Assembly (NCBI RefSeq): GCF_003149455.1 | Contig: NZ_QFFK01000006.1 | Location: forward strand, 253,136-317,135 | Direction: 5' to 3' | Source: Chitinophaga deserti | Lineage (GTDB): Bacteria > Bacteroidota > Bacteroidia > Chitinophagales > Chitinophagaceae | Length of the DNA: 64,000 bases | Shown here: in pieces, positions 1-64,000 of the stretch | Layout of the letters: each line of letters begins with the position of its first letter | How positions within the stretch are numbered: position 1 is the stretch's first letter | Notes under the pieces: generated by a model | The model's input: the letters and a program-made list of their open reading frames with translations, nothing else | Told to the model about the DNA's origin: nothing | Databases searched by the model: none | Position numbers and translations under genes: made by a program

Positions 1-190
1 TTCAATACCTCCGGCGATTCGAATACAGCTTCCGGATATAACCGATGTATCTTGTTCCTGTCTGATGATGCAGTTGCCTTTTAAAGCAAATCTTATCTTC
101 AATACCTCCGGCGATTCGAATACAGCTACCGGATACAACCGATGTATCCTGCTGTTCCTGTCTGATGATGCAGTTGCCTTCTAAAGCAAA
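1..190. repeat. Imperfect 97-bp tandem repeat, two copies
   Basis: The block starting TTCAATACCTCCGGCG at position 1 recurs at position 98. The second copy differs by a few substitutions and a 3-base insertion (CCTGCTGTTCCTG against CTTGTTCCTG). Read on the minus strand, both copies can encode a segment like NCIIRQEQ-DTSV, but they lie in different frames, so the pair is not one intact coding repeat. The left copy may continue beyond the window edge. Confidence 0.75.
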
Positions 191-1264
191 ACCCTTTGAT
201 TGAATGCCTCCCGTAGGTGCTAATGCGATCTCCCATGGCCAGGTAGTCCTGTTCCACTTAGAAAGGCTCAAACTCCAGAACTAGGCAGATAAAGCCATTT
301 CCTATTCGAATACGAACACGCCCTTATAAGAACAAGGAAATCTCGTACCTACTTTAAACACGAATCCTAACTCCGGACAGAACTGGCAGAGCCTGCTCTT
401 ATCAGAAATGCTATAATCTCCTGAAACAGGAATCGTCAAGCTGCAACAGTTTCTCTGAGGCACGAAAGTGTTGTCCTGTCAGGGTGGGTATGCAATGACG
501 CATCTATCCCTGAAAAGAAACCTCACGTACCGGAAGTGCCGACAGTCCAGTGCGCTTCCCGGCCACTATACTTCCGGCAAACGAAATATCTCATTGACAA
601 TGATATTCCGTCACCAGGCGTATTAGCCGATGATTCCATTTTCCATATTTTACCGGTGCATGCCCAAAAGCATGCGAATGCAAGGGTGTTTTCCTGAATC
701 GGATGGGTAGTAAGCAGATGGGTTAGGGTAGAAGGGGCCGGGTGATAAACGCCCGACCCGTAACTAAATGATACTGACTCTAAAAAATATATTCAACAGT
801 TGTGTCATTATTACTGTCTTTTCGCTTGATTTACTTTTACCGAATTAACCGGATTATGACCGCGGAGCCCGATTTCCATGAAGTGCCGTTTCTCCAGCCT
901 GCAGTCAAATTACTGACCACATCTTTGCAGTTGGTCTCTTTTTGCATTGTTCTTACCATGACTCCTCCAGTGATTTCCTCAACCTGAGTTTTTGTGCCGG
1001 TAACTAACATTGCAGGGCCGCTGTCTTTAGGAGTTCCTTCATCCAGGTTAGCTAAATCTACCATGAACATTTGCTGTGACCTCCGCTACTCAACTCCTTC
1101 TCCTGGTAAATAGCATTACCTTCTGCCGTTTTTTATAACTCCACTGATCGGGGTTGGTCGTTTGGCCAGGGTCATGATTGCAGTCCGCCTTTGCCTCAGC
1201 ATCCTCAAAGAATGCCCTTCAGCTTCGCTGCTGCCCTAATAAATGACCACACCCGCAGTGCCAC
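191..1264. other. Gene-poor decayed region
   Basis: Over a thousand bases hold no convincing gene. All frames are interrupted on both strands, apart from short open stretches with coding-like composition on the minus strand. The look is of an eroded gene or genes next to the tandem repeat. I see no transposase remnant, no tRNA and no clear terminator. Confidence 0.5.
837..1070 (-). pseudogene. Possible remnant of a decayed coding region
   Basis: An open stretch of about 77 codons begins MFMVDLANLDEG and contains AMLVTGTKTQVEEITGG. It looks more protein-like than its surroundings. In a neighbouring frame just upstream, residues such as AEGNAIYQEKELSSGG also read like coding sequence, which suggests a frameshifted longer gene. 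I do not recognise the family. It could be a chance open frame. Confidence 0.25.
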
Positions 1265-1846
1265 CTAGGCCGCACGATGGAACAGAGGGTGGCTCGAAGG
1301 AACCTCCTTTCCGAAGTTGAACTCACGAACCAGCTCGTAACGGTCGCTCCCTGCCAAACGCTTCAGTAAACTAAAACTGTGGCAATGGAAACTCCGTACA
1401 AACACTTTACCTGAGAGGTAAGGCGCTAACTGTGTAAACTGATGCGGCTGCAACGAACGTGCAAGGGCTATATGCGGACGATAGCTGCCCGGCTCCAGCT
1501 CGAAAGCACGCAACACTTTCCTGTGAAGCTCCTCCAAAGGCTTAGGATTAGCCACGTTCACATAAAACGTATGGCGCCCGTTTGCATGACGGCCATGATC
1601 TATGCGGGACGTATACACCGTGAATGCCGACTGATCTGCCACAAGCCCCTCCAGCATCGTTACGAACACCTGTTCATAACGTTCAGGAAACTCGGACCTG
1701 AACAGCGCAATATGCGCCTGCGAAAATGCCGCCGGATTCGATCCCAGCTCTTCTGCTATCAAATGCTTGTACATACTCACATCCTGAACCGTTTGCGCGT
1801 CCGGATGCACTACCAGCATGTAATCATGTAATACTTCCTGTTCCAT
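1265..1846 (-). CDS. 2H phosphoesterase / 2'-5' RNA ligase-like protein
   Basis: This is a cytoplasmic protein of about 193 residues with the two-repeat layout of 2H phosphoesterases (LigT/2'-5' RNA ligase superfamily). The first signature is AHIALFR in the N-terminal half and the second PHIALAR in the C-terminal half, about 80 residues apart. In the family the motif is normally H-x-(T/S)-x; here both copies read HIAL, so the histidines remain but the hydroxyl residues are replaced by alanine. The ATG at 1846 is preferred over a TTG six codons upstream. It is a single gene with no functional partner beside it. Family members act on cyclic phosphates or 2'-5' bonds; the substrate here is unknown. 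Confidence 0.7.
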   Translation of the reverse strand: MEQEVLHDYMLVVHPDAQTVQDVSMYKHLIAEELGSNPAAFSQAHIALFRSEFPERYEQVFVTMLEGLVADQSAFTVYTSRIDHGRHANGRHTFYVNVANPKPLEELHRKVLRAFELEPGSYRPHIALARSLQPHQFTQLAPYLSGKVFVRSFHCHSFSLLKRLAGSDRYELVREFNFGKEVPSSHPLFHRAA

Positions 1847-1927
1847 GTCGTTATGATTATGCAATCATCAATTCGAAACAACTGTTATCATATACAGCAA
1901 CATAATAACAGCCCCTCTTTCACAATA

Positions 1928-1935
1928 CAAATATA
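1928..1935 (-). promoter_or_regulatory. Candidate -7 promoter element
   Basis: On the minus strand this reads TATATTTG, matching the Bacteroidota -7 consensus TAnnTTTG, about 80 bases upstream of the 2H phosphoesterase start. I did not find a well-spaced TTTG at -33, so this is a partial match. Confidence 0.4.
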
Positions 1936-2032
1936 CGAAGAAAATTGGCAAATACTAAAAAAGTTAGCAAATAATACTAAAAAAAATGGCCGGGAAGCAT
2001 AACTTCCTCAGCCACTATTATTTGTAATACGA

Positions 2033-2791
2033 TTAAAGGCTTTTAATGATCGCAGCAAAGTCTGCCGCTACCAGCGATGCCCCGCCGATCAGGCCGCCAT
2101 CCACATCAGGAGATGCAAACAGCTCAACCGCGTTAGAAGGCTTGGCACTGCCACCATACAGGATCGTAAGCCCAAGCGCTGCTTCCCGTCCGTATTTTGC
2201 AGCAATCTGCGCACGGATGAATGCATGCATATCCTGCGCCTGTTGTGCACTCGCAGTAAGGCCGGTACCAATAGCCCAGATAGGCTCATATGCAATCACG
2301 ATATTCTTCAGCGCTTCTGCATCGAGGTGATACAGGCTTTCTTCCAACTGCTTTGCCACATATGCGTTCTGCGTTTCCGCTTTCCGCACTTCCAGCGGCT
2401 CGCCGCAGCAGAAGATAGGCTTCAGTCCGGTTGCCAGCACCTGATCGATCTTCTTCGCCAGCTGTGCATTCGTTTCATTGAAATACTCCCGGCGTTCGGA
2501 GTGGCCGAGGATTACGTAGGCAATACCAACAGAAGCCAGCATAGAGGCTGAAACTTCACCGGTATATGCGCCTGACTTCTCGCTGGCGCAGTTTTGTGCG
2601 GCAACGAAAATGCCGGGATAGTTGCGGGTGAGCTGCTTCACTTTCGCCAGGTAGGGGAAAGGCGGGGCTATTACCACAGCCTGATCTTCTGCCAGGGTTA
2701 AGCCTGCGGCCAGGATATCGTTCACCAGTTGCTCGCCTTCTGCGAGGGTCAGGTTCATTTTCCAGTTGCCTGCTACGATCTTCTTTCTCAT
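2033..2791 (-). CDS. tpiA: Triose-phosphate isomerase
   Basis: It interconverts dihydroxyacetone phosphate and glyceraldehyde 3-phosphate in glycolysis and gluconeogenesis. The protein has 252 residues, the usual length. Visible marks are the N-terminal VAGNWKMN with the catalytic lysine, VILGHSERR with the catalytic histidine, the active-site loop YEPIWAIGTG with the catalytic glutamate, and the phosphate-binding ILYGGSAKP and GGLIGGASL near the C-terminus. The start MRKKIVAGNWKMN is chosen over an upstream in-frame ATG because the family begins there. It lies 42 bases downstream of the GlmU-like gene on the same strand, so the two are probably co-transcribed. Confidence 0.97.
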   Translation of the reverse strand: MRKKIVAGNWKMNLTLAEGEQLVNDILAAGLTLAEDQAVVIAPPFPYLAKVKQLTRNYPGIFVAAQNCASEKSGAYTGEVSASMLASVGIAYVILGHSERREYFNETNAQLAKKIDQVLATGLKPIFCCGEPLEVRKAETQNAYVAKQLEESLYHLDAEALKNIVIAYEPIWAIGTGLTASAQQAQDMHAFIRAQIAAKYGREAALGLTILYGGSAKPSNAVELFASPDVDGGLIGGASLVAADFAAIIKSL

Positions 2792-2833
2792 GATTTTACG
2801 GTGCTTTTGATAAGTGGCGCGAAAAATACGCAT

Positions 2834-4000
2834 TTATCCTCGAAATATCCGGGTTAGAATTTCGCGGTCGGCTTCCATAAGCTGCGCACCCTTCAGCCGC
2901 ATCCACGCATCGGCATCCCGGAGCGCTTCTTCGAGCCTGTATTTGTCTGTGACACCTGCACCGCCCCAGCTGAAGGAGGGGAGGTATTTGGGCGGGAAAT
3001 TGCCGCCAAACACGTTGCAGCTTACGCCTACCACTGTGCCGGTATTGAACATGGTATTGATCCCGCAACGGCTGAAATCGCCCATCAATACCCCGCATTT
3101 ATTACCTGCCGGCCAATACGCCTGTTTGGCTTCCATCCAGATCCGTACCTCGCGGGCATTGTTTTTCATGTTAGAACAGCTGGTATTGGCGCCAAGATTA
3201 CACCATTCGCCTATTACCGCATCGCCCAGGTAACCGTCGTGCCCCTTATTGGAATGGGCAAAGAAAACGGTGTTCTTGATCTCTCCTCCGGCAACGCTGC
3301 GCGGACCCAGTGTGGTGGCGCCGTATATCCGGCTTCCCATTTTGAGTACCGCCCCTTCACCCATGGCGAATGGCCCGCGGATGAGGTTGCCTTCCATGAT
3401 TTCTGCATCCTTACCGATGTAGATCGGTCCGTTGGTGGCATTAAGAATACTGCATTCTACCCTGGCACCCGGTTCCAGGAAAACGTCATTGGCATTCACT
3501 ACCTGATTCGTAGAAGAGATAGTGGCGGATTTCCGGCCTTTAGTCAGCAATGCGAAATCGTCGCGCAGGGCGCTGTCGTTATGCCGGATAATGTCCCATG
3601 GCTGGTCTATCCGCCGGATTTCACCTTCGTATTCAAGCCGCACGCGGGTAGCCGGTGCGAAGAAGTCTTCCCCGCTGATGAGCTTTGCCAGCAGCCGGCC
3701 GTTTTTATACAATTCCTGGCCCGGCTCCATACATGCAAGTGTTTCCACCAGTCCGGTAGAGGGGAGGAGGTGCCCGTTTACCAGCACGGTTATACTCTTT
3801 GCAGGGGCTTTCTGCAGGGGGAATTTCGCCTGAAGGTATTCAGTGGTAAAGCTGCTGAGCGGTCCTGTACCCAGCCATTTTTCCCATTTTTCGCGAATAG
3901 TGAGGATGCCCGTCCGGATTTCGGCAACGGGGCGCGTATGGGTAAAGGGGTAGAGCTCGTCGCGCTCGGGCGTGTCAAACAGGATGTAGTGTCGGTTCAT
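2834..4000 (-). CDS. GlmU-like sugar nucleotidyltransferase with left-handed beta-helix
   Basis: A 388-residue cytoplasmic protein of the Bacteroidota 'putative sugar nucleotidyltransferase' type. The N-terminal half (about 1-190) starts MNRHYILFDTPERDELYPFTHTRP, resembling a reduced nucleotidyltransferase domain. The C-terminal half (about 200-350) is rich in hexapeptide-like turns (for example AEIMEGNLI, IYGATTLGP, LGDAVIGEWCNLGANT), indicating a left-handed beta-helix as in GlmU and acyltransferases. Expected role is in nucleotide-sugar or cell-wall precursor synthesis; the exact substrate is unclear. The start at MNRHY avoids a 16-codon extension that runs through the L31 terminator. It is first in a likely two-gene unit with tpiA. 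Confidence 0.8.
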   Translation of the reverse strand: MNRHYILFDTPERDELYPFTHTRPVAEIRTGILTIREKWEKWLGTGPLSSFTTEYLQAKFPLQKAPAKSITVLVNGHLLPSTGLVETLACMEPGQELYKNGRLLAKLISGEDFFAPATRVRLEYEGEIRRIDQPWDIIRHNDSALRDDFALLTKGRKSATISSTNQVVNANDVFLEPGARVECSILNATNGPIYIGKDAEIMEGNLIRGPFAMGEGAVLKMGSRIYGATTLGPRSVAGGEIKNTVFFAHSNKGHDGYLGDAVIGEWCNLGANTSCSNMKNNAREVRIWMEAKQAYWPAGNKCGVLMGDFSRCGINTMFNTGTVVGVSCNVFGGNFPPKYLPSFSWGGAGVTDKYRLEEALRDADAWMRLKGAQLMEADREILTRIFRG

Positions 4001-4008
4001 AACGGGGC

Positions 4009-4044
4009 AAAATAAAAAAATCCCGCCGAAAGCATTCGGCGGGA
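4009..4044 (-). terminator. Rho-independent terminator after L31 gene
   Basis: A perfect 10-bp stem, TCCCGCCGAA/TTCGGCGGGA, with a 4-base loop, is followed on the minus strand by a T-rich tract (seven T, then ATTTT). It sits directly downstream of the L31 stop codon. Confidence 0.9.
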
Positions 4045-4068
4045 CCAATAAAAATATTCGGAAGAGGC

Positions 4069-4323
4069 TTATTTAGCGTCTTTCTTGTAACGTTTGTTGA
4101 ATTTGTCGATACGACCTGCAGTATCCACCAGTACGTTCTTACCGGTATAGAACGGGTGAGAAGTATTGGAGATCTCAAGTTTAATCACTGGATACTCGTT
4201 CCCGTCTTCCCAGGTGATGGTTTCGCGGGTAGGAGTGGTGGATTTGCCCAGGAAGCTATCCCCATTGGACATGTCTTTAAACACTACGAATCTATAATTT
4301 TCCGGATGAATTCCCTGTTTCAT
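4069..4323 (-). CDS. rpmE2: 50S ribosomal protein L31 type B
   Basis: A small basic large-subunit ribosomal protein of 84 residues. It starts [17 protein letters not shown] and contains [12 protein letters not shown] and the C-terminal [11 protein letters not shown] typical of L31. It lacks the CxxC zinc ligands of type A L31, so it belongs to the zinc-independent type B form. It is a single-gene unit with a textbook promoter upstream and a strong terminator downstream. Type B forms in some bacteria are induced when zinc is scarce; no Zur-like operator is evident here, and this may be the only L31 of the organism. Confidence 0.96.
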
Positions 4324-4349
4324 ATCAATAAGTTAATAAATACAGAGCG

Positions 4350-4380
4350 CAAAGGTAAAGCAATAAATTGAAAATCCAAA
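4350..4380 (-). promoter_or_regulatory. Bacteroidota-type promoter of rpmE2
   Basis: On the minus strand TTTG (4380-4377) is followed after exactly 19 bases by TACCTTTG (4357-4350), an exact fit to the -33/-7 consensus TTTG-N19-TAnnTTTG. It lies 27 bases upstream of the L31 start codon. Confidence 0.8.
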
Positions 4381-4386
4381 GAAAAA

Positions 4387-4878
4387 TTAGCTTTTCATAT
4401 TTACATATTGCAAGGGAATCCCCAGATTGGCTTCTTTGCATTTCTGTATAACGTCTTGTAAATCATCTATTTTCTTGCCGGTAACCCGAACAATATCGTC
4501 CATAATGGCAGCCTGCACCTTCAGCCCGGAATCCTTGATCATTTTCACCACTTTCTTAGCGTCTTCCTGTTTGATACCGTTTCGGACCGGCACTTCTTTT
4601 TTCACGATCTTCCCGCTCACATAATGTTCTTTGCTAAGGTCGTAGATTTCGGCGGCAAGCCCCTGGCGCATGCTCCTGCTGATCAGTACATCAATCACCT
4701 GGTCCAGCTTCATATCCGATTCCACTTCCAGTTTTACGATCATTTCCTTCTTATCCAGGTCAATTTCAACAGGAGAGCCCTTGAAGTCGTACCGGTTGTT
4801 GATTTCTTTCTTAACGGTATTAATAGCATTATCCAGGGTTTGGAGATCAACTTTGCTCACGATATCGAAAGACGGCAT
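4387..4878 (-). CDS. yajQ: YajQ family nucleotide-binding protein
   Basis: A 163-residue cytoplasmic protein matching the YajQ/UPF0234 family along its whole length. Visible landmarks are MPSFDIVSKVD at the N-terminus, INNRYDFKGS, RSMRQGLAAEIYDLSKEHYVSGK in pieces through the middle, VKMIKDSGLKVQA, and VRVTGKKIDDLQ near the end. The family folds as two ferredoxin-like domains. Some members bind cyclic di-GMP and act with transcription regulators; others bind tRNA or nucleotides, so the role here is not settled. It is transcribed alone, upstream of and in the same direction as rpmE2. Confidence 0.93.
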   Translation of the reverse strand: MPSFDIVSKVDLQTLDNAINTVKKEINNRYDFKGSPVEIDLDKKEMIVKLEVESDMKLDQVIDVLISRSMRQGLAAEIYDLSKEHYVSGKIVKKEVPVRNGIKQEDAKKVVKMIKDSGLKVQAAIMDDIVRVTGKKIDDLQDVIQKCKEANLGIPLQYVNMKS

Positions 4879-4924
4879 ATACGCGGGTTTTTAAAAATGT
4901 GAATAAACGAGGGGCAAATATAAG

Positions 4925-4952
4925 AAAAAACCGCCACCGGAACCGGCAGCGG
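4925..4952 (-). terminator. Imperfect terminator after the M56 sensor gene
   Basis: CCGCCACCGG and CCGGCAGCGG form a stem with two central mismatches and a two-base gap. On the minus strand a run of T follows. It lies about 60 bases past the stop of the M56 gene. Confidence 0.5.
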
Positions 4953-5010
4953 AAATGAAGATAGAATGGCGGAGAATGGTTACATGAGCGGGTAAAGAGC
5001 CTGCATGCGG

Positions 5011-7410
5011 TCAATTGTTGTTTTGCGCATGGATGTGCAGGTCAGTTTGTTTCCCACGTATAGTAACGTTATCGTTTTCAAGATATTGTTCATATTTACT
5101 GCGTACATCATTAGATTGTTTCTTTCCATTGATGAACAGGTCATTGCCTTTCTTTTCAATATGGAAGCCTTCATTACGGTCAATGAGCTTATCGGATTCC
5201 ATTTGCTTCAGCAGTTTATTGTAATTCTCGGTAGTGGCTTTATTGCGTTCGGTAAGGTTACGGTGTTTTACTTCCATTTCCCGGGCGCGGGCTTCATGCT
5301 TGCGGCTCATCTCCTGAATGCGGGCTTCCTGTTGCTTTACCCGGGCAATTTGCTCGGCAGTAAGTTTGTCGGAATGCTTGCGTACTACATCGGCACGGGC
5401 CATTGCGGCGTTATGTGCGCGTTCAGTTTCCATGCGCCATTTTTCCTCGGTCACTTTGAACTTATCCGCGTCTACCCGGAAACGGGCTTCGTCTTTATGG
5501 AATTTCTCAGCGTCTGTCCTGTACTTTTCCGCGTCTTTCCGCAACTTTTCATTCATTTTACGGATCTCATGCTGTTGCTTTTTCCAGTCAATTTTTTGGA
5601 GATTCTTGCGGGTTTCCTTCATGGCTTTGTCCCAGTCTGCCTTCTTGATATGCATTTTTACATCATCAGAAAGCATTTCGTATTTCATAACCCCGATTTT
5701 GTTCAGATCGAACTGTAACTGGCTGAGGTCCATGTTTTCCAGTTGTTCAAGCGCCTGAAGCTGAACCTTGCGGAAGTCGATGTCCTTGAATTGGAAAGAG
5801 GAATCGAAAGTATATTTAAAAGAATGGTCGAAGTTGAAGTTCTTGTTATCGAAAACCTTCTGGTATTTCAGATAGCTTTCTTCAAACTCTTTCCTTTCAG
5901 CGGGCGACATATCATCGATCGAGTTGTAAGTTTTGGCTTTACCATCTTTATCGCGGATGATAATACGGCCTCCGGGCACAGTGGTATCGCCATCAGAATA
6001 GAAATATGAGTTCCTGTTGCTGAAGTTATACACTACACCGGGTGTTAAAGGCGCAACCGGGGGAGCGGGAGGTGCCGGGGGCAAAGGAGCCATCGGGCCT
6101 CTTGGTGTAGCTGGAGCTAAAGGAGGCAAAGGGGGCACGGGTGGTGCAGGAAATCCCTCTGCTGTAACCGGAGGTTCAGGACAAGGCACGTTGCAGTCAG
6201 GTGCAGCGGGAGCCTCAGGTGCCTTAGGCATTGCGGCAGGGGCCGGTGCCGCAGGAGGCGTGGGTGCTATAATGAAATCCGGTACGTCAGGCTGGGCGGA
6301 AGGAGATGGCTGTGCAGTTTTACCTGTTACCGCTTTGGGCGCCACGGTATCTGCTTTATTTTCTTTGCGGCTGCGCCTGCTGTCCGGGTTCAGCCAGGCT
6401 ATGGAAACGAGGCCGGAAAGTATGATCAGCAGTGCCAGGAGCCGCTGGCTATAGTTAAGATGTTTAGTTTTCATTTCCATGATACGTTTGATACGATGAA
6501 ATAAATGGTGCCTGTCATGCGCGGCGGCCATTGCCATCGGGTTCACGGTCAACCGGTATTCTTCCAGTGCAACCAGGGCTTTGGCGTAGTGCATGGGCTG
6601 AACGGTTCCGGCAATTACCAGGTCGTCGCAGCAGTGTTCACGTTCCAGGCGGATGTTGCGGGATATCCACCATACGAACGGGTTGAAGAAAAGGAGCGTT
6701 TCTACAATGGATTGGAAGATATTCAGGAGATAATCATTGCGTTTGATGTGTGCCAGTTCATGCAGGAGAATGGCTTCCAGCTGTTCCGGACTCATGTTGT
6801 TAACCATGGCAGCTGGGAGGAGTATCACGGGGCGGAGGAAGCCGATCATCACCGGCACCTGCAGATGTTTGGAAATATGCAGTCCCACGCGTTTGCTGAT
6901 CCCCATTTTACGGGCCAGCACCACCAGGTGCTCTTCCCAAACCGATCCCAGTGAGATAAGTCCCTGCTTGCGGAGTGTTTTCAGTTGCGCAAGGTCAATA
7001 CAAAGCCGTATGAGCATCACGGTTACACCTACCACGTAAATACAAACCAGCAGGGGAAAGTAAGCTTCCATACCGGGAAGCGCAGCCTTTAAGCCTTCGG
7101 TTTGTGCGGGGGCATTCACGATGGTAATGGGTGATGACACGGATGAAATGCCACTGGTGTTCACCAATACTATTTCTGCGGCTTCACGGGCCGATCTCAA
7201 TTGTGCGGCAAACGTGGCGGCGAACCATCCGGCAATACCTGTCAGAGACAAAAAGGAGAGATGGTATTTGATGGACGGCCCCGCCTGCGGCCATAGCCAC
7301 AGTACGATGCGCAAACAGAGAAAGACGCAGCAGCCCTGCCAGAAAGAATGCAGGAGGGTCCAGCCGAAGGCCTGGATAAGGTCTGTCGTGAAAGGATGCA
7401 ACAAGTTCAT
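5011..7410 (-). CDS. BlaR1/MecR1-like M56 metallopeptidase sensor with coiled-coil C-terminus
   Basis: A 799-residue membrane protein. The N-terminal third has four likely membrane segments (about 14-38, 50-68, 115-135 and 318-335). Between the last two lies the M56 zinc-peptidase motif HELAHIKRND (near residue 215) and EREHCCDD downstream. The periplasmic part is not the penicillin-binding sensor of classical BlaR1. It has a proline/alanine-rich linker (about 345-450), then a highly charged lysine/glutamate-rich coiled coil (about 540-740) and a short C-terminal region. The partner repressor lies 12 bases upstream in the same unit. By family analogy the peptidase triggers removal of the BlaI-like repressor on an envelope signal; the signal is unknown and need not be a beta-lactam. 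Confidence 0.88.
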   Translation of the reverse strand: MNLLHPFTTDLIQAFGWTLLHSFWQGCCVFLCLRIVLWLWPQAGPSIKYHLSFLSLTGIAGWFAATFAAQLRSAREAAEIVLVNTSGISSVSSPITIVNAPAQTEGLKAALPGMEAYFPLLVCIYVVGVTVMLIRLCIDLAQLKTLRKQGLISLGSVWEEHLVVLARKMGISKRVGLHISKHLQVPVMIGFLRPVILLPAAMVNNMSPEQLEAILLHELAHIKRNDYLLNIFQSIVETLLFFNPFVWWISRNIRLEREHCCDDLVIAGTVQPMHYAKALVALEEYRLTVNPMAMAAAHDRHHLFHRIKRIMEMKTKHLNYSQRLLALLIILSGLVSIAWLNPDSRRSRKENKADTVAPKAVTGKTAQPSPSAQPDVPDFIIAPTPPAAPAPAAMPKAPEAPAAPDCNVPCPEPPVTAEGFPAPPVPPLPPLAPATPRGPMAPLPPAPPAPPVAPLTPGVVYNFSNRNSYFYSDGDTTVPGGRIIIRDKDGKAKTYNSIDDMSPAERKEFEESYLKYQKVFDNKNFNFDHSFKYTFDSSFQFKDIDFRKVQLQALEQLENMDLSQLQFDLNKIGVMKYEMLSDDVKMHIKKADWDKAMKETRKNLQKIDWKKQQHEIRKMNEKLRKDAEKYRTDAEKFHKDEARFRVDADKFKVTEEKWRMETERAHNAAMARADVVRKHSDKLTAEQIARVKQQEARIQEMSRKHEARAREMEVKHRNLTERNKATTENYNKLLKQMESDKLIDRNEGFHIEKKGNDLFINGKKQSNDVRSKYEQYLENDNVTIRGKQTDLHIHAQNNN

Positions 7411-7422
7411 AAAACGGTATTT

Positions 7423-7821
7423 TTACGACTGCTTTTTATCGATTTCGTTGAGATACTCACGAATGCGGTCAATCTCCTCGCGCGAAGAGCGGTGCCCGCC
7501 CAGCGCCTGCATTACCAGCTGGGAAGCGGAGCCGGAAAATACCGTGTCAATCATCTTGTTCAGCAACTGCGCCTGCGTTTCCTCCCTCGGTACGGCGGCT
7601 TCATAAATATGCGTCTTAGCGCTTGCATCCCGCTGAAGCAAGCCCTTTTCATGCATGATCTGCATCAGCTTCAGCGTGGTGGTATACCCCACTTCCTTCT
7701 GCTTCTCCAGAATTTCATGCACTTCCCTCACCGTGCTGGTACCACGCTCCCAAAGGACCGTCAGTATTTCCAGCTCGCTTTCGGTAGGACGAATATGTTT
7801 GTTGTTAGCCTTGTTTTCCAT
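7423..7821 (-). CDS. blaI: BlaI/MecI-type transcriptional repressor
   Basis: A 132-residue winged-helix repressor of the penicillinase-repressor family. It starts MENKANNKHIRPTESELEIL, followed by TVLWERGTSTVREVHEIL and VGYTTTLKLMQIMHEKGLL, the DNA-binding helices and wing. The C-terminal half is the helical dimerisation region where the proteolytic switch acts. A longer in-frame reading would run back through the operators and was rejected. It is followed by the M56 sensor after 12 bases. Two palindromes lie just upstream of the start, consistent with autoregulation of the two-gene operon. The gene symbol reflects family, not proven beta-lactam function. Confidence 0.93.
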   Translation of the reverse strand: MENKANNKHIRPTESELEILTVLWERGTSTVREVHEILEKQKEVGYTTTLKLMQIMHEKGLLQRDASAKTHIYEAAVPREETQAQLLNKMIDTVFSGSASQLVMQALGGHRSSREEIDRIREYLNEIDKKQS

Positions 7822-7836
7822 GATATCTCTCCTTTG

Positions 7837-7876
7837 TACGAATGTCTTCGTAATCAAATGTACGATAGTTTTCGTA
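7837..7876 (-). promoter_or_regulatory. Two tandem BlaI-like operators
   Basis: TACGAATGTCTTCGTA (7837-7852) is a perfect TACGAA-N4-TTCGTA palindrome. TACGATAGTTTTCGTA (7861-7876) is a second, near-perfect copy whose start is 24 bases further on. Both sit within 60 bases upstream of the repressor start, where a BlaI-family dimer would block transcription. Binding is inferred from position and symmetry. Confidence 0.8.
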
Positions 7877-7894
7877 ATTGCAAAACATGGGGGA

Positions 7895-8797
7895 TTATTT
7901 TTGGATGAGCGGCATGCCCGCAGGAGGAGCGGAGCCGGCTTCAGAAGCCTTCCGCAGTGCCTTTGCAGTTTTCCCGCTGCCATTAGGGTCCCAGCCGGGA
8001 GCGCCGAATATATACATCCAGGCTTCCCGCCAGGTACGTGCCTGCCGGAGGTCTTTCCAGATAGCCGCCCATTCGTGGGTAGCAATGCGCAGCGGATTAT
8101 ATGTGCCGATGTTCACTGTCAGCCCGTAAACAGGTCTTTCCTCTTCGGGCTGGAATGTGCCGAAAAGGCGGTCCCATATGATGAGCACGCCTGCATGGTT
8201 ACGGTCGAGGTACTTTATTTCGGAAGAATGATGCACGCGGTGGTGCGAGGGGGTATTGAAAATGAATTCTATGGGCCTGGGGAGCTTGTTGATGGCTTCT
8301 GTATGTATCCAGAACTGATATAGCAGGCTGATAGACTGCATGGCCATTACCATTGCGGGATGGAACCCCAGGAAGGGCATCCATATCCAGAACAGGAAAG
8401 CCCCGCTCAGGTTGCCCGTCCAGGTCTGCCGGAGGGCAGTGGAAAGATTGTATTTGCGGCTGGAATGATGGACCACATGGGATGCCCAGAAATACCGGAT
8501 CTCATGGCTGCTGCGGTGAAACCAGTAATAGGTGAGGTCGTCAGCAAAGAAACATAAAACCCATACCCACCATAATGCAGCATCGAGGGTAAACAAACGG
8601 AACTCGTAGGCTGCGAGGTACACCAGGTAAATAACTGCTTTGGTAAACAGCCCGATGAAAACGTTCCCCAGCCCCATGGCGATACTGCTGGCGGCGTCTT
8701 TGGTTTCGTAGAGGCCCCGCTTTTCTACCGCGGAAAATATCACTTCGGCGGTGATGAGCAGGATGAAACCAGGTATGGCGAAATGTATCAGGTCCAT
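7895..8797 (-). CDS. Membrane fatty-acid hydroxylase / sterol desaturase family protein
   Basis: A 300-residue integral membrane di-iron oxygenase. About four hydrophobic segments lie in the N-terminal 140 residues. The histidine boxes are all present: HRSSH (HX3H), HVVHH (HX2HH), a central histidine in IHTEA, and HHRVHH near residue 205, followed by the family-typical DRLFGTF. Members hydroxylate or desaturate lipids, sterols or carotenoids using O2; in Bacteroidota, sphingolipid or fatty-acid hydroxylation is plausible. Its stop lies just upstream of the BlaI operators. It stands alone. Confidence 0.9.
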   Translation of the reverse strand: MDLIHFAIPGFILLITAEVIFSAVEKRGLYETKDAASSIAMGLGNVFIGLFTKAVIYLVYLAAYEFRLFTLDAALWWVWVLCFFADDLTYYWFHRSSHEIRYFWASHVVHHSSRKYNLSTALRQTWTGNLSGAFLFWIWMPFLGFHPAMVMAMQSISLLYQFWIHTEAINKLPRPIEFIFNTPSHHRVHHSSEIKYLDRNHAGVLIIWDRLFGTFQPEEERPVYGLTVNIGTYNPLRIATHEWAAIWKDLRQARTWREAWMYIFGAPGWDPNGSGKTAKALRKASEAGSAPPAGMPLIQK

Positions 8798-8915
8798 AAA
8801 AAACGGATCATCTTTATCGGTAAGGGGATGTTGCGGAATATTCCTTTTGCCAAAAGTTAACGAAAATTCCCGTGACGGCCCGTATTGCCTAAAAAGATGA
8901 TCCGTGGTTGACAGG

Positions 8916-9533
8916 CTAGAAGCGGCCTGCCTTGATAGTGAAATGGGCGGAAGGACCGCTTAGCTTCTCATCGGTAATACCTGCCGTATTGGAGCCTTTC
9001 ACAAAGCGGTAAGATCCGCCAATGCCAAGCCGCAGGTAGGAGGTGATGTTCAGCTCCAGGTTTATATGGGGTTCACCTACGAAGAAGCTGCTGTAATCCA
9101 GCGATTCATGATCGTCCCATTCCTTGTACCGCTCACTTTTCATTACACCGCCGCCGCCAATAAGGGCGCCTGCAGCAATGTGGATGAGCTTATTCCCTTT
9201 GATCGTGTATTCAGGCACAAAACCGGTATACCACATGTTCCAGTAAAGCGTAGGGTCTGAGGCATGGGTACGGGGGGCTTCGATGTTGTTAACCAATGCA
9301 TAGGCACCGGCTCCGAGCATCAGTTTGCTGTTGAGCATTACCCCGGCATATCCTCCCAGCAATACGCCCATCTTGTCATCGAATGTGGTGAATTTGATAG
9401 CGGGGGCGCCGAAGCCACCTACTCTTACCTTGCCTCCGCGGGCAAGACTTTCAATCTTTTGGTCCTGTGCAAGTGCCGGCACGGTGCAAAGCACGGCCAG
9501 GGCAAGCAGCAGGCGCTTACCTGTTTTTTTCAT
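8916..9533 (-). CDS. Secreted outer-membrane beta-barrel-like protein, unknown function
   Basis: A 205-residue protein with a clear signal peptide (MKKTGKRLLLALAVLCTVPALA, cleavage after ALA-Q). The rest alternates hydrophobic and polar residues with many glycines and aromatic residues, and ends in KAGRF, as small outer-membrane barrels do. No catalytic motif is visible. It lies just downstream of the DUF4249/TonB receptor pair on the same strand, with about 40 bases between, and may share its transcript. Confidence 0.65.
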   Translation of the reverse strand: MKKTGKRLLLALAVLCTVPALAQDQKIESLARGGKVRVGGFGAPAIKFTTFDDKMGVLLGGYAGVMLNSKLMLGAGAYALVNNIEAPRTHASDPTLYWNMWYTGFVPEYTIKGNKLIHIAAGALIGGGGVMKSERYKEWDDHESLDYSSFFVGEPHINLELNITSYLRLGIGGSYRFVKGSNTAGITDEKLSGPSAHFTIKAGRF

Positions 9534-9572
9534 GTTCGTTGTTTTTATGGGGTGATCTGTTGGTTGATCAGA

Positions 9573-10445
9573 TTATTTCTGCATAGTTTTTTCCTTGTAA
9601 GACACAGCCGAAGTGCCAAACCATCCCAGCACGCGGCCCTGTGAATTTTTATCGGTATTCAGCACATTGGTAGGTACGTTTTCCAGGATCTTGGCAAACA
9701 AACCGCCATTGTCGATCTGTTGCTGCACCTGGTCGAGGAAAGCGTGGCTCCTTTTAGTAACGGATGAGAGACGAACGATCACTTTCTCGCCTTCGAGGAA
9801 AGGTTTGCCGTAATCGGTAATACCTTCAGAAATGGGCTGGATGAAATCCTTGCCATCCGCTACATCTTCCGCATACGACCCATCGATGGTAAAAATATCT
9901 TCCACGCGGGTTTGCAGATTGTTGCGGTAGCTGCGCACCCAATACCAGTCGGTTGCACCCACAAGGTCTTTGGCATAAAACCGGGCAAAGAAGCCTTCTT
10001 CCCCTGAAACCGCTTCTTCTTTCGTTTTGAAGTCGGCGGCAATGGAATCGATGACGGGCACACGTTTCAGGGTGTCCTGCGCTTCAAATATTCCTTCTTT
10101 CAATTCCAGGCGGAGTTTATAAACGTGCCCGATTTCACCGATCTTCTGACCAGCCCCGGGGTCGTGGCTATACACGCCGTTGGCATATATAAAGTTGAAG
10201 GTTTTATTAGCAGTGATGTCTGTTACCGTCACCTTCGCATCGCTCACAGCGGGTGCTGTGCCCTGGCTGGTATAAGGTACAGTTTGGGTAATGCGGATCT
10301 GTTGTTTGCCCGGTACGTCAGTAAGCCAGGCGTCTACAACGGTGAAGGTCTTTCCTTTCGGTATATCGATATCGATCGTGTCTTCGCAGGCGGTGAATCC
10401 GGCAGCGGCGAGCAGAAGAGCGATGGTGGTGTGGTTCCTTTTCAT
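9573..10445 (-). CDS. DUF4249 family lipoprotein
   Basis: A 290-residue lipoprotein. The N-terminus has a hydrophobic stretch and a lipobox ending FTAC, then EDTIDIDIP, typical of DUF4249. The domain has beta-rich segments such as VVDAWLTDVPGKQQIRI and KVTVTDITANKTF. In Bacteroidota, DUF4249 proteins are encoded directly after a TonB-dependent receptor and are taken to be surface partners of it, loosely like SusD with SusC. That arrangement holds here, with an 18-base gap. The ligand is unknown. Confidence 0.88.
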   Translation of the reverse strand: MKRNHTTIALLLAAAGFTACEDTIDIDIPKGKTFTVVDAWLTDVPGKQQIRITQTVPYTSQGTAPAVSDAKVTVTDITANKTFNFIYANGVYSHDPGAGQKIGEIGHVYKLRLELKEGIFEAQDTLKRVPVIDSIAADFKTKEEAVSGEEGFFARFYAKDLVGATDWYWVRSYRNNLQTRVEDIFTIDGSYAEDVADGKDFIQPISEGITDYGKPFLEGEKVIVRLSSVTKRSHAFLDQVQQQIDNGGLFAKILENVPTNVLNTDKNSQGRVLGWFGTSAVSYKEKTMQK

Positions 10446-10463
10446 ATATAGCGTGCTTGGAAA

Positions 10464-12830
10464 TTAGAATTTGAAGTTATAAGTGATACCGGGGATGATA
10501 GATCCGATGATGCTGAGGCGAACGGCTTCCTTCTTGGAAGGATCGTCAGGGTTCTGACGGAAGTATACGGTGTAAGCATTTCTCCGCGCATATACGTTGT
10601 AGAGACTGAACACCCATTCGCCTTTCCAGCGTTTCAGCTGCTTGCCCTTGTAAGTAAAGGAAAGATCGAGGCGGTGGAAGGGCTTCAGGCGGTAGTTGTT
10701 GCGCTTCTCTGTTGTGTTGTAAGGGATGTCCCAGTCCTGGAACTCGAGGCGGCTGTCGGCAAACGTTGCGGGTGTCCCGGATGCAAACATCCAGTTGGCA
10801 CTCATGCTGGCACGCTTCGTGAATTCGTGGCTTGCCACAATGTTCAGGTTGTGCGTACGGTCGTACCGGTTAATGAACCATTCGTTCAGGCTTAAGCCGG
10901 GTGTTTTCCTTTCAGAGCGGCTCAGGGTATAGCTGATCCAGCCGGTAGTGGCGCCGATGTCTTTCTTTACATACAGCTCAAGGCCATAAGCACGGCCTTT
11001 GGATGCCAGCAGGTCGCCTTCAATGAATTCGTTCAGATCAAGGTCTGCGTTGTCGATAAAGTCAAGCTGATCCTGCATTTTCTTATAAAACACTTCGGCA
11101 GACAGTTCGAATTTATCACCGGGGGCGTTATAGAAATATCCTGCAGTTACCTGATCTGTCAGCTGTGGTTTCACGTTATTGGAAACAGGCGTCCATATGT
11201 CTACCGGGGTAGGGGAAGCGGTGTTGCTCAACTGGTGCATGTATTGTGCGGAACGGCTGAATGCTGCTTTAACAGATGATGTGCTGTTAATGGCATAGCG
11301 TGCAGAAAGGCGGGGCTCGAGGAAGTAATAATCGGCGATGGTTTTACCGTTTTCATAGTCCTTCGTTCCGAGGAAGCGTTTACGGATACCGGCTGTAGTG
11401 TCTGCATAGTAATAGGCCGTGCCTTTTCCTCTGTATTGGAATCCGGAAAGGCGTACGCCGTACTGCACTCCGAATTTGTTACCGGCTTTCCACTCATGAT
11501 CGAGGTAGAGTGCACCTTCCAGCGCGTTTTTGTCTTTGAGTACGATGCGTGTTTCATCAGCATCCTGGCGGGCAAGGGTGTTGCCGGGCTTAAAGGTGTA
11601 TAACGTTCCCTGAGCACCGAAATGCAGCGTGTTGCTGGAATTCAGGTAGTAGGTGAAGTTGGGCTTCACGCCGTAGTTGATGATGTTTGATTTCCAGCTG
11701 AACTCCTGATCGGAAGAGGATTTCTCGTTGCTGAGGAACTTCAGGCTGTAATCGTATTTGGTATAGTAAGTGGTCAGGTTCATGAAAAGCCGGTTATTGA
11801 AGATGTGGTTCCAGCGCAGCGATGCGGTATTGTTACCCCAGTTCATATTGGCTTCTTTTCCAAACCCGAACACGTCGCGGCCGAAGTATCCGCTAACGAA
11901 AAGACTGTTATTCTTATTCAGCTGGAAGTTTACTTTGGCGGTCAGGTCATAAAAGTACAGTTTGGTATCTTTCATGTCTCCCTTCAGGAAGGGCTTCATG
12001 AGCACGTCCATGTACGATCTGCGGCCTGCCACGATGAAGGAGGACTTATCTTTCTGCAGCGGACCTTCAATAGCGAGGCGGCTGAAGATATTACCGATAC
12101 CGCCGGTCATTCCGAACTTCTGGTTATTACCGTCTTTCATCCTGATATCAAGTACGGAAGCGGTTCTGCCACCATATTCAGCGGGGAATCCACCCTTTAC
12201 AAGGTTGATGTTTTTTACTGCATCAGGATTAAATACGGAGAAGAAGCCCAGCATGTGGGTGGAGTTGTAAACAGGCGCCTCATCCATCAGGATAAGGTTT
12301 TCATCGCCATTACCACCGCGTACGTTGAAGCTGGCGGCGCCTTCACCTACAGTGTTCACACCAGGGAGGGTCTGGATAGTACGGATCACGTCTACTTCAC
12401 CCATGAAGGTGGGCAGCTTTTTGATTTCCGCAATATCGAGTTTGTTCATGCTGGTATTGAGGGTATTGATATTCTTTTCCTGTTGCTTGCCGGAGATCAC
12501 TACCTCGTTGAGCTGACGGTCGGATTTACCCAGCTTGATGTCCAGCCGCTTGTTGGCGGTAAGGTCGATAGTGAATTTCTGCGGTTGGTATCCTATATAG
12601 GAAAACTGTATATCGTGCTTGCCGGCAGGCAGGGTAAGGGAGTAGAAGCCGTATTCGTTGGATACGGTACCTGTGGAAGTGCCGGGCTTCCCTATGGAAA
12701 TGCCGATGAGTGTTTCGCCGGAGTTTTCGTCTTTTACATAACCGCTGATGGTAAACCGTTGCTGTGCCGATGAGGCGGTAGCAATCAGGATGAGTAAAAG
12801 GCTCGTCAGCAGGCGGGCTGTTGATTTCAT
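10464..12830 (-). CDS. TonB-dependent receptor with carboxypeptidase-regulatory-like domain
   Basis: A 788-residue outer-membrane receptor. A signal peptide ending ATASSA-QQ is followed by a carboxypeptidase-regulatory-like beta-sandwich (about 24-105, with GETLIGISIGKPGTSTGT). Next is the plug domain (about 120-235, with LPGVNTVGEGAASFNVRGG), then a long beta-barrel ending in an aromatic residue (TYNFKF). The start at MKSTARLL is chosen for the signal peptide; an upstream in-frame ATG adds 27 residues with no such feature. It is paired with the DUF4249 gene downstream. It probably imports a ligand energised by TonB; the substrate cannot be read from sequence. No iron-regulation box was recognised. 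Confidence 0.92.
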   Translation of the reverse strand: MKSTARLLTSLLLILIATASSAQQRFTISGYVKDENSGETLIGISIGKPGTSTGTVSNEYGFYSLTLPAGKHDIQFSYIGYQPQKFTIDLTANKRLDIKLGKSDRQLNEVVISGKQQEKNINTLNTSMNKLDIAEIKKLPTFMGEVDVIRTIQTLPGVNTVGEGAASFNVRGGNGDENLILMDEAPVYNSTHMLGFFSVFNPDAVKNINLVKGGFPAEYGGRTASVLDIRMKDGNNQKFGMTGGIGNIFSRLAIEGPLQKDKSSFIVAGRRSYMDVLMKPFLKGDMKDTKLYFYDLTAKVNFQLNKNNSLFVSGYFGRDVFGFGKEANMNWGNNTASLRWNHIFNNRLFMNLTTYYTKYDYSLKFLSNEKSSSDQEFSWKSNIINYGVKPNFTYYLNSSNTLHFGAQGTLYTFKPGNTLARQDADETRIVLKDKNALEGALYLDHEWKAGNKFGVQYGVRLSGFQYRGKGTAYYYADTTAGIRKRFLGTKDYENGKTIADYYFLEPRLSARYAINSTSSVKAAFSRSAQYMHQLSNTASPTPVDIWTPVSNNVKPQLTDQVTAGYFYNAPGDKFELSAEVFYKKMQDQLDFIDNADLDLNEFIEGDLLASKGRAYGLELYVKKDIGATTGWISYTLSRSERKTPGLSLNEWFINRYDRTHNLNIVASHEFTKRASMSANWMFASGTPATFADSRLEFQDWDIPYNTTEKRNNYRLKPFHRLDLSFTYKGKQLKRWKGEWVFSLYNVYARRNAYTVYFRQNPDDPSKKEAVRLSIIGSIIPGITYNFKF

Positions 12831-13155
12831 ATTGGTTTTCAGTTTATAGTGAGGGCGGATGCATGGTACCGGAAGCCAGTTCCGGTCATTTTCCGAACAT
12901 ATGACGTGCAAAATAGAACATACCCCTATGGATGGGAAATTAATTCTATGTTGAAGGTAAAAATGGCCGTCCTGCTCTTTTCATGGGAGAAGGCGGCCGG
13001 AGTTTGCCCGTTCAGGTGGAGTGGAGATGGAAATATACCTTAATTAAGGGAAATGAATATGATGAAAAGGAAGTTAATGTTGCAACAGCATCTGATGAAA
13101 ATCATGTTTTTTCCCACTGAAAGAGCGGAATTTCATGGCGCGTAACGGAATAAAT
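12831..13155. other. Intergenic region upstream of the TonB receptor
   Basis: About 325 bases between the receptor start and the stop of a small same-strand gene. It must contain the receptor promoter. I see no exact TAnnTTTG/TTTG pair, only AT-rich stretches and no repeat or RNA gene. Confidence 0.5.
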
Positions 13156-13365
13156 TCAATCCAGAACGGCGCACTGGTACCCCAGGTGGCGCACGAAGGA
13201 GATAACCTGATGCTCTTCCATTTGCGGGCAATCTACCCGTAACACCTTGTCGCAATCCTCCAGGTCGAGGGTGCACATGGTAGCGGAAAACTCGCCGGAC
13301 AAAGCGCGGATTACCTGGTTTTTCTCCCTTTGGGTATTGATATTTGTTTTGAAGATGCCGATCAT
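13156..13365 (-). CDS. Small conserved-looking protein, 69 residues
   Basis: Starting at MIGIFKTNINTQREKN, the protein contains CTLDLEDCDKVLRVDC and ends HLGYQCAVLD. It has four cysteines and an alternating strand/helix pattern reminiscent of a ferredoxin-like or heavy-metal-associated fold, but without a CxxC motif. No signal peptide is present. It is divergent from an AraC regulator, with a 94-base shared intergenic region, which makes joint control possible. I do not recognise its function. A longer frame reading back into the regulator gene was rejected. Confidence 0.6.
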   Translation of the reverse strand: MIGIFKTNINTQREKNQVIRALSGEFSATMCTLDLEDCDKVLRVDCPQMEEHQVISFVRHLGYQCAVLD

Positions 13366-13459
13366 GGTCCGATTTGAATTAATTTGCCTCAAAATTCGGA
13401 CCTGGCAGGTTAAAAGGCTTGCATCAAACGGATTTAAACTTACACTTAACGGATTTTCT

Positions 13460-14452
13460 ATGTCGATCACCGTCACCAACGAACGCAAAGAAGTCTTGTT
13501 TCACGATGATACAGTGATGTGCCCGGAATATTTCTCCCGGGCGGAGCTGAAAGAGCGCCGTCATGAAGTGAATCTCAAATCAGGCAGGGCGGATTTCCAT
13601 GAAATCAGTTTCGACGGTTTTCTTATGGGGTTCGGCAGCGCCGTCATAAACGAGAAACTGCAAATCGACAGTCTGGATACCCTCCAGCGCGTAGGCATGC
13701 ATTTCATGATCCGGGGGGAGGTGACTGCCTCCATAAAAGGACTCAGAAAGGATTTCAGGACCCGGGAATTTGAACATAACCTCGTTTACAGCCCCGAACC
13801 GGAAGAAAAGCTGCAGGTAGAACGGCAGCCGGAAATAAGAGTGTTTGCACTCACATTCATGAAAGACCGGTTCATTCAGCTGGCACATCATAACGGCCCC
13901 GTTCTGGAGCGATTTGGCGAAAACGTGGAAAACAACCGGCCGGTATACCCCGACCAGATCTATAAAATGACACCCCGCATGATGCAGGTGATCGATGAAG
14001 TGCAGAACTGTCATTTCACCGGCGGACTGAAGAAGCTCTTCCTCCAGTCCAAAGCTATCGAGTTACTGGCGCTCCAGTGCGAGCAGTTTGAGCTGGATGG
14101 GGTTGCCCGTCCTGATAAGATGTCGCTCATCCGGTCTGATGAAGAAAGAATCCGGTATGCGCGCGACCTGCTGCTTGCCAATGCCCAGGAACCATTATCG
14201 CTGGGAGAACTATCCCGGCAGTCGGGGTTAAATGAATTCAAGCTGAAATCGGGATTCCGGAAGGTGTTTAACAATACCGTTTTCGGTTATCTCAGTGAAC
14301 ACCGCCTGGAAGAAGCCCAGCGCATGATCCGGCAGGGGAACATGAGCTTTACCGAAATCGCCGATGAACTGGGGTATTCTTCCCTGCAGCATTTCAGTAA
14401 CGCCTTCCGGAAAAAGTTCAGCTGCAGCCCCCGTGAATTTCAATCGAAATAA
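13460..14452 (+). CDS. AraC family transcriptional regulator
   Basis: A 330-residue regulator. The N-terminal two thirds is an unrecognised ligand-sensing region. The C-terminal 100 residues are an AraC/XylS DNA-binding domain, with SLGELSRQSGLNEFKLKSGF (first helix-turn-helix), and MSFTEIADELGYSSLQHFSNAF with the closing KKFSCSPREF (second). The layout resembles PchR-like regulators. The ATG at MSITVTNERKE is preferred since an upstream extension overlaps the divergent small gene. It may regulate that small gene; a role in controlling the nearby TonB receptor is only a guess. Confidence 0.9.
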   Translation: MSITVTNERKEVLFHDDTVMCPEYFSRAELKERRHEVNLKSGRADFHEISFDGFLMGFGSAVINEKLQIDSLDTLQRVGMHFMIRGEVTASIKGLRKDFRTREFEHNLVYSPEPEEKLQVERQPEIRVFALTFMKDRFIQLAHHNGPVLERFGENVENNRPVYPDQIYKMTPRMMQVIDEVQNCHFTGGLKKLFLQSKAIELLALQCEQFELDGVARPDKMSLIRSDEERIRYARDLLLANAQEPLSLGELSRQSGLNEFKLKSGFRKVFNNTVFGYLSEHRLEEAQRMIRQGNMSFTEIADELGYSSLQHFSNAFRKKFSCSPREFQSK

Positions 14453-14552
14453 AGGTTCAGATACTATTTGAGTTAAATTACTATCAGAATAGGCTCTTTT
14501 GCCCTATTTTCGGGCATTTCACAAATAATTCATTATCAAGTAATTAAACTGC

Positions 14553-14643
14553 CATCCTTCAGTCATCCTTCAGTGATCCTTCAGTAAAAGGGGGTGTTCA
14601 CTGGTGGTTGACTGAAGGATCACTGAAGGATCACTGAAGGATG
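14553..14643. repeat. 33-bp inverted repeat made of 11-bp tandem units
   Basis: The right arm (14611-14643) is three consecutive copies of ACTGAAGGATC, the last ending in G. The left arm (14553-14585) is its reverse complement with one mismatch in 33. The arms are separated by 25 bases. It lies in the 327-base gap between two convergent genes, upstream of a bidirectional terminator. It could form a long hairpin in RNA or bind a protein on one face of the helix. Confidence 0.9.
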
Positions 14644-14692
14644 AAACTCCCGAATCCGATACGATATTAACTGTAAAGCAAAAGCACTGAGC

Positions 14693-14737
14693 ATGAAAAA
14701 GGCCGTCTCTTCGAAAGAATGAGACGGCCTTTTTCAT
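14693..14737. terminator. Bidirectional terminator
   Basis: ATGAAAAAGGCCGTCTC and its exact complement GAGACGGCCTTTTTCAT flank an 11-base loop. A and T runs flank the G/C stem, so it can end both the AraC gene (+) and the NmrA-like gene (-). Confidence 0.92.
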
Positions 14738-14779
14738 ATAAATCAGTCAGGTGTTTTAAGACTGTATGCGGGCATTTTA

Positions 14780-15640
14780 TCAGGAGAAAGATGCTTTATG
14801 CGCTTTTGCGAAATCTTCCAGCGATACGGGGTCTTTACCTGTAATATCCTTCACTGCAGTGGTTACCACAGCACAATGGCCGTTTCTCACTGCTCCCACG
14901 AGCATAGCAAGGTAATGCGCTGCACTTTCAGGAGCGCCGGATGCAATAACACCCTGGATCAAAGCTTCCTCGGGAATGTTTTCGTACGTAACGGTTTTAC
15001 CGCTGGCTGCAGAAATAATAGCTGCTGCTTCATGGTTATCAACCGCTTTAGGGCCGGTGAGCGTCAGTTCTTTACCAACATGTGCTTCATTGAGCAGCAA
15101 TTCCACGGAAACCGCGGCAATATCCGCCGTTGAGATCACGGAATATTTACCATCTCCGGCAGGAATGAGGATCTTGCCCAGTTGTTTAATAGTGGGGCTG
15201 AAAGGGCCTTCTGAGAAGTTTTCCATGAAGAAGTTAGGGCGAACGATGTTGTACGGGATGCCGGAAGCAATCAGGTACAGCTCTATCTGGCGGAGAGGGG
15301 CCGCTTCCACATGCTCAACGCCTATGGCAGACAGGAAAACGATTTTCTTCACCTGTGCTTTCTTCGCTTCGTCGATAAACGGACGGAGCTTGCCGGCTGC
15401 ATCTGCATCAAGGGGCAGGGCGGAAAGGAATACCAGATCCACGCCAGCCAGGGCCGGTGCGAAAGTAGCCGCATCTTCCTGTACCAGGTGTACCGGCGTT
15501 ACGTTACCCGCCGGGGCTTTATATTTCTCCGGGAAGCGGGTGGCAGCTTTCACCTCAATGCCGGGTTTCCCCGCAAGGGCCTTTACAACTTCCTTTCCTG
15601 CAAATCCGGTTGCTCCGAGTACGAGAATAGTGTTTGACAT
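14780..15640 (-). CDS. NmrA/YwnB-like NAD(P)-binding oxidoreductase
   Basis: A 286-residue protein with an N-terminal Rossmann motif ILVLGATGFAGKEV, followed by KKIVFLSAIGVEHVEA and YNIVRPNFFMENF, all typical of the atypical short-chain dehydrogenase NmrA/HSCARG branch. Such proteins act as NAD(P)H-dependent quinone reductases or redox sensors. It is preceded on the same strand by an Rrf2 regulator, 54 bases away. The same neighbour pairing is known as ywnA-ywnB in Bacillus, which suggests control by that regulator. The substrate is not identifiable. Confidence 0.88.
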   Translation of the reverse strand: MSNTILVLGATGFAGKEVVKALAGKPGIEVKAATRFPEKYKAPAGNVTPVHLVQEDAATFAPALAGVDLVFLSALPLDADAAGKLRPFIDEAKKAQVKKIVFLSAIGVEHVEAAPLRQIELYLIASGIPYNIVRPNFFMENFSEGPFSPTIKQLGKILIPAGDGKYSVISTADIAAVSVELLLNEAHVGKELTLTGPKAVDNHEAAAIISAASGKTVTYENIPEEALIQGVIASGAPESAAHYLAMLVGAVRNGHCAVVTTAVKDITGKDPVSLEDFAKAHKASFS

Positions 15641-15694
15641 GTTTCTTGTTTTAATAAATGTTATAAATATTGTTACAGTTATGAGTAAAAAAAA

Positions 15695-16105
15695 TCAGAA
15701 GTGCTTTTTGATGAACTCAGCAAGGGTAACCTGCCCTAACTGGCGGCCAACCGCATCATCTATACCGGTAAACAAGCTGTCGAGGGCTTTGTTGATATTT
15801 TTACCAACAAGGCAGTCCGGATTAGGATCGTTGGGGGAGAAGCTGAAAATATGATCCTCCTTCACGAGGGCAAAAACGTCCGACAGGCGGATGTTTTCCA
15901 GCGGGCGGGCCAGCCGGCTACCTCCGTTTTTACCTTCCCTGCTTTCCACAAGGCCCGCATTCCGCAGGGCACTCAGTTCCTTCCTCACCAGCGCAGCATT
16001 ACTGTTCAGCGACCCCGCGATGAATTCGGAGGTTAGCCATTCGTCTGTGAAACTGCCCATGAGCGAAAGTATGTGAACGTGTATGGCAAATTTACTGCGG
16101 ACCAA
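15695..16105 (-). CDS. Rrf2 family transcriptional regulator (YwnA-like)
   Basis: A 136-residue winged-helix protein: SKFAIHVHILSLM, then TSEFIAGSLNSNAALVRKELSALRNAGLVES with the wing GKNGGSRLARP. Only one cysteine is present, so it lacks the three-cysteine Fe-S cluster of IscR/NsrR and fits the YwnA/YwgB branch. The start is a TTG: the family begins just before SKFAI, no ATG is available there, and the next ATG would remove part of the first helix. A perfect palindrome directly abuts the start codon, indicating autoregulation. It probably represses the NmrA-like gene downstream. Confidence 0.88.
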   Translation of the reverse strand: MVRSKFAIHVHILSLMGSFTDEWLTSEFIAGSLNSNAALVRKELSALRNAGLVESREGKNGGSRLARPLENIRLSDVFALVKEDHIFSFSPNDPNPDCLVGKNINKALDSLFTGIDDAVGRQLGQVTLAEFIKKHF

Positions 16106-16106
16106 T

Positions 16107-16129
16107 ACTGTAATATTTAAGATTACAGT
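16107..16129 (-). promoter_or_regulatory. Palindromic operator at the Rrf2 gene start
   Basis: ACTGTAAT-N7-ATTACAGT is a perfect 8-bp inverted repeat ending one base from the regulator's start codon. A related half-site (TTACAGT) occurs in the gap before the NmrA-like gene. Likely the Rrf2 protein's own binding site. Confidence 0.75.
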
Positions 16130-16167
16130 ACAAATGTATAGGATTTTAAATTCCCGCCAAAAATATT

Positions 16168-16707
16168 TTAGCGTACAGCCATACCCAGTGCCAGGGGCAA
16201 TAGCATTTCATACAGGCGATTACCGCATTCTGCCTCGCTCTGCTGGTCTGTCCGGATAATGAGATCCGGGGCCATAGGATGTTCAAAAACGCCGTTAACG
16301 CCGGAAAGGCCATATACCTTGTCTGGATGTCCTTCGGGGAGAAATGCGCGCTTATAAAGCCCTTTTGTGTCCCTCCGGATGAGTTCTTCCAGAGCGCAGT
16401 CTATCTGGATGGTGGCGGCGATGCCGTAAGTCTTGGTGATTTCCCGGCGCACATGGTCGAGGGGGTTAATGGCGCAAATGATAGTGAAGATGCCGTGCCG
16501 GGAAAAACGGCTGGCCAGCCATGCCAGCCTGCGGATGTTTTCGGCCCGGTCTTCCATACTCAGCCCCAGCTCCTTAAATAGGCGGCCCCGGCATTCATCA
16601 CCGTCCAGCACTTCCACAGGGCATCCTGCTGCCCGGAGTTTTTGCTCCGCAAAGCGTGCCAGTGTGGTTTTTCCCGCGCCTGACATTCCGCAAAACTGTA
16701 CGATCAT
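16168..16707 (-). CDS. cysC: Adenylylsulfate (APS) kinase
   Basis: A 179-residue cytoplasmic kinase that phosphorylates adenylylsulfate to PAPS, the sulfate donor for sulfotransferases. The P-loop GMSGAGKTT is at residues 7-15. DGDECRGRL corresponds to the family DGDxxR motif. RRDTKGLYKRA matches the substrate-binding D-x-KGLY signature. The usual SPFR segment is replaced by NPLDHVR. It overlaps the upstream sulfotransferase by ATGA, so the two are translationally coupled. No ATP sulfurylase or APS reductase lies nearby, which points to PAPS supply for sulfation rather than cysteine synthesis. Confidence 0.9.
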   Translation of the reverse strand: MIVQFCGMSGAGKTTLARFAEQKLRAAGCPVEVLDGDECRGRLFKELGLSMEDRAENIRRLAWLASRFSRHGIFTIICAINPLDHVRREITKTYGIAATIQIDCALEELIRRDTKGLYKRAFLPEGHPDKVYGLSGVNGVFEHPMAPDLIIRTDQQSEAECGNRLYEMLLPLALGMAVR

Positions 16708-17483
16708 AACTGAAAAGTTGAAACGTTTTTATATCCATAGGCGCTCATCAGCTCCCAGTCTGTATGCTGATCCACCACCTCAATCAATGCAGGATGCAGG
16801 AGGCTGAGGTACTTTCCGGAGCGGTAGAATCCGCCGTCGAATGTTTCATGATGCGTTTCGGGCGGATGGTGATCCCAGTGGGCGGGAAGCACGATCTTTT
16901 CGGGAGACTGCATGCTTTCTGGCAGAAAAGGGAGGTGCATTTTACCGCAGATGTTGGCCACCGTTTCCCGGGGGCAGGCAAGCAGGTGCTCATACCGTAC
17001 GATCATGGTTTGTTCAGGCATTTCCTCCCTAAGCCGGTACCAGGCTGCATATTTGCGGTTAAACTCCTCGCAGGCAGCGGTCAGTATCGTCTGGAAAAGG
17101 CTTAGCCGCTGCGGCTTTACATCCCGGGAATCTGCACATCCATGCTGTTTCATCATACTGAATGCCCAGGCATACGGGTTCTTAACGGAGATGCAGTAAT
17201 ACACTTCCCGCCGTTGCAGGGCTTCCGCGAGCGCGGTGGATAATTCTTCGGTAAATACCTGTTGCCGGTTGTCATCTGCACGGGTAGTGGCAGCGGCATG
17301 GCGGATGGTCAGCTCCCAGGGTGAGGCTGCATCACCGGCGAAGAGGGCCCGGGGAGGGGCTTCGTGCTTATCGCCGAGGATATGCATCAGCACCTGTGCC
17401 TGCGGACAGGCCGTGGTCAGCAATGCGCGCAGGTAATTGGTGCCTGTGCGCTTTTCACCGTACTGCTTAATGAATGTTTGCAT
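16704..17483 (-). CDS. Sulfotransferase family protein
   Basis: A 259-residue protein with the layout of PAPS-dependent sulfotransferases. Near the N-terminus YGEKRTGTNYLRALL matches the 5'-phosphosulfate-binding loop. YYCISVKNPYAWAFSM matches the 3'-phosphate-binding segment, where other members have RDPR..S. MIVRYEHLLACP is the conserved strand before the second half. No signal peptide or membrane segment is evident. It overlaps the glycosyltransferase upstream by 17 bases and the APS kinase downstream by 4, a tight unit that supplies its own donor. The acceptor is probably a glycan or glycoconjugate made by the neighbouring enzyme. Confidence 0.8.
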   Translation of the reverse strand: MQTFIKQYGEKRTGTNYLRALLTTACPQAQVLMHILGDKHEAPPRALFAGDAASPWELTIRHAAATTRADDNRQQVFTEELSTALAEALQRREVYYCISVKNPYAWAFSMMKQHGCADSRDVKPQRLSLFQTILTAACEEFNRKYAAWYRLREEMPEQTMIVRYEHLLACPRETVANICGKMHLPFLPESMQSPEKIVLPAHWDHHPPETHHETFDGGFYRSGKYLSLLHPALIEVVDQHTDWELMSAYGYKNVSTFQL

Positions 17484-18681
17484 GATCGGTTAATAAGATT
17501 TGTTCAAAATGCTGTTCCCACATATTGGCAATGCTTTCCTGCGACCAGGCATCCTGTGTGGCGTTCCGGATACCAGCCTGCAGCAGGTGATGGTAATGAC
17601 CGCTGTCTTCATACAGCCGTTCCAGTTGCGCTGCTATGCCATTAGGTTCCACGAGCCCGCCGGTAAGCCATCCGTTGCCATATGTATGAGGTTTGGCGGG
17701 TATGAGAGCGGCAGATCCTTTCCATAATTCCGAACAGGCAGTATGGTCGGGCACTATCTGTGGTGCGCCGGTTGCGGCATGTTCCATGCTTACCAGTCCC
17801 CAGCCTTCGCCCATGGCGGTATTGATCCCTACATCACAGGCGTTGTATAGAAGGTTCAGTTTTTCGGTAGGCCAGTGCGGATGATTACGGCCCGGATCTG
17901 TAAGCACCAGCCTGCCGGATATACCCAGCAGCCGTGCCTGCTGCTCCACTTCGGTTTCCAGACCCTTTGTGGCCATATGCAGGCAAAGCCGTACGTTCTC
18001 AGGTTTGTTACGGGCAAAAGCTGCAAAGCCCCGCAGTGTGAGATCGATGCGTTTGCGGTGTTGGTTCTTGTTGGCATTAAGTACCCAGAAGCCCCTGCGC
18101 AGGTCATCCTGCCCCGGAAAGAGGGCTTCCCGGGCAGCGATCCTGCGGCCGGCGGTAGTACCGGGTAATGGATAAAAGCGCCCGCCATCGAGGGGATGGG
18201 GGATCACTGCCATGTTGCGGAAAGGCTGCCGGCGCGAGAGGCCCAGTTGTGTGGCACAGTCTTTCAGCACGCGCTTCCCGAAATTGGTAAAGGCCACTAT
18301 GGAATCGAGCTGTGCCAGGCCTTTGGCAAAATCAGCATGGTTGAGTCCGCCATCTACCGGGATGTACCCTGCAACATGGCAGCGGTGCGCTGCCTGCCGG
18401 ATGGCGGTAGTGTATCTGCCTGCGAACCAGATGTCGCAATAGAGAAGGATGGCGTCGGGCTGCAATTGGTCTATAAGGCCCGGCAGCACGGATTCCCCGA
18501 ATACATCGTTGGGGTGTGGGTTGTAGTGTAATGTGAATGTGCCTTTGAATGGTTCTTTACTGAATGCGTCTACACCCAGCACATGAACATCGTGCCGGGT
18601 GGAAAGCCCGCGGGCTATTAGTTGTGTGATGCGGGCCATGCCTGTTTGCTGTGCAAATTGCCCTATAAGTAAGAGTTTCAT
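17467..18681 (-). CDS. Glycosyltransferase, GT4-like
   Basis: A 404-residue GT-B fold enzyme. The N-terminal domain opens MKLLLIGQFAQQTGMARIT. The C-terminal domain shows FWVLNANKNQHRKRIDLTL, LVLTDPGRNHPHWP, and LLYNACDVGINTAMGEGWGLVSMEHAATGAP, the last with the E-x7-E donor-binding pattern of GT4 enzymes. It is cytoplasmic. It overlaps the sulfotransferase gene downstream and lies 78 bases from the MACPF gene upstream. Donor and acceptor sugars are unknown; the context suggests building a sulfated glycan. Confidence 0.88.
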   Translation of the reverse strand: MKLLLIGQFAQQTGMARITQLIARGLSTRHDVHVLGVDAFSKEPFKGTFTLHYNPHPNDVFGESVLPGLIDQLQPDAILLYCDIWFAGRYTTAIRQAAHRCHVAGYIPVDGGLNHADFAKGLAQLDSIVAFTNFGKRVLKDCATQLGLSRRQPFRNMAVIPHPLDGGRFYPLPGTTAGRRIAAREALFPGQDDLRRGFWVLNANKNQHRKRIDLTLRGFAAFARNKPENVRLCLHMATKGLETEVEQQARLLGISGRLVLTDPGRNHPHWPTEKLNLLYNACDVGINTAMGEGWGLVSMEHAATGAPQIVPDHTACSELWKGSAALIPAKPHTYGNGWLTGGLVEPNGIAAQLERLYEDSGHYHHLLQAGIRNATQDAWSQESIANMWEQHFEQILLTDHANIH

Positions 18682-18705
18682 GCGCGTCTTCCGGTTCTTT
18701 TAGGA

Positions 18706-18734
18706 GCGGCGGCAGGGAGTACCCTGGCCGCCGC
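18706..18734 (-). terminator. Strong hairpin between MACPF and glycosyltransferase genes
   Basis: GCGGCGGC-AGGG and CCCT-GGCCGCCGC can form a long G/C-rich stem, but no T run follows on the minus strand. It may stabilise or attenuate the message rather than terminate it. Confidence 0.4.
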
Positions 18735-18759
18735 GTTGATATGCTGTCTGATAACGGTG

Positions 18760-20286
18760 CTATCCTTTGTCCTGCAATTCCTTTTGTTGCTGTGTGGTCA
18801 CAATCGGATCATACAGGAGTATTTCCGATTCTGCATTGATGCTGCCAACGAGCCATGGACTGTCCATCCAGTCGGTAGTCATAGCAAAGCTTTCGCTTGC
18901 TTTACCCGGCATGAGCCCTTTCATTCCGATGCAGGTGTAGCTGACCATACCCGGAGAACCCGTAAACCCGATGTACTGTTTCCAGCCGCTGAGGGAGGCG
19001 CCGCAGGTATAGAGCCAGTTGGCGAAATCTGCGGTGGGGTAGTTCATGAGGTTCACCGCGAATGCGGATACCACGCAGATGTAGTTCCCCTGTCCGTATT
19101 GCTGGATATCCTTCAGCATATAGGTGTAAATGAGGGGCTGGTTATTGAAATCGTTGTTGTCCTGGTAATAGATTTTGCACATCTGCACTTCCTGCGTCTG
19201 ACTGTCGAGCAGGGCTACCTGCAGCGCACCTACCGGCCAGCCCTTAGGAGTGGAAGGAGGAATAACTGAGTCGGGGTTGATGACGTTGCTGTTGCAGATC
19301 ATGGTAGCGCCGGTTGTGAAGTTGCTGCCGTTTTGCCCGGTGCCGGGAGTGAAATTGGCATTTGCCTGAGCAATGATAGCACCGTTCATGTAAGCAACGA
19401 GGGCCTCCTGTACTGCATCTGCGGTTGCGCCGGTAAAGAGTGTGGAAAGCGGGCGCAGGGTGAACTGCATAACGGCAGGATTGGTATTCACGGAAGTGGA
19501 CCATTTGGTGTACAGGCTGCTGTAATCGTCACCGAATCCAGGGTTCAGGATGTTTAGGATACTGGCGTCCCCACCGGTACAGGCAATAGTCACAATGCGG
19601 CTGTTGGCCCATGTTTGTCCCAGTTGATTCCATTCTGCTTCGGAGGTGGCTTTGGCGGAAGTGAACAGTGCTTTATACTCCATGGAAGCATTGGCACTGA
19701 TTTCCTGCTCGTTGCTGCTGTAGGATCTTTCCACCGCTTCGTAGTAGTTCATGTTGCCGCCGCAGATCACCTGCGATACGTAGTGTGTACCAAATTTGCG
19801 GAATACACGGAAGAAATCTTCCTTGTTGTCGTTGTTGTACACGCTGGGGAGCGTATCTACAGACGGGTCTTGCGAGAATCCGGGAGAAAGCCACTGGACG
19901 CCCGTGTCTTCCAGTACAAGATCCCAGCAATTGAAGGATGCTTCCGTCATGCAGTACCAGTAACTGGTGTTGGAGTTGAAGGTGTTGGCATAGGCTGCGT
20001 CAAACTGGCCCTTGAAAGCCCCGTATGAGCCACTGACGCCTGCTTTGGCAGAGAAGAAATTCTGGAATTGTTCGGCACCTTCAAATACTTCCGTAGTGCC
20101 ATACACGTTGGAGTTAGGCACTACCGCGAGATTGTCGGGCACTTCATACGTGATGCCGGCAAATGTGTATTCCGATGCATCATTTGTTTTGTGTATGAAA
20201 AGCTGTGAGGTGAGCGAAGAAATGTCGTATTCGCCCAGAATGTTAAAGCCGAATCCTACTACGTCGGCTCCTGGAATGATGTTCAT
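18760..20286 (-). CDS. MACPF (membrane attack complex/perforin) domain protein
   Basis: A 508-residue pore-forming family protein. It begins IPGADVVGFGFNILGEY, like other bacterial MACPF proteins. It carries the family signature near residue 190, FRKFGTHYVSQVICGG, matching (Y/F)GTH(Y/F)-x6-GG. Flanking regions would be the helical clusters that become membrane hairpins. The C-terminal 170 residues (from about GWPVGALQVALLD) form a separate unrecognised domain rich in aromatic residues. No signal peptide is present, so it stays in the cytoplasm or leaves by an unclassified route. An unusually good ribosome binding site precedes it. It follows two trypsin-like genes by 39 bases, suggesting joint action. 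Confidence 0.9.
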   Translation of the reverse strand: MNIIPGADVVGFGFNILGEYDISSLTSQLFIHKTNDASEYTFAGITYEVPDNLAVVPNSNVYGTTEVFEGAEQFQNFFSAKAGVSGSYGAFKGQFDAAYANTFNSNTSYWYCMTEASFNCWDLVLEDTGVQWLSPGFSQDPSVDTLPSVYNNDNKEDFFRVFRKFGTHYVSQVICGGNMNYYEAVERSYSSNEQEISANASMEYKALFTSAKATSEAEWNQLGQTWANSRIVTIACTGGDASILNILNPGFGDDYSSLYTKWSTSVNTNPAVMQFTLRPLSTLFTGATADAVQEALVAYMNGAIIAQANANFTPGTGQNGSNFTTGATMICNSNVINPDSVIPPSTPKGWPVGALQVALLDSQTQEVQMCKIYYQDNNDFNNQPLIYTYMLKDIQQYGQGNYICVVSAFAVNLMNYPTADFANWLYTCGASLSGWKQYIGFTGSPGMVSYTCIGMKGLMPGKASESFAMTTDWMDSPWLVGSINAESEILLYDPIVTTQQQKELQDKG

Positions 20287-20292
20287 GATAAA

Positions 20293-20299
20293 CCTCCTT
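20293..20299 (-). promoter_or_regulatory. Strong Shine-Dalgarno site of the MACPF gene
   Basis: On the minus strand AAGGAGG sits six bases before the ATG. Such a full match is uncommon in Bacteroidota, whose genes mostly lack one, and suggests high translation of the pore-forming protein. Confidence 0.7.
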
Positions 20300-20325
20300 G
20301 GGTTTTAGGGTGAGAGATAGGATGA

Positions 20326-21291
20326 TTAATGAATCAGTTGGGTGGGAATCAGGCAGGCCATAGCTCCGAAAACATTTGTAGCGGTCAGAATACCTACCAT
20401 CTGTAATTGATTGTTGACGAGGATTGATCCGGAATCGCCCGGGAGGGGAGCAAAGTTGTCCCCATTCAGCCAGATGGCATCCTGAAACCACGCATATTGT
20501 CCCATTATGCGCATGACGCCCTGGTAATGAACCGATACTATGGAGGTGTGCATCACTTCATCTGTAGTGGCACCGTAGCATGATACCTGCATGTTTGCAG
20601 CCGGAGCAGCAAAGCCCACCGGCGTTCCGATACCATTAATGGCCGGAGAGCATACAAGGGGCGTGGTATTGCACCAGGCCAGATCGGTGGTGTTGTAAAT
20701 CGGGTTGAACTGGTTGGAGTTCGGATACGTGATCAGGTTAATAAACCCTGATACATCACAGAGGTAATTCTGCTGCTGGCTTACGTCGGGCTGATAGATG
20801 CGTGTATACTGCCCGTTGTAAGACAATACGTGGTTGTTGGATAACATCCGGTATTGCCCGTTGATGTTGAAGCTTGCACCCAGCGTACCTGCCATGTTGA
20901 TGCCCTGAGGCTGCACCTGCTGGCCTCCCGGGGCAGGGCGGATACGATCCCAGGATGCCATGGGCTCCGGTTTGGCAACAGGCTCCGCATCATCGCGGAA
21001 GGGGCCCACTTCCTGCACATCCGTAGGTACTTTAACCATTACAGGTTTACCTCCGTTCTGTGCGATGGGCAGCTCCAGGAATGGAGGAATAGCTTCATCA
21101 CCATCCAGCGCAATCCTGTCTGCCGATTTCTTGTGCTGTACGTGAAAAACGACAGAACATTGATCGGTTTTGTGCCCGTTCTTACGTTTTGGGCCGGCAT
21201 ACATACCAACGATGTTACCGCGAAGCCAGCCGCGCAGGGCAGACATGTGAGGCTCAATGTCCGTCTGCTCAATTTGCTTTGTGAGTTGCAT
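20326..21291 (-). CDS. Trypsin-like serine protease homologue (copy B)
   Basis: A 321-residue protein with chymotrypsin-fold triad signatures: MLSNNHVLSYNG (His, near residue 155), NTTDLAWCN (Asp, near 205), and LPGDSGSILVNN (Ser, near 295). The N-terminal 110 residues (from MQLTKQIEQTDIEPHMSALRGWLRGN) form a shared extra domain ending in a proline-rich linker. No signal peptide is seen, unusual for this fold. It is about half identical by eye to the copy 75 bases upstream. It probably acts as a peptidase; a natural target could be the neighbouring MACPF protein. Confidence 0.8.
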   Translation of the reverse strand: MQLTKQIEQTDIEPHMSALRGWLRGNIVGMYAGPKRKNGHKTDQCSVVFHVQHKKSADRIALDGDEAIPPFLELPIAQNGGKPVMVKVPTDVQEVGPFRDDAEPVAKPEPMASWDRIRPAPGGQQVQPQGINMAGTLGASFNINGQYRMLSNNHVLSYNGQYTRIYQPDVSQQQNYLCDVSGFINLITYPNSNQFNPIYNTTDLAWCNTTPLVCSPAINGIGTPVGFAAPAANMQVSCYGATTDEVMHTSIVSVHYQGVMRIMGQYAWFQDAIWLNGDNFAPLPGDSGSILVNNQLQMVGILTATNVFGAMACLIPTQLIH

Positions 21292-21366
21292 AAAAGAGAG
21301 TTTAGGTTTTCGAGAATAGCTGACGGTTCTTGCTATAGGATTTCTTAATACCGAAGGATAGATCGC

Positions 21367-22326
21367 TTATTGAATTAATTGTGTGGGGATAAGGCAGCCC
21401 CATGGGCCGGCAATCGCGTTCCAGCCTGCAAGGATGCCAACGATCTGCATGTTGTTGTTGATCAGCAATGCCCCGGAATCGCCCGCCAGCGGGAAGAAGT
21501 CTTCCCCTTCCAGCAAAAGGCAGTTCTGGAACCAGGCATATTGATTATTGAGCATCATTGAGATGGTGCGGAATTGGATGGATTCAATAGTGGCCTGGAT
21601 AACCTCATCGGTAGAGGCGCCGAAGCATCTTACCTGCATGTTTACCGCCGGAGCAGCAAAGCCCACCGGCACCCCGATACCCTGTATTTGCGGCGCACAT
21701 TGTTCCTGGGTTACATTGCACCATGCCAGATCTGTCTGGTTATAAACCGGGTTTTGCTGGTTGGAGGTGGGATAAGTAACCATGTTCACAAATCCCGATA
21801 CATCTGCCAGCGCGTTTTGAGGGTCCCGGGCATCGGGCTGGAAAATATGGGTGAATTGTCCGTTCCAAGACAAGATGTGGTTGTTGGATAGCATCCTGTA
21901 CTGGTTATTGATGGTAATGCTGCCACCCAGGGTTCCCACCAGCGGGCACCCTTGTGCCTGTATCTGGTAACCGCCGGGAGCAGGGCGCACCCGGTCTGTA
22001 GAAACCATTGGCTGCGGCATCTGCTTAGTCACAAATGCGCCTACTTCTACGACATCCGTCGGTACTTTGACCATTTCCGTTTTCCCGCCGGATATTGAAA
22101 TGGGAAGCTCGAAATAAGGAGGAATGGGTGTATCACCATCTAACGCCAGCCTGTCGGGCGACTTCTTCTGCTGCACATGCATCACTATCGCCCATTGTTC
22201 AGTTTTCTTACCATTTTTCCTTTTACGGCCGGCATACATACCTGTGATGTTGTTGCGTAGCCATCCCTGAAGGGCAGACATATGGGGTTCAATGTCTGTC
22301 TGCCGGATCTTTTGGGTGAGTTCCAT
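21367..22326 (-). CDS. Trypsin-like serine protease homologue (copy A)
   Basis: A 319-residue paralogue of the next gene with the same plan: an N-terminal domain beginning MELTQKIRQTDIEPHMSALQ, then the triad signatures MLSNNHILSWNG, NQTDLAWCN and LAGDSGALLINN. The start at MELTQK aligns with the paralogue; a 20-codon upstream extension was rejected. No signal peptide is visible. It is first in the run of six same-strand genes, after the pyrophosphatase terminator. The two copies arose by tandem duplication that included the leader, since a block TGACGGTTCTT lies upstream of both. Confidence 0.8.
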   Translation of the reverse strand: MELTQKIRQTDIEPHMSALQGWLRNNITGMYAGRKRKNGKKTEQWAIVMHVQQKKSPDRLALDGDTPIPPYFELPISISGGKTEMVKVPTDVVEVGAFVTKQMPQPMVSTDRVRPAPGGYQIQAQGCPLVGTLGGSITINNQYRMLSNNHILSWNGQFTHIFQPDARDPQNALADVSGFVNMVTYPTSNQQNPVYNQTDLAWCNVTQEQCAPQIQGIGVPVGFAAPAVNMQVRCFGASTDEVIQATIESIQFRTISMMLNNQYAWFQNCLLLEGEDFFPLAGDSGALLINNNMQIVGILAGWNAIAGPWGCLIPTQLIQ

Positions 22327-22482
22327 GAGATAGAATTTAGGTTTTAACAATAGATGACGGTTCTTATATGGCTGCTGGGATAACAAAGCTCCTGCATTTC
22401 AAATGGTTACGTGCAGCTGGAATCGGCTTTTCAGGAAGCTGTTTTTCCTGTCGGAACAACAATTGGGTTTGTGGAAATAATA

Positions 22483-22508
22483 AAGCCGGTCTCACTGGAG
22501 ACCGGCTT
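22483..22508 (-). terminator. Terminator of hppA
   Basis: AAGCCGGTCTC and GAGACCGGCTT form a perfect 11-bp stem with a 4-base loop, followed on the minus strand by TATTATTTCC. It separates hppA from the protease/MACPF cluster. Confidence 0.85.
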
Positions 22509-22530
22509 GTATGGTGATAAAACGGTAAGC

Positions 22531-24756
22531 TTAGAATTTCACCGCAGCTACTTCCTTCTGTACTTTTTCAGGAGCAGGCTGTTGTTTGGCAACAGGCACT
22601 TCTTGTTTATGTACATGGATTTCAGCGAGGGTGGGGGCAATTACCAGCGAAACGATAGACATCAGTTTGATGAGGATGTTCATCGAAGGGCCGGAGGTGT
22701 CTTTGAAAGGATCACCCACGGTATCACCGGTAACAGAAGCCTTGTGCGGCTCAGATTTCTTGTAGAACATTTCTCCGTTGATCTCAACGCCTTTCTCGAA
22801 AGATTTCTTGGCATTATCCCAGGCACCACCGGCATTGTTCTGGAACATACCCATGAGTACACCGCTAACGGTAGCCCCAGCGAGGAAGCCGCCCAGTACT
22901 TCAGGTCCGAAGATGAAACCGATGATCAGGGGAGAAGCCAGTGCAATGGCTCCGGGGAGCATCATTTTACGGATAGATGCCTCAGTGGAGATGGCCACGC
23001 ATTTATCGTATTCCGGTTTGCCGGTACCTTCCATGATACCAGGGATGGTACGGAACTGGCGGCGTACTTCTTCCACCATAGCCATGGCCGCTTCACCTAC
23101 CGCACGGATGGCGAGGGAGGAGAAGATGAAGGGGATCATGCCGCCGATAAAGAGGCCTGCCAGTACATCTGCTTTATAAATGTCGATACCGGAAATACCC
23201 GCTACACCAACAAATGCCGCGAAAAGCGCCAGTGCGGTGAGTGCTGCGGATGCAATGGCGAAACCTTTACCGGTAGCGGCTGTGGTATTGCCAACGGCAT
23301 CGAGGATGTCGGTTTTTTCACGCACATCTTTCGGCAGTTCGCTCATTTCTGCGATCCCACCTGCGTTATCAGCGATGGGACCAAATGCGTCGATAGCCAG
23401 CTGCATGGCAGTAGTTGCCATCATACCGGCTGCGGCGATTGCCACACCGTAAAGACCGGCGCAGGCAAAAGAACCATAGATACCTGCTGCCAGTACAATG
23501 ATGGGGAGCAGGGTAGATTCCATGCCTACTGCTAGGCCACCGATTACGTTGGTGGCATGGCCGGTAGACGACTGGCGGATAATAGACAATACCGGGCGTT
23601 TACCCATAGCGGTATAGTACTCGGTGATGATGCTCATGAGTGCACCTACGGCAAGACCCACGAAGATGGCGCCCAGTACACCATTTTGGGTGATGGCGAT
23701 TGCTCCGGGGCGGAGTGCGTCTCCACCGATCCAGTCGCGCTGCAGGTAGAAGGGTTCAGCCGGAAGAATCCAGTAAACAAGGCCTACGCAGGCAATGGCG
23801 GTAATAACGATAGAACCCCAGTTGCCCATATTCAGCGCTTTCTGTACTGCGCTGGTGCTGAGACCGGATTTGTCGCTGATACGCACCAGGAAGGTGGCGA
23901 GAATGCTGAAGATGATGCCCATACCGGCAATTACCATGGGGAGGAGGATGGGGGAAAGACCACCGAAGTTATCGGTAGCGCGTGCCTCACTGCCCAGTAC
24001 CATGGTGGCAAGTACAGTGGCTACATACGATCCGAAAAGGTCTGCACCCATACCGGCCACGTCGCCCACGTTATCACCCACGTTGTCGGCGATGGTGGCG
24101 GGGTTACGCGGATCGTCTTCCGGAATACCGGCTTCCACTTTACCCACGAGGTCTGCCCCTACGTCGGCCGCTTTGGTATAGATACCGCCACCCACACGGG
24201 CAAAGAGCGCAATGCTTTCTGCACCCAGGGAGAAGCCGGTCAATACTTCAATTGTTTTTACCATTTCGGCCGTGTTGGCTTCGGCACCGAAATAAGCTTT
24301 GAGGATGATGAACAACCCGCCAAGGCCCAGTACGGCGAGGCCCGCAACGCCCATACCCATTACAGAGCCACCGGTGAAAGACACCTTCAGGGCTTTGGCG
24401 AGGGAGGTACGTGCAGCCTGTGCTGTACGCACGTTGGCTTTGGTGGCAATTCTCATACCGATGAAACCGGCCGTTGCAGAGAAAATAGCGCCCACAATGA
24501 ACGCCAGTGCAATGGTCCAGTCAGAATTTTCATGGGAATACCCCATGTAGCCCAGCAGGAGGGCTGCAATGATCACAAAATAGGTGAGGATCTTGTACTC
24601 AGCTTTCAGAAAGGCCATGGCGCCTTCCGCAATATGCCTCGCAATTTCCTGCATCCGCTCGTTTCCCGCATCCTGACGGGAAACCCAGGCGCTCTGTACC
24701 GCGGTAAATAATAGTGCAATCAGTCCGAACAGTGGAATAATGTAAGCTATACTCAT
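22531..24756 (-). CDS. hppA: Membrane-bound pyrophosphatase, ion-translocating
   Basis: A 741-residue inner-membrane pump with about 16 helices that couples PPi hydrolysis to H+ and/or Na+ export. The signature acidic loop [18 protein letters not shown] is present, as are [20 protein letters not shown] and [13 protein letters not shown]. At the position that decides potassium dependence the sequence reads [12 protein letters not shown], with alanine rather than lysine, which fits the K+-dependent subclass that includes the Na+ pumps. The C-terminus has a short extra tail rich in E, K and P. It is a single-gene unit with its own terminator. Confidence 0.96.
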
Positions 24757-24880
24757 ACTCTTTTAATCCATTTAAAAATTACAAGGCTTTATGTTATGAT
24801 TTTCAAGGTTGACGAAGATAATGTATTAGAATTTATTTTACTAGTAGTCTAATATATTTACTATAAGCGTAATATGGACG

Positions 24881-26392
24881 CTACTGCTGTATTTCTGCAT
24901 ATGCGTTTGCCAGTTGCTCAATGATATCGGAAGCGATCATGGATTCCGGGGAGGTGGGAGCGGCCAGGTCTCCCGCCTTGCCATGGAGCCATGCCCCGAG
25001 GATAAGCGCTGCTTTTGGGGCATATCCCTGCGCCAGGAGGCCTGTAAGGATGCCGGTGAGTACATCACCGCTTCCGGCAGTTGCCATGCCGGGATTGCCC
25101 GTAGGATTGAAGAATACGGCCCCGTCCGGACAGGCCATGGCGGTAAAGCGCCCTTTCAGCAAAATGTATTGTTGCCATTCGGACGCCTTTGCACGCAGGA
25201 GGCTGAGGCGCTCAAAATGATCGTCAGTAGCCCCGAAAAGCCGTTCAAACTCTTTCGGATGAGGCGTCAGTATACTGTTTTTAGGCACCAGGGGCAGGAG
25301 GGAAGGCCATCTGGAGAGGATATTGAGGGCGTCGGCATCTATCACCATGGGCCCCTGCCAGTGCCCCAGCAGGCGCTCCAATGCTTTGGCGGTGGCAGGC
25401 TCCGTACCAATGCCCGGGCCAATACCGATCACATCGTAATCAGGAGCACGCCGCAGGCGGAAGGGTTCATCGAAATGCGCCGCATACAGCGCCTGCTCTT
25501 CGGTTTCACACATGGCTTCCGGGAAAGCGGTTTGCATAATTTCATATCCGCAACGGGGAATATGTGTGGTCAGTAATCCAGCACCCGCACGCATAACCGC
25601 TCTGGCGGAAAGCACCGCGGCCCCCATCTTCCCGTAACTGCCTGCTATCAACAGCGCATGGCCATACGTGCCTTTGTGCGCAAAAGGATCACGCGGACGG
25701 TAAATAGTGTGGATCATCTCCATATCCACCAGGTGATATTCCGTTTGTACGGAAGCCGTATATGCAGGATGCAGCCCGATAGGGATGAGCACTGTTTCAC
25801 CCACATATGCGCCGTTTTCAGGCATCAGCAATGCCAGCTTCCAGTATTCAAAAGTGAGGGTGTAACGCGCATGTATACACGCATGTTGCTTTGCGCTTTT
25901 ATCTGCCATCAGGCCGGAAGGTATATCGATGGCGATCACCTCATGACGGCCGCGCTGGTCGTTGATCTGATGAATGATACCTGCCACCCAGCCTTCGGGC
26001 GCACGGTTAAGGCCTGTCCCAAACAGGGCATCTATGATAACCCCGGGTGCTTCCATTTTAGGGAACTCCGCAGGCTCACGGATCATTTGCAGAAAAGGTA
26101 CACGGGCCTGATTGGCAAGGTTATCAGGCGATGGATTACCATGCGCCACGAGCCACACCTGTACCGGGAACCCTTGTTCCGCCAGCCTCCTGGCAATTAC
26201 CAGCCCGTCGCCCCCATTGTTACCCGTACCGCAGAAGATGTAAAACGGCTTAGGATCGTTGGCATACCGTTGCACGATCCATTCCGTGCATGCAGTGGCG
26301 GCACGCTCCATCAGGAGCAGTCCGGATACCGGTTCATGCGCGATTGTATAGGCATCCGCTGCTCGTATCTGGGGGGCAGACAAGATTTTCAT
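24881..26392 (-). CDS. nnrD: Bifunctional NAD(P)H-hydrate epimerase / ADP-dependent dehydratase
   Basis: A 503-residue repair enzyme for hydrated NAD(P)H. The N-terminal half (1-215) is the YjeF_N epimerase, with CGTGNNGGDGLVIARRL and IIDALFGTGLNR. The C-terminal half is the ribokinase-like dehydratase, with KGTYGHALLIAGSYGKMGAAVLSARA, DVIGIGPGIG, VIDADALN, ILTPHPKEFERL and GNPGMATAGSGDVLTGI. The start MKILSAPQIR is three codons inside the longest reading and matches family starts. It stands alone in a minus-strand run. Confidence 0.95.
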   Translation of the reverse strand: MKILSAPQIRAADAYTIAHEPVSGLLLMERAATACTEWIVQRYANDPKPFYIFCGTGNNGGDGLVIARRLAEQGFPVQVWLVAHGNPSPDNLANQARVPFLQMIREPAEFPKMEAPGVIIDALFGTGLNRAPEGWVAGIIHQINDQRGRHEVIAIDIPSGLMADKSAKQHACIHARYTLTFEYWKLALLMPENGAYVGETVLIPIGLHPAYTASVQTEYHLVDMEMIHTIYRPRDPFAHKGTYGHALLIAGSYGKMGAAVLSARAVMRAGAGLLTTHIPRCGYEIMQTAFPEAMCETEEQALYAAHFDEPFRLRRAPDYDVIGIGPGIGTEPATAKALERLLGHWQGPMVIDADALNILSRWPSLLPLVPKNSILTPHPKEFERLFGATDDHFERLSLLRAKASEWQQYILLKGRFTAMACPDGAVFFNPTGNPGMATAGSGDVLTGILTGLLAQGYAPKAALILGAWLHGKAGDLAAPTSPESMIASDIIEQLANAYAEIQQ

Positions 26393-26410
26393 ATCCCCCA
26401 ATATAACAAA

Positions 26411-26444
26411 AAAAAGCGGCTGCTCCCTTGCCGGAAGCAGCCGC
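26411..26444 (-). terminator. Terminator after the 179-residue barrel gene
   Basis: AGCGGCTGCT and AGCAGCCGCT form a perfect 10-bp stem with a 10-base loop, followed on the minus strand by a run of T. It lies just past the stop codon at 26467. Confidence 0.88.
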
Positions 26445-26466
26445 TAACTAATTTGAGGAATACGCT

Positions 26467-27006
26467 TTAGAAAGTAAAACGTGCGGAAACACCGCCCATT
26501 TGCTCACCGATGAAATCGTTGTAATCGTCGTTGAAGTTGATGAACGGCTTCAGGTCGGCGCTGAGGTTCAGCGGAATTTTCTTGAAGGTGTATTCTACAC
26601 CGAAGATACCGTCGAGACCGGCAACTGCTTTGGTGGTACGGTCTCTTCTGCGGCCGTTATCCCACTCATAAGCACGCCAGAGGCCGAGGTGGGCGCCACC
26701 GCCTGCGTACATGTTCCATTCGGATTTACCGAACACGTTCCAGTGATACTCGTAAAGACCGGTGAAGGTTACGTTGGTAGGCTCGTCGTTACCATTGAAA
26801 TAGTGGGTAACAAGGCCTTCGATGGCATGTGGCCCCTTAATGAAATGCTTTACGGTGAAGCCTGCAAGCCAGGGGTTTAAACGAACGCCAAGTGCAGTGT
26901 TGTAGTCGGCTGGGTTACCGCCGCCACCGCTTCTGCGTTGGGCATTTGCCTGGAAAGTTGTCATCATCAGTGAAAGTACTCCAAAGAGCAACAGAATCCT
27001 TTTCAT
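26467..27006 (-). CDS. Secreted beta-barrel-like protein, tandem paralogue 1
   Basis: A 179-residue protein with a signal peptide (MKRILLLFGVLSLMMTTFQANA). The mature part has repeated strand patterns and ends ARFTF, as in small outer-membrane barrels. It shares YAGGGAHLG, GLDGIFGVEYTF and IPLNLSADLKP with the gene upstream, so the two are tandem duplicates. After the signal peptide it has an extra glycine-rich stretch, RRSGGGGN. No function can be assigned. Confidence 0.72.
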   Translation of the reverse strand: MKRILLLFGVLSLMMTTFQANAQRRSGGGGNPADYNTALGVRLNPWLAGFTVKHFIKGPHAIEGLVTHYFNGNDEPTNVTFTGLYEYHWNVFGKSEWNMYAGGGAHLGLWRAYEWDNGRRRDRTTKAVAGLDGIFGVEYTFKKIPLNLSADLKPFINFNDDYNDFIGEQMGGVSARFTF

Positions 27007-27036
27007 ATGTGCATTTTAGATTAAACGGAATGTTGG

Positions 27037-27507
27037 TTATTTGCTTCTGCCGAAAATATAGCGTGCGGATACAGCGAAGTCCGCCAGGTCAGACGATTGA
27101 CCGAAATGAATGGCAGGCTTCCAGTCGAGGCTGAGATTGAGGGGGATGGGCCCGAAATTGTAATTGATGCCCGCCACGCCGTCAATACCACCCAGGAACT
27201 TATACGAGCCATCAATGTCACGTGTGCCGAGGTGAGCGCCACCGCCTGCGTACCATCCGAACCCATCCATGGTAAGCGCGGAAAGGTCAAAGTGATACTG
27301 GTACAAAGCCGTTACCGTAAAGGTCCGGTTATAAAGCCCTACGATACCTTCCGCTGCGGATTTATCTGTGAAGAAATAACGGCCTGTAACACCGAGCGGA
27401 AGCCCCAGCCGGATACCGGCTTCTTTTTGTCCTTTCAGCGACTGCTGTGCACTGGCGCTGCCTGCCATGCAAAGCAGTATCATGGCATAGATGATACTTT
27501 TATTCAT
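27037..27507 (-). CDS. Secreted beta-barrel-like protein, tandem paralogue 2
   Basis: A 156-residue protein with a signal peptide ending GSASA-QQ. It shares WYAGGGAHLG, GIDGVAGINYNF and IPLNLSLDWKP with the next gene, 30 bases downstream, with which it probably forms an operon. The C-terminus ARYIFGRSK is not the perfect aromatic ending of a barrel. Function unknown. Confidence 0.7.
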   Translation of the reverse strand: MNKSIIYAMILLCMAGSASAQQSLKGQKEAGIRLGLPLGVTGRYFFTDKSAAEGIVGLYNRTFTVTALYQYHFDLSALTMDGFGWYAGGGAHLGTRDIDGSYKFLGGIDGVAGINYNFGPIPLNLSLDWKPAIHFGQSSDLADFAVSARYIFGRSK

Positions 27508-27600
27508 GCTAAACGATTATTTGCAATAACAATGCCAAAGGCGGACAGGCGCGGGGAAACGCTTGCATAGGAATGCTACATAAACGGCAGGTAACCGGCT

Positions 27601-28785
27601 TTATTTTACAGAGGGGCGTAAACTCCGTAAAAAGATGAACCCTGTGAGGGATGCAACTGCGGAAGCGAGTATTACTGACATGATGGAAACCACCTGGATC
27701 TCCGCTTCACTGAATGCGAGCGAAGCAATGAATATGCTCATGGTGAAACCGATGCCTGCAATCATACCCACACCCCATAGCTGCTTCCAGTTGGTACCTG
27801 CCGGGAGGCTTGCCACGCGCAGTTTTACTGCGAGGAAACTCATGCCGAATATGCCCAGCGGCTTACCCAGCACAAGCCCGGCAATAATGCCATAGCTCAC
27901 GGTGTGGGAGAAGGCGGCGGTAATATCGGATGGGAAAATAATGGCGGTATTGGCAAGGGCGAACATGGGCATGATGATGAAATTCACCGGGTCGTGCAGC
28001 TTATGTTCGAGTTGGGAAATTTTCTGTAAAGGAATGCAGAATGCCAGCAGCACACCGGCAATGGTGGCATGGATGCCGGAATTGAATACACAATACCACA
28101 ACACAAGGCCGGGAATGATGTAGAAAATTATCCGCTTTACTTTGAAGAAGTTGAGCAACAGGAGCAGGGCGAGTACACTGGCACCGCCCAGCAGGTATGC
28201 CGTATGCAGTTCATCCGTATAGAATATTGCAATGGTAAGGATGGCGCCCAGGTCGTCGATGATGGCGAGGGCGGTAAGGAAGATCTTCAGCGACAGGGGA
28301 ACGCGGCTGCCCAGCAGTGAAAGCACACCCAGCGAAAATGCAATGTCAGTTGCCATGGGTATGCCCCATCCGTGATGGTAATCCGTGGTGCTGTTGAAAA
28401 TGGCGTAAATGAGCGCAGGTACCAGCATACCGCCTATTGCTGCCAATACAGGCAACAGGGATTTGCGGAGAGATGCCAGTTCGCCCGTTGTCAGCTCCCT
28501 TTTGATTTCCATACCTACGAGGAAAAAGAATACCACCATAAAGCCATCGTTGATCCACAACAGCCAGGAATTAGGGAGGTGCAGGCCATAAAACTCGATG
28601 TGGTGGCCACCTTCAGCGTCAAATAAACTGGTGAAGAAAGCTATGTAGCTGTTACCCCAGGCAGAGTTGGCTACTATCATGGATACCACTGTGCAAACGA
28701 TAAGCACGATTCCGACAGCACGGCTGTCGTGCAGAAATTGCCATAGGGGAGATAGTAAGGGTCCTTTGATGGAGAACAGCTTCAT
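27601..28785 (-). CDS. nhaA: Na+/H+ antiporter NhaA
   Basis: A 394-residue inner-membrane antiporter with 11-12 helices. The ion-binding aspartate pair is visible in ALAIIDDLGAILTIAIFYT. Other family landmarks are NDGFMVVFFFLVGMEIKREL, PMATDIAFSLGVLSLLG and GIHATIAGVLLAF. It expels Na+ in exchange for protons and controls internal pH. It follows the OstA-like gene by 21 bases on the same strand, possibly sharing a transcript. Confidence 0.96.
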   Translation of the reverse strand: MKLFSIKGPLLSPLWQFLHDSRAVGIVLIVCTVVSMIVANSAWGNSYIAFFTSLFDAEGGHHIEFYGLHLPNSWLLWINDGFMVVFFFLVGMEIKRELTTGELASLRKSLLPVLAAIGGMLVPALIYAIFNSTTDYHHGWGIPMATDIAFSLGVLSLLGSRVPLSLKIFLTALAIIDDLGAILTIAIFYTDELHTAYLLGGASVLALLLLLNFFKVKRIIFYIIPGLVLWYCVFNSGIHATIAGVLLAFCIPLQKISQLEHKLHDPVNFIIMPMFALANTAIIFPSDITAAFSHTVSYGIIAGLVLGKPLGIFGMSFLAVKLRVASLPAGTNWKQLWGVGMIAGIGFTMSIFIASLAFSEAEIQVVSIMSVILASAVASLTGFIFLRSLRPSVK

Positions 28786-28806
28786 GAAAAGTTTTTTGTT
28801 GAGAAA

Positions 28807-30453
28807 TTACTGCCCGAGCAGTTCATATTTGGATTTAGGCCTGCGGGCAATTTCCCAGCGGAATCCTTTCAGTTTTTTCTGGTCTTCAGGTATTTGCGAA
28901 AGGGGATACATGGTGCCTTCCGGTTCTTTTACGAACACGATCCTTTCCAGTTCGCCCTTCTCAAAATATACACGCGTATTGGCAGTTTGCAGCCGGTTCA
29001 CGGATATAAATGCACTGTCGTCGTCCTGCACGTAATAGATGTTCTCGGAGTTGCCGTTCACATACATGGAGTCCAGCTTTTCTTCCCCGAAATACCCCAG
29101 GATGGTGTTGCCTTTGATCTGGTTGAACAGGTCCGGCCCTACTTCGTTGACGATCATGGCATTCTGATCGAGCAGGATGCGGTCGGCTTTCCTGTCTTTG
29201 GTAAAGAGGAAAATCGAATCCCCCGTAAGCTGGTTCATGCTGGCCCATAATACGGGATCGCGGTAAAGGCGGAAGATGGAATCCACCCCGGAATAGTACA
29301 GGCTGTCGCAAACACCCTGCAGGGAATCGGAATAGATGCGCACGTTATGATATGCGATAACGAATCGTTTTTCGGTAGTATCCGGCTTCGCTGCCAGACT
29401 GTCTTTCACCCCAACGCTGTCTTTTACTGCAAGGGCAGCACTGTCAATAAACCGGGGCACCACACCGGAATAAAGGGTATCTCCACGAACGAACAGGGTA
29501 TCGGTTTTCCCTTCAATCAGCGTAACCGGCTTCTGGGTGGCCATTACCGATTTCTGTCCCTGGTTGATGATGCCGTAATTGGCAAGCACGGCAATCTTCT
29601 GGGCGGTATCCCGCCAGATCATGTTGCCTTTGGCGATGGAGATGCCGGTAGCCTTATCGGTTTCTATTTCGTTGGCGGTGAATGTATTGGTGCTGTCTTC
29701 GATCACGGGGCGCTGGCCGAAATGGCCATACCCGAGGTCGGTATTATAATACCCGTCCGTCACGTACATGATCATTTTGCCGTCGTTGATGGTCGTCGGC
29801 GCCATGATGGTGGCGATTTTGGTTTCGGTATTATAGTAAAGGGTATCGGTACCGAGGGTAAACTCAGGGTCTACCACCACTACTTCCTTTTTAAAATGCA
29901 CATCTTTTGTATCGCCGAAGTAAATCCCTTCGCGGCTGGTGAGCACGGTATTATCGTTCACGAGCTTCCCGCCCTTGTCGTATGTCCCGATTTTGGTATT
30001 GAGATCATAATGGAGGATGGGAGAGGTGAGTACGATCTTGTTATCGGTCAGTTTGGCGTTGCCATTAAGGATGGCCGTACGTTCGTTACCGTGATAGGTG
30101 AGTATGTCGGAATAGGTATGCACACTGTCGGCCTGGTTGATGTGTACATGGCCCCAGGCTTCGATGATATTGGTTTTCTGATCAAAGGCGGCGCTGTCGC
30201 AGTACAGGGTGCTGGTGCCCTGCCTGAAAATAACATCACCAATAAACCGGCGCTGCACTACGGAGTCGCTTTGCAGGTTGACCAGGCTTTTGGCCTGCAG
30301 TACATGGATAATTTTAGAGGTGTCTTTCTGCTGGAATGTACCGGACTGTTTTGCAGGCAGTGTATTCCGGGCAGACATGGCACCGGTGGCGCCTATCCCG
30401 CCAAGGAGAACGAGGCCGTATATGGACTGTTTGAACATTTTTACTGATATCAT
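28807..30453 (-). CDS. OstA/LptA-like LPS transport protein
   Basis: A 548-residue periplasmic protein with a signal peptide. The N-terminal half has the OstA/LptA-type repeated beta pattern (RFIGDVIFRQGTSTLYCDSAAFDQKTN in pieces, LTYHGNERTAILNGNAKLTDN). Bacteroidota carry such long OstA-like proteins as presumed LPS-bridge components. Its ATG overlaps the stop of the MlaD gene as ATGA, so coupled translation from this start is likely; an ATG five codons inside is the alternative. LptD is divergently encoded only a few kilobases away, which supports the LPS role. Confidence 0.82.
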   Translation of the reverse strand: MISVKMFKQSIYGLVLLGGIGATGAMSARNTLPAKQSGTFQQKDTSKIIHVLQAKSLVNLQSDSVVQRRFIGDVIFRQGTSTLYCDSAAFDQKTNIIEAWGHVHINQADSVHTYSDILTYHGNERTAILNGNAKLTDNKIVLTSPILHYDLNTKIGTYDKGGKLVNDNTVLTSREGIYFGDTKDVHFKKEVVVVDPEFTLGTDTLYYNTETKIATIMAPTTINDGKMIMYVTDGYYNTDLGYGHFGQRPVIEDSTNTFTANEIETDKATGISIAKGNMIWRDTAQKIAVLANYGIINQGQKSVMATQKPVTLIEGKTDTLFVRGDTLYSGVVPRFIDSAALAVKDSVGVKDSLAAKPDTTEKRFVIAYHNVRIYSDSLQGVCDSLYYSGVDSIFRLYRDPVLWASMNQLTGDSIFLFTKDRKADRILLDQNAMIVNEVGPDLFNQIKGNTILGYFGEEKLDSMYVNGNSENIYYVQDDDSAFISVNRLQTANTRVYFEKGELERIVFVKEPEGTMYPLSQIPEDQKKLKGFRWEIARRPKSKYELLGQ

Positions 30454-31445
30454 TGTGCGGTGGCGGTATCGGAAGGAATGGGCACTACCTTGTTTTTCCG
30501 GCCAAATACGCTGAGGTGTACATATCTCCAGGGATTATACCGGAGGTCTTCCAGCAGTTTGTTGAGGCTGCCGAGGGAGCCCTGCAGGTTGTTGTACACT
30601 TTTTTATCGTTCATGAGCAACCCGAGCGAGCCATCGGGGCTGCTGATCTTTCCGGCTACTTCATTCAGGCGCGCCATGGTGCTGTGGAGCGAAGTAAGGG
30701 TGGAATCGATCTGCCCGTTGGCCAGTGAGCCGGAGGCTTTGTCGAAGTTGGTCAGGATATTGGAGATTTTTTCGTTGTTGTTCTTCAGATTGGCGGATAC
30801 GGCGCTGAAATTATCAAAGGTCCCGGAGATCTTTCCGCCTTCGGCCAGCATTCCGTTGATGGAACGGGTGGCGTTATTGAGATTGTTCAGGGTACCGTTG
30901 AGGCCGGCAACCGCCTGGCGGAGGTTATGCTTGGTGGCGGTATCGAATACCGAGTTCACCGTGAGCAGGAGGGTATCTACCGCACCGAGGGTAGTTTCCA
31001 GTTTCTTTACGAGGGGGCTGAGCTGCTCTTTGAGCGCATCGGTAATGGAACCGTCGGTAGCGGCGTAGATGGTGTCTTTGTTTTTAAGGAATTCATCGGT
31101 ATTCCCGAAATCGATCTCCACTTTTCTTGTTCCCAGCAGGTCTGCACTGATGCGGGCTACTGAGTTCTTGGGGATTTCGATGTCTTTATTGATCTGGAGG
31201 GTAACGAGGATGCGGCCGGCGCGCTTGTCCATAACGGAAAGACTTTGCACGGTACCGATCCCCAGGCCGTTGACCATAACAACGTTGGAGGCTTGCAGGC
31301 CGTTTACCTGCGTATATACGGCATAGATGGTCTTTTTGGTAGAGAAGAGGCTTCTGCCTTTCAGGATGTTGAAACCAAGTACAAGCAGCACAACGGCGAG
31401 CACGGTCAGAATACCTACTTTCGTTTCATTATTAACTTTCAGCAT
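30450..31445 (-). CDS. MlaD/MCE family lipid-transport protein
   Basis: A 331-residue protein with one N-terminal membrane anchor (ILTVLAVVLLVLGFNIL), then an MCE domain (about 38-115, with YAVYTQVNGLQASNVVMVNGLGIGTVQSL). A long helical C-terminal region follows, rich in N, L and S, with heptad-like spacing. MCE proteins form rings that carry phospholipids between membranes. The usual MlaE/MlaF ABC genes are not adjacent. It lies between the amidase and OstA-like genes, in an envelope-assembly cluster. Confidence 0.9.
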   Translation of the reverse strand: MLKVNNETKVGILTVLAVVLLVLGFNILKGRSLFSTKKTIYAVYTQVNGLQASNVVMVNGLGIGTVQSLSVMDKRAGRILVTLQINKDIEIPKNSVARISADLLGTRKVEIDFGNTDEFLKNKDTIYAATDGSITDALKEQLSPLVKKLETTLGAVDTLLLTVNSVFDTATKHNLRQAVAGLNGTLNNLNNATRSINGMLAEGGKISGTFDNFSAVSANLKNNNEKISNILTNFDKASGSLANGQIDSTLTSLHSTMARLNEVAGKISSPDGSLGLLMNDKKVYNNLQGSLGSLNKLLEDLRYNPWRYVHLSVFGRKNKVVPIPSDTATAQ

Positions 31446-31541
31446 CGGGTAGTATTAGTTCGTTTGCAAAAATAGTCAAAACAATGGTGCGCAGTCGTAG
31501 GTAAACAGAATTAATGCAAAAGGCGGGCCAGAGGGGCGGGG

Positions 31542-32837
31542 TCAGTCTATACGCTCACCATCCTTGTAGGTAAGCAGAAAAGCATCATCGAAGCCGTTTT
31601 TACGGGCTTTATAAAGGGCGGCGTTGGCTTCCGCTTCGGTGCGGAAGTTACCCCAGATATATTTATTGACAGATTTACCCTTCTGGCGGAACGATTCCCG
31701 TTTCACATTGCCTTTCAGGTTTTTAAAGAGGGAAGACCGGGAGGTGTACACCTTCTCTGTAGTGAGAAGCTGTACACGATAGTCTGTTTGAGCCGATGCC
31801 GCTGCAGCGTGCCCCCCGCTAACGGGGGACTCCTGTGCAGGGTTCACCCGCGAAGGCGGGGGAGAAGCAGGTTGCTGCTGTGCAGGGGCCGGTTCCTGAG
31901 ATTCCGCAGGGCGGGTAGTGGAATGGCCGGGTTTGTTAAACCTTTCCAGCTCTTCCTTATATTTCTTTACCGCCCGGGCAATGCAATGAGCCATTTCATT
32001 CTGGCCGTCGGCGGAATTGAGGTAGTTTTCTTCTTCAGGGTTGCTGATAAAGCCCAGTTCCACCAGCACGCTGGGCATGGCGGTGGCATGCAGTACCAGG
32101 ATACCCTTTTCATTCCTCTGGCGGGCACCGCGGCTGATGCGGCCTACACGGGTAAACTCATCTTCCACGAGGTTAGACAGGCGGAGGCTCTGATCGAAAA
32201 AGGCGTTACGGAGGGTATTGAGCATAATAATGGTCTCAGGGTCCTTCGTATCCATCAATTGCTGGGTTTCTTCAGAATTGGCGTCGAACACGATCACGGA
32301 GTTGTTCCGGAGCGATTCTGTTTTGGCATTGTTCTTACTCGTGGCCCAGATATACGTTTCCGTGCCTTTGGCAGGGTTGGGGTACGATTCATAAATGGGC
32401 ACTTTACGGGTACGCTTGCGCTTCTTCTTATCACGGTAAGTCTGTGTCCTGTAACCTGTTACCCGTTTAATATCAGGTGCGGCGTTACAGTGGATGGATA
32501 TAAAAAGATCGCCTTTGGCTTCGTTTGCAATAGCGGCTTTGCGGTTCACATCATCAAACCGGTCGGTTTTTCGTGTATACACGATCTTTACATCCGGGAG
32601 CGATTCTTCCAGGATCTTCCCCAGCCGGGTAGCCACGTCCAGCGTAATGTTCTTCTCACTGGAATAAGACCCGGTAGCCCCATGGTCGTGCCCGCCATGA
32701 CCCGCGTCTATCACGATGGTACGGATGGGCTTATCCTGAACCGGCGGACCGGAATCCGGTGCAGTTTTTGCTTGAATGAAAAAGGTATAGAGTAGTCCTA
32801 TGCCTAATCCTGAAAATAAAACTCTTTTCCAGCGCAT
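31542..32837 (-). CDS. N-acetylmuramoyl-L-alanine amidase with SPOR-like domain
   Basis: A 431-residue peptidoglycan amidase of the AmiA/AmiC (Amidase_3) type. After an N-terminal membrane or signal segment, zinc and catalytic motifs appear: VIDAGHGGHDHGATG, SIHCNAAPD, and VLVELGFISNPEEE. A low-complexity proline/glutamine linker (about 315-350) leads to an 80-residue C-terminal region with DYRVQLLT and GNFRTEAEANAALYKARKNG, resembling a SPOR peptidoglycan-binding domain. It cleaves the stem peptide from glycan at division. It heads the amidase-MlaD-OstA run. Confidence 0.93.
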   Translation of the reverse strand: MRWKRVLFSGLGIGLLYTFFIQAKTAPDSGPPVQDKPIRTIVIDAGHGGHDHGATGSYSSEKNITLDVATRLGKILEESLPDVKIVYTRKTDRFDDVNRKAAIANEAKGDLFISIHCNAAPDIKRVTGYRTQTYRDKKKRKRTRKVPIYESYPNPAKGTETYIWATSKNNAKTESLRNNSVIVFDANSEETQQLMDTKDPETIIMLNTLRNAFFDQSLRLSNLVEDEFTRVGRISRGARQRNEKGILVLHATAMPSVLVELGFISNPEEENYLNSADGQNEMAHCIARAVKKYKEELERFNKPGHSTTRPAESQEPAPAQQQPASPPPSRVNPAQESPVSGGHAAAASAQTDYRVQLLTTEKVYTSRSSLFKNLKGNVKRESFRQKGKSVNKYIWGNFRTEAEANAALYKARKNGFDDAFLLTYKDGERID

Positions 32838-32955
32838 GTCAATACTATGTTTTAATGGGTTGTGTCTGATTCGTTCTGCACAGGTCCATTCCCTGCCGCC
32901 ACCCTCTCCTGCATGTTGTATTTACGATCAATTTAATAAATTGTATAAAATCATG

Positions 32956-32963
32956 TAGGTTTG
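32956..32963 (+). promoter_or_regulatory. Candidate -7 element of lptD
   Basis: TAGGTTTG is an exact TAnnTTTG match, 14 bases before the chosen lptD ATG. That would make the leader very short. A correctly spaced TTTG at -33 is not evident. Confidence 0.4.
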
Positions 32964-32977
32964 TGCCCGTTTTACAC

Positions 32978-35761
32978 ATGGACCCTTTCTGCAAAAATAA
33001 TTTAAAAAACTTTTTAAGGCGGCGGTTCCTGCCGCTGATCGTACTTTTATTCACGGCCTGGTCCTTGCTGAAAGACGAAATAGCGGCTGCTGCGGTGTTT
33101 CAGCCGAATTACTTTAACAAAATTTTCACAGACACAGTACCCAGGCCCCATGCGGTTAAGTTTCCCAGCAGGGATTCTCTCGCAAAAGATACCTCGCGCC
33201 CACGCCCTGTGCCTGCCCGCGACACCGTTCCACCACCTGTTCCCGACTCTCTCCGCCTCGATACCGCTTCCGTTGTCAAAACTGACACCGTGAACGTCCG
33301 GCTTTCCAAAGATAGTCTTACCGCACCGGTTAATTACAAAGCGGAAGACTCCATCGTCATGTATGTGAAGAAAAAGGAATTCCGGTTATATAAGAAGGCA
33401 GACGTAAAATACGAGAATACCACCCTCACCGGTAATACGATGGACTTTAACCAGGCCACCGGCATTCTCACTTCCCGCATGGGAGTGGATACCGCAGGCA
33501 AACCCATTGATAAAGCCGTACTGAACGATGGTGCCACCAGTTCTGAGATGGACTCGGTACAGTATAACTTCAACAGCGGCAAAGCCATGATTTACCAGAC
33601 CCGTGCACAATACGGCGAAGGTTTTGTGGCCAGCGAAAAGGTGAAGAAGCAGCCCGATAATACCATTTTCGGTTTCAGGAACGGGTATACCACCTGTAAC
33701 CTCGATACGCCGCACTTCTCTTTCCGTGCTAAAAAGATCAAGGTAATCCCCAACAAACTGATTGTATCCGGTCCGGCCAACCTTGAGATCGAAGGTATCC
33801 CCACTCCGCTGTTCATCCCTTTCGCGATATTCCCCATCAGCCAGGGCCAGCGTACCGGCCTTTTGCCACCGCAATACGTGGTGAACCAGCAGAAAGGCCT
33901 CGGTCTTGAAAACGGCGGTTACTACTTCGGCCTGGGCGAATACCTCGATATGACCGTTCGCGCCAACATCTATTCTTACGGCAGCTGGGGCGCTACTTTC
34001 AGTCCCTCGTACCGCAAACGATATAAATACAACGGCGGCCTCAACCTGGCCTATTCGCTTACCCGCTTCGGTGATCCGGAAGTAAAGGAGGATTTCTCCC
34101 GGTCGAAAGACTTCCACATTACCTGGAGCCATAGCCAGGACGGTAAAGCCCGCCCCGGTACCAACTTCGGCGCCAGCGTGCAGTTCGGTACCTCCTCTTA
34201 TAATACGTACAACGTGTTCGACGCTTCGCGGAGGCTGAACAACAACATGTCGTCGTCCATCAACTATTCAAAAAGCTGGGTGGGCAAGCCATATAACCTT
34301 ACCCTCGCCGCCAACCATAACCAGAACAACTCTACCCGCCAATATAATATCAACTTCCCCGATGGTTCGTTTAACGTGAATACCATTTACCCGTTCCAGC
34401 GGCAGGAGATGGTGGGTAATCCCAAGTGGTATGAGAAGATCGGGGTGAGCTATAACGCCCTGTTGCGTAACAATATCAACTTTGCGGACAGTACTTTCGG
34501 AACTCCCGCCATGTTCGACAGGCTACAGGCCGGTATGCAGCACCAGATTCCCATCTCGCTGTCTATTCCCTTAACACGGAATATCATCATGACGCCCAAC
34601 GTCAACTATACGGAGAAATGGTACATCCGCCAGCAGCACCTGGAATGGAACCCGACAGATAAGAACCTGGATACCACATATGTAAACGGTTTCTTCCGCA
34701 GCAGCGCCATGTCTGCCGGTACTTCCCTCAGTACTGCGTTGTATGGTATGTACGGGTTCAGGAATAAGAAATCAAAGGTACAGGCCATCCGCCACGTGAT
34801 GCGACCTAATATAGGTGTGAACTATTCACCGGACCTGGCAAGCGGTAAAGAATATGATTCTCTGCAGACTGATATGACGGGTATCAAGACACCTTATTCT
34901 TTCTTTGCCGGTGCGCCATTCGGCCCTTCTTCCAACCAGACTTTTGCCGGGCTTACCTTCGGTATTGATAACAACCTTGAAATGAAAGTGCGGTCAGACA
35001 AAGACACGTCCGGCTTCCGCAAGGTCAAAATACTCGACGGTTTCGGTATCAGCTCCAGTTATAACCTGGTGGCAGACAGTTTTAACCTGTCTCCCTTCGT
35101 TATTAACGCACGTACCAACCTCTTTGATAAAGTAAACATATCTGCCAGCGGTACTATTGACCCTTACCAGTTGAACGAGATAGGCCGCAGGGTGAATAAG
35201 TATATGTGGAAAGGGGATAAATTCAGTCTGGGCCGACTTACGAACGCCAACATTGCCCTGAGTACTTCTTTCCAGAGCCAGGATGCCAAAACGAAAGAGA
35301 AGCAGAAGCAGAAAGAGGAGATGGAGGAAAACGGGGAACTGCCTGATGCGCAGCTCGAAGAGCAACGCCGCCAGCTGGAAATGATGCGTGCCAACCCGGG
35401 GGATTATGTGGATTTCGATATACCCTGGCGGCTGGATCTGTCTTACAGCCTGAACTATACTCGCGGCCGCTCGCAGGACCTGCTGCGCGATACTACCATC
35501 TTCACCCAATATCTGGGCTTTAGCGGAGATTTTAGTCTTACCCCCAAGTGGAAGATCATAATGAGCAGTGGTTTCGATTTCAGGCTGAAGCAGATATCGT
35601 ATACGACGCTTACCATCTCCCGCGACCTGCATTGTTGGCAGATGAGCATCAACCTGGTGCCTTTCGGCAGCTACCGTCAGTTCAGCATTACCATTAACCC
35701 CAAAGCAGGTATCCTCCGCGACCTCCGGATTAACCGAACGCGGCAGTTCCAGGACTTTTAG
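32978..35761 (+). CDS. lptD: LPS-assembly protein LptD
   Basis: A 927-residue outer-membrane protein. After the N-terminal hydrophobic segment (FLPLIVLLFTAWSLL) and a proline-rich stretch comes an OstA-like periplasmic domain (about 110-290, with VKYENTTLTGNTMDFNQ). Then a large beta-barrel follows, with many alternating aromatic strands, ending FQDF. A charged helical insert (KEKQKQKEEMEE, near 770) interrupts the barrel, probably an external loop. It places LPS in the outer leaflet. The ATG is preferred over an in-frame GTG five codons upstream. It is divergent from the amidase-MlaD-OstA run. Confidence 0.9.
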   Translation: MDPFCKNNLKNFLRRRFLPLIVLLFTAWSLLKDEIAAAAVFQPNYFNKIFTDTVPRPHAVKFPSRDSLAKDTSRPRPVPARDTVPPPVPDSLRLDTASVVKTDTVNVRLSKDSLTAPVNYKAEDSIVMYVKKKEFRLYKKADVKYENTTLTGNTMDFNQATGILTSRMGVDTAGKPIDKAVLNDGATSSEMDSVQYNFNSGKAMIYQTRAQYGEGFVASEKVKKQPDNTIFGFRNGYTTCNLDTPHFSFRAKKIKVIPNKLIVSGPANLEIEGIPTPLFIPFAIFPISQGQRTGLLPPQYVVNQQKGLGLENGGYYFGLGEYLDMTVRANIYSYGSWGATFSPSYRKRYKYNGGLNLAYSLTRFGDPEVKEDFSRSKDFHITWSHSQDGKARPGTNFGASVQFGTSSYNTYNVFDASRRLNNNMSSSINYSKSWVGKPYNLTLAANHNQNNSTRQYNINFPDGSFNVNTIYPFQRQEMVGNPKWYEKIGVSYNALLRNNINFADSTFGTPAMFDRLQAGMQHQIPISLSIPLTRNIIMTPNVNYTEKWYIRQQHLEWNPTDKNLDTTYVNGFFRSSAMSAGTSLSTALYGMYGFRNKKSKVQAIRHVMRPNIGVNYSPDLASGKEYDSLQTDMTGIKTPYSFFAGAPFGPSSNQTFAGLTFGIDNNLEMKVRSDKDTSGFRKVKILDGFGISSSYNLVADSFNLSPFVINARTNLFDKVNISASGTIDPYQLNEIGRRVNKYMWKGDKFSLGRLTNANIALSTSFQSQDAKTKEKQKQKEEMEENGELPDAQLEEQRRQLEMMRANPGDYVDFDIPWRLDLSYSLNYTRGRSQDLLRDTTIFTQYLGFSGDFSLTPKWKIIMSSGFDFRLKQISYTTLTISRDLHCWQMSINLVPFGSYRQFSITINPKAGILRDLRINRTRQFQDF

Positions 35762-35807
35762 CGGGGGAGTAGTATAAATACTTGAATTATAATTAATTGT
35801 AATAGAA

Positions 35808-35840
35808 AGGGGCTTTCCGGCAAGGGAAGCCCTTTTTGTT
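35808..35840 (+). terminator. Terminator of lptD
   Basis: GGGCTTTCC and GGGAAGCCC form a stem with one mismatch, followed by TTTTTGTTGTTTT on the plus strand. Confidence 0.8.
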
Positions 35841-35913
35841 GTTTTAACCTGTTACTCAGAGAGTTGATAAGACGCCGGTAAGCTGTAGGCAGACTGGGTA
35901 AGATGCGAACGCT

Positions 35914-35946
35914 ATTACAGTACGATTACAGCGCGATTAGAGGGAA
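35914..35946. repeat. 11-bp tandem repeat, three units
   Basis: ATTACAGTACG, ATTACAGCGCG and ATTAGAGGGAA follow one another with no gap. They sit between the lptD terminator and the next gene's terminator. The sequence is unrelated to the 11-bp unit near 14.6 kb, but the period is the same. Confidence 0.7.
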
Positions 35947-35950
35947 TAAC

Positions 35951-35985
35951 AAAGGGCTGTCTCACCAGTGTTGAGACAGCCCTTT
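35951..35985. terminator. Terminator of the 194-residue barrel gene
   Basis: AAAGGGCTGTCTCA and TGAGACAGCCCTTT form a perfect 14-bp stem with a 7-base loop. It lies 20 bases past the minus-strand stop codon and could work in both directions. Confidence 0.85.
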
Positions 35986-36005
35986 GAATATGCTTTGACC
36001 TCCGG

Positions 36006-36590
36006 TTAGAAGTTAAAGATGCCTGCTACACCGATGAGGTCCAGCTTGCCTTCGTTAACGCCTTTGAAGTAAGAGGCTTTGATTTCGATGTTTTTACCGG
36101 AATCGCCCAGGGCAATACGCATACCCGCATTGGCGGCATAGCCGAAAGTGGTACCGCTTACGTTCTTAACGTTGCCGTTCTGGTCGAATTGCTCGGTAGA
36201 AGCACCCCAGTGGAAGCCGCCGCCGCCACCAATAAATCCGCCAAAGCGGCTTTCGTTATCGGGCGAAGAACCGGCGCCGAAGTTAAGATTCACCATTACA
36301 GGCGCGTTAATGAGGATGCCCAGCTTAGCATCGTCGGAGGCGCCGGTACGGGAATTGTATTCCCCGCTGCCGGAAAAGGCCAGGCTGATGGGAATACCCA
36401 CAGATACAGACATGCTTTCACTTTCCACGAAGTTAAAACGGGGAGAGTAAGTGAAGCCCACGGCAGTGCCGGCATCAACATCCTTGTATTTCTCTACAAA
36501 TACGGCAACACCAGCTCCATGCATGAAAGATTGGGAATAGGCACAGGTGGCAGTCAAAGAGACGCCTAACAGCAATAGCAGTTTTTTCAT
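36006..36590 (-). CDS. Secreted beta-barrel-like protein, unknown function
   Basis: A 194-residue protein with a signal peptide (MKKLLLLLGVSLTATCAYS). It has a glycine-rich strand region, FGGFIGGGGGFHWG, and ends VAGIFNF, typical of outer-membrane barrels. It stands alone with its own strong terminator. No specific family is recognised. Confidence 0.7.
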   Translation of the reverse strand: MKKLLLLLGVSLTATCAYSQSFMHGAGVAVFVEKYKDVDAGTAVGFTYSPRFNFVESESMSVSVGIPISLAFSGSGEYNSRTGASDDAKLGILINAPVMVNLNFGAGSSPDNESRFGGFIGGGGGFHWGASTEQFDQNGNVKNVSGTTFGYAANAGMRIALGDSGKNIEIKASYFKGVNEGKLDLIGVAGIFNF

Positions 36591-36688
36591 TAGTGAACAG
36601 TGATAAGGGATTAAATAAATTATAATATGTATAAAAATAAGAATCCGTTTTTAAAAACAGAAGCAAGATGCCTTATCTAGATAAAAAA

Positions 36689-36708
36689 ACCGGGCAGGAA
36701 TGCCCGGT
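36689..36708 (-). terminator. Terminator of the 82-residue gene
   Basis: ACCGGGCA and TGCCCGGT form a perfect 8-bp stem with a GGAA tetraloop. On the minus strand a run of seven T follows. It supports the small upstream frame as a real transcription unit. Confidence 0.88.
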
Positions 36709-36736
36709 CGCGTGAATTATTTTGTCCTTAATTTAT

Positions 36737-36985
36737 TCACCAGGGGTGATGAATATCTTTTGCGAGGATAATTACGCTGGATGAAATGGGGGATACTGGA
36801 AAATATTGCTGAGAGGAATGCCTTTCCTCTTTGATGTGTATGGAAGAGATGGGTTCATCCGGTACAAAATGAGCTTCGATACCACAAAACCTGATGTGGA
36901 CATTGGTGACCCCAAGTGGTTTAAGCTGCTCCGTAAGGCGCAGTATTTTCTGGTGAACGGGGTGTTCGGATATGGATGATTGCAT
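36737..36985 (-). CDS. Small protein of 82 residues, unknown function
   Basis: It begins MQSSISEHPVHQKILRLTEQL and ends AKDIHHPW, with no signal peptide, membrane segment or known motif. Two things support it: a clean terminator 28 bases after the stop, and its divergent position relative to an XRE-type regulator with a palindrome in the shared intergenic region. The layout suggests a regulator controlling a small neighbour. I do not recognise the family. Confidence 0.5.
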   Translation of the reverse strand: MQSSISEHPVHQKILRLTEQLKPLGVTNVHIRFCGIEAHFVPDEPISSIHIKEERHSSQQYFPVSPISSSVIILAKDIHHPW

Positions 36986-37030
36986 GGGTTTCTGATTGGA
37001 TTGTGAATGGAAAGTTAAGGAAATTATGCC

Positions 37031-37052
37031 TTGTTGGGTCAGGGCCCAACAA
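37031..37052. promoter_or_regulatory. Palindrome between divergent small gene and XRE regulator
   Basis: TTGTTGGG-N6-CCCAACAA is a perfect 8-bp inverted repeat, 40 bases before the regulator start. AACTTTTG just after it is one mismatch from the -7 consensus. Likely an operator for the adjacent regulator, though a short hairpin is possible. Confidence 0.6.
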
Positions 37053-37092
37053 CTTTTGGAAAGAAAACAATCAATTTGGCTGCCGCAATCGC

Positions 37093-37344
37093 ATGGCGAA
37101 CGGCAACCAGCATATAGAACGCAAAGTTATTGGTCAAAACATCAGAAAGATCAGGCTGTCAGCGGGACTTAGTCTCCGCAGGCTGGCTGCGTTATGCCGG
37201 GTAGATCATGCAGATATTTCCAAAATAGAGCGGGCAGACGTAGATCCGCAGCTTTCCACGATACTGGAACTGGCACAGGCGCTACGGGTACCGCCTCATC
37301 ATTTCTTCAACGGGCATTTACCTGCCGATCATCCGCTGAAGTAA
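37093..37344 (+). CDS. XRE-family helix-turn-helix regulator
   Basis: An 83-residue protein consisting almost only of a Cro/CI-type DNA-binding domain: IGQNIRKIRLSAGLSLRRLA, then LCRVDHADISKIERADVDPQLSTILELAQAL, and a short tail with PHHFF. The ATG of MANGNQHIERK is chosen because longer readings cover the palindrome. Such small stand-alone proteins act as repressors of neighbours or of themselves. It is divergent from the 82-residue gene. Confidence 0.85.
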   Translation: MANGNQHIERKVIGQNIRKIRLSAGLSLRRLAALCRVDHADISKIERADVDPQLSTILELAQALRVPPHHFFNGHLPADHPLK

Positions 37345-37351
37345 GATCCTG

Positions 37352-38092
37352 CTACCAGTCGTGATCACCTTCCCACTTCTTTTTCAGGCGCTTCAAAGCC
37401 AGGCGCATATATACCAGCCAGCCAAGATGCTCACGCACGAGGGCAGGCTTATCGGCTCTGAATTCCATATCGCGCATGGTGGAAGAGAAGCCGTTCATGT
37501 TATAACTGGCGATGTAAAGGGGAACGTACTTCTTTTTGTATTGCCGGCTGCCCCATAACTGGATGTTGAGTGCGTAATCGGCGAAGATTTTATATTTCAG
37601 GTTATACGCGTGGGTTTCGAAAATCTTTGCAGGATATACGATAGCCTGATGGTTCACCGGGTATTTGGCAATACGGTAATTACTGAATTTGCCACCCAGC
37701 AGGATGTAATCGGGTTTCCCGTCTCCATAATACCATTCTTCACTGTTGGCGTAATAAATGGTAGAAGCATCGGTCATCATATCCATCAATTGGGAGAAGC
37801 CGGGCAGCAACCGGTCGTCTGACCCCAGGAAGTGTACCCATGTCCCTGATGCCATGCGTGCACCTTTATTCAGGGCATCGTAAATGCCTTTATCTTTTTC
37901 GCTGATCCAGCGCAGGTGAGGCCATTGCAGAGATTGAATGTATGCAATTGTACCGTCGGTACTGCCGCCATCCACGATCACGATCTCCAGGTCGTCACGT
38001 TCCAGCTTCCGGATCGATTCCAGGCACTCCGGCAAATGGACCATGGCGTTGAATGTGGCGATAATAACGGAGACTCTGGGTGCGGTTTTCAT
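37352..38092 (-). CDS. Glycosyltransferase family 2
   Basis: A 246-residue GT-A enzyme. It opens RVSVIIATFNAMVHLPECLESI and has the nucleotide-binding IVIVDGGSTDGT. The metal-binding region reads FLGSDDRLL and the acceptor side includes YPVNHQAIVYPA. This matches the WcaA-like subgroup that builds surface polysaccharides. Start MKTAPRVSVI fits the family; an upstream ATG adds 14 unrelated residues. It is convergent with the XRE gene, only 7 bases away. Confidence 0.92.
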   Translation of the reverse strand: MKTAPRVSVIIATFNAMVHLPECLESIRKLERDDLEIVIVDGGSTDGTIAYIQSLQWPHLRWISEKDKGIYDALNKGARMASGTWVHFLGSDDRLLPGFSQLMDMMTDASTIYYANSEEWYYGDGKPDYILLGGKFSNYRIAKYPVNHQAIVYPAKIFETHAYNLKYKIFADYALNIQLWGSRQYKKKYVPLYIASYNMNGFSSTMRDMEFRADKPALVREHLGWLVYMRLALKRLKKKWEGDHDW

Positions 38093-38279
38093 ATTATGAA
38101 TTGCATTTGGGAAAGCAAAGTTAGCATATTGCACTAATTTGTTGAAAGATATTCAGCCTTGTGATACAAGCATTTCGCAGCCCCTTTCCTGTTATTGAAA
38201 CGAGGGAGTTCCTAATCAGAAGGTATAAACGTACATTTGAAGAGAAGGAGCAGCTTTGACCTCCTTTCTGTGAAAACCT

Positions 38280-39302
38280 ATGTACAAAGCCCTTATTATT
38301 CCTATCATTATTCTCCTGTCCACCGGTTGTAAGCAGGGTACCGCTCCGGATACTACCGGGTTTCCGCCAGAAGTGCGGCTCGATTCTTCTATGCGGACGG
38401 TTTTTGTACCCGTACCGGAGCACCCCGGTGAACCGGGCGATAATATCATCTATGCCGCCAGTTTTGCGATTGCCTGGGATGAACTGAGCCGTATCCTTGG
38501 CAGTGATCCTGCCAGCGTAAATCCCCTCGTACGGCGGCTGAATACCTCCACATCCCACCAGGGCGCCCTGCGCAGCGGAAATTATTCAACGGAAGCACAA
38601 GTGCTTGGCGATGATTTGCTGGTATCCGCATTTTTTAAGAAAGACCTGCCATTCGCCGTACCCTTCCAGCGCAAACCGGAAGGAATGACATTTGGAAAGA
38701 AAGCACAGGTACGTGCTTTCGGGATGCCCCGGTATATGGAAGCACAGGCCGCGCAGATGCAGGTATTGTTTTACGAAGACGATGATAAATTCATACTCCG
38801 CCTCACTGCAGGGCCGGAAAACGACGAGATCCTGCTCGCCAAAGGCTTCGCCGATGGAGAAAAGCTCAATGTTATGGAGAGTAAGGTGCTTGCTGCTGTC
38901 GGTAAAGGAAAACAGGAGCTGGCGAAAAAGAAAAACACCTGGAAGTATACACTGGGCCCGGATGATGATGTACTGATCCCGGAGATCAGGTTTCATTTGT
39001 CGTGCTCCTTTCATGAATTGATCAACCTCCCGGTTACCGTACGCGGACAAACACTACGCATCGTGGAAGCAGCCCAGCGTACGGCTTTTGTGCTGGATGA
39101 AAAGGGCGTGATACTGGAAAGTGAGGCCGTGGCAGTGGCAGTCAGTGTCCCCGAGGTTACCGATAACGTTCCTGTGAAGCGCCTTCACTTCGATAAGCCC
39201 TTTCTCATCCTCATGCAGGAGCAGGCCGGTAAACACCCTTATTTCATGATGAAAGTAGCGAATGCAGAATGTTTGGTGAAAGAAGGAGGGGCGTTGCGGT
39301 AA
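38280..39302 (+). CDS. Lipoprotein with a divergent serpin-like C-terminus
   Basis: A 340-residue lipoprotein with lipobox LLSTGC (Cys 17). The body is not an obvious family member, but the last 75 residues resemble the end of serpins. FVLDEKGVILESEAVAVAV stands where the hinge and start of the reactive loop lie. LHFDKPFLILM matches the F-x-x-x-(H/K)PFLF strand, and YFMMKVANAE matches the final GRVVNP strand. Near the N-terminus, NIIYAASFAIAWDELSRILG recalls the serpin helix following the SP-S segment. If correct, it is an extracytoplasmic protease inhibitor or a decayed relative. It stands alone. Confidence 0.6.
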   Translation: MYKALIIPIIILLSTGCKQGTAPDTTGFPPEVRLDSSMRTVFVPVPEHPGEPGDNIIYAASFAIAWDELSRILGSDPASVNPLVRRLNTSTSHQGALRSGNYSTEAQVLGDDLLVSAFFKKDLPFAVPFQRKPEGMTFGKKAQVRAFGMPRYMEAQAAQMQVLFYEDDDKFILRLTAGPENDEILLAKGFADGEKLNVMESKVLAAVGKGKQELAKKKNTWKYTLGPDDDVLIPEIRFHLSCSFHELINLPVTVRGQTLRIVEAAQRTAFVLDEKGVILESEAVAVAVSVPEVTDNVPVKRLHFDKPFLILMQEQAGKHPYFMMKVANAECLVKEGGALR

Positions 39303-39332
39303 GGGGAATTATTACTTTTCTAAATCTGCCAT

Positions 39333-39376
39333 ACTGAAGGGGTACTGAAGGTTTAAAGAAGGGTTACTGTAGGGTT
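39333..39376. repeat. 11-bp tandem repeat, four units
   Basis: ACTGAAGGGGT, ACTGAAGGTTT, AAAGAAGGGTT and ACTGTAGGGTT follow without gaps, just after the lipoprotein gene. The unit begins like that of the 14.6-kb repeat (ACTGAAGG). The rest of the gap up to 39520 is AT-rich with no gene. Confidence 0.75.
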
Positions 39377-39520
39377 AATGTATATAAAACGGTATCAAAC
39401 CCAATACAGATAAGGAAAAGGGGGCTTTTATATACTTTAGGATACTATAAGGTAACTAAACAGTATACTTACATGTATTATACAGGAAGGGGAGAGATGT
39501 GCTTTTGATGGGGTAGAAAG

Positions 39521-39555
39521 AAAAAAGACAAACCAGTATGATACCGATTTGTTCT
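39521..39555 (-). terminator. Terminator closing the pseudo-tRNA array
   Basis: On the minus strand ACAAATCGGTAT and ATACTGGTTTGT form an imperfect stem followed by a T run (CTTTTTTC). It lies just past the last tRNA-like copy. Confidence 0.55.
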
Positions 39556-39565
39556 TTTCTATGTG

Positions 39566-40114
39566 TGAACCGGATTGGATTCGAACCAATGACCTTCCCG
39601 GCGCAAGGCCGGGATGCTCTATCCTGTTTGAGCTGACTCAACAAAGAAAAAAGCAAGCCTTTCGACTTGCTTTCGTGAACCGGATTGGATTCGAACCAAT
39701 GACCTTCCCGGCGCAATGCCGGGATGCTCTATCCTGTTTGAGCTGACTCAACAAAGAAAAAAGCAAGGCTTTCGACTTGCTTTCGTGAACCGGATTGGAT
39801 TCGAACCAATGACCTTCCCGGCGCAATGCCGGGATGCTCTATCCTGTTTGAGCTGCCTCAACAAAGAAAAAAGCAAGCCTTTCGACTTGCTTTCGTGAAC
39901 CGGATTGGATTCGAACCAATGACCTTCCCGGCGCAATGCCGGGATGCTCTATCCTGTTTGAGCTGCCTCAACAAAAAAAAAGCAAGCCTTTCGACTTGCT
40001 TTCGTGAACCGGATTGGATTCGAACCAATGACCTTCCCGGCGCAATGCCGGGATGCTCTATCCTGTTTGAGCTGCCTCAACAAAAAAAAAAGCAAGCCTT
40101 TCGACTTGCTTTCG
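39566..40114 (-). repeat. Five tandem pseudo-tRNA units derived from tRNA-Arg
   Basis: Five nearly identical units begin at 39566, 39676, 39786, 39896 and 40005 (period 110, once 109), in line with the intact tRNA-Arg at 40115. Each has the tRNA-Arg 3' acceptor strand and T arm unchanged, a D arm, and a G/C-rich anticodon arm (CCCGG/CCGGG with loop CATTGCG, or CCTTGCG in the first). The 5' acceptor strand reads GTTGAG and cannot pair with the 3' strand, and position 33 is not U. So these are not working tRNAs. Each unit ends with the same hairpin-plus-T terminator (AAGCAAG/CTTGCTT). Confidence 0.92.
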
Positions 40115-40188
40115 TGAACCGGATTGGATTCGAACCAATGACCTGCTGCTTAGAAGGCAGCTGCTCTATCCAGCTGAGCTACCGGTCC
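40115..40188 (-). tRNA. tRNA-Arg(TCT)
   Basis: A complete 74-base cloverleaf on the minus strand. The acceptor GGACCGG pairs with CCGGTTC (one G-U). The anticodon stem GCTGC/GCAGC encloses loop CTTCTAA with anticodon TCT. The T arm is ATTGG-TTCGAAT-CCAAT and the discriminator base is A. No CCA is encoded. It reads AGA codons and is followed directly by the pseudo-copies. Confidence 0.95.
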
Positions 40189-40221
40189 GGCGTCACAATA
40201 AATTTATTTTTATTGGGAGTG

Positions 40222-40254
40222 CAAATTTATATAATTTTCCGTCAATAAATCAAA
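40222..40254 (-). promoter_or_regulatory. Promoter of tRNA-Arg
   Basis: On the minus strand TTTG (40254-40251) and TAAATTTG (40229-40222) are 21 bases apart, within the range of the Bacteroidota consensus, about 34 bases upstream of the tRNA. Confidence 0.65.
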
Positions 40255-40282
40255 AATTATCCTCTGAACCAAAGTTACAGCA

Positions 40283-40954
40283 ATGGACGTTAAGATTGAA
40301 AGCAGTTGGAAAGAAGCGCTGAAAGATGAGTTCCAGAAGTCGTATTTCGAGCAGATCGTCATGTTTCTCAAGCACGAAAAGGCCCTGGGGAAAACGATTT
40401 ATCCGCAGGGGCACCAGATATTTAATGCTTTTGAAAAGACCCCTTTCAGTAATGTAAAGGTGGTAATCCTCGGCCAGGACCCTTATCACGGGCCGGGACA
40501 GGCGCATGGACTGTGCTTCTCTGTGCAGAAAGGCGTGAAACCGCCCCCTTCTCTCGTGAATATCTATAAAGAACTGAATAAGGATCTGGGTATGACCATT
40601 CCGCAAACCGGGGACCTTACCCCCTGGGCGGAAAGTGGCGTACTGCTCCTGAATGCTTTCCTTACCGTGCGCGACGGTGAGCCTGCCTCACACAGTAAAA
40701 TAGGCTGGGAATCTTTTACAGATGCCGTTATCCGTAAGATATCCAACGAAAAGGAAGGCGTTATTTTCATGCTCTGGGGCCGCTTTGCCCAGGATAAACA
40801 GGTGCTGATCGATGCCACGAAGCATCATATCCTCAAAGCCGCCCACCCTTCGCCCTTCAGTGCAGACAAAGGATTTTTCGGCTGCAAGCATTTTTCCAGA
40901 GCCAATGAGCTGCTCATGCGCCAGGGACAGGAGCCTGTGAACTGGCAGCTGTAA
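40283..40954 (+). CDS. ung: Uracil-DNA glycosylase (family 1)
   Basis: A 223-residue DNA repair enzyme that excises uracil. The catalytic water-activating motif GQDPYHGPGQAHGL is near residue 63. FSVQKGVKPPPSL is the Pro-rich DNA-compressing loop, LLLNAFLTV holds the uracil-recognising asparagine, and HPSPFSADKGFFGCKHF is the minor-groove loop, with F in place of the common L. Length is standard. It is divergent from tRNA-Arg and 43 bases upstream of plsC. Confidence 0.97.
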   Translation: MDVKIESSWKEALKDEFQKSYFEQIVMFLKHEKALGKTIYPQGHQIFNAFEKTPFSNVKVVILGQDPYHGPGQAHGLCFSVQKGVKPPPSLVNIYKELNKDLGMTIPQTGDLTPWAESGVLLLNAFLTVRDGEPASHSKIGWESFTDAVIRKISNEKEGVIFMLWGRFAQDKQVLIDATKHHILKAAHPSPFSADKGFFGCKHFSRANELLMRQGQEPVNWQL

Positions 40955-40997
40955 ACACCCCGGTATCCTAACCCTTCATTTCAAATCCCTACACACG

Positions 40998-41741
40998 ATG
41001 ACATGGCTTAAAAATATAGCAGGACGCATTTATGCCGTATACGGATTGCTGCTTTTCGCAGCCACACTGCTTGTTGTGCTCATCCCCATATGGATCTTCT
41101 CTTTCTTCCCCGACCCCCTCAAATCCCGCTGTTTCCTTGCCCTCGGCCGTGTATGGATGAAAGTGTATATGCCGCTCATCGGTTGCCCTGTATTCCGTAA
41201 AGGACTCCATTATTTCGAAAAAGGAAAGCAGTATGTGGTAGTGTGCAATCACAATTCACTGATCGATGTTCCCGTAACCACCCCCGGTGTGCCCGGTGTC
41301 AATAAAACCCTCGCCAAAGCCTCCATGGCTAAAATCCCTCTCTTTGGCATGATGTACAAAATAGGAGGGATAATGGTAGACCGCAGCAGCGAAACCAGCC
41401 GGAAGGAAAGCTACAATGAAATGAAAGCAGCCCTCGACATGGGTATGCACATGATTTTATTCCCGGAAGGTACCCGTAACCGTACAGATGAACCGCTGAA
41501 AGAATTCTACGACGGCGCTTTCAACCTGGCGGTGGATACACAAACCGCAATTATTCCCTCCCTGCTTTTCCATACCCGCAAAATACTGGTGCCCGGTAAA
41601 GTGCTCTACGCCAGGCCTCACCGGATCGATTACCATTTCCTCGCACCCATAGAAACAAAAGGGCTCACCCGTGAGGATGTGCCCCTGTTGAAAGAAAAGG
41701 TATTCCGTATTATGTGGGATTATTATGCCGCTCACAGCTGA
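40998..41741 (+). CDS. plsC: 1-acyl-sn-glycerol-3-phosphate acyltransferase
   Basis: A 247-residue membrane-associated enzyme making phosphatidic acid from lysophosphatidic acid. An N-terminal membrane helix (YGLLLFAATLLVVLIPIWIF) precedes the acyltransferase motifs: NHNSLIDVPV (HX4D, motif I), GGIMVDRSS (motif II), and FPEGTRNRT (motif III). It probably shares a transcript with ung. Its last 10 bases overlap the 3' end of the convergent VOC gene. Confidence 0.95.
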   Translation: MTWLKNIAGRIYAVYGLLLFAATLLVVLIPIWIFSFFPDPLKSRCFLALGRVWMKVYMPLIGCPVFRKGLHYFEKGKQYVVVCNHNSLIDVPVTTPGVPGVNKTLAKASMAKIPLFGMMYKIGGIMVDRSSETSRKESYNEMKAALDMGMHMILFPEGTRNRTDEPLKEFYDGAFNLAVDTQTAIIPSLLFHTRKILVPGKVLYARPHRIDYHFLAPIETKGLTREDVPLLKEKVFRIMWDYYAAHS

Positions 41742-42109
41742 GTGATCCACCAGCTGTTCCCGAATGGGTCGCGGAAGCCGGCAGCACGGCCATAATCCTT
41801 ATCCTCCGGTGCCTGTCTTGACTGGCTGCCTGTTGCCAATGCCTTCTTATACACTGCGTCTGTATCCGCAACATACACAAATACGCTGCCTGTTTCGGCT
41901 GGCCAGTCTCCTGTGGAACTGCCGAACATAATGCTGCCATCGCCCAGCATGAGCTCGGCGTGCTGTACCTGTCCGCTTTCCGTGCGGTACACGCCTTTTT
42001 CCGTTGCGCCCAGTACCTCTTTCAGGAATTGAAGGAATCCATCACCATCGCGAACGATGAAGTAAGGACTTACCGTGCAGGTGCCGGCTGGTTTGTTTAC
42101 CGTTTCCAT
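41732..42109 (-). CDS. VOC superfamily (glyoxalase/PhnB-like) protein
   Basis: A 125-residue cytoplasmic protein with two beta-alpha-beta-beta-beta repeats: VSPYFIVRDGDGFLQFLKEVLGA in the first half, and VFVYVADTDAVYKKALATGS with FRDPFGNSWWI in the second. This matches the PhnB/glyoxalase-like subgroup. Some members bind metals or confer resistance to small molecules; the ligand here is unknown. It is convergent with plsC and overlaps it by 10 bases. Confidence 0.9.
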   Translation of the reverse strand: METVNKPAGTCTVSPYFIVRDGDGFLQFLKEVLGATEKGVYRTESGQVQHAELMLGDGSIMFGSSTGDWPAETGSVFVYVADTDAVYKKALATGSQSRQAPEDKDYGRAAGFRDPFGNSWWITQL

Positions 42110-42177
42110 AAGATTGAATTTTTATCAAAGTTAAGTCCGCCTTTTCCGCCGGAATTGGAGAAAAGCGACATCCTTAA

Positions 42178-42972
42178 TTATTCGCGGTATTCAATGCCTT
42201 CCGGGCGGCCGAGGAAGTATTCGCCGGGCAGGTAGCCGGAGAACTCGCGGAAGTCGTGTATGAAGTGTGACTGATCGTAGTAGCCGCATTCATAGGCGAG
42301 GCCGGTGAGGTTTCCGTCGAATTGGCCGTATGCTTCCAATGCCCGGTGGAAGCGGATGATGCGGGTGAAGAGTTTGGGTGTAAAGCCTGCGCCGGCTTTG
42401 AAGTTCCGTTCGAACTGGCGGGTGGAAAGGCTGATAGAAGCAGCCAGGTCCTGAATATTGACCATTCCGTTAGCGGATAATATAGTTTGCACGGCTATCT
42501 GAACAGCCGTGGTTTCCTGCTTTCTTCGTGTAACCAGTTCAGTGAGGTAGCCGGAAAGGATCTCTACCCGCTGATGGTGATAACGTGCCGTGATAATACG
42601 CTCTTCCAGATCAATGCCATCCCGGCCCATGATACTTTGAAGATCGGGCATGTTATTGGCCAGCGCGGCGGAAGAATGGCCGAACAAAGCCGGAAGGGCG
42701 GTGGGGTAGAGGTATGCCCCGAATATCCCGAAACTGCCATGGGTGATGAAGCGGGAATGGCGGCTGGTTTGGGCATGAAGATGAGAAAACCCGGCTCCCT
42801 GGGTGCCCGTGAGAGGGGAAAAGCGGTTGCGGTAGTTGAAAATGAGTTCCGCGCAGCCGTCGGCCATGGAGCGGTAAACATACGCCTCACCCTGCGGAAC
42901 CTCGTGTTCGAAGACCCAGAACATCCGGACGTACCGGGAAAGGTGCGGAGGGGGTGGAAATGTGGCGAACAT
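42178..42972 (-). CDS. AraC family transcriptional regulator
   Basis: A 264-residue regulator. The N-terminal 150 residues start FATFPPPPHLSRYVRMFWVFE, the sensor type often annotated DUF6597. The C-terminal DNA-binding domain has MVNIQDLAASISLSTRQFERNF and LTGLAYECGYYDQSHFIHDFREFSGYLPGEY. It is divergent from the oxidoreductase/DUF1080 operon, and the intergenic region holds palindromes, so it may control that operon. Confidence 0.9.
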   Translation of the reverse strand: MFATFPPPPHLSRYVRMFWVFEHEVPQGEAYVYRSMADGCAELIFNYRNRFSPLTGTQGAGFSHLHAQTSRHSRFITHGSFGIFGAYLYPTALPALFGHSSAALANNMPDLQSIMGRDGIDLEERIITARYHHQRVEILSGYLTELVTRRKQETTAVQIAVQTILSANGMVNIQDLAASISLSTRQFERNFKAGAGFTPKLFTRIIRFHRALEAYGQFDGNLTGLAYECGYYDQSHFIHDFREFSGYLPGEYFLGRPEGIEYRE

Positions 42973-43024
42973 TTGATTAAAGTTAAACGAACTTCAGGAA
43001 ATATTTTATAAAAGTTAATCAGAT

Positions 43025-43072
43025 TGATAAATTGTGAGATAAAGTTTATCAGATAGTATTAGGTTCACAATT
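43025..43072. promoter_or_regulatory. Nested palindromes between AraC and oxidoreductase genes
   Basis: Three symmetric elements lie within 50 bases: TGATAAA (43025-43031) with TTTATCA (43045-43051), GATAAA-G-TTTATC (43038-43050), and AATTGTGA (43030-43037) with TCACAATT (43065-43072). The overlap suggests alternative protein-binding sites in the shared promoter region. Confidence 0.55.
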
Positions 43073-43125
43073 ATGAATTTGTATTTTGGCATCACCAAAT
43101 CACGTTTACCTTTTTTATAAAGATC

Positions 43126-44400
43126 ATGGGAAAAAAAGTCAATCATCCTTCTAGGCGGACCTTTGTCCGTAACTCCCTGGGAGCGTTAGCGGCATTTACC
43201 ATCGTTCCCCGTCACGTATTAGGCCGCGGCTACCTGGCCCCGAGCGATACGCTGACGAAGGGCGTAGTGGGCACCGGCGGCATGGGCCGCGGTCACTTCG
43301 GTTATGCAGGCACCCGCGTTGTGGCCATCTGCGATGTGGACAAAGGCCATATCCAGCAGGCAATGAACCAGCTGGGTGACAAGGGCGTAAAAACGTTTAC
43401 GGACTACCGTGAGCTGATCCAGCTTCCGGAAGTAGATATCGTTCACGTGGCTACACCACCGCACTGGCACGGTATTATTGCTGCCGATGCAGCAAGGGCC
43501 GGGAAGGATGTATGGTGCGAAAAGCCCATGACCGCCACTATCGGAGAGGGCAAGCGCCTCGTGGAAGCAGTACAGCAACACGGCCGTATCTTCCGCCTCA
43601 ACACCTGGTTCCGCTTCGCGGACCGTTTCTATGGCATGGGCACTACCGTACAGCCTATCAAGAAGCTCGTAGACAGCGGGCTGCTCGGATGGCCGCTGAA
43701 AGTGACCGTTAGCCGCCACACAGGCTTCGACTGGAAGTTCTTCTGGGTAGGTAAAACCAACCTCGAGCCGCAGGCAGTTCCCAAAGAGCTGGATTATGAC
43801 ATGTGGCTCGGCCCCGCTCCCTACAAACCCTACAACCCGCATCGTGTACACGGTACCTTCCGCGGATACTGGGATTATGATGGTGGCGGGCTTGGCGACA
43901 TGGGCCAGCACTACCTCGACCCTGTACAGTATTTCCTCGGCAAAGATGATACCAGCCCCGTGAAAGTGGAGATCGACGCACCCCAGCAGCACAGCGACGC
44001 TGTAGGAACCTGGCGCAAGATCACTTATACCTATGCCGACGGCTGCCAGATCGTACTAGACGGCGCAGGAACCGAAACCGGTGCAGCTTATATCGAAGGA
44101 CCGAATGGTAAACTCTTCCCCGGATTCAAATCCACGATCCCTGACCTGGAAAAGAAACTGGCCCAATTCCCCGATCCGGCACCGCAGGTGACTGATTTCG
44201 TGGAAGCCGTGAAGTACCGCAAGAAATTTGCGCTCAATGAGGAAAACGGCCACCGTTCCTGTACCATCGTTAACATTGGCAAAATTGCACTGCAGCTGGG
44301 CCGCGATCTTCAGTTCGACCCCGTTAAGCAGGAATTCGTGAACGACGAAGGCGCTAACCGCCTCCTCTTCCCGGCCATGCGCGGACCCTGGACCATCTAG
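43126..44400 (+). CDS. Gfo/Idh/MocA family oxidoreductase with Tat signal
   Basis: A 424-residue NAD(P)-dependent sugar oxidoreductase. A twin-arginine signal (SRRTFVRNSLGALAAF) indicates export in folded form. The Rossmann motif is GVVGTGGMGRGHFG and the catalytic EKP motif is in DVWCEKPMTA. The C-terminal half is the beta-sheet substrate domain, with DMGQHYLDPVQYF. Such secreted members oxidise C3 of glycosides. The next gene encodes 3-keto-glycoside hydrolase-type domains, so together they fit the oxidise-then-cleave glycoside route. Confidence 0.92.
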   Translation: MGKKVNHPSRRTFVRNSLGALAAFTIVPRHVLGRGYLAPSDTLTKGVVGTGGMGRGHFGYAGTRVVAICDVDKGHIQQAMNQLGDKGVKTFTDYRELIQLPEVDIVHVATPPHWHGIIAADAARAGKDVWCEKPMTATIGEGKRLVEAVQQHGRIFRLNTWFRFADRFYGMGTTVQPIKKLVDSGLLGWPLKVTVSRHTGFDWKFFWVGKTNLEPQAVPKELDYDMWLGPAPYKPYNPHRVHGTFRGYWDYDGGGLGDMGQHYLDPVQYFLGKDDTSPVKVEIDAPQQHSDAVGTWRKITYTYADGCQIVLDGAGTETGAAYIEGPNGKLFPGFKSTIPDLEKKLAQFPDPAPQVTDFVEAVKYRKKFALNEENGHRSCTIVNIGKIALQLGRDLQFDPVKQEFVNDEGANRLLFPAMRGPWTI

Positions 44401-44422
44401 CCCTTCACCTTCCAACAGCACC

Positions 44423-47400
44423 ATGATGAAAAAAACATTACTGATTGCAGCCTGTTGCCTTGCCCAGTTGGCGGTTTTCGCCCAACCGAAGCAGGATAAC
44501 CGCGCCGCACATACGAAAGTGGCGGATTTGCTGCAACAGCAACCTGCCAAAGATAAAGCCGCCCTCGAGGCTAACATGAAAGCCCTCGCTGAAATGGGCG
44601 AAGAAGGCGTACTCGGCATCGCTTCCATGATGGCCGCACCCGGCAAAGGCGATAACACAGCCGCCGAATATGCCCTCACCGGTTATGCCTTTTATGTAAC
44701 ACAGCCCGGAAAGGAAAGCCTGAAAGCAGCTGCTGTTAAATCTTATGTAAAAGCACTCGCCAAAGTGCAGGATAAAGAAGTAAAAGAATTCTTCATCCGC
44801 CGCCTCGAATCCATCGGTAACGATGATGCCGTGACTGCACTGGCACCTTACCTCGCCGACGAGCGCTTGTCTGCCATCACCGCACGTACCCTCGTGCAGA
44901 TCAACAGCGCCGCTTCCCGCAAAGCGCTGCTCGATGCTATCGACAAAGCTCCCGGCCGTAACAAGCAAAGCCTCGTGCTCGCTATCGGCGACGCCCGTGT
45001 GCCTGAAGCCACCTCCATCCTGGTGCCTTTAGCTGCTTCTACCGACAAAATGCTGGCGAAGACAGCCCTGTACGCTCTTTCGTACATCGCTGCCCCCGGA
45101 GCCAAAGCAGTACTGGAAACTTCGGCTTCCCGTGCAGGTTATAAATATGATGTAACCAATGCAACCACTGCATACCTGGCTTACATCCAGCAGCTGGCCG
45201 CTACCGGTAAAACCGGAGAAGCCGTGCGCCTCGCACAAACCCTGCTGAACAATACCGCTAAAGATCCTTCCCAGATTCATGTGCGCACCGCCGCCCTGTC
45301 TCTCCTCGATCAGTTCAGCGGTGATGCCAGCCTGCCACTGCTTACCGCAGCAGCAGGTGATGCTAACGGTGAATACCGCGATGCCGCCCTCAAACTGGCC
45401 GGCAAACGCCTCAACACTGCAAGCATTGCAGCCTGGATTAAAACCCTCGCCAAAGCATCGCCCGCATCCAAAGCAGCCATCGCCGGCATGCTGGGAGACA
45501 ATAAAGTAACTGCTGCACTGCCTGCTGTACAACGCCTCCTGGGTGACAAGAACCCCGAAGTACGCCTCGCTGCCATCACGGCAACAGGCCAGATCGGTGG
45601 TGCTCAGGCCGTACCTGCTCTCCTCGAAGTACTGTCTAAAGGCGGTGAGAAGGAAGTAGCAGCCGTACAGTCTGTCCTGAAAACCATCAAAGGCAATGAA
45701 GTAGCCACGCAATCCGCCGCCGCCCTCGCAGGTGTGCCCGCTAATGCTCAGGTTGCGCTCCTCGATGTGGTTGCCGGCCGTATGGCCGACGGCGCATTCG
45801 CCCAGGTGTTGCCCCTCACTAAATCCAGCAACGAATCCGTTCGCAAAGCTGCTTTCGCTTCCCTGAAAGATGTGGTGAGCCCTGCCAACCTGGCTGCGCT
45901 GCTGCAACTGCTGAACAGCGCCGGTAACGCACAGGATGTGAAAGGTATCCAGGAAGCCGTTGTGGCTGCCGCTGCCGGTTCCTCCAATGCATCCGCTGCC
46001 GTTATCGAAGGCATGAAAGCCGCTCCGGCTGATAAGCGCGACCGCTACCTCACCGTACTCGGTGGTATCGGCGGTGCTTCTTCCCTCCAGATGGTGAAAG
46101 AAGCATTCGACAAAGGAAATGCAGAACAGAAGAAGGCCGCAGTTAGCGCGCTCAGCGCCTGGAAAGACGCTTCCGCCATGCAGGCCCTGCTCGATATCGC
46201 ACGTAAAGACGCCGGCTCACGCAGCGAAGCCCTCAAAGGCTACGTTCGCCTCGCTAAAGCAGAAACCCGTGCTGAGCAACGCCTCCTGTACCTCACCAAC
46301 GCCATGGAGCTCACCAAAGAAGCCGGACTGAAAAAATCTATCCTGCAACAGGTTGAGCAATGCAAAACCTTCCCCGCCCTCATCTTCGCCGGCCAGTTCC
46401 TGGACGATGCAGATGCACAGCAGGAAGCTGCACAGGCTGTAATGAACATCGCCCTTGCTGATAAAAGCTACAACGGTGCTACCGTTCGCTCACTGCTGGA
46501 TAAAACCTCTTCCGTACTGAAAGGCGGCGATGCCGGCTATCAGCGTGAGGCTATCCGTAAATATCTTTCCGAAATGCCTGCAGGCGAAGGTTTTGTATCC
46601 ATGTTCAATGGTAAAGACCTCACCGGCTGGAAAGGCCTCGTGGCTGATCCTATCAAACGCGCCAAAATGCACCCCGATACCCTGAAAAAGAAACAGGCTG
46701 TTGCGGACGTTAAAATGCGTGAAGGCTGGAGCGTGAAAGACGGTGTGCTGTGGTTCAACGGTCATGGTGATAACCTCGCTACCACCAAAAAATATGGTGA
46801 TATCGAAATGTTCGTAGACTGGAAGATCGAGCCGAGCGGTGACGCAGGCATCTACCTCCGCGGTACTCCCCAGGTGCAGATCTGGGACACTACCCGCCGC
46901 GATGTGGGTGCAGAAGTTGGTTCCGGCGGACTGTACAACAACACCAAGAATCCTTCCAAGCCCCTGGCACTGGCAGATAACGCTATCGGCGAATGGAACA
47001 CCTTCCGGATTATCCAGAAAGGCGACCGTGTAACCGTATACCTGAATGGTGTGCTGGTGGTAGACAATGTGATCCTGGAAAACTACTGGGACCGCAAGCA
47101 GCCTATCTTTCCCGAAGAGCAGCTGGAACTGCAGGCCCATGGCACTAACGTTTACTACCGTAACATCTACGTTCGCGAATTTGAACGCCCGAAACCTTTC
47201 ACCCTGAGCGATCAGGAAAAGAAAGAAGGCTACCAGATCCTGTTCGACGGTACCAATATGCACGAATGGACCGGTAACACGGTAAGCTACGTGATGGAAG
47301 ATGGCAACATTGTTTGCCGTCCCGGTGGCCACGGTGGTGGTAACCTGTTCACCAAGAACGAGTATTCCGACTTCGTATACCGCTTTGAGTTTCAACTGAC

Positions 47401-47845
47401 GCCCGGCGCCAATAACGGTCTGGGTATCCGTGCCCCCCTCGAGGGTGATGCCGCTTACGGCGGTATGGAACTGCAGATCCTGGATAACGATGCCGAAATC
47501 TACAAGAACCTCCAGGTATATCAGTACCATGGTTCCGTATACGGTGTAATCGCGGCTAAACGTGGTTTCCTGAAACCTGTTGGCGAATGGAACTACGAGC
47601 AGGTAACTGTAAAAGGTACCCGCATCACCGTGGAACTGAACGGCACCGTGATCCTCGACGGCGATATCGCTGATGCCCGTGATAACGGCAGCATCGATCA
47701 CAAAGAGCATCCCGGCCTGAAAAGGACCTCCGGTCATATCGGGTTCCTGGGCCACGGTTCTGTGGTGAAGTTCCGCAATATCCGTATCAAGGATCTCAGC
47801 GGAGATGCCGGCAAAACCGAAAAGAAGAAAGCCGGTAAGAAATAA
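44423..47845 (+). CDS. HEAT-repeat protein with two DUF1080 (3-keto-disaccharide hydrolase) domains
   Basis: A 1140-residue secreted protein. A signal peptide (ending LAVFA-QP) is followed by about 650 residues of HEAT/PBS-lyase helical repeats, for example LLGDKNPEVRLAAITATGQI. Then come two concanavalin-like DUF1080 domains. The first starts FVSMFNGKDLTGWKG (near 730), with GDAGIYLRGTPQVQIWD. The second starts YQILFDGTNMHEWTG (near 935), with NNGLGIRAPLEGDAAYGGMELQI. DUF1080 proteins cleave 3-keto-glycosides. The tail is lysine-rich. It follows the oxidoreductase by 22 bases, in one operon closed by a terminator. Confidence 0.92.
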   Translation: MMKKTLLIAACCLAQLAVFAQPKQDNRAAHTKVADLLQQQPAKDKAALEANMKALAEMGEEGVLGIASMMAAPGKGDNTAAEYALTGYAFYVTQPGKESLKAAAVKSYVKALAKVQDKEVKEFFIRRLESIGNDDAVTALAPYLADERLSAITARTLVQINSAASRKALLDAIDKAPGRNKQSLVLAIGDARVPEATSILVPLAASTDKMLAKTALYALSYIAAPGAKAVLETSASRAGYKYDVTNATTAYLAYIQQLAATGKTGEAVRLAQTLLNNTAKDPSQIHVRTAALSLLDQFSGDASLPLLTAAAGDANGEYRDAALKLAGKRLNTASIAAWIKTLAKASPASKAAIAGMLGDNKVTAALPAVQRLLGDKNPEVRLAAITATGQIGGAQAVPALLEVLSKGGEKEVAAVQSVLKTIKGNEVATQSAAALAGVPANAQVALLDVVAGRMADGAFAQVLPLTKSSNESVRKAAFASLKDVVSPANLAALLQLLNSAGNAQDVKGIQEAVVAAAAGSSNASAAVIEGMKAAPADKRDRYLTVLGGIGGASSLQMVKEAFDKGNAEQKKAAVSALSAWKDASAMQALLDIARKDAGSRSEALKGYVRLAKAETRAEQRLLYLTNAMELTKEAGLKKSILQQVEQCKTFPALIFAGQFLDDADAQQEAAQAVMNIALADKSYNGATVRSLLDKTSSVLKGGDAGYQREAIRKYLSEMPAGEGFVSMFNGKDLTGWKGLVADPIKRAKMHPDTLKKKQAVADVKMREGWSVKDGVLWFNGHGDNLATTKKYGDIEMFVDWKIEPSGDAGIYLRGTPQVQIWDTTRRDVGAEVGSGGLYNNTKNPSKPLALADNAIGEWNTFRIIQKGDRVTVYLNGVLVVDNVILENYWDRKQPIFPEEQLELQAHGTNVYYRNIYVREFERPKPFTLSDQEKKEGYQILFDGTNMHEWTGNTVSYVMEDGNIVCRPGGHGGGNLFTKNEYSDFVYRFEFQLTPGANNGLGIRAPLEGDAAYGGMELQILDNDAEIYKNLQVYQYHGSVYGVIAAKRGFLKPVGEWNYEQVTVKGTRITVELNGTVILDGDIADARDNGSIDHKEHPGLKRTSGHIGFLGHGSVVKFRNIRIKDLSGDAGKTEKKKAGKK

Positions 47846-47876
47846 TCTATTGCCTGCAAAGGCATAGCAGCATATG

Positions 47877-47905
47877 GGACCGCCTGAGAAGGCGGTCCTT
47901 TTTTT
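47877..47905 (+). terminator. Terminator of the oxidoreductase/DUF1080 operon
   Basis: GGACCGCC and GGCGGTCC form a perfect 8-bp stem with a 6-base loop, followed by seven T. Confidence 0.92.
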
Positions 47906-47944
47906 GTGTTATAATTCCACGGAAAGGAGAGGGCCCGGGGTGGT

Positions 47945-47984
47945 TTATCCACATTTTTGAGGGGAGAAGACAAGTTTATCCACG
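47945..47984 (+). promoter_or_regulatory. Two DnaA-box-like sites
   Basis: TTATCCACA (47945-47953) is an exact DnaA box, and TTATCCACG (47976-47984) differs in one base. They lie in the same orientation with starts 31 bases apart, in a non-coding gap. No dnaA, dnaN or larger box cluster is nearby. Confidence 0.45.
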
Positions 47985-48067
47985 CCTGTAAACTTCTGTA
48001 GCGATGGCACGTTATAGGATATGTAAAAGCGAAACTTTACACGCTTACCCCTAAAAACGAACCTAAA

Positions 48068-48268
48068 ATGAAAACGGTAACCTTCATTGGCGGAATAGCC
48101 GGAGTGATCCTTGCGGTTTTTGCCTACTTCGCGGAACTTAACAGCTGGGCCAGCCCGGAAGCAGCAATGGCGCTTGGCTTCGCGGGATATGTGCTCATTA
48201 TCACGGCAATAGCCTACTTTTTACTGTCCTGGTTGTACCAGGGCTCCAGAGATATTGAGGTCCTGTAA
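48068..48268 (+). CDS. Small two-helix membrane protein
   Basis: A 66-residue protein with two membrane helices: FIGGIAGVILAVFAYFAEL and AMALGFAGYVLIITAIAYFLLSWLY, joined by a short polar turn, with a polar tail SRDIEVL. It is followed at once by a terminator, which supports it as a real gene. Function unknown. Confidence 0.65.
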   Translation: MKTVTFIGGIAGVILAVFAYFAELNSWASPEAAMALGFAGYVLIITAIAYFLLSWLYQGSRDIEVL

Positions 48269-48269
48269 A

Positions 48270-48303
48270 AAAAATAGACGCTCCAGGGCGTCTATTTTTT
48301 TAG
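48270..48303. terminator. Bidirectional terminator
   Basis: AAAAAAATAGACGC and GCGTCTATTTTTTT form a long stem around a short loop. It serves the small membrane protein gene (+) and msrA (-), whose stop codon lies inside it. Confidence 0.88.
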
Positions 48304-48948
48304 TTTATGCTGGAAGGCTTTTTTGAATTTCTCCAGTTTAGGCTTCACTACGTAGTAACAATAGGGTTGTGAACCGTTTTCGTTATAGTAGTTCTGGTGA
48401 TAGTTCTCCGCTTTGTAGAACGCTTTATAAGGCGATATCTCCGTCACAATAGGCTTGTCGTAAGCCTTTGATTCCTCCACCTTCTTCTTGTAAAATTCGG
48501 CTTCCTTTTGCTGTTCCGCGTCGTGGTAAAAAACGACGGAACGGTATTGGGTGCCTACGTCGTTGCCCTGGCGGTTGAGCTGGGTAGGGTCGTGGCTGAG
48601 GTAAAAGGCTTCCAGCAGCTCGGCATAGGTAATCTTAGCCGGGTCGTACGTGATCTGGACTACCTCGGCATGGCCGGTGTTGCCTGAACACACCTCTTCG
48701 TAAGTTGGGTTGGGCTTTTCACCGCCGGAATACCCGGATTCTACGGTCAATACACCTTCCAGCTGCTGAAACTGGGCTTCTGTACACCAGAAACAGCCGG
48801 TGCCGAAGGTGGCCTGTGCTGTTTTTTGATCTTTCGTAATAGTCATATCCCCTGGTTCTTGATGTTTATCAGCCGTTTGCCTGCCGCAGGATGCGAGGCT
48901 CGATCCCAGCAGCGTCAGTACAAAAAGGCTATTTTTCAGTAAGTTCAT
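48292..48948 (-). CDS. msrA: Peptide-methionine (S)-S-oxide reductase
   Basis: A 218-residue enzyme that reduces methionine-S-sulfoxide in oxidised proteins. The active-site motif GTGCFWCTEAQFQ holds the catalytic cysteine; GYSGG, NPTYEEVCSGNTGHAEVV and the C-terminal NYHQNYYNENGSQPYC follow. An N-terminal lipobox (SLASC) makes it an extracytoplasmic lipoprotein, so it repairs envelope proteins. No MsrB domain is fused. Confidence 0.95.
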   Translation of the reverse strand: MNLLKNSLFVLTLLGSSLASCGRQTADKHQEPGDMTITKDQKTAQATFGTGCFWCTEAQFQQLEGVLTVESGYSGGEKPNPTYEEVCSGNTGHAEVVQITYDPAKITYAELLEAFYLSHDPTQLNRQGNDVGTQYRSVVFYHDAEQQKEAEFYKKKVEESKAYDKPIVTEISPYKAFYKAENYHQNYYNENGSQPYCYYVVKPKLEKFKKAFQHKLKK

Positions 48949-49176
48949 TTTGAAGTATTGTCTTCAAATTAACGATATCCGCGGCGCATTGGATCAACAA
49001 GTTAAGTAACTTTAACATTCTTTTGAGTAGCAACGGGTGATAAACCGCATTTGTCATTCGCTACCGGTTGTTGATCAATCACATTTCAGCATTTCGGGAT
49101 CAAGGGCCAACTTTGCGGAACGAAAAAAGGAAAGGCTGCTTCTGGGCCGGCAGCCGTTATTTAAATTGACAGAAAA

Positions 49177-51282
49177 GTGAAATTATTTCCGGATTCGGCG
49201 CTCTATCAGCTCGAATTTGACAAAGTAAAAGCATTGCTGCAGGAGCATTGCAAGTCGGAATTAGGCAAATCAATGGCTACCGACCTGCGCCTGCATACGC
49301 ATATCGATTTTGTAAAAACGGCGCTCCAACAGGCGCATGAATACAAACAGCTGGTGCTGTTGCAGCAGCATTTCCCCAATGATTTCGTGCTGAACCTGAA
49401 AAAGGAGCTGCGGCTCCTCGAAATTCAGGGAGCCGTGCTCAGCGGGGAACAATTCATGCTTATCCGCAAACTGGCGGAAAGTATGAGCAGTATCGTAAGG
49501 TTCTTTGACGCAGACAGGAAATCCACCTATGCTGCCTTATATAGCGTAATCGAGCATACCTACTACGAGAAGAAGATCGTGACGATGATCGATGATGTGC
49601 TCGACGAAACAGGGCAGGTGCTGGACAATGCCACGCCAGACCTGGCGAAGATCCGCATGTCGCTCTACCGGAAACGGACAGAGCTGCGCCGGGTGTTCGA
49701 CCGTATATTATCAAAGCTCCAGAAACAGGGCTACCTGGCCGATATCGAGGAAAGTTTCCTCAACGGCAGAAGGGTAGTAGCCATATTCGCGGAGCAGAAG
49801 CGCATGGTGAAAGGGATACTTCATGGTGAGTCGGACACGCGGAAAACCGCTTTCCTCGAACCGGAAGAAACCATACAGCTCAACAACGAGGTGTTTTCGC
49901 TGGAAAGGGATGAGGAAAGGGAAGTTTACCGTATCCTCAAAACCCTTACGGCCGGCCTGGGCAGTCATCACGCACTGCTCAGCGGTTACCACGAGATCCT
50001 GGGTATATTCGACTTTATCAGGGCCAAAGCCCGCCTGGCGCTCGACATCAACGGGAATTACCCCATGCTCGTGCCCCATGCGCAGGTTCACCTGGTAGAA
50101 GCTTATCACCCCCTGCTGTTGCTGTACAACCGTAAACAGGGTAAGCCCACCATACCGGTGAACATGACGCTGGACAAGGATAACCATATCCTCGTTATCA
50201 GCGGTCCAAATGCGGGGGGTAAAACCGTGACACTCAAAACGGTAGGACTGATCCAGCTGATGCTGCAGGCAGGGCTCCTGGTGCCGGTGCACCCTACGAG
50301 CCAGCTGGGCATCTTCCGGCAGGTCATGATCCATATCGGTGACACCCAGAGCCTGGAGTTCGAGCTGTCTACCTACAGCTCCCATCTCCGGAACATGAAA
50401 TATTTCATGGAAAATGCCAACGGGAGAACCCTCTTCTTCATCGATGAACTCGGCTCCGGCTCCGATCCCAACCTGGGAGGTGCTTTTGCAGAGGTGATCA
50501 TGGAAGAACTGGCCCGCAAGCACGCTTTCGGCATCGTTACCACCCACTACCTCAACCTTAAGGTGATGGCCGGAAAGGTAAAAGGTATCGTAAATGCCGC
50601 CATGGGCTTCGACGAGGAAAAGCTTGCGCCCCTCTACAAGCTCATTATCGGCAAACCCGGCAGTTCTTATACATTCTCCATCGCCCAGCGTATCGGACTG
50701 GACCAGCAGCTCATCAACCGCGCCAGGAAACTGGTAGACGACGGGCACTTCAGGCTCGATAAGCTGCTTAATAAGGCGGAGCAGGACCTCCAGAAGGTGG
50801 AAAGCAAGGAGAGAGATTTGCATAAACTGCTGAAAGACAACGAGAAACTTAAGAAAGAATACGAAGTGCTGTCGGACAAGGAACGCAAGCAGCATGAATA
50901 TACCCTTCAGAAGCTCCAGAACAAGATCCGGGAAGATGAGATTCAATATCTGAAAGACATGGAGCGTAAGCTCAAACAGATTGTGATAGAGTGGAAGCGG
51001 ACCGACGATAAGCAGAAAGTAATCCGCCAGGCGGAAGAGCTGCTTTTCCATAAAAGGGCCAAAGCCGCTAACGATAAGATTCAGAAGAAGATCGATACCC
51101 GGTTCCAGGAAATCAAGGGAGATGTGAAGGTAGGCGACAGGGTGAAGATCCGGACCAACAACCAGGTGGGCAAAGTACTCGAATTGAGGTCTAAAGCCGC
51201 TGTGGTGCAGGTCGGGAATATACCCATACAGGTAAAGCTGTCTGACCTCGTACTGGTGCAGGAGCGCCAGCAGGTGGATTAG
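49177..51282 (+). CDS. MutS2-like ATPase lacking the Smr domain
   Basis: A 701-residue protein of the MutS2 branch. It starts MKLFPDSALYQLEFDKVK from a GTG codon. The Walker A motif is ISGPNAGGKTVTLKT and Walker B is LFFIDELGSGSDPNLGGA. A long coiled coil follows (about 530-640), then a small beta domain, VGDRVKIRTNNQVGKVLEL. Classical MutS2 proteins (about 780-800 residues) end with an Smr nuclease domain, which is absent here. The role may be in recombination control or ribosome rescue as for MutS2; mismatch repair is unlikely. Confidence 0.88.
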   Translation: MKLFPDSALYQLEFDKVKALLQEHCKSELGKSMATDLRLHTHIDFVKTALQQAHEYKQLVLLQQHFPNDFVLNLKKELRLLEIQGAVLSGEQFMLIRKLAESMSSIVRFFDADRKSTYAALYSVIEHTYYEKKIVTMIDDVLDETGQVLDNATPDLAKIRMSLYRKRTELRRVFDRILSKLQKQGYLADIEESFLNGRRVVAIFAEQKRMVKGILHGESDTRKTAFLEPEETIQLNNEVFSLERDEEREVYRILKTLTAGLGSHHALLSGYHEILGIFDFIRAKARLALDINGNYPMLVPHAQVHLVEAYHPLLLLYNRKQGKPTIPVNMTLDKDNHILVISGPNAGGKTVTLKTVGLIQLMLQAGLLVPVHPTSQLGIFRQVMIHIGDTQSLEFELSTYSSHLRNMKYFMENANGRTLFFIDELGSGSDPNLGGAFAEVIMEELARKHAFGIVTTHYLNLKVMAGKVKGIVNAAMGFDEEKLAPLYKLIIGKPGSSYTFSIAQRIGLDQQLINRARKLVDDGHFRLDKLLNKAEQDLQKVESKERDLHKLLKDNEKLKKEYEVLSDKERKQHEYTLQKLQNKIREDEIQYLKDMERKLKQIVIEWKRTDDKQKVIRQAEELLFHKRAKAANDKIQKKIDTRFQEIKGDVKVGDRVKIRTNNQVGKVLELRSKAAVVQVGNIPIQVKLSDLVLVQERQQVD

Positions 51283-51353
51283 CCTTATCTTTGCCGTGGA
51301 ATTATGCTTATTGAAAAAACCGTCAGCGCGGGAAACCCATAAAAATACTACCC

Positions 51354-52241
51354 ATGCAACTGACAAAGTACAACCATATACCCCTTGTGAGCGTGCAGGA
51401 CTCTCCCTATGCGGAAGAAGGGTCCCAGTTCATGATACATCTGGCTAACCTGAAGGAGATCGACTGGGAAGGAATTTCATCTCCCCACCGGCACGATGGT
51501 TACACAGTAGATCTGCTGCTGAAAGGGAGTGTAACGCAATATATTGATTTCGAGAAACATACCATACATGCACCTGCGCTGATTATGCTGGAGCCGGATC
51601 AGATCCACCAGCACGACAGGAGCGCCGATGCAGAAGTGCTTGCCATGTACTTCACCCGTGACTTTCTGATTACAGAAACCCTCGGTGTGTTAAGTTGCTG
51701 GCAATGCACGTTTAAAGACAGCATTCTGCACCTGGAAGATCATCAGATGCAGGAGCTGCTTTCGTTTGCACGGATCTTACTGCATGAATACCGGAGTGAT
51801 AAGGTCCGGAAAGAAGCTATCATCCGTAATGTACTATCGGCCTTCATCATCGCCTGCGGCCGTATTGCACGGCCGGTAACGGAAGAATACCGGGCAGAGC
51901 ATTACGGGGGCAATGCATTAGGTGTGCAGTTCAAGATACTGGTAGATGAGCATTTCCGGGACAAAGTGCAGGTGAATGAATATGCGGAAATGCTGCATGT
52001 AACACCCGGCCATCTCAACGATACGGTAAAAAATACCATCGGGCGGAGCGCCAAGCAGGTAATAGATGCCAAGCGGATCACGGAAGCCAAGCGGCTTTTG
52101 TTCTGGCAGAAGCATTCCGTTAAACAGATCGCGGGAGAGCTGAATTTCGACGATGACGCCTACTTTTCAAGGTTCTTTAAGAAGCATACGGGGCAAACAC
52201 CAGCCTTGTTTCAGAAAAGCATCCGCGAAAAGTACAATTAA
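51354..52241 (+). CDS. AraC family transcriptional regulator with cupin-like sensor
   Basis: A 295-residue regulator. The N-terminal part has a cupin-type sensor (SSPHRHDGYTVDLLLKGSV, and MLEPDQIHQHDRS). The C-terminal DNA-binding region has VQVNEYAEMLHVTPGHLNDTVKNTIG and VKQIAGELNFDDDAYFSRFFKKHTGQTPALF. It lies directly upstream of the RND efflux operon in the same direction and is a candidate activator of it; the operon has its own promoter and leader between. Confidence 0.9.
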   Translation: MQLTKYNHIPLVSVQDSPYAEEGSQFMIHLANLKEIDWEGISSPHRHDGYTVDLLLKGSVTQYIDFEKHTIHAPALIMLEPDQIHQHDRSADAEVLAMYFTRDFLITETLGVLSCWQCTFKDSILHLEDHQMQELLSFARILLHEYRSDKVRKEAIIRNVLSAFIIACGRIARPVTEEYRAEHYGGNALGVQFKILVDEHFRDKVQVNEYAEMLHVTPGHLNDTVKNTIGRSAKQVIDAKRITEAKRLLFWQKHSVKQIAGELNFDDDAYFSRFFKKHTGQTPALFQKSIREKYN

Positions 52242-52280
52242 TCCCGTGATATGGAACTAACAGGCAAATGTGACTTTTTA

Positions 52281-52288
52281 TACTTTTG
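52281..52288 (+). promoter_or_regulatory. -7 promoter element of the RND operon
   Basis: TACTTTTG is an exact TAnnTTTG match, 40 bases after the AraC stop. A -33 TTTG is not clear, as expected for an activator-dependent promoter. Transcription from here would give a leader of about 260 bases. Confidence 0.55.
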
Positions 52289-52342
52289 CATTGTCAATTG
52301 CAACGCATCAATTTCAACGACCATGAAAGTTAAATAACCTAA

Positions 52343-52444
52343 CTGTAACAGTAATCCGATGACGCATGGACAGCAACTTGCGTCAAAACCCTGATTGTTA
52401 CAGCACTACTGCGGCCCAGGCAGTAGCGTAGTCTTTCCTTTTTT
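52343..52444 (+). promoter_or_regulatory. Structured leader with a terminator hairpin upstream of RND operon
   Basis: CTGTAACA (52343-52350) can pair with TGTTACAG (52396-52403), enclosing a second stem TGACGCA/TGCGTCA (52360-52366 and 52379-52385). Next comes CTACTGC/GCAGTAG (52406-52426) followed by a T-rich tract, CTTTCCTTTTTT, a good terminator. A four-codon frame (ATG AAA GTT AAA TAA) begins at 52322. The arrangement could attenuate the efflux operon, or simply end AraC transcription. Confidence 0.55.
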
Positions 52445-52557
52445 CACACCATGTTTTGAATACAAGGCAATGTTATGCCCTTGTCTGTACTATGCATTTC
52501 CAGCAATGGAAAGCACATGGTAACGCATTCTAATTGATCTATAAAAACAACCGAAGT

Positions 52558-53733
52558 ATGAAACCGTTAATGATTTCAGAGAAAAAATTTATGGCAGGAG
52601 CACTCGCCAGTATTGCCTCAGCCATGCTACTATATAGCTGCTCATCTCCCCAGGCTGGTGCCCCCCAGCAGGGTCCCCCGCAGTTGCCCGTGATGGTGGT
52701 TACATCGGCCCCGGCTACCACTTACCTGGAGTTTCCCGCTTCGCTGGAAGGAAAGGTGAATGTAGACGTGCGCCCGCAGGTATCCGGCTACCTCGAAAAA
52801 ATATTTGTAGATGAAGGCGCTTATGTAAAAGCAGGGCAGCCTTTGTTTAAAATAGATCCGAAGGTATATGCCGAACAATTGAACAGCGCCACTTCTAACC
52901 AGCTTGCTGCGCAGGCTAACGTTGAAAAGATGCAGGTTGAAGTAGACCGCCTGACCCCTCTGGTTGCCAGCAACGTGATCTCTGATGTACAGTTGAAAAC
53001 GGCGAAAGCAAACTATGAGGCAGCAAAAGCCGCTTTGGCCCAGTCCAGGGCAGCAGCAGGCAGCGCGCGGATCAATGTAGGCTATACCCTGGTTACCGCG
53101 CCGGTAAGCGGTTACATCGGAAGGATCCCCTATAAGGTGGGCGCCCTCGTAAGCAACGCCGATGCCCAGCCCCTTACGCTGCTTTCCGAAGTACGCGAAA
53201 TGTACGCTTACTTTTCAATGAGCGAAGCGGACTTTATCACATTCAAGAACAACTTCCCCGGCAAAACGCTGGAAGAGAAACTGAAGAATGCACCTCCGGT
53301 TGAACTGATACTGGCAGATAACAGCACGTTCACTGAGAAAGGAAAAATGGGAATGATAGACGGGCAGTTCAATAAGACCACCGGCGCCATCACTTTCCGC
53401 GCCACTTTCTCCAACCCCGATGGCGTACTGCGTACGGGCAACACGGGCAAAGTAAGGTTTGCACAGGAAGTTCCCGCTGCTATCACCATTCCGCAGGAAG
53501 CTACGTTCGAGATCCAGGACAAAGTGCTGGTATACACCGTGGCAGACAGCAACAAAGTGGCCAGCAGGCCCATCAGGATTTCCGGAAAGACAGCCAACTT
53601 TTATTTTGTAAGCGACGGGTTGAAAGCAGGCGAGAAGATCGTGCTGTCCGGAACCGGCAATTTAAAGGACGGGGCAGTCATCGCACCGCAGCTGGTACCG
53701 GCAGACAGTGTGCTTAAATCAAAAACGTTGTAA
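52558..53733 (+). CDS. RND efflux periplasmic adaptor (membrane fusion protein)
   Basis: A 391-residue lipoprotein (lipobox LLYSC) linking the inner-membrane pump to the outer-membrane channel. The barrel-sandwich halves are VDVRPQVSGYLEKIFVDEGAYVKAGQPLFKID and NVGYTLVTAPVSGYIGRIPYKVGALV in pieces. A helical hairpin lies between them (about 95-150). The beta-barrel and membrane-proximal domains follow. The start MKPLMISEKKF is chosen because the earlier alternative is a TTG with no signal-peptide gain. It is first of three genes. Confidence 0.94.
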   Translation: MKPLMISEKKFMAGALASIASAMLLYSCSSPQAGAPQQGPPQLPVMVVTSAPATTYLEFPASLEGKVNVDVRPQVSGYLEKIFVDEGAYVKAGQPLFKIDPKVYAEQLNSATSNQLAAQANVEKMQVEVDRLTPLVASNVISDVQLKTAKANYEAAKAALAQSRAAAGSARINVGYTLVTAPVSGYIGRIPYKVGALVSNADAQPLTLLSEVREMYAYFSMSEADFITFKNNFPGKTLEEKLKNAPPVELILADNSTFTEKGKMGMIDGQFNKTTGAITFRATFSNPDGVLRTGNTGKVRFAQEVPAAITIPQEATFEIQDKVLVYTVADSNKVASRPIRISGKTANFYFVSDGLKAGEKIVLSGTGNLKDGAVIAPQLVPADSVLKSKTL

Positions 53734-53810
53734 GTAACAGGCCATACTTTACCTGTAAAGTATGACATGCAAGAATCAAATTTTACTTACGATCTAAAAG
53801 TGAATTTATC

Positions 53811-56800
53811 ATGTTAAGATTATTTATATTAAGGCCGGTGCTTTCAACGGTAGTGTCCATAATCCTGCTATTATTGGGCATTATCTCCTACTTTGCCCTG
53901 CCTGTTACGTTGTTTCCCGACATCGCGCCGCCCAGTGTGACTGTGACGGCCGTCTACCCCGGCGCCAACGCTGAAGTAGTGGCCCGTTCCGTGGCCAACC
54001 CGATAGAGGAATCGGTGAACGGGGTGGAGAACATGACCTACATGACCTCCAACTCCAATAACGACGGAAGCATGATGTTGACCGTCTATTTCAAACAGGG
54101 AACCGATCCTGATATCGCTGCCGTAAACGTGCAGAACAGGGTGTCCAAAGCCACCAGCCAGTTACCCGCAGAAGTGGTGAGCGCGGGCATCAGCACGCAG
54201 AAGGTGCAGAACGGTTTCATCATGTTCATGGGGTTGTATAGCGAAAACCCTAAGGAATACGATGAAAAGTTTCTGCAAAACTATATCAAGATCAACCTGA
54301 TCCCCCAGATCCAACGTGTACCCGGCGTAGCCCAGGCGCAGATCTTTGGCGCCAAGGACTATTCCATGCGTATCTGGCTGAAGCCCGATCGTCTTGCAGC
54401 GAATAACCTTGCCCCGCAGGATGTATTGAGCGCGATCAGGGATCAGAACATCGAATCGGCCCCGGGCCGTTTGGGCGAAAACAGCACGGAAACCTTTGAA
54501 TTTGTATTGAAATACAAAGGCAAGCTGAGCCTGAATGAAGATTATGAGAATATTGTTATAAAAGCCAACAGCGATGGTTCCATGCTTCGTTTGAAAGACG
54601 TGGCCCGTATTGAATTCGGGGCGCTCAACTACGGAGCGAACAACCTGCTGGATGGCAAACCTGCGGCAGGTTTTGCTATTATTCAAACTGCCGGTTCCAA
54701 CGCCAATGAGATCCTTGATAACATCGAGCATCTGCTGGTGGATTTTGAGGCCTCGCTTCCTACCGGCGTGAAGACGGTGGTGATGTACAACGCCAAGGAC
54801 TTCCTGGACGCATCTATACACCAGGTTCGTGAAACGCTCATCATCGCATTTTTGCTGGTATTCCTCGTGGTATACATATTCCTGCAGGATTTCCGTTCTA
54901 CGTTGATCCCTGCTATTGCAGTACCCGTGGCCATTTTAGGCACATTCTTCTTCCTGCAGCTATTTGGTTTCAGCATTAACCTGCTCACCCTGTTCGCCCT
55001 GGTACTGGCAATCGGTATCGTGGTGGATGATGCGATAGTCGTCGTGGAAGCGGTGCACGCCAAGATGGAACAAACGCGATGGCCCGCAAGAAAAGCTACC
55101 CTGAAGTCGATGGATGAAATATCAGGCGCGGTTATTTCCATTACCCTGGTGATGATGGCGGTATTTATACCCGTTGGTTTTATGGAGGGCCCTGCAGGTG
55201 TGTTCTACAGGCAGTTTGCATTTACGCTGGCGATCGCTATCATGATCTCCGCGATCAATGCATTGACCCTGAGCCCCGCGCTGTGCGCCTTGTTCTTAAA
55301 ACCTGAACACGGCGAGCATGGCCAGAAAACGGGCTTTGGAAGCCGCTTCTTTAATGCCTTCAACGCCGGTTTCCGTTCCATGACGAACCGGTATATCAAG
55401 AGCCTTAATTTCCTGATCAAGCGGAAGGCGATTGCCATCGGTCTGCTGGTGATCGTAGCCATCGCATCTTTTATACTGGTAAAGAAGACACCGACAGGAT
55501 TTATTCCTACGGAAGATCAGGGCTTCGTATTATATGCGCTGAACACGCCTCCGGGCAGCTCACTGGACAGAACGCATAAGTCTACGTCAAAAATAGACGA
55601 AAAACTTCGCCAGTTCCCGTCTGTGAAACACACCTGGACGGTGGACGGTTTTAACTTTATCAGCAATGCCGCCGCATCTCCTTATGCCGCAGGGTTTGTA
55701 CGTCTGAAAGACAAAGGTGAAAGGGGGGACGTAGATAACATCGACCAGATCACCGGTATGATGTACGGACCTGCAAGCGAACTGAAAGATGCAGGTGCCT
55801 TCTTCTTCAACTTCCCTACGGTTCAGGGTTTTGGTAACGTGAGCGGTTTTGAGTTCATGCTGCAGGATAAACAGGGGCGTCCGCTGGACCAGCTGGGTAA
55901 CAACGCCTGGGCCTTTATCGGCGCATTGATGCAAAGACCGGAAATTGGCGCGGCCTTCACCACCTTCTCCGCGGGTAACCCCCAGTATAAGGTAGAAGTG
56001 GATAATTTCAAGGCCAAACAATTAGGCGTATCCGTTACCGATCTGATGCAGACCATGCAGATATATTACGGTAGCAGCTATGTTTCTGACTTTAACCGTT
56101 TCGGAAAATACTACCGTGTTGTAGCGCAGGCCGATGTGCCTTACCGTACCGACATTCACTCGCTTGATGGTATTTACGTGAAGAACAGCCTGGGCGAGAT
56201 GGTACCGGTAAAATCAATGGTGTCGCTCAAGCGTGTGTACGGTCCTGAAACAGTGACCCGCAACAACATGTTCAATTCCGTTACTATCAACGGTACGCCC
56301 AAGCCGGGTTACAGTACTGGTGATGCGATCAAAGCCATTGAGGAGACAGCTAAAACGGCGTTGCCGCAGGGATATGGTTACGAATGGACAGGTGCGACCC
56401 GCGAAGAGATCTCCGCCGGCGACCAGCAGATCTACATCTTCCTGCTCAGCATCCTGTTCGTATACTTCCTGCTGGCAGCTCAATACGAAAGTTATGTATT
56501 GCCGCTAGCAATTATCCTGACTATCCCAACAGGTATCCTGGGTGTATTTGCCTTCATCGGTTTTGCCGGTCTGGACAATAACATCTACGTACAGATTGGT
56601 ATGATCATGTTGATAGGTTTGCTTGCGAAGAACGCCATCCTGATAGTAGAATTTGCACTGCAGCGGCGGCGCAACGGCATGGGATTGCTAGAATCGGCGC
56701 TGGCCGGGGCAAGAGCCAGGCTGCGTCCCATCCTGATGACTTCATTCGCCTTTATCGTAGGTCTGATACCCCTGGTATTTGTGTCCAAAGGTTCCGCGGT

Positions 56801-56978
56801 TGGTAACCATTCAATTGGTTATAGCGCCATCGGCGGTATGTTGACCGGTGTGATCCTGGGTGTATTTATCATTCCTGTGCTGTATGTGATATTCCAGTTC
56901 TTACAGGAAAAAATAACCGGCCGCCCCGGCTTAAGAGTTTATGAAGAGGAGATGGAAATGGAAGAAGCAACCGTATAA
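53811..56978 (+). CDS. RND efflux pump, inner-membrane transporter (HAE-1/AcrB type)
   Basis: A 1055-residue proton-driven drug exporter with 12 membrane helices and two large periplasmic loops. TM4 carries the proton-relay aspartate pair in LAIGIVVDDAIVVVEAVHAKM (pieces), and TM10 the lysine in GLLAKNAILIVEFALQRR. The N-terminus FILRPVLSTVVSIILLLLG and PDIAPPSVTVTAVYPGA are typical of the family. It assembles as a trimer with the adaptor and outer-membrane channel encoded on either side, 77 and 17 bases away. Confidence 0.96.
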   Translation: MLRLFILRPVLSTVVSIILLLLGIISYFALPVTLFPDIAPPSVTVTAVYPGANAEVVARSVANPIEESVNGVENMTYMTSNSNNDGSMMLTVYFKQGTDPDIAAVNVQNRVSKATSQLPAEVVSAGISTQKVQNGFIMFMGLYSENPKEYDEKFLQNYIKINLIPQIQRVPGVAQAQIFGAKDYSMRIWLKPDRLAANNLAPQDVLSAIRDQNIESAPGRLGENSTETFEFVLKYKGKLSLNEDYENIVIKANSDGSMLRLKDVARIEFGALNYGANNLLDGKPAAGFAIIQTAGSNANEILDNIEHLLVDFEASLPTGVKTVVMYNAKDFLDASIHQVRETLIIAFLLVFLVVYIFLQDFRSTLIPAIAVPVAILGTFFFLQLFGFSINLLTLFALVLAIGIVVDDAIVVVEAVHAKMEQTRWPARKATLKSMDEISGAVISITLVMMAVFIPVGFMEGPAGVFYRQFAFTLAIAIMISAINALTLSPALCALFLKPEHGEHGQKTGFGSRFFNAFNAGFRSMTNRYIKSLNFLIKRKAIAIGLLVIVAIASFILVKKTPTGFIPTEDQGFVLYALNTPPGSSLDRTHKSTSKIDEKLRQFPSVKHTWTVDGFNFISNAAASPYAAGFVRLKDKGERGDVDNIDQITGMMYGPASELKDAGAFFFNFPTVQGFGNVSGFEFMLQDKQGRPLDQLGNNAWAFIGALMQRPEIGAAFTTFSAGNPQYKVEVDNFKAKQLGVSVTDLMQTMQIYYGSSYVSDFNRFGKYYRVVAQADVPYRTDIHSLDGIYVKNSLGEMVPVKSMVSLKRVYGPETVTRNNMFNSVTINGTPKPGYSTGDAIKAIEETAKTALPQGYGYEWTGATREEISAGDQQIYIFLLSILFVYFLLAAQYESYVLPLAIILTIPTGILGVFAFIGFAGLDNNIYVQIGMIMLIGLLAKNAILIVEFALQRRRNGMGLLESALAGARARLRPILMTSFAFIVGLIPLVFVSKGSAVGNHSIGYSAIGGMLTGVILGVFIIPVLYVIFQFLQEKITGRPGLRVYEEEMEMEEATV

Positions 56979-56995
56979 GTAAAATCAAGGCAATT

Positions 56996-58402
56996 ATGAC
57001 GCAATATTCAAAATACTTAATAGCTATACTCACGGCAGCTTCGTTTGCCGCCTGCAAAGTCGGGAAAGACTTTCAGCGGCCCGAAGTGGCCTTACCGGCG
57101 CAGTTCGGTAATACGGCTGCGGCAGACAGTTCCGTTGGAGCGGCCCCCTGGAAGCAGTTCTTCCCCGATCCGGCTCTGCAGGAGCTCATCGGCGGTGCGC
57201 TCAAGAGTAACTTCGACCTTCAGCTGGCACTGAAAAGGATAGAAGCGGCCTCGGCCTACGTTAAACAGGCAAAAGCAGCCATGCTGCCCTCGGTTAGCGC
57301 CAATGCTACCGCCAATACTTCGTTCCCTTCAGAGAACAGCCTGAACGGGCTCAGCCTCAAAAACTTCCTGAAAACGGACCATATTGAGGACTTCACCCTC
57401 GGCCTGGGTATTTCCTGGGAAATAGACATCTGGGGCAAAATCCGCCGTCAGAAGGAAGCTGCACTGGCATCCTACCTTCAGACGTACGAAGGCGCCCGTG
57501 CCGTGCAGACAGGCATCGTTGCCAACGTAGCCAACAGCTACTTTAACCTCCTGATGCTGGATGCACAGCTTGATATCGCCAAACGCAACGCTTCTCTCAG
57601 CGATACTATCGTTCAGATGATCCGTATGCAGAAAACCGCCGGTGAGGTAACCGAACTGGCCGTTCAGCAGGCTGTAGCGCAAAAGCTGCAGGCAGAACAA
57701 CTGATCCCCCAGCTGGAACAGGCTGCCACCATCCAGGAAAATGCTATCCGCATCCTGATGGGCCAGCTGCCTGGTACTGTAGCCCGCACGGCCTCACTCG
57801 ACGGATATCAGGTATGGGATAGTTTACAGACTGGCATACCCGCAAAGGTAATCGCCAACAGGCCTGATGTAAAAGCCTCAGAAATGGGCCTTAAAGCAGC
57901 CAATGCGACCGTTGGGGCTGCACAGGGTGCCATGTATCCCGCCCTGAGCCTTACGGCCAATGGGGGGCTTAATGCCTATAAGATCGGGGAATGGTTCAAC
58001 GGGAACTCCATATTCGGGACAGTAGCCGGCAACATTGTTCAGCCCATCTTTAACCAGCGCAGGCTGCGTACCCAGCTGGAAATAGCTCAGAACGACCGTG
58101 ATCAGGCAGCTATCCGCTTCCGCCAGTCGGTTACGGTAGCTGTGGGTGAGGTAACCGATGCGTTGGTACAGCTGGATAAACTGCAGCAACAGCAGGCTAT
58201 CTCAGGTACCCGCCTCGAAACTACCCGGCAGGCAGTAAATAACGCCCGCCTGCTGTTCCGCAGTGGTTTGGCTAACTACCTCGAAGTCATCAACGCCCAG
58301 GGCACCAGCCTGCAGGCGGAACTGACGCAGGCAGATATTAAACGTCAACGCCTTACCGCCATGGTGTCCCTTTACAGGTCGCTCGGCGGAGGCTACCAAT
58401 AG
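56996..58402 (+). CDS. RND efflux outer-membrane channel (TolC/OprM family)
   Basis: A 468-residue outer-membrane lipoprotein (lipobox SFAAC). Two repeated halves of the TolC fold are visible, with LDAQLDIAKRNASLSDTIVQ in the first and LFRSGLANYLEVINAQGTSLQAEL in the second. FQRPEVALPAQF after the lipid anchor is characteristic of the NodT/OprM group. It completes the three-gene efflux operon, closed by a terminator. Confidence 0.95.
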   Translation: MTQYSKYLIAILTAASFAACKVGKDFQRPEVALPAQFGNTAAADSSVGAAPWKQFFPDPALQELIGGALKSNFDLQLALKRIEAASAYVKQAKAAMLPSVSANATANTSFPSENSLNGLSLKNFLKTDHIEDFTLGLGISWEIDIWGKIRRQKEAALASYLQTYEGARAVQTGIVANVANSYFNLLMLDAQLDIAKRNASLSDTIVQMIRMQKTAGEVTELAVQQAVAQKLQAEQLIPQLEQAATIQENAIRILMGQLPGTVARTASLDGYQVWDSLQTGIPAKVIANRPDVKASEMGLKAANATVGAAQGAMYPALSLTANGGLNAYKIGEWFNGNSIFGTVAGNIVQPIFNQRRLRTQLEIAQNDRDQAAIRFRQSVTVAVGEVTDALVQLDKLQQQQAISGTRLETTRQAVNNARLLFRSGLANYLEVINAQGTSLQAELTQADIKRQRLTAMVSLYRSLGGGYQ

Positions 58403-58526
58403 AAGGCGCCACCGACGACAGGTGATAGTTGTTTTATTCAAATCAACAGACAGGTTGGAAGGAAGTAATGCACAAAAACAACTGTCATCTGTCCGCGGTT
58501 ATCGCTCTTCATGAACATCAGGTTGT

Positions 58527-58557
58527 ACCGGTAGGAGAAATCCTGCCGGTTTTTTTA
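58527..58557 (+). terminator. Terminator of the RND operon
   Basis: ACCGGTAGGA and TCCTGCCGGT form a 10-bp stem with one T-G wobble and a GAAA tetraloop, followed by seven T. Confidence 0.88.
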
Positions 58558-58667
58558 TGCCTATATGCCAAAGCGCGTGGCTAATGCAGCGGCGTTATTG
58601 CTATGCTGTTCATATACAATTATTTAGATGCGTTCTGCCCCTTTTAGAAACTCCCTTAAATAAATCT

Positions 58668-58700
58668 CGTCTGCCCTTCATCTGCCGTTCGTCTGCCCCT
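58668..58700. repeat. 11-bp tandem repeat, three units
   Basis: CGTCTGCCCTT, CATCTGCCGTT and CGTCTGCCCCT follow one another, just upstream of the truncated kinase frame. A loose fourth copy (CGTTCTGCCCCTT) lies at about 58631. The rest of this 327-base gap holds only the terminator. Confidence 0.75.
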
Positions 58701-58729
58701 TCTGCTACTTTCAATACGGTATCATTAAG

Positions 58730-59323
58730 GTGTACCTACTAAGCCAATTCGGAGGCCGGGCATCCATCACCAGCATGCTCAACGAAGCAGAGCGCCTCAA
58801 TCACATCACCCGAAGCCTGCTACAGCTGGCGCAAACAGGCTTCGATGGCAAAAAGCAGCATTGGGAAATCATCCGGACAGACGAGCTGCTCTTCGCTGTC
58901 AAGCAAATGACGGATAAGCTCAGTCCGGGTAACCACGTATCCATCGACTACAGCCTGTTCCCGGAAGAGGAAGAGAAAATGAATATCAAAGGCAACTTCC
59001 AGCTGCTGGAACTGGCCATCACCAACATCGTTACCAACGCCATCAAATATTCCAGCAACCAGCCGGTATCACTGGCACTGGCGGCTACGGATACGCGGAA
59101 TATCGTGATCGTAAAGGATCTTGGTATTGGCATCCCTGAGCAGGACCTGCCTTACATCTTTTCCCCGTTTTTCCGGGCCAGCAATACCAGCCGATTCGAA
59201 GGCTATGGTATAGGGCTGCCGCTGACAAATACCATCATCCGCATGCATAAGGGCGAGATCATCGTGGAAAGCCGGATGAATGAAGGCACGGAAATCAGGG
59301 TAGTATTACCTTCTGCACAATAG
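58730..59323 (+). pseudogene. N-terminally truncated sensor histidine kinase
   Basis: The open frame (197 codons from a GTG) encodes only the end of a histidine kinase. It has the second helix of the dimerisation domain (MLNEAERLNHITRSLLQLAQTG) and a complete ATPase domain: N box LAITNIVTNAIKYSSN, G1 box VKDLGIGIPEQ, F box FSPFFRA, and G2 box GYGIGLPLT. The phospho-acceptor histidine helix, HAMP and sensor regions are missing, and no response regulator is adjacent. An 11-bp repeat lies at the truncation side. It is probably a remnant, less likely a free ATPase domain. Confidence 0.75.
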
Positions 59324-59429
59324 GGCTGATAGTGTGTGTCCCGGGTGGCGGCTACCTTTCATCAAAAGATATTTCACTTACAGGCGGCGATGTGTATCTT
59401 GTTTACGAACAATGAAATGAGTCCCGACT

Positions 59430-61865
59430 ATGCGTATTTACAGATTCCTTCTGCAGGGCATCTTACTGCTGCCCTGTATACCTGCTGCCGCGCAGGATAC
59501 CGTACAATTCCGCAATGGCCTGTATGTGGCCAGTCCACAGCACTATGGCCGTGAAGCAGTGTATACGGATGTGCTGGCTTATCAGCTTTATACCCATACC
59601 TTAACGCCGCCAAAGGAAGGCGCTGTGTTCGAAAAGGAATTAACCTGGCAGCCGGTTACGGCAGACAGTGCCAACCGCTTATTCCGCAGAGGCCGTGGAG
59701 CATTTGGACGGGGCGGGTATTTTTACCTTACCTATGAATCCGACAAGGCGCGCCCTGCTTTGCTCAATATCCGTGGTAACAGCGGGTTTTACATCAACGG
59801 GGAGCCGCATGCGGGAGATCCTTATAATTCCGGATGGATGTATGTTCCGGTACAATTGAAAAAGGGTTTGAATGAATTATACGTGCGTGGCGGTATAATC
59901 ACTGCAAGCCTCATCCTCCCCGGAAAACCTGTTCAGCTGCAGGCGTCAGACGCTACTTTGCCGCATATAATCGCCGGAAGCGGCACCGAAACCCTGCAGG
60001 GCGCCCTGGTGGTGATCAATGGTACTTCAAAGGATCTGAAAGGCCTGCGCCTGCGTGCTTCAGCCGGAGGGAAGGAAGTGTTGACGGATGTGCCTGCTGT
60101 TCCGCAAATGTCTACCCGGAAAGTGCCGTTCTCTTTTATTACTGCAGATGTGAATAGTCCGGGTAAAGTAGAATACCTGATAACGCTGCTGGACGGCAAA
60201 AAAATACTGGACGAAACCAAAGTGAACGTGGAAGCCGTGGCAAAGGGGGATAAATACAGCAGGACCTTCATCAGTGCCGTAGACGGCAGTTTGCAGTACT
60301 ATGCAGTAGCCCCTCAGGTGGGCGGCCCAAAGAAAGGTGCTGCGCTTTTCCTTTCCGTACACGGTGCCGGTGTAGAGGCAATAGGGCAGGCAAGGGCTTA
60401 CCAGTCGAAGGACTGGGGAACACTTGTTGCCGCCACTAACCGCAGGCCCAGAGGGTTTAACTGGGAAGACTGGGGCCGTATAGATGCTTTGGAAGTATTG
60501 GCCATAGCCCGGAAGTCTTTCGAGCCCGATCCGCAGAAAATTTATTTGACGGGGCATTCCATGGGTGGCCATGGTACCTGGTTCCTGGGGGCCACCTATC
60601 CTGATAAATGGGCTGCAATAGCCCCCAGTGCCGGTTATCCTACGCTTAAAGGATATGGATCGGCAGACGGGATGGTGCCGGATAGCGCCGCCAACCCGGT
60701 AGAGCAAATGCTGCTCCGTGCAGGCAACCAGAGTGATGTAATTAAACTGGCGCAGAACTACAAGCCACTGGGGGTTTATATTTTCCATGGGGATGCAGAC
60801 AGGGTAGTGTCTGTTAATTACGCGCGGCAAATGAGAGAATTGCTGGGCGGTTTCCATGCAGACTTCAGCTATAACGAATACCCCGGCGGGGAACACTGGT
60901 TCGGGGACATCAGCGTAGACTGGAAGCCCATCTTCGACTTCTTTAAATGGCGCACCCGTGCGGCAGATACTGCCGTGAACGTGATAGATTTCATCACCTC
61001 CAACCCCGGTATTTCCGATGCTTACCGCTGGGCTTCTGTATATCAGCAGGAGCACCCCCTGCAATACAGCCGCATCCGCCTGAAACGTAACCGTGCCGCC
61101 AATATCATCGAAGGACAAACGGAGAATATTCGCCTGCTCCGGCTGGATGTAAAGGATTTCACGCCCGGTGCCAAACTGACGCTGAAACTGGATGGTGCAG
61201 AAATAACTTCTACAGTGGGAACGCAGGCATTATACCTGCTGAAGGTGCAAAACGGCTGGCAGCTTACAACAGAGCCGCCGCTGTCTGAGAAAGGCCCGCA
61301 CCGCAATGGCACCTTGAAAGATGCATTCCATCACAGGATGGTATTTGTTTACAGCACCGGCGGCAGCAAAGAGGAAAACGAATGGAGCTTTAATAAGGCC
61401 CGTTATGATGCCGAAACCTGGTATTACCGCGGTAATGGTTCCATGGACATTATTGCTGACAAAGACTATAACGCGCAGCAGTACCGCGACAGGGGCGTCA
61501 TTATCTACGGTAATAAAACCACCAATAAAGCATGGAACACGCTACTGGCCGATGCCCCGGTGCAGATGGAACGGAATAAGATCACGGCCGGAGGCAAAAC
61601 ATGGTCTGGTCCGGATATGGCAGCCAGCTTCGTATGGCCGCTGAAAGGGTCTGCCGTAGCATCGGTAGGCGTGATAGGCGGTACGGGCATACCCGGTATG
61701 AAAGCAGCCTATGCCAATCAGTATTTCGCGGGAGCCAGCGGCTTTCCTGATTACATGATCTACGATGCGAAAATGATGCTGACCGGTGCCAATGCCGTTA
61801 AGATGGCTGGTTTCTATAACCATGCCTGGGTAATGACGGAGGCAGACGGGGTAGTGGCGGAGTAA
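59430..61865 (+). CDS. Secreted alpha/beta hydrolase (prolyl-oligopeptidase/PHB-depolymerase-like)
   Basis: An 811-residue secreted enzyme with a signal peptide ending PAAA-QD. The N-terminal 270 residues are beta-rich. The catalytic domain (about 285-510) has the nucleophile elbow LTGHSMGGHG, the acid in FHGDADRVV, and the histidine in YPGGEHWFGD, with an oxyanion-side strand FLSVHGAGVEA. The C-terminal 300 residues form another unrecognised beta-rich module. Prolyl-oligopeptidase or esterase activity on an outside substrate is plausible. It is a single-gene unit with a terminator. Confidence 0.85.
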   Translation: MRIYRFLLQGILLLPCIPAAAQDTVQFRNGLYVASPQHYGREAVYTDVLAYQLYTHTLTPPKEGAVFEKELTWQPVTADSANRLFRRGRGAFGRGGYFYLTYESDKARPALLNIRGNSGFYINGEPHAGDPYNSGWMYVPVQLKKGLNELYVRGGIITASLILPGKPVQLQASDATLPHIIAGSGTETLQGALVVINGTSKDLKGLRLRASAGGKEVLTDVPAVPQMSTRKVPFSFITADVNSPGKVEYLITLLDGKKILDETKVNVEAVAKGDKYSRTFISAVDGSLQYYAVAPQVGGPKKGAALFLSVHGAGVEAIGQARAYQSKDWGTLVAATNRRPRGFNWEDWGRIDALEVLAIARKSFEPDPQKIYLTGHSMGGHGTWFLGATYPDKWAAIAPSAGYPTLKGYGSADGMVPDSAANPVEQMLLRAGNQSDVIKLAQNYKPLGVYIFHGDADRVVSVNYARQMRELLGGFHADFSYNEYPGGEHWFGDISVDWKPIFDFFKWRTRAADTAVNVIDFITSNPGISDAYRWASVYQQEHPLQYSRIRLKRNRAANIIEGQTENIRLLRLDVKDFTPGAKLTLKLDGAEITSTVGTQALYLLKVQNGWQLTTEPPLSEKGPHRNGTLKDAFHHRMVFVYSTGGSKEENEWSFNKARYDAETWYYRGNGSMDIIADKDYNAQQYRDRGVIIYGNKTTNKAWNTLLADAPVQMERNKITAGGKTWSGPDMAASFVWPLKGSAVASVGVIGGTGIPGMKAAYANQYFAGASGFPDYMIYDAKMMLTGANAVKMAGFYNHAWVMTEADGVVAE

Positions 61866-61897
61866 TTCCACAAACTATTACAACGTGATTTAATATT

Positions 61898-61935
61898 AAA
61901 AGGCCGGTCTGCAAATGTTTGCAGGCGGGCCTTTT
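61898..61935 (+). terminator. Terminator of the alpha/beta hydrolase gene
   Basis: AAAAGGCC and GGCCTTTT form the base of a long stem whose upper part is TGCAAA/TTTGCA. It lies 33 bases past the stop codon. Confidence 0.85.
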
Positions 61936-62000
61936 AGGTTATGGGGAGTGTTTTTCTAATGCTGGATTAACGCGAATTTTAAAAGTCTGTGAAAATTTAT

Positions 62001-62031
62001 TTTGTATAATTCAACCGGAATTATACTTTTG
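62001..62031 (+). promoter_or_regulatory. Promoter of tRNA-Ser(TGA)
   Basis: TTTG (62001-62004) is followed after exactly 19 bases by TACTTTTG (62024-62031), a full Bacteroidota promoter. It ends 4 bases before the mature tRNA, so processing of the 5' end would remove very little. Confidence 0.8.
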
Positions 62032-62035
62032 CGCC

Positions 62036-62120
62036 GGAGGAATGGCAGAGCGGTCGATTGCGGCAGTCTTGAAAACTGTTGGCTGTAACAGGTCCGGGGG
62101 TTCGAATCCCTCTTCCTCCG
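62036..62120 (+). tRNA. tRNA-Ser(TGA)
   Basis: An 85-base class II tRNA. The acceptor GGAGGAA pairs with TTCCTCC, anticodon loop CTTGAAA gives TGA, a long variable arm is present (GGCTGTAACAGGTCC region), and the T arm holds GGTTCGAATCC. The discriminator is G, as for serine tRNAs. No CCA is encoded. It is followed by a terminator hairpin (GCCTGGC/GCCGGGC, then T run). Confidence 0.95.
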
Positions 62121-62600
62121 CTGAAATAAGCCTGGCTAATAGCCGGGCGTTTTTGTTTTTAAGAGAGGGGAATTGCGGGCAGTCTCATATCGAATGATTT
62201 TGACTGTAACAGGTCCGGGGGTTCGAATCCCTCTTCCTCCGCTGAAATAAGCCTGGCTAATAGCCGGGCGTTTTTGTTTTTATGGGATGTGGAAGTCTTT
62301 GCATACCTGATTTGACTGTAACAGGTCCGGGGTTCGAATCCGGCTAACTCCGCTGAATATTTCCCGGCCTTAAACCGGGGATTTTTGTTTTAGGGAGTGT
62401 CAGTCTCTTCTTAAATGATTTTGACTGTAACAGGTCCGGGGTTCGAATCCGGCTGACTCCGCTGAATATTTCCCGGCCTTAAGTCGGGGATTTTTGTTTT
62501 AAGGAGTATCAGTCTCTTCTTAAATGATTTTGACTGTAACAGGTCCGGGGGGCGAATCCGGCTGACTCTGCTGAAAATCGCTTCCACAAGTTTGCCCCGG
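62121..62600 (+). repeat. Four tandem tRNA-Ser 3' fragments with terminators
   Basis: The variable-arm/T-arm/3'-acceptor segment beginning CTGTAACAGGTCCGGGG recurs at 62204, 62316, 62425 and 62534, after the intact gene's copy at 62083 (spacings 121, 112, 109, 109). The first repeat keeps the intact tRNA's 3' end and terminator. The other three carry a variant end (CGGCTGACTCCG type; GGCTAACTCCG in the first of them) and a different terminator (CCCGGCCTTAA...). The 5' acceptor strand and D arm are missing in all. A CAGTC/GACTG stem with an enlarged loop replaces the anticodon arm. Confidence 0.9.
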
Positions 62601-62615
62601 GTATCCCGGGTTTTT
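62596..62615 (+). terminator. Short terminator at end of the tRNA-Ser fragment array
   Basis: CCCGGG-TAT-CCCGGG followed by five T. It lies just before the next tRNA gene. Confidence 0.65.
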
Positions 62616-62657
62616 ATTGGAAAAAATGGGGGAATTTACTAAACTCGCATTCGAATA

Positions 62658-62745
62658 CGGAGAGATGTCAGAGCTGGTTGAATGTACCTGACTCGAAATC
62701 AGGTGTACTCGAAAGAGTACCGGGGGTTCGAATCCCTCTCTCTCC
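62658..62745 (+). tRNA. tRNA-Ser(CGA)
   Basis: An 88-base class II tRNA. The acceptor GGAGAGA pairs with TCTCTCC. Anticodon stem CCTGA/TCAGG encloses loop CTCGAAA, giving CGA. The variable arm is GTACTCGAAAGAGTAC and the T arm holds GGGTTCGAATCCC. Discriminator G. No CCA is encoded. Confidence 0.95.
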
Positions 62746-62846
62746 GCAGTTGGGGATAAATCGTCATTAAGATCGTTTATCCCCATTTCATTTTGTTCTC
62801 TATTACCCGCCCGCAGCCCGATGAGCTGAATTCAATGTAAAATTGT

Positions 62847-64000
62847 ATGATAAGAAAGCCTACGTTATTATGGTGCCTGTTAATTTGTAACATGGGTGCC
62901 TTTGCTCAAACAAATAAAGTTGCCTTACCTGCACAGGAAATATTTAAAAATACCTGGACAAAGCCACCTTCACATATTCCGAACAATGCTTCAATTGACG
63001 CTCCCTTAATGGGAAACGGTGATGTAACGATGAGTGTCGGATGTAAGGGAGACCGGTTGCGGTATTACCTGTCTAAGAACGATTTTTGGCGGTTGCGGTC
63101 AAAGGCTGATGGCTTGTCGGGCCCCAGGGTAGTGGGTTTTGTAGATATTAAAGTTAATGGGTTTAATGAGGGCGATTTTTCTGCGGAACAGTCACTTAGG
63201 AATGGTATTACTGCATGTTTGCTACAAAATAATGCGCAAAGTGTGATGGTAAAATCATGGGTGTCAGCCATAGAAAATCTGATCTTTATTGAAATAAGTG
63301 CAGCAGGTAAAGCAACAAATGTTTCCATTAATTTAAATGCTCCGGAACATAAACATGCTGCATTGAAAAGCGGGAAAGTAAATGATGTTTTCTGGCTTAC
63401 CCGGGCCTTTACTGATAGTGTAGATATTCCAACCGAAGTGTCTGTAGCCTTAAGAGCCTTTAATTATAAGGATAGTACTGTTCTGCTTCAGCCCGGAAAG
63501 AAAATAATTGTTGCCCTTGCAATTGAAAGTAAGTTTAAAACAGAAGAGCCTTTGAACGCCGTGTTGAAGCAAGTGAATAAACTTAATGAGAAATCAGCTA
63601 CAACATTCATTAAAAAGCATAATGACTGGTGGGAATTATATTGGAGTAAATCCAGTATATCTGTGGATAATCCGGTATTGATGAAAGCTTATTATCAGGG
63701 ATTATATACCATGGCTGCCTGCAGCCGAGATCCAAAGTTTCCTCCCGGAATATTTGGCTGGACTACATCGGATAATCCGGCATGGAACGGCGACTACCAT
63801 TTGAACTATAATTTTCAGGCCCCTTTTTATGGACTTTATGCAGCTAATCGTTTAGTGCAAGGGGAACCTCATGATGCTCCACTGCTTGATTTTATGCCAA
63901 GGGGAGAATGGTATGCAAAGAATGTTAACCACACACGGGGGATCCTGTATCCGGTGGGTATTGGCCCCATGGGGATAGAAGTAACCAGAGACTTTCCTGT
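62847..64000 (+). CDS. GH95-like glycoside hydrolase, 5' part (runs off the window)
   Basis: The first 384 codons of a secreted protein. A signal peptide (MIRKPTLLWCLLICNMGAFA) precedes segments found in family 95 alpha-L-fucosidases and relatives: APLMGNGDVTMSVGC and YYLSKNDFWRL in the N-terminal beta-sandwich, then YYQGLYTMAACSRDP and DNPAWNGDYHLNYNFQAPFYG at the start of the (alpha/alpha)6 barrel. The catalytic acid region lies further on, outside the window. Codons are visibly richer in A and T than in neighbouring genes, which may mark a later arrival. Assignment to GH95 proper rather than a related family is uncertain. Confidence 0.75.
   Translation, partial: MIRKPTLLWCLLICNMGAFAQTNKVALPAQEIFKNTWTKPPSHIPNNASIDAPLMGNGDVTMSVGCKGDRLRYYLSKNDFWRLRSKADGLSGPRVVGFVDIKVNGFNEGDFSAEQSLRNGITACLLQNNAQSVMVKSWVSAIENLIFIEISAAGKATNVSINLNAPEHKHAALKSGKVNDVFWLTRAFTDSVDIPTEVSVALRAFNYKDSTVLLQPGKKIIVALAIESKFKTEEPLNAVLKQVNKLNEKSATTFIKKHNDWWELYWSKSSISVDNPVLMKAYYQGLYTMAACSRDPKFPPGIFGWTTSDNPAWNGDYHLNYNFQAPFYGLYAANRLVQGEPHDAPLLDFMPRGEWYAKNVNHTRGILYPVGIGPMGIEVTRDFP

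Follow-up and report, generated by a model that had tools for sequence, protein, structure and literature searches.

A block of six genes in Chitinophaga deserti, in which two trypsin-like proteases lie beside a MACPF pore-former-like protein, a glycosyltransferase (GT), a sulfotransferase (ST) and an APS kinase, raises the question of what such a set might produce and which of its members belong together. The block was analyzed within a window of 64,000 nucleotides, which is the whole stretch of DNA under study. All six ORFs were found on the minus strand at 16168-22326, with intergenic gaps of 75, 39, and 78 bases and overlaps of 17 bases (GT/ST) and 4 bases (ST/APS kinase), and these coordinates bore out the block, spacing, and strand of the original prediction (Table 1). 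Its family calls were likewise upheld by Pfam scores for the MACPF protein (PF01823, 69.4 bits versus a cut-off of 21.5), the GT (PF13692, 33.6 versus 27), the PAPS-type ST (PF13469, 34.0 versus 27), and the APS kinase (PF01583, 118.8 versus 21.1). In the Pfam Trypsin family, protease B passed the cut-off of 20.6 with 22.8 bits, and protease A fell narrowly below it with 20.0 bits.

The block forms an island between hppA (Pfam H_PPase) and an Rrf2 gene followed by an NmrA-like NAD(P)-binding protein ("SDR"). The predicted hppA terminator was found, and the alignment showed it in 5/5 genomes having the protease; terminator-like sites across the region as a whole were at the chance level (8 observed versus 7.5 in shuffles). 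At the other border, a palindrome, ACTGTAAT...ATTACAGT at 16129-16107, immediately precedes the Rrf2 gene, of which it may be the predicted operator. A leader motif was common to all six protease genes compared, with few changes, and the copy before protease B was presumably duplicated along with the gene. By a simple hydropathy check, as distinct from a dedicated signal-peptide prediction, none of the six proteins had a strongly hydrophobic N terminus: over residues 1-45, the top-scoring window of 11 residues reached at most 1.48 (MACPF), versus 2.85 for the membrane protein hppA used as the yardstick.

Table 1. Features of the island and its left border
Feature	Positions	Strand	Remarks
Protease A, a serine protease of trypsin fold (possibly NAL1-like)	21367..22326	-	319 aa; ATG at 22326
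Protease B, tandem paralogue of protease A	20326..21291	-	321 aa
MACPF pore-former-like protein	18760..20286	-	508 aa; without leader peptide
CTD (MACPF residues 349-494)	18805..19242	-	homologous to stand-alone proteins adjoining the same GT elsewhere
GT4-type glycosyltransferase (GT)	17467..18681	-	404 aa; E-x7-E conserved
PAPS-type sulfotransferase (ST)	16704..17483	-	259 aa; PF13469, PF00685
APS kinase	16168..16707	-	179 aa; PF01583
AGAACCGTCA...AAACCTAAA, leader motif upstream of protease A	22334..22364	-	conserved
Second copy of leader motif, before protease B	21300..21330	-	
hppA terminator, left border of the island	22483..22508	-	11-pair stem

The MACPF/perforin family is marked by the signature GT-H-[FY]-x6-GG, and the predicted GTHY-x6-GG was confirmed at residues 166-177 (G166-T-H-Y-x6-G176-G177). 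The nearest solved structures, GNIP1Aa (6fbm), Mpf2Ba1 (8b6u and 8b6v), and Photorhabdus 2qp2, aligned over approximately residues 3-301. Residue 3 corresponded to residue 31 in 8b6u and to residue 2 in chain 8b6v; the start of the island protein matches that of mature Mpf2Ba1 after trypsin cleavage, and there is no cleavable N-terminal leader. An AlphaFold model from two sequences reached a pLDDT of 28.2. The alignments to the solved relatives ended near residue 300, and the C-terminal domain (CTD) lies outside them. Profile and sequence searches of the PDB, like Pfam, gave no credible relative of the CTD, and the invariant residues of its aligned core, which were only P, L, G, A, and a single Y, point to no acceptor residue. 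A GG/ILEI-like fold, considered because of a resemblance, was rejected: Pfam searches of 10 members at an E value of ≤10 named no such family, and the PDB searches did not support it either.

The MACPF gene adjoined the GT gene, with at most one small ORF between them, in 7/7 loci detected and inspected for this type of MACPF, namely, three in the genus (this genome, G000, and G326 and G328), three elsewhere in the phylum (G122, G388, and G985), and one on an Azotobacter plasmid. Among 72,556 plasmid records, the sole GT match (E ≤ 1e-20) and the sole MACPF match (E ≤ 1e-3) were neighbors on that plasmid, which is conjugative. Stand-alone CTD proteins directly adjoined the GT in three further genomes (G863, G427, and G126). 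These were the three best non-MACPF ORFs of 150 against the MACPF-CTD profile (hhalign, 94-98%), the remaining non-MACPF ORFs among the 16 matches listed reaching 10% or less, and a profile built from MACPF proteins only found them at E values of 2e-11, 4e-11, and 8e-8, respectively, among 1397 ORFs. G962 had one further CTD match at 3e-5 plus a weaker neighbor (42%), and the locus of a remoter GT (28%) in G917 gave no CTD match. Within the genus, the 1.5 kb on either side of the 18 other MACPF matches contained nothing that matched the GT, CTD, or protease. In the 80 viral GT loci kept from 182 confirmed GT relatives, 2803 ORFs of at least 60 aa gave no match to the CTD, MACPF, or protease profiles (E ≤ 0.01); viral contigs held no confirmed MACPF or protease relatives, and phage records held no MACPF. 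A caspase-like neighbor in G122 (L012 508-1080), picked out by eye from a motif, was discarded after Pfam at an E value of ≤10 found nothing. The genes for the MACPF-CTD protein and the GT4 enzyme thus recur as a two-gene core, and the CTD and GT look like the heart of the system.

In G863 and G427, the GT-CTD locus additionally encodes a sulfotransferase-domain protein. The narrow ST profile, which a divergent ST could escape, gave no match in the MACPF-GT loci of G388, G985, G122, and Azotobacter, indicating that sulfation is not universal. In this genome, the APS kinase of the cluster is the only PF01583 match, and CysD, for making APS, is present. G299 likewise has a single APS kinase, and none was found in G333, which has no ST. 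The suggestion of a sulfated-glycan arm fits this gene set.

Claims of absence were based on tblastn plus profiles over all stop-to-stop ORFs. The gene order was identical in G000, G326, and G328, and the whole island was missing at the same site in three relatives. Of the six genomes in which some trace of the island was seen, the MACPF and ST genes were both present in three and both absent in three; G299 keeps protease-GT-APS kinase, and G333 keeps protease-GT. The absence of the whole island at its site in some relatives and its decay in others support the predicted linked cluster. In G299 and G333, the protease and GT genes are under purifying selection despite the missing MACPF gene (protease dN/dS = 0.19, G333 versus G299), and both are intact; the CTD was undetected genome-wide. 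The GT must therefore serve another use in these two genomes. Two observations bear on whether the enzymes decorate the MACPF protein: the presence of the ST tracks that of MACPF in the genus, which speaks for decoration, and the persistence of constrained GT and protease genes where no CTD is detectable speaks against it.

We tentatively favor the reading that the island is a cassette for a glycosylated, sulfated MACPF pore-former, whose enzymes may decorate that protein. In the cytoplasm, the GT would add a sugar to the CTD or build a glycan held by the CTD, and the ST would sulfate this glycan with PAPS supplied by the APS kinase. The MACPF protein, seemingly without a signal peptide, would be released via lysis or some other route, and the released sulfated cytolysin would act against other cells. 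Retaining GT4 glycosyltransferases carry an E-x7-E motif, and that of the island GT (E292/E300) was invariant in 11/11 aligned proteins. In a profile search of the PDB, chlorovirus B736L was the only match at E ≤ 1e-8 (E value of 1e-28, full length); its best reported ligand is GDP-mannose, the true donor and acceptor being described as unsettled. A more specific form of the decoration reading, which is possible but rather unlikely, is that the CTD and GT constitute a portable glycosylation module, i.e., an acceptor domain with its own GT, used alone or fused to MACPF and joined in the genus by the ST and APS kinase to yield a sulfated pore-former. We know of no earlier sulfated bacterial pore-forming protein. 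In the literature covered on MACPF with glycosyltransferase, MACPF with sulfotransferase, MACPF in Chitinophaga, and glycosylated pore-forming toxins, in which subscription journals were thinly represented, this gene set was not found.

The main alternative, which we consider unlikely though deserving of attention, is self-protection: the CTD would bind a surface glycan, and the GT and ST would alter the producer's own glycan, conferring resistance to its own MACPF toxin. There is precedent in the BSAPs of Bacteroides, whose MACPF genes were co-acquired with LPS-changing glycosyltransferase genes according to two papers (PMC4999547, PMC8264420). The GT that stays under constraint in G299 and G333, which lack MACPF and in which no CTD was detected, resembles an orphan immunity gene after toxin loss, and B736L is discussed as a sugar-adding enzyme on a viral glycan. 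However, the GT-CTD pairs of G863, G427, and G126 have no pore domain and thus no toxin requiring immunity, and the ST, expected in a mask, disappears together with MACPF instead of persisting. In addition, the island has a single GT and no LPS gene among its immediate neighbors, whereas the BSAP-2 locus has several GT genes (PMC4999547).

It is improbable that the island merely gathered independent functions, with MACPF and the GT paired as a toxin, the ST and APS kinase paired for sulfation, and the proteases unrelated to them. The parts do occur separately, as in G299, in G333, and in the MACPF-GT pairs found alone elsewhere, and their composition differs, with a GC content of 0.55-0.56 for the GT, ST, and APS kinase genes versus 0.515-0.525 for the protease and MACPF genes. 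Such a gathering is at odds with the shared gene order of three genomes, the overlaps that join the GT, ST, and APS kinase genes, the absence of the whole island from three relatives, and the joint loss of MACPF and ST.

The original prediction had placed the proteases at the center, cleaving the MACPF protein and so gating pore formation in defense, contact toxicity, or predation, which we now regard as decidedly improbable. The two proteases are 63% identical, and the H/D/S motifs predicted in both are intact, the presumed triad (H154, D203, and S287 in protease B numbering) being invariant in 6/6 aligned copies. A protease gene lies directly upstream of MACPF in 3/3 genus genomes with this MACPF. 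Precedents for activation also exist: published work describes an inhibitory N-terminal leader in Mpf2Ba1 that must be cleaved and that trypsin can remove (PMC10344926), CDCL toxins that require proteolytic activation (PMC11952106), and trypsin-like proteases that gate nucleases in defense systems (PMC12799240). However, the pairing within the genus did not extend beyond it: even at E ≤ 1, the protease profile found no match in any of the three MACPF-GT loci beyond the genus whose flanks could be read (G388, G985, and the Azotobacter plasmid), the G122 locus being left out of this count as its contig is cut within the MACPF gene. A lack of protease-MACPF linkage outside close relatives is what the original prediction had itself named as counting against gating, and gating as the core of the system fails on that result. 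Moreover, the island MACPF protein has no leader to be removed, the proteases are constrained in genomes without MACPF, and, among the three MACPF-bearing genomes of the genus, the MACPF proteins are 85-92% identical, whereas the proteases are only 56-68% identical between genomes.

The proteases look like a genus-specific, fast-diverging accessory whose role is not bound to MACPF alone. Against 274 family genomes (E ≤ 1e-12), the protease profile matched its own genome alone. Distant relatives, matching over part of the protein, were found in G344 (37% identity) and G316 (28%), where selected ORFs at the loci gave no MACPF, GT, or ST match, and on two plasmids (26-27%), whose annotations name no MACPF, GT, or ST nearby. 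The N-terminal domain of a low-confidence AlphaFold model of the protease from three sequences (pLDDT, 37.4) best matched structures of rice NAL1, with many NAL1 chains at probabilities of mostly 0.9-1.0 and E values of 0.034 or worse on this model; NAL1 was not among the matches of the protease profile search against PDB sequences. Phage defense, one of the predicted options, was set aside as there is no sign of it: PADLOC gave a single weak match (protease B, 12.8 bits, E value of 0.018), and the immediate flanks are not defense genes.

On either the decoration or the self-protection reading, attention moves from the proteases to the tail domain and the glycosyltransferase. If decoration holds, a MACPF protein has glycosylation and sulfation enzymes dedicated to it, and its acceptor domain can be transferred; if self-protection holds, the BSAP rule, in which a toxin comes with immunity through an altered glycan, extends to soil bacteria, to plasmids, and to glycans that are sulfated.

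Compared with known systems, the island shares parts with several. HMW1C, which modifies the HMW1 adhesin, and HlyC, which modifies HlyA, are dedicated neighboring protein-modifying enzymes. The island similarly sets a toxin-like protein beside candidate modifying enzymes, although HMW1C and HlyC belong to enzyme families other than those of its GT and ST. B736L resembles the island GT over its full length but is itself viral. BSAP-like MACPF proteins have a signal peptide. BSAP-2 and BSAP-3 of Bacteroidales also link a MACPF gene to glycosyltransferase genes in Bacteroidota (PMC8264420, PMC4999547), and they are described as secreted, whereas the island MACPF showed no strongly hydrophobic N terminus in the simple hydropathy check. 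Unlike BSAP loci, the island has one GT4 enzyme, an ST with an APS kinase, and a CTD that elsewhere occurs alone beside the GT. GNIP1Aa, Mpf2Ba1, and Photorhabdus 2qp2 provide the closest solved MACPF domains, but the C-terminal beta-prism, which Mpf2Ba1 carries, does not align in any of them to the island CTD, and the island protein lacks the leader of Mpf2Ba1, for which the available excerpt mentions no partner genes (PMC10344926). The CDCLs of Bacteroidota, reported in Chitinophaga, share the MACPF/CDC superfamily but are a separate family said to be activated by C11-type proteases (PMC11952106), whereas those of the island are trypsin-fold. Finally, as in bacterial gasdermins and nucleases gated by proteases, a protease gene adjoins a membrane- or DNA-damaging effector, the nuclease pairs being described in PMC12799240. 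No gasdermin family was among the Pfam matches of the six proteins; the effector of the island is a MACPF protein, its linkage to a protease was seen in one genus only, and its immediate surroundings showed no defense context.

The six open reading frames (ORFs) of the Chitinophaga deserti island were rechecked by their coordinates in the window, and their strand, gaps, and overlaps agreed with the original prediction. Pfam also backed the predicted family of every gene, with the Trypsin cutoff narrowly passed by protease B and narrowly missed by protease A. The genome (G000) is 6.3 Mb. Among the 79 genomes of the genus searched, full-length protease relatives were found in five (G000, G326, G328, G333, and G299), and remote, partial matches were found in another two. 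The MACPF domain was present in 15 of the 79; when all 21 matches were checked, the type found in C. deserti occurred only in G000, G326, and G328. The other 18 matches, used as a control, had no match to the glycosyltransferase (GT), the C-terminal domain of the MACPF protein (CTD), or the protease within the 1.5 kb fetched per side. A MACPF protein 92% identical to the C. deserti copy was found in Chitinophaga pinensis isolate 3.

The gene order hppA-protease-MACPF-GT-sulfotransferase (ST)-APS kinase-Rrf2-SDR was shared by all three genomes with this MACPF type, with the Rrf2 match of G328 in two overlapping pieces, and C. deserti was the only one of the three with two proteases. The G299 island retained protease, GT, and APS kinase but neither MACPF nor ST, the G333 island retained protease, GT, and a C-terminal APS kinase remnant (63 positions, 44%), and G361 showed an ST remnant alone (50 residues, 54%) between hppA and Rrf2. 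Three genomes had no match to island genes between hppA, Rrf2, and SDR, which adjoin directly (G297, G345, and G353, the last 65% complete with hppA broken into frames). MACPF and ST were lost jointly, being both present in three and both absent in three of the six genomes with an island trace. A single insertion followed by repeated decay would be the simplest history of the island.

Coordinates of the features described in the text
Feature	Source	Coordinates
Leader motif AGAACCGTCA...AAACCTAAA	window	22364-22334 and 21330-21300
ORF after MACPF-GT	G122, L012	508-1080
MACPF-GT plasmid region	Azotobacter salinestris NZ_CP045303.1, L050	3646-14959
Distant protease relative	Rhizobium ruizarguesonis plasmid p4, L052	5312-8861
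GT-CTD locus	L056, from G863 or G427	5804-12143
GT-CTD locus	L057, from G863 or G427	9692-16525
GT-bearing viral contigs	L060-L139	

Beyond the genus, the MACPF protein matched twice in 294 family genomes (its own and G122), and 395 phylum genomes likewise gave two matches to the MACPF profile (E ≤ 1e-15; its own and G388). The GT profile gave eight matches in 396 order genomes (E ≤ 1e-50), two of them within the genus. A wider GT profile, whose input already included the G388 and G427 rows, gave three in 390 phylum genomes (E ≤ 1e-60; its own, G388, and G427). Among 72,556 plasmid records, the single MACPF match and the single GT match were neighbors on a conjugative A. salinestris plasmid. 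Transposases (IS6, IS630, and IS5) and a VapC toxin-antitoxin pair lie a few kilobases from these genes.

Nine outside GT loci were inspected (G122, G388, G985, Azotobacter, G863, G427, G126, G962, and G917). MACPF-GT linkage was present in the first four, where MACPF-CTD lies beside GT, separated by one small ORF in G388 and G985; in the next three, a stand-alone CTD-related protein directly adjoins GT. These stand-alone proteins were the three best non-MACPF ORFs among 150 compared with the MACPF-CTD profile (94 to 98%; remaining ORFs ≤10.5% among the 16 matches listed), and a MACPF-only profile recovered them from 1397 stop-to-stop ORFs (E values of 2e-11, 4e-11, and 8e-8). The latter profile gave a CTD candidate in G962 (E value of 3e-5); by hhalign, this candidate and a weaker neighbor reached 54% and 42%, and the next ORFs about 2%. 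No CTD was found at the G917 locus, whose GT is remoter, and the CTD of the island protein (residues 349 to 494) had no credible Pfam or PDB relative. The ORF following MACPF-GT in G122 contains, by eye, SHG...SC motifs like those of caspase-type proteases, with no Pfam match at an E value of ≤10. GTs 32 to 38% identical to the island GT family were common in viral contigs (80 kept of 182 confirmed candidates), in line with chlorovirus B736L being the nearest solved structure.

The island APS kinase was the only PF01583 match in C. deserti, G299 had only its own cluster copy, and no PF01583 match reached threshold in G333. CysD is present in C. deserti, so APS can be made, and with a sole PF01583 match the cluster is likely the only PAPS source of the genome, which is consistent with a dedicated ST. 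The GT-CTD loci of G863 and G427, which belong to different genera within one family, also contain a phage-tail-collar protein (PF07484) and a protein that fuses phosphodiesterase, TPR, and sulfotransferase domains. No ORF at the other seven outside GT loci matched the ST profile (E ≤ 1), which is narrow, being built from three close sequences; it fails to detect the sulfotransferase domains at G863 and G427 and could likewise overlook a divergent ST at the seven. The best-supported reading, which we hold tentatively and at somewhat less than even confidence, is a decorated pore-former. GT would act on the CTD or on its behalf, and ST would sulfate the product of GT. The gene linkage, the GT genes paired with a stand-alone CTD, and the shared loss of MACPF and ST are observed, whereas we infer the chemistry, release, and target.

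The strongest rival, a self-protection arm like that of the Bacteroides MACPF antimicrobials (BSAPs), is rather unlikely. It has a precedent in Bacteroides MACPF toxins reported as coacquired with LPS glycosyltransferases (PMC4999547; PMC8264420) and accounts better for GT persistence without MACPF in G299 and G333, but it accounts worse for GT-CTD pairs where no pore domain exists. A mixed island is improbable.

Between G333 and G299, both lacking MACPF and ST and without a detected CTD, dN/dS was 0.19 for the protease and 0.11 for GT. These low values suggest that both genes still work for something, assuming that MACPF loss preceded the split of the two genomes, as their shared junction suggests. 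The other genes compared between G000 and G326 were 90 to 99% identical; the single protease of G326 was 60% identical to protease A and 68% to protease B, with silent sites saturated, pointing to paralogue turnover rather than simple descent. The presumed triad was invariant in all six protease copies. The leader motif precedes all six protease genes compared, protease B included, with a few changes; it is a putative promoter or leader and might permit separate expression of protease B. In a low-confidence model, the N-terminal domain of protease B best matched chains of the rice protease NAL1, in agreement with a resemblance of the protease sequence that we presume; NAL1 was absent from the matches when PDB sequences were searched with a protease profile. 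On the Rhizobium plasmid, a distant protease relative (26%) lies amid conjugation genes and adjoins a radical SAM protein and a HEXXH peptide-modification protein.

Protease gating of the pore, as originally predicted, is the least probable reading, and linkage outside the genus did not bear it out: no protease-profile ORF (E ≤ 1) was found in the MACPF-GT loci of G388, G985, and Azotobacter, G122 being left out, as the contig breaks off within its MACPF gene. The nearest solved relatives of the MACPF protein were GNIP1Aa, Mpf2Ba1, and 2qp2. Mpf2Ba1 is reported to be activated by removal of about 25 to 30 N-terminal residues, which trypsin is able to perform, and its oligomerization still requires gut fluid (PMC10344926). 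In contrast to Mpf2Ba1 with its cleavable leader, the island protein has its residue 3 opposite residue 31 in the Mpf2Ba1 chain 8b6u and opposite residue 2 in chain 8b6v, so a protease would find no leader to cut off at an Mpf2Ba1-type site. It may cut the protein elsewhere.

MACPF genes linked with GT genes are already described for BSAPs (PMC4999547; PMC8264420). The literature searched yielded no GT4-CTD module, no fusion of it to MACPF, and no ST and APS kinase alongside.
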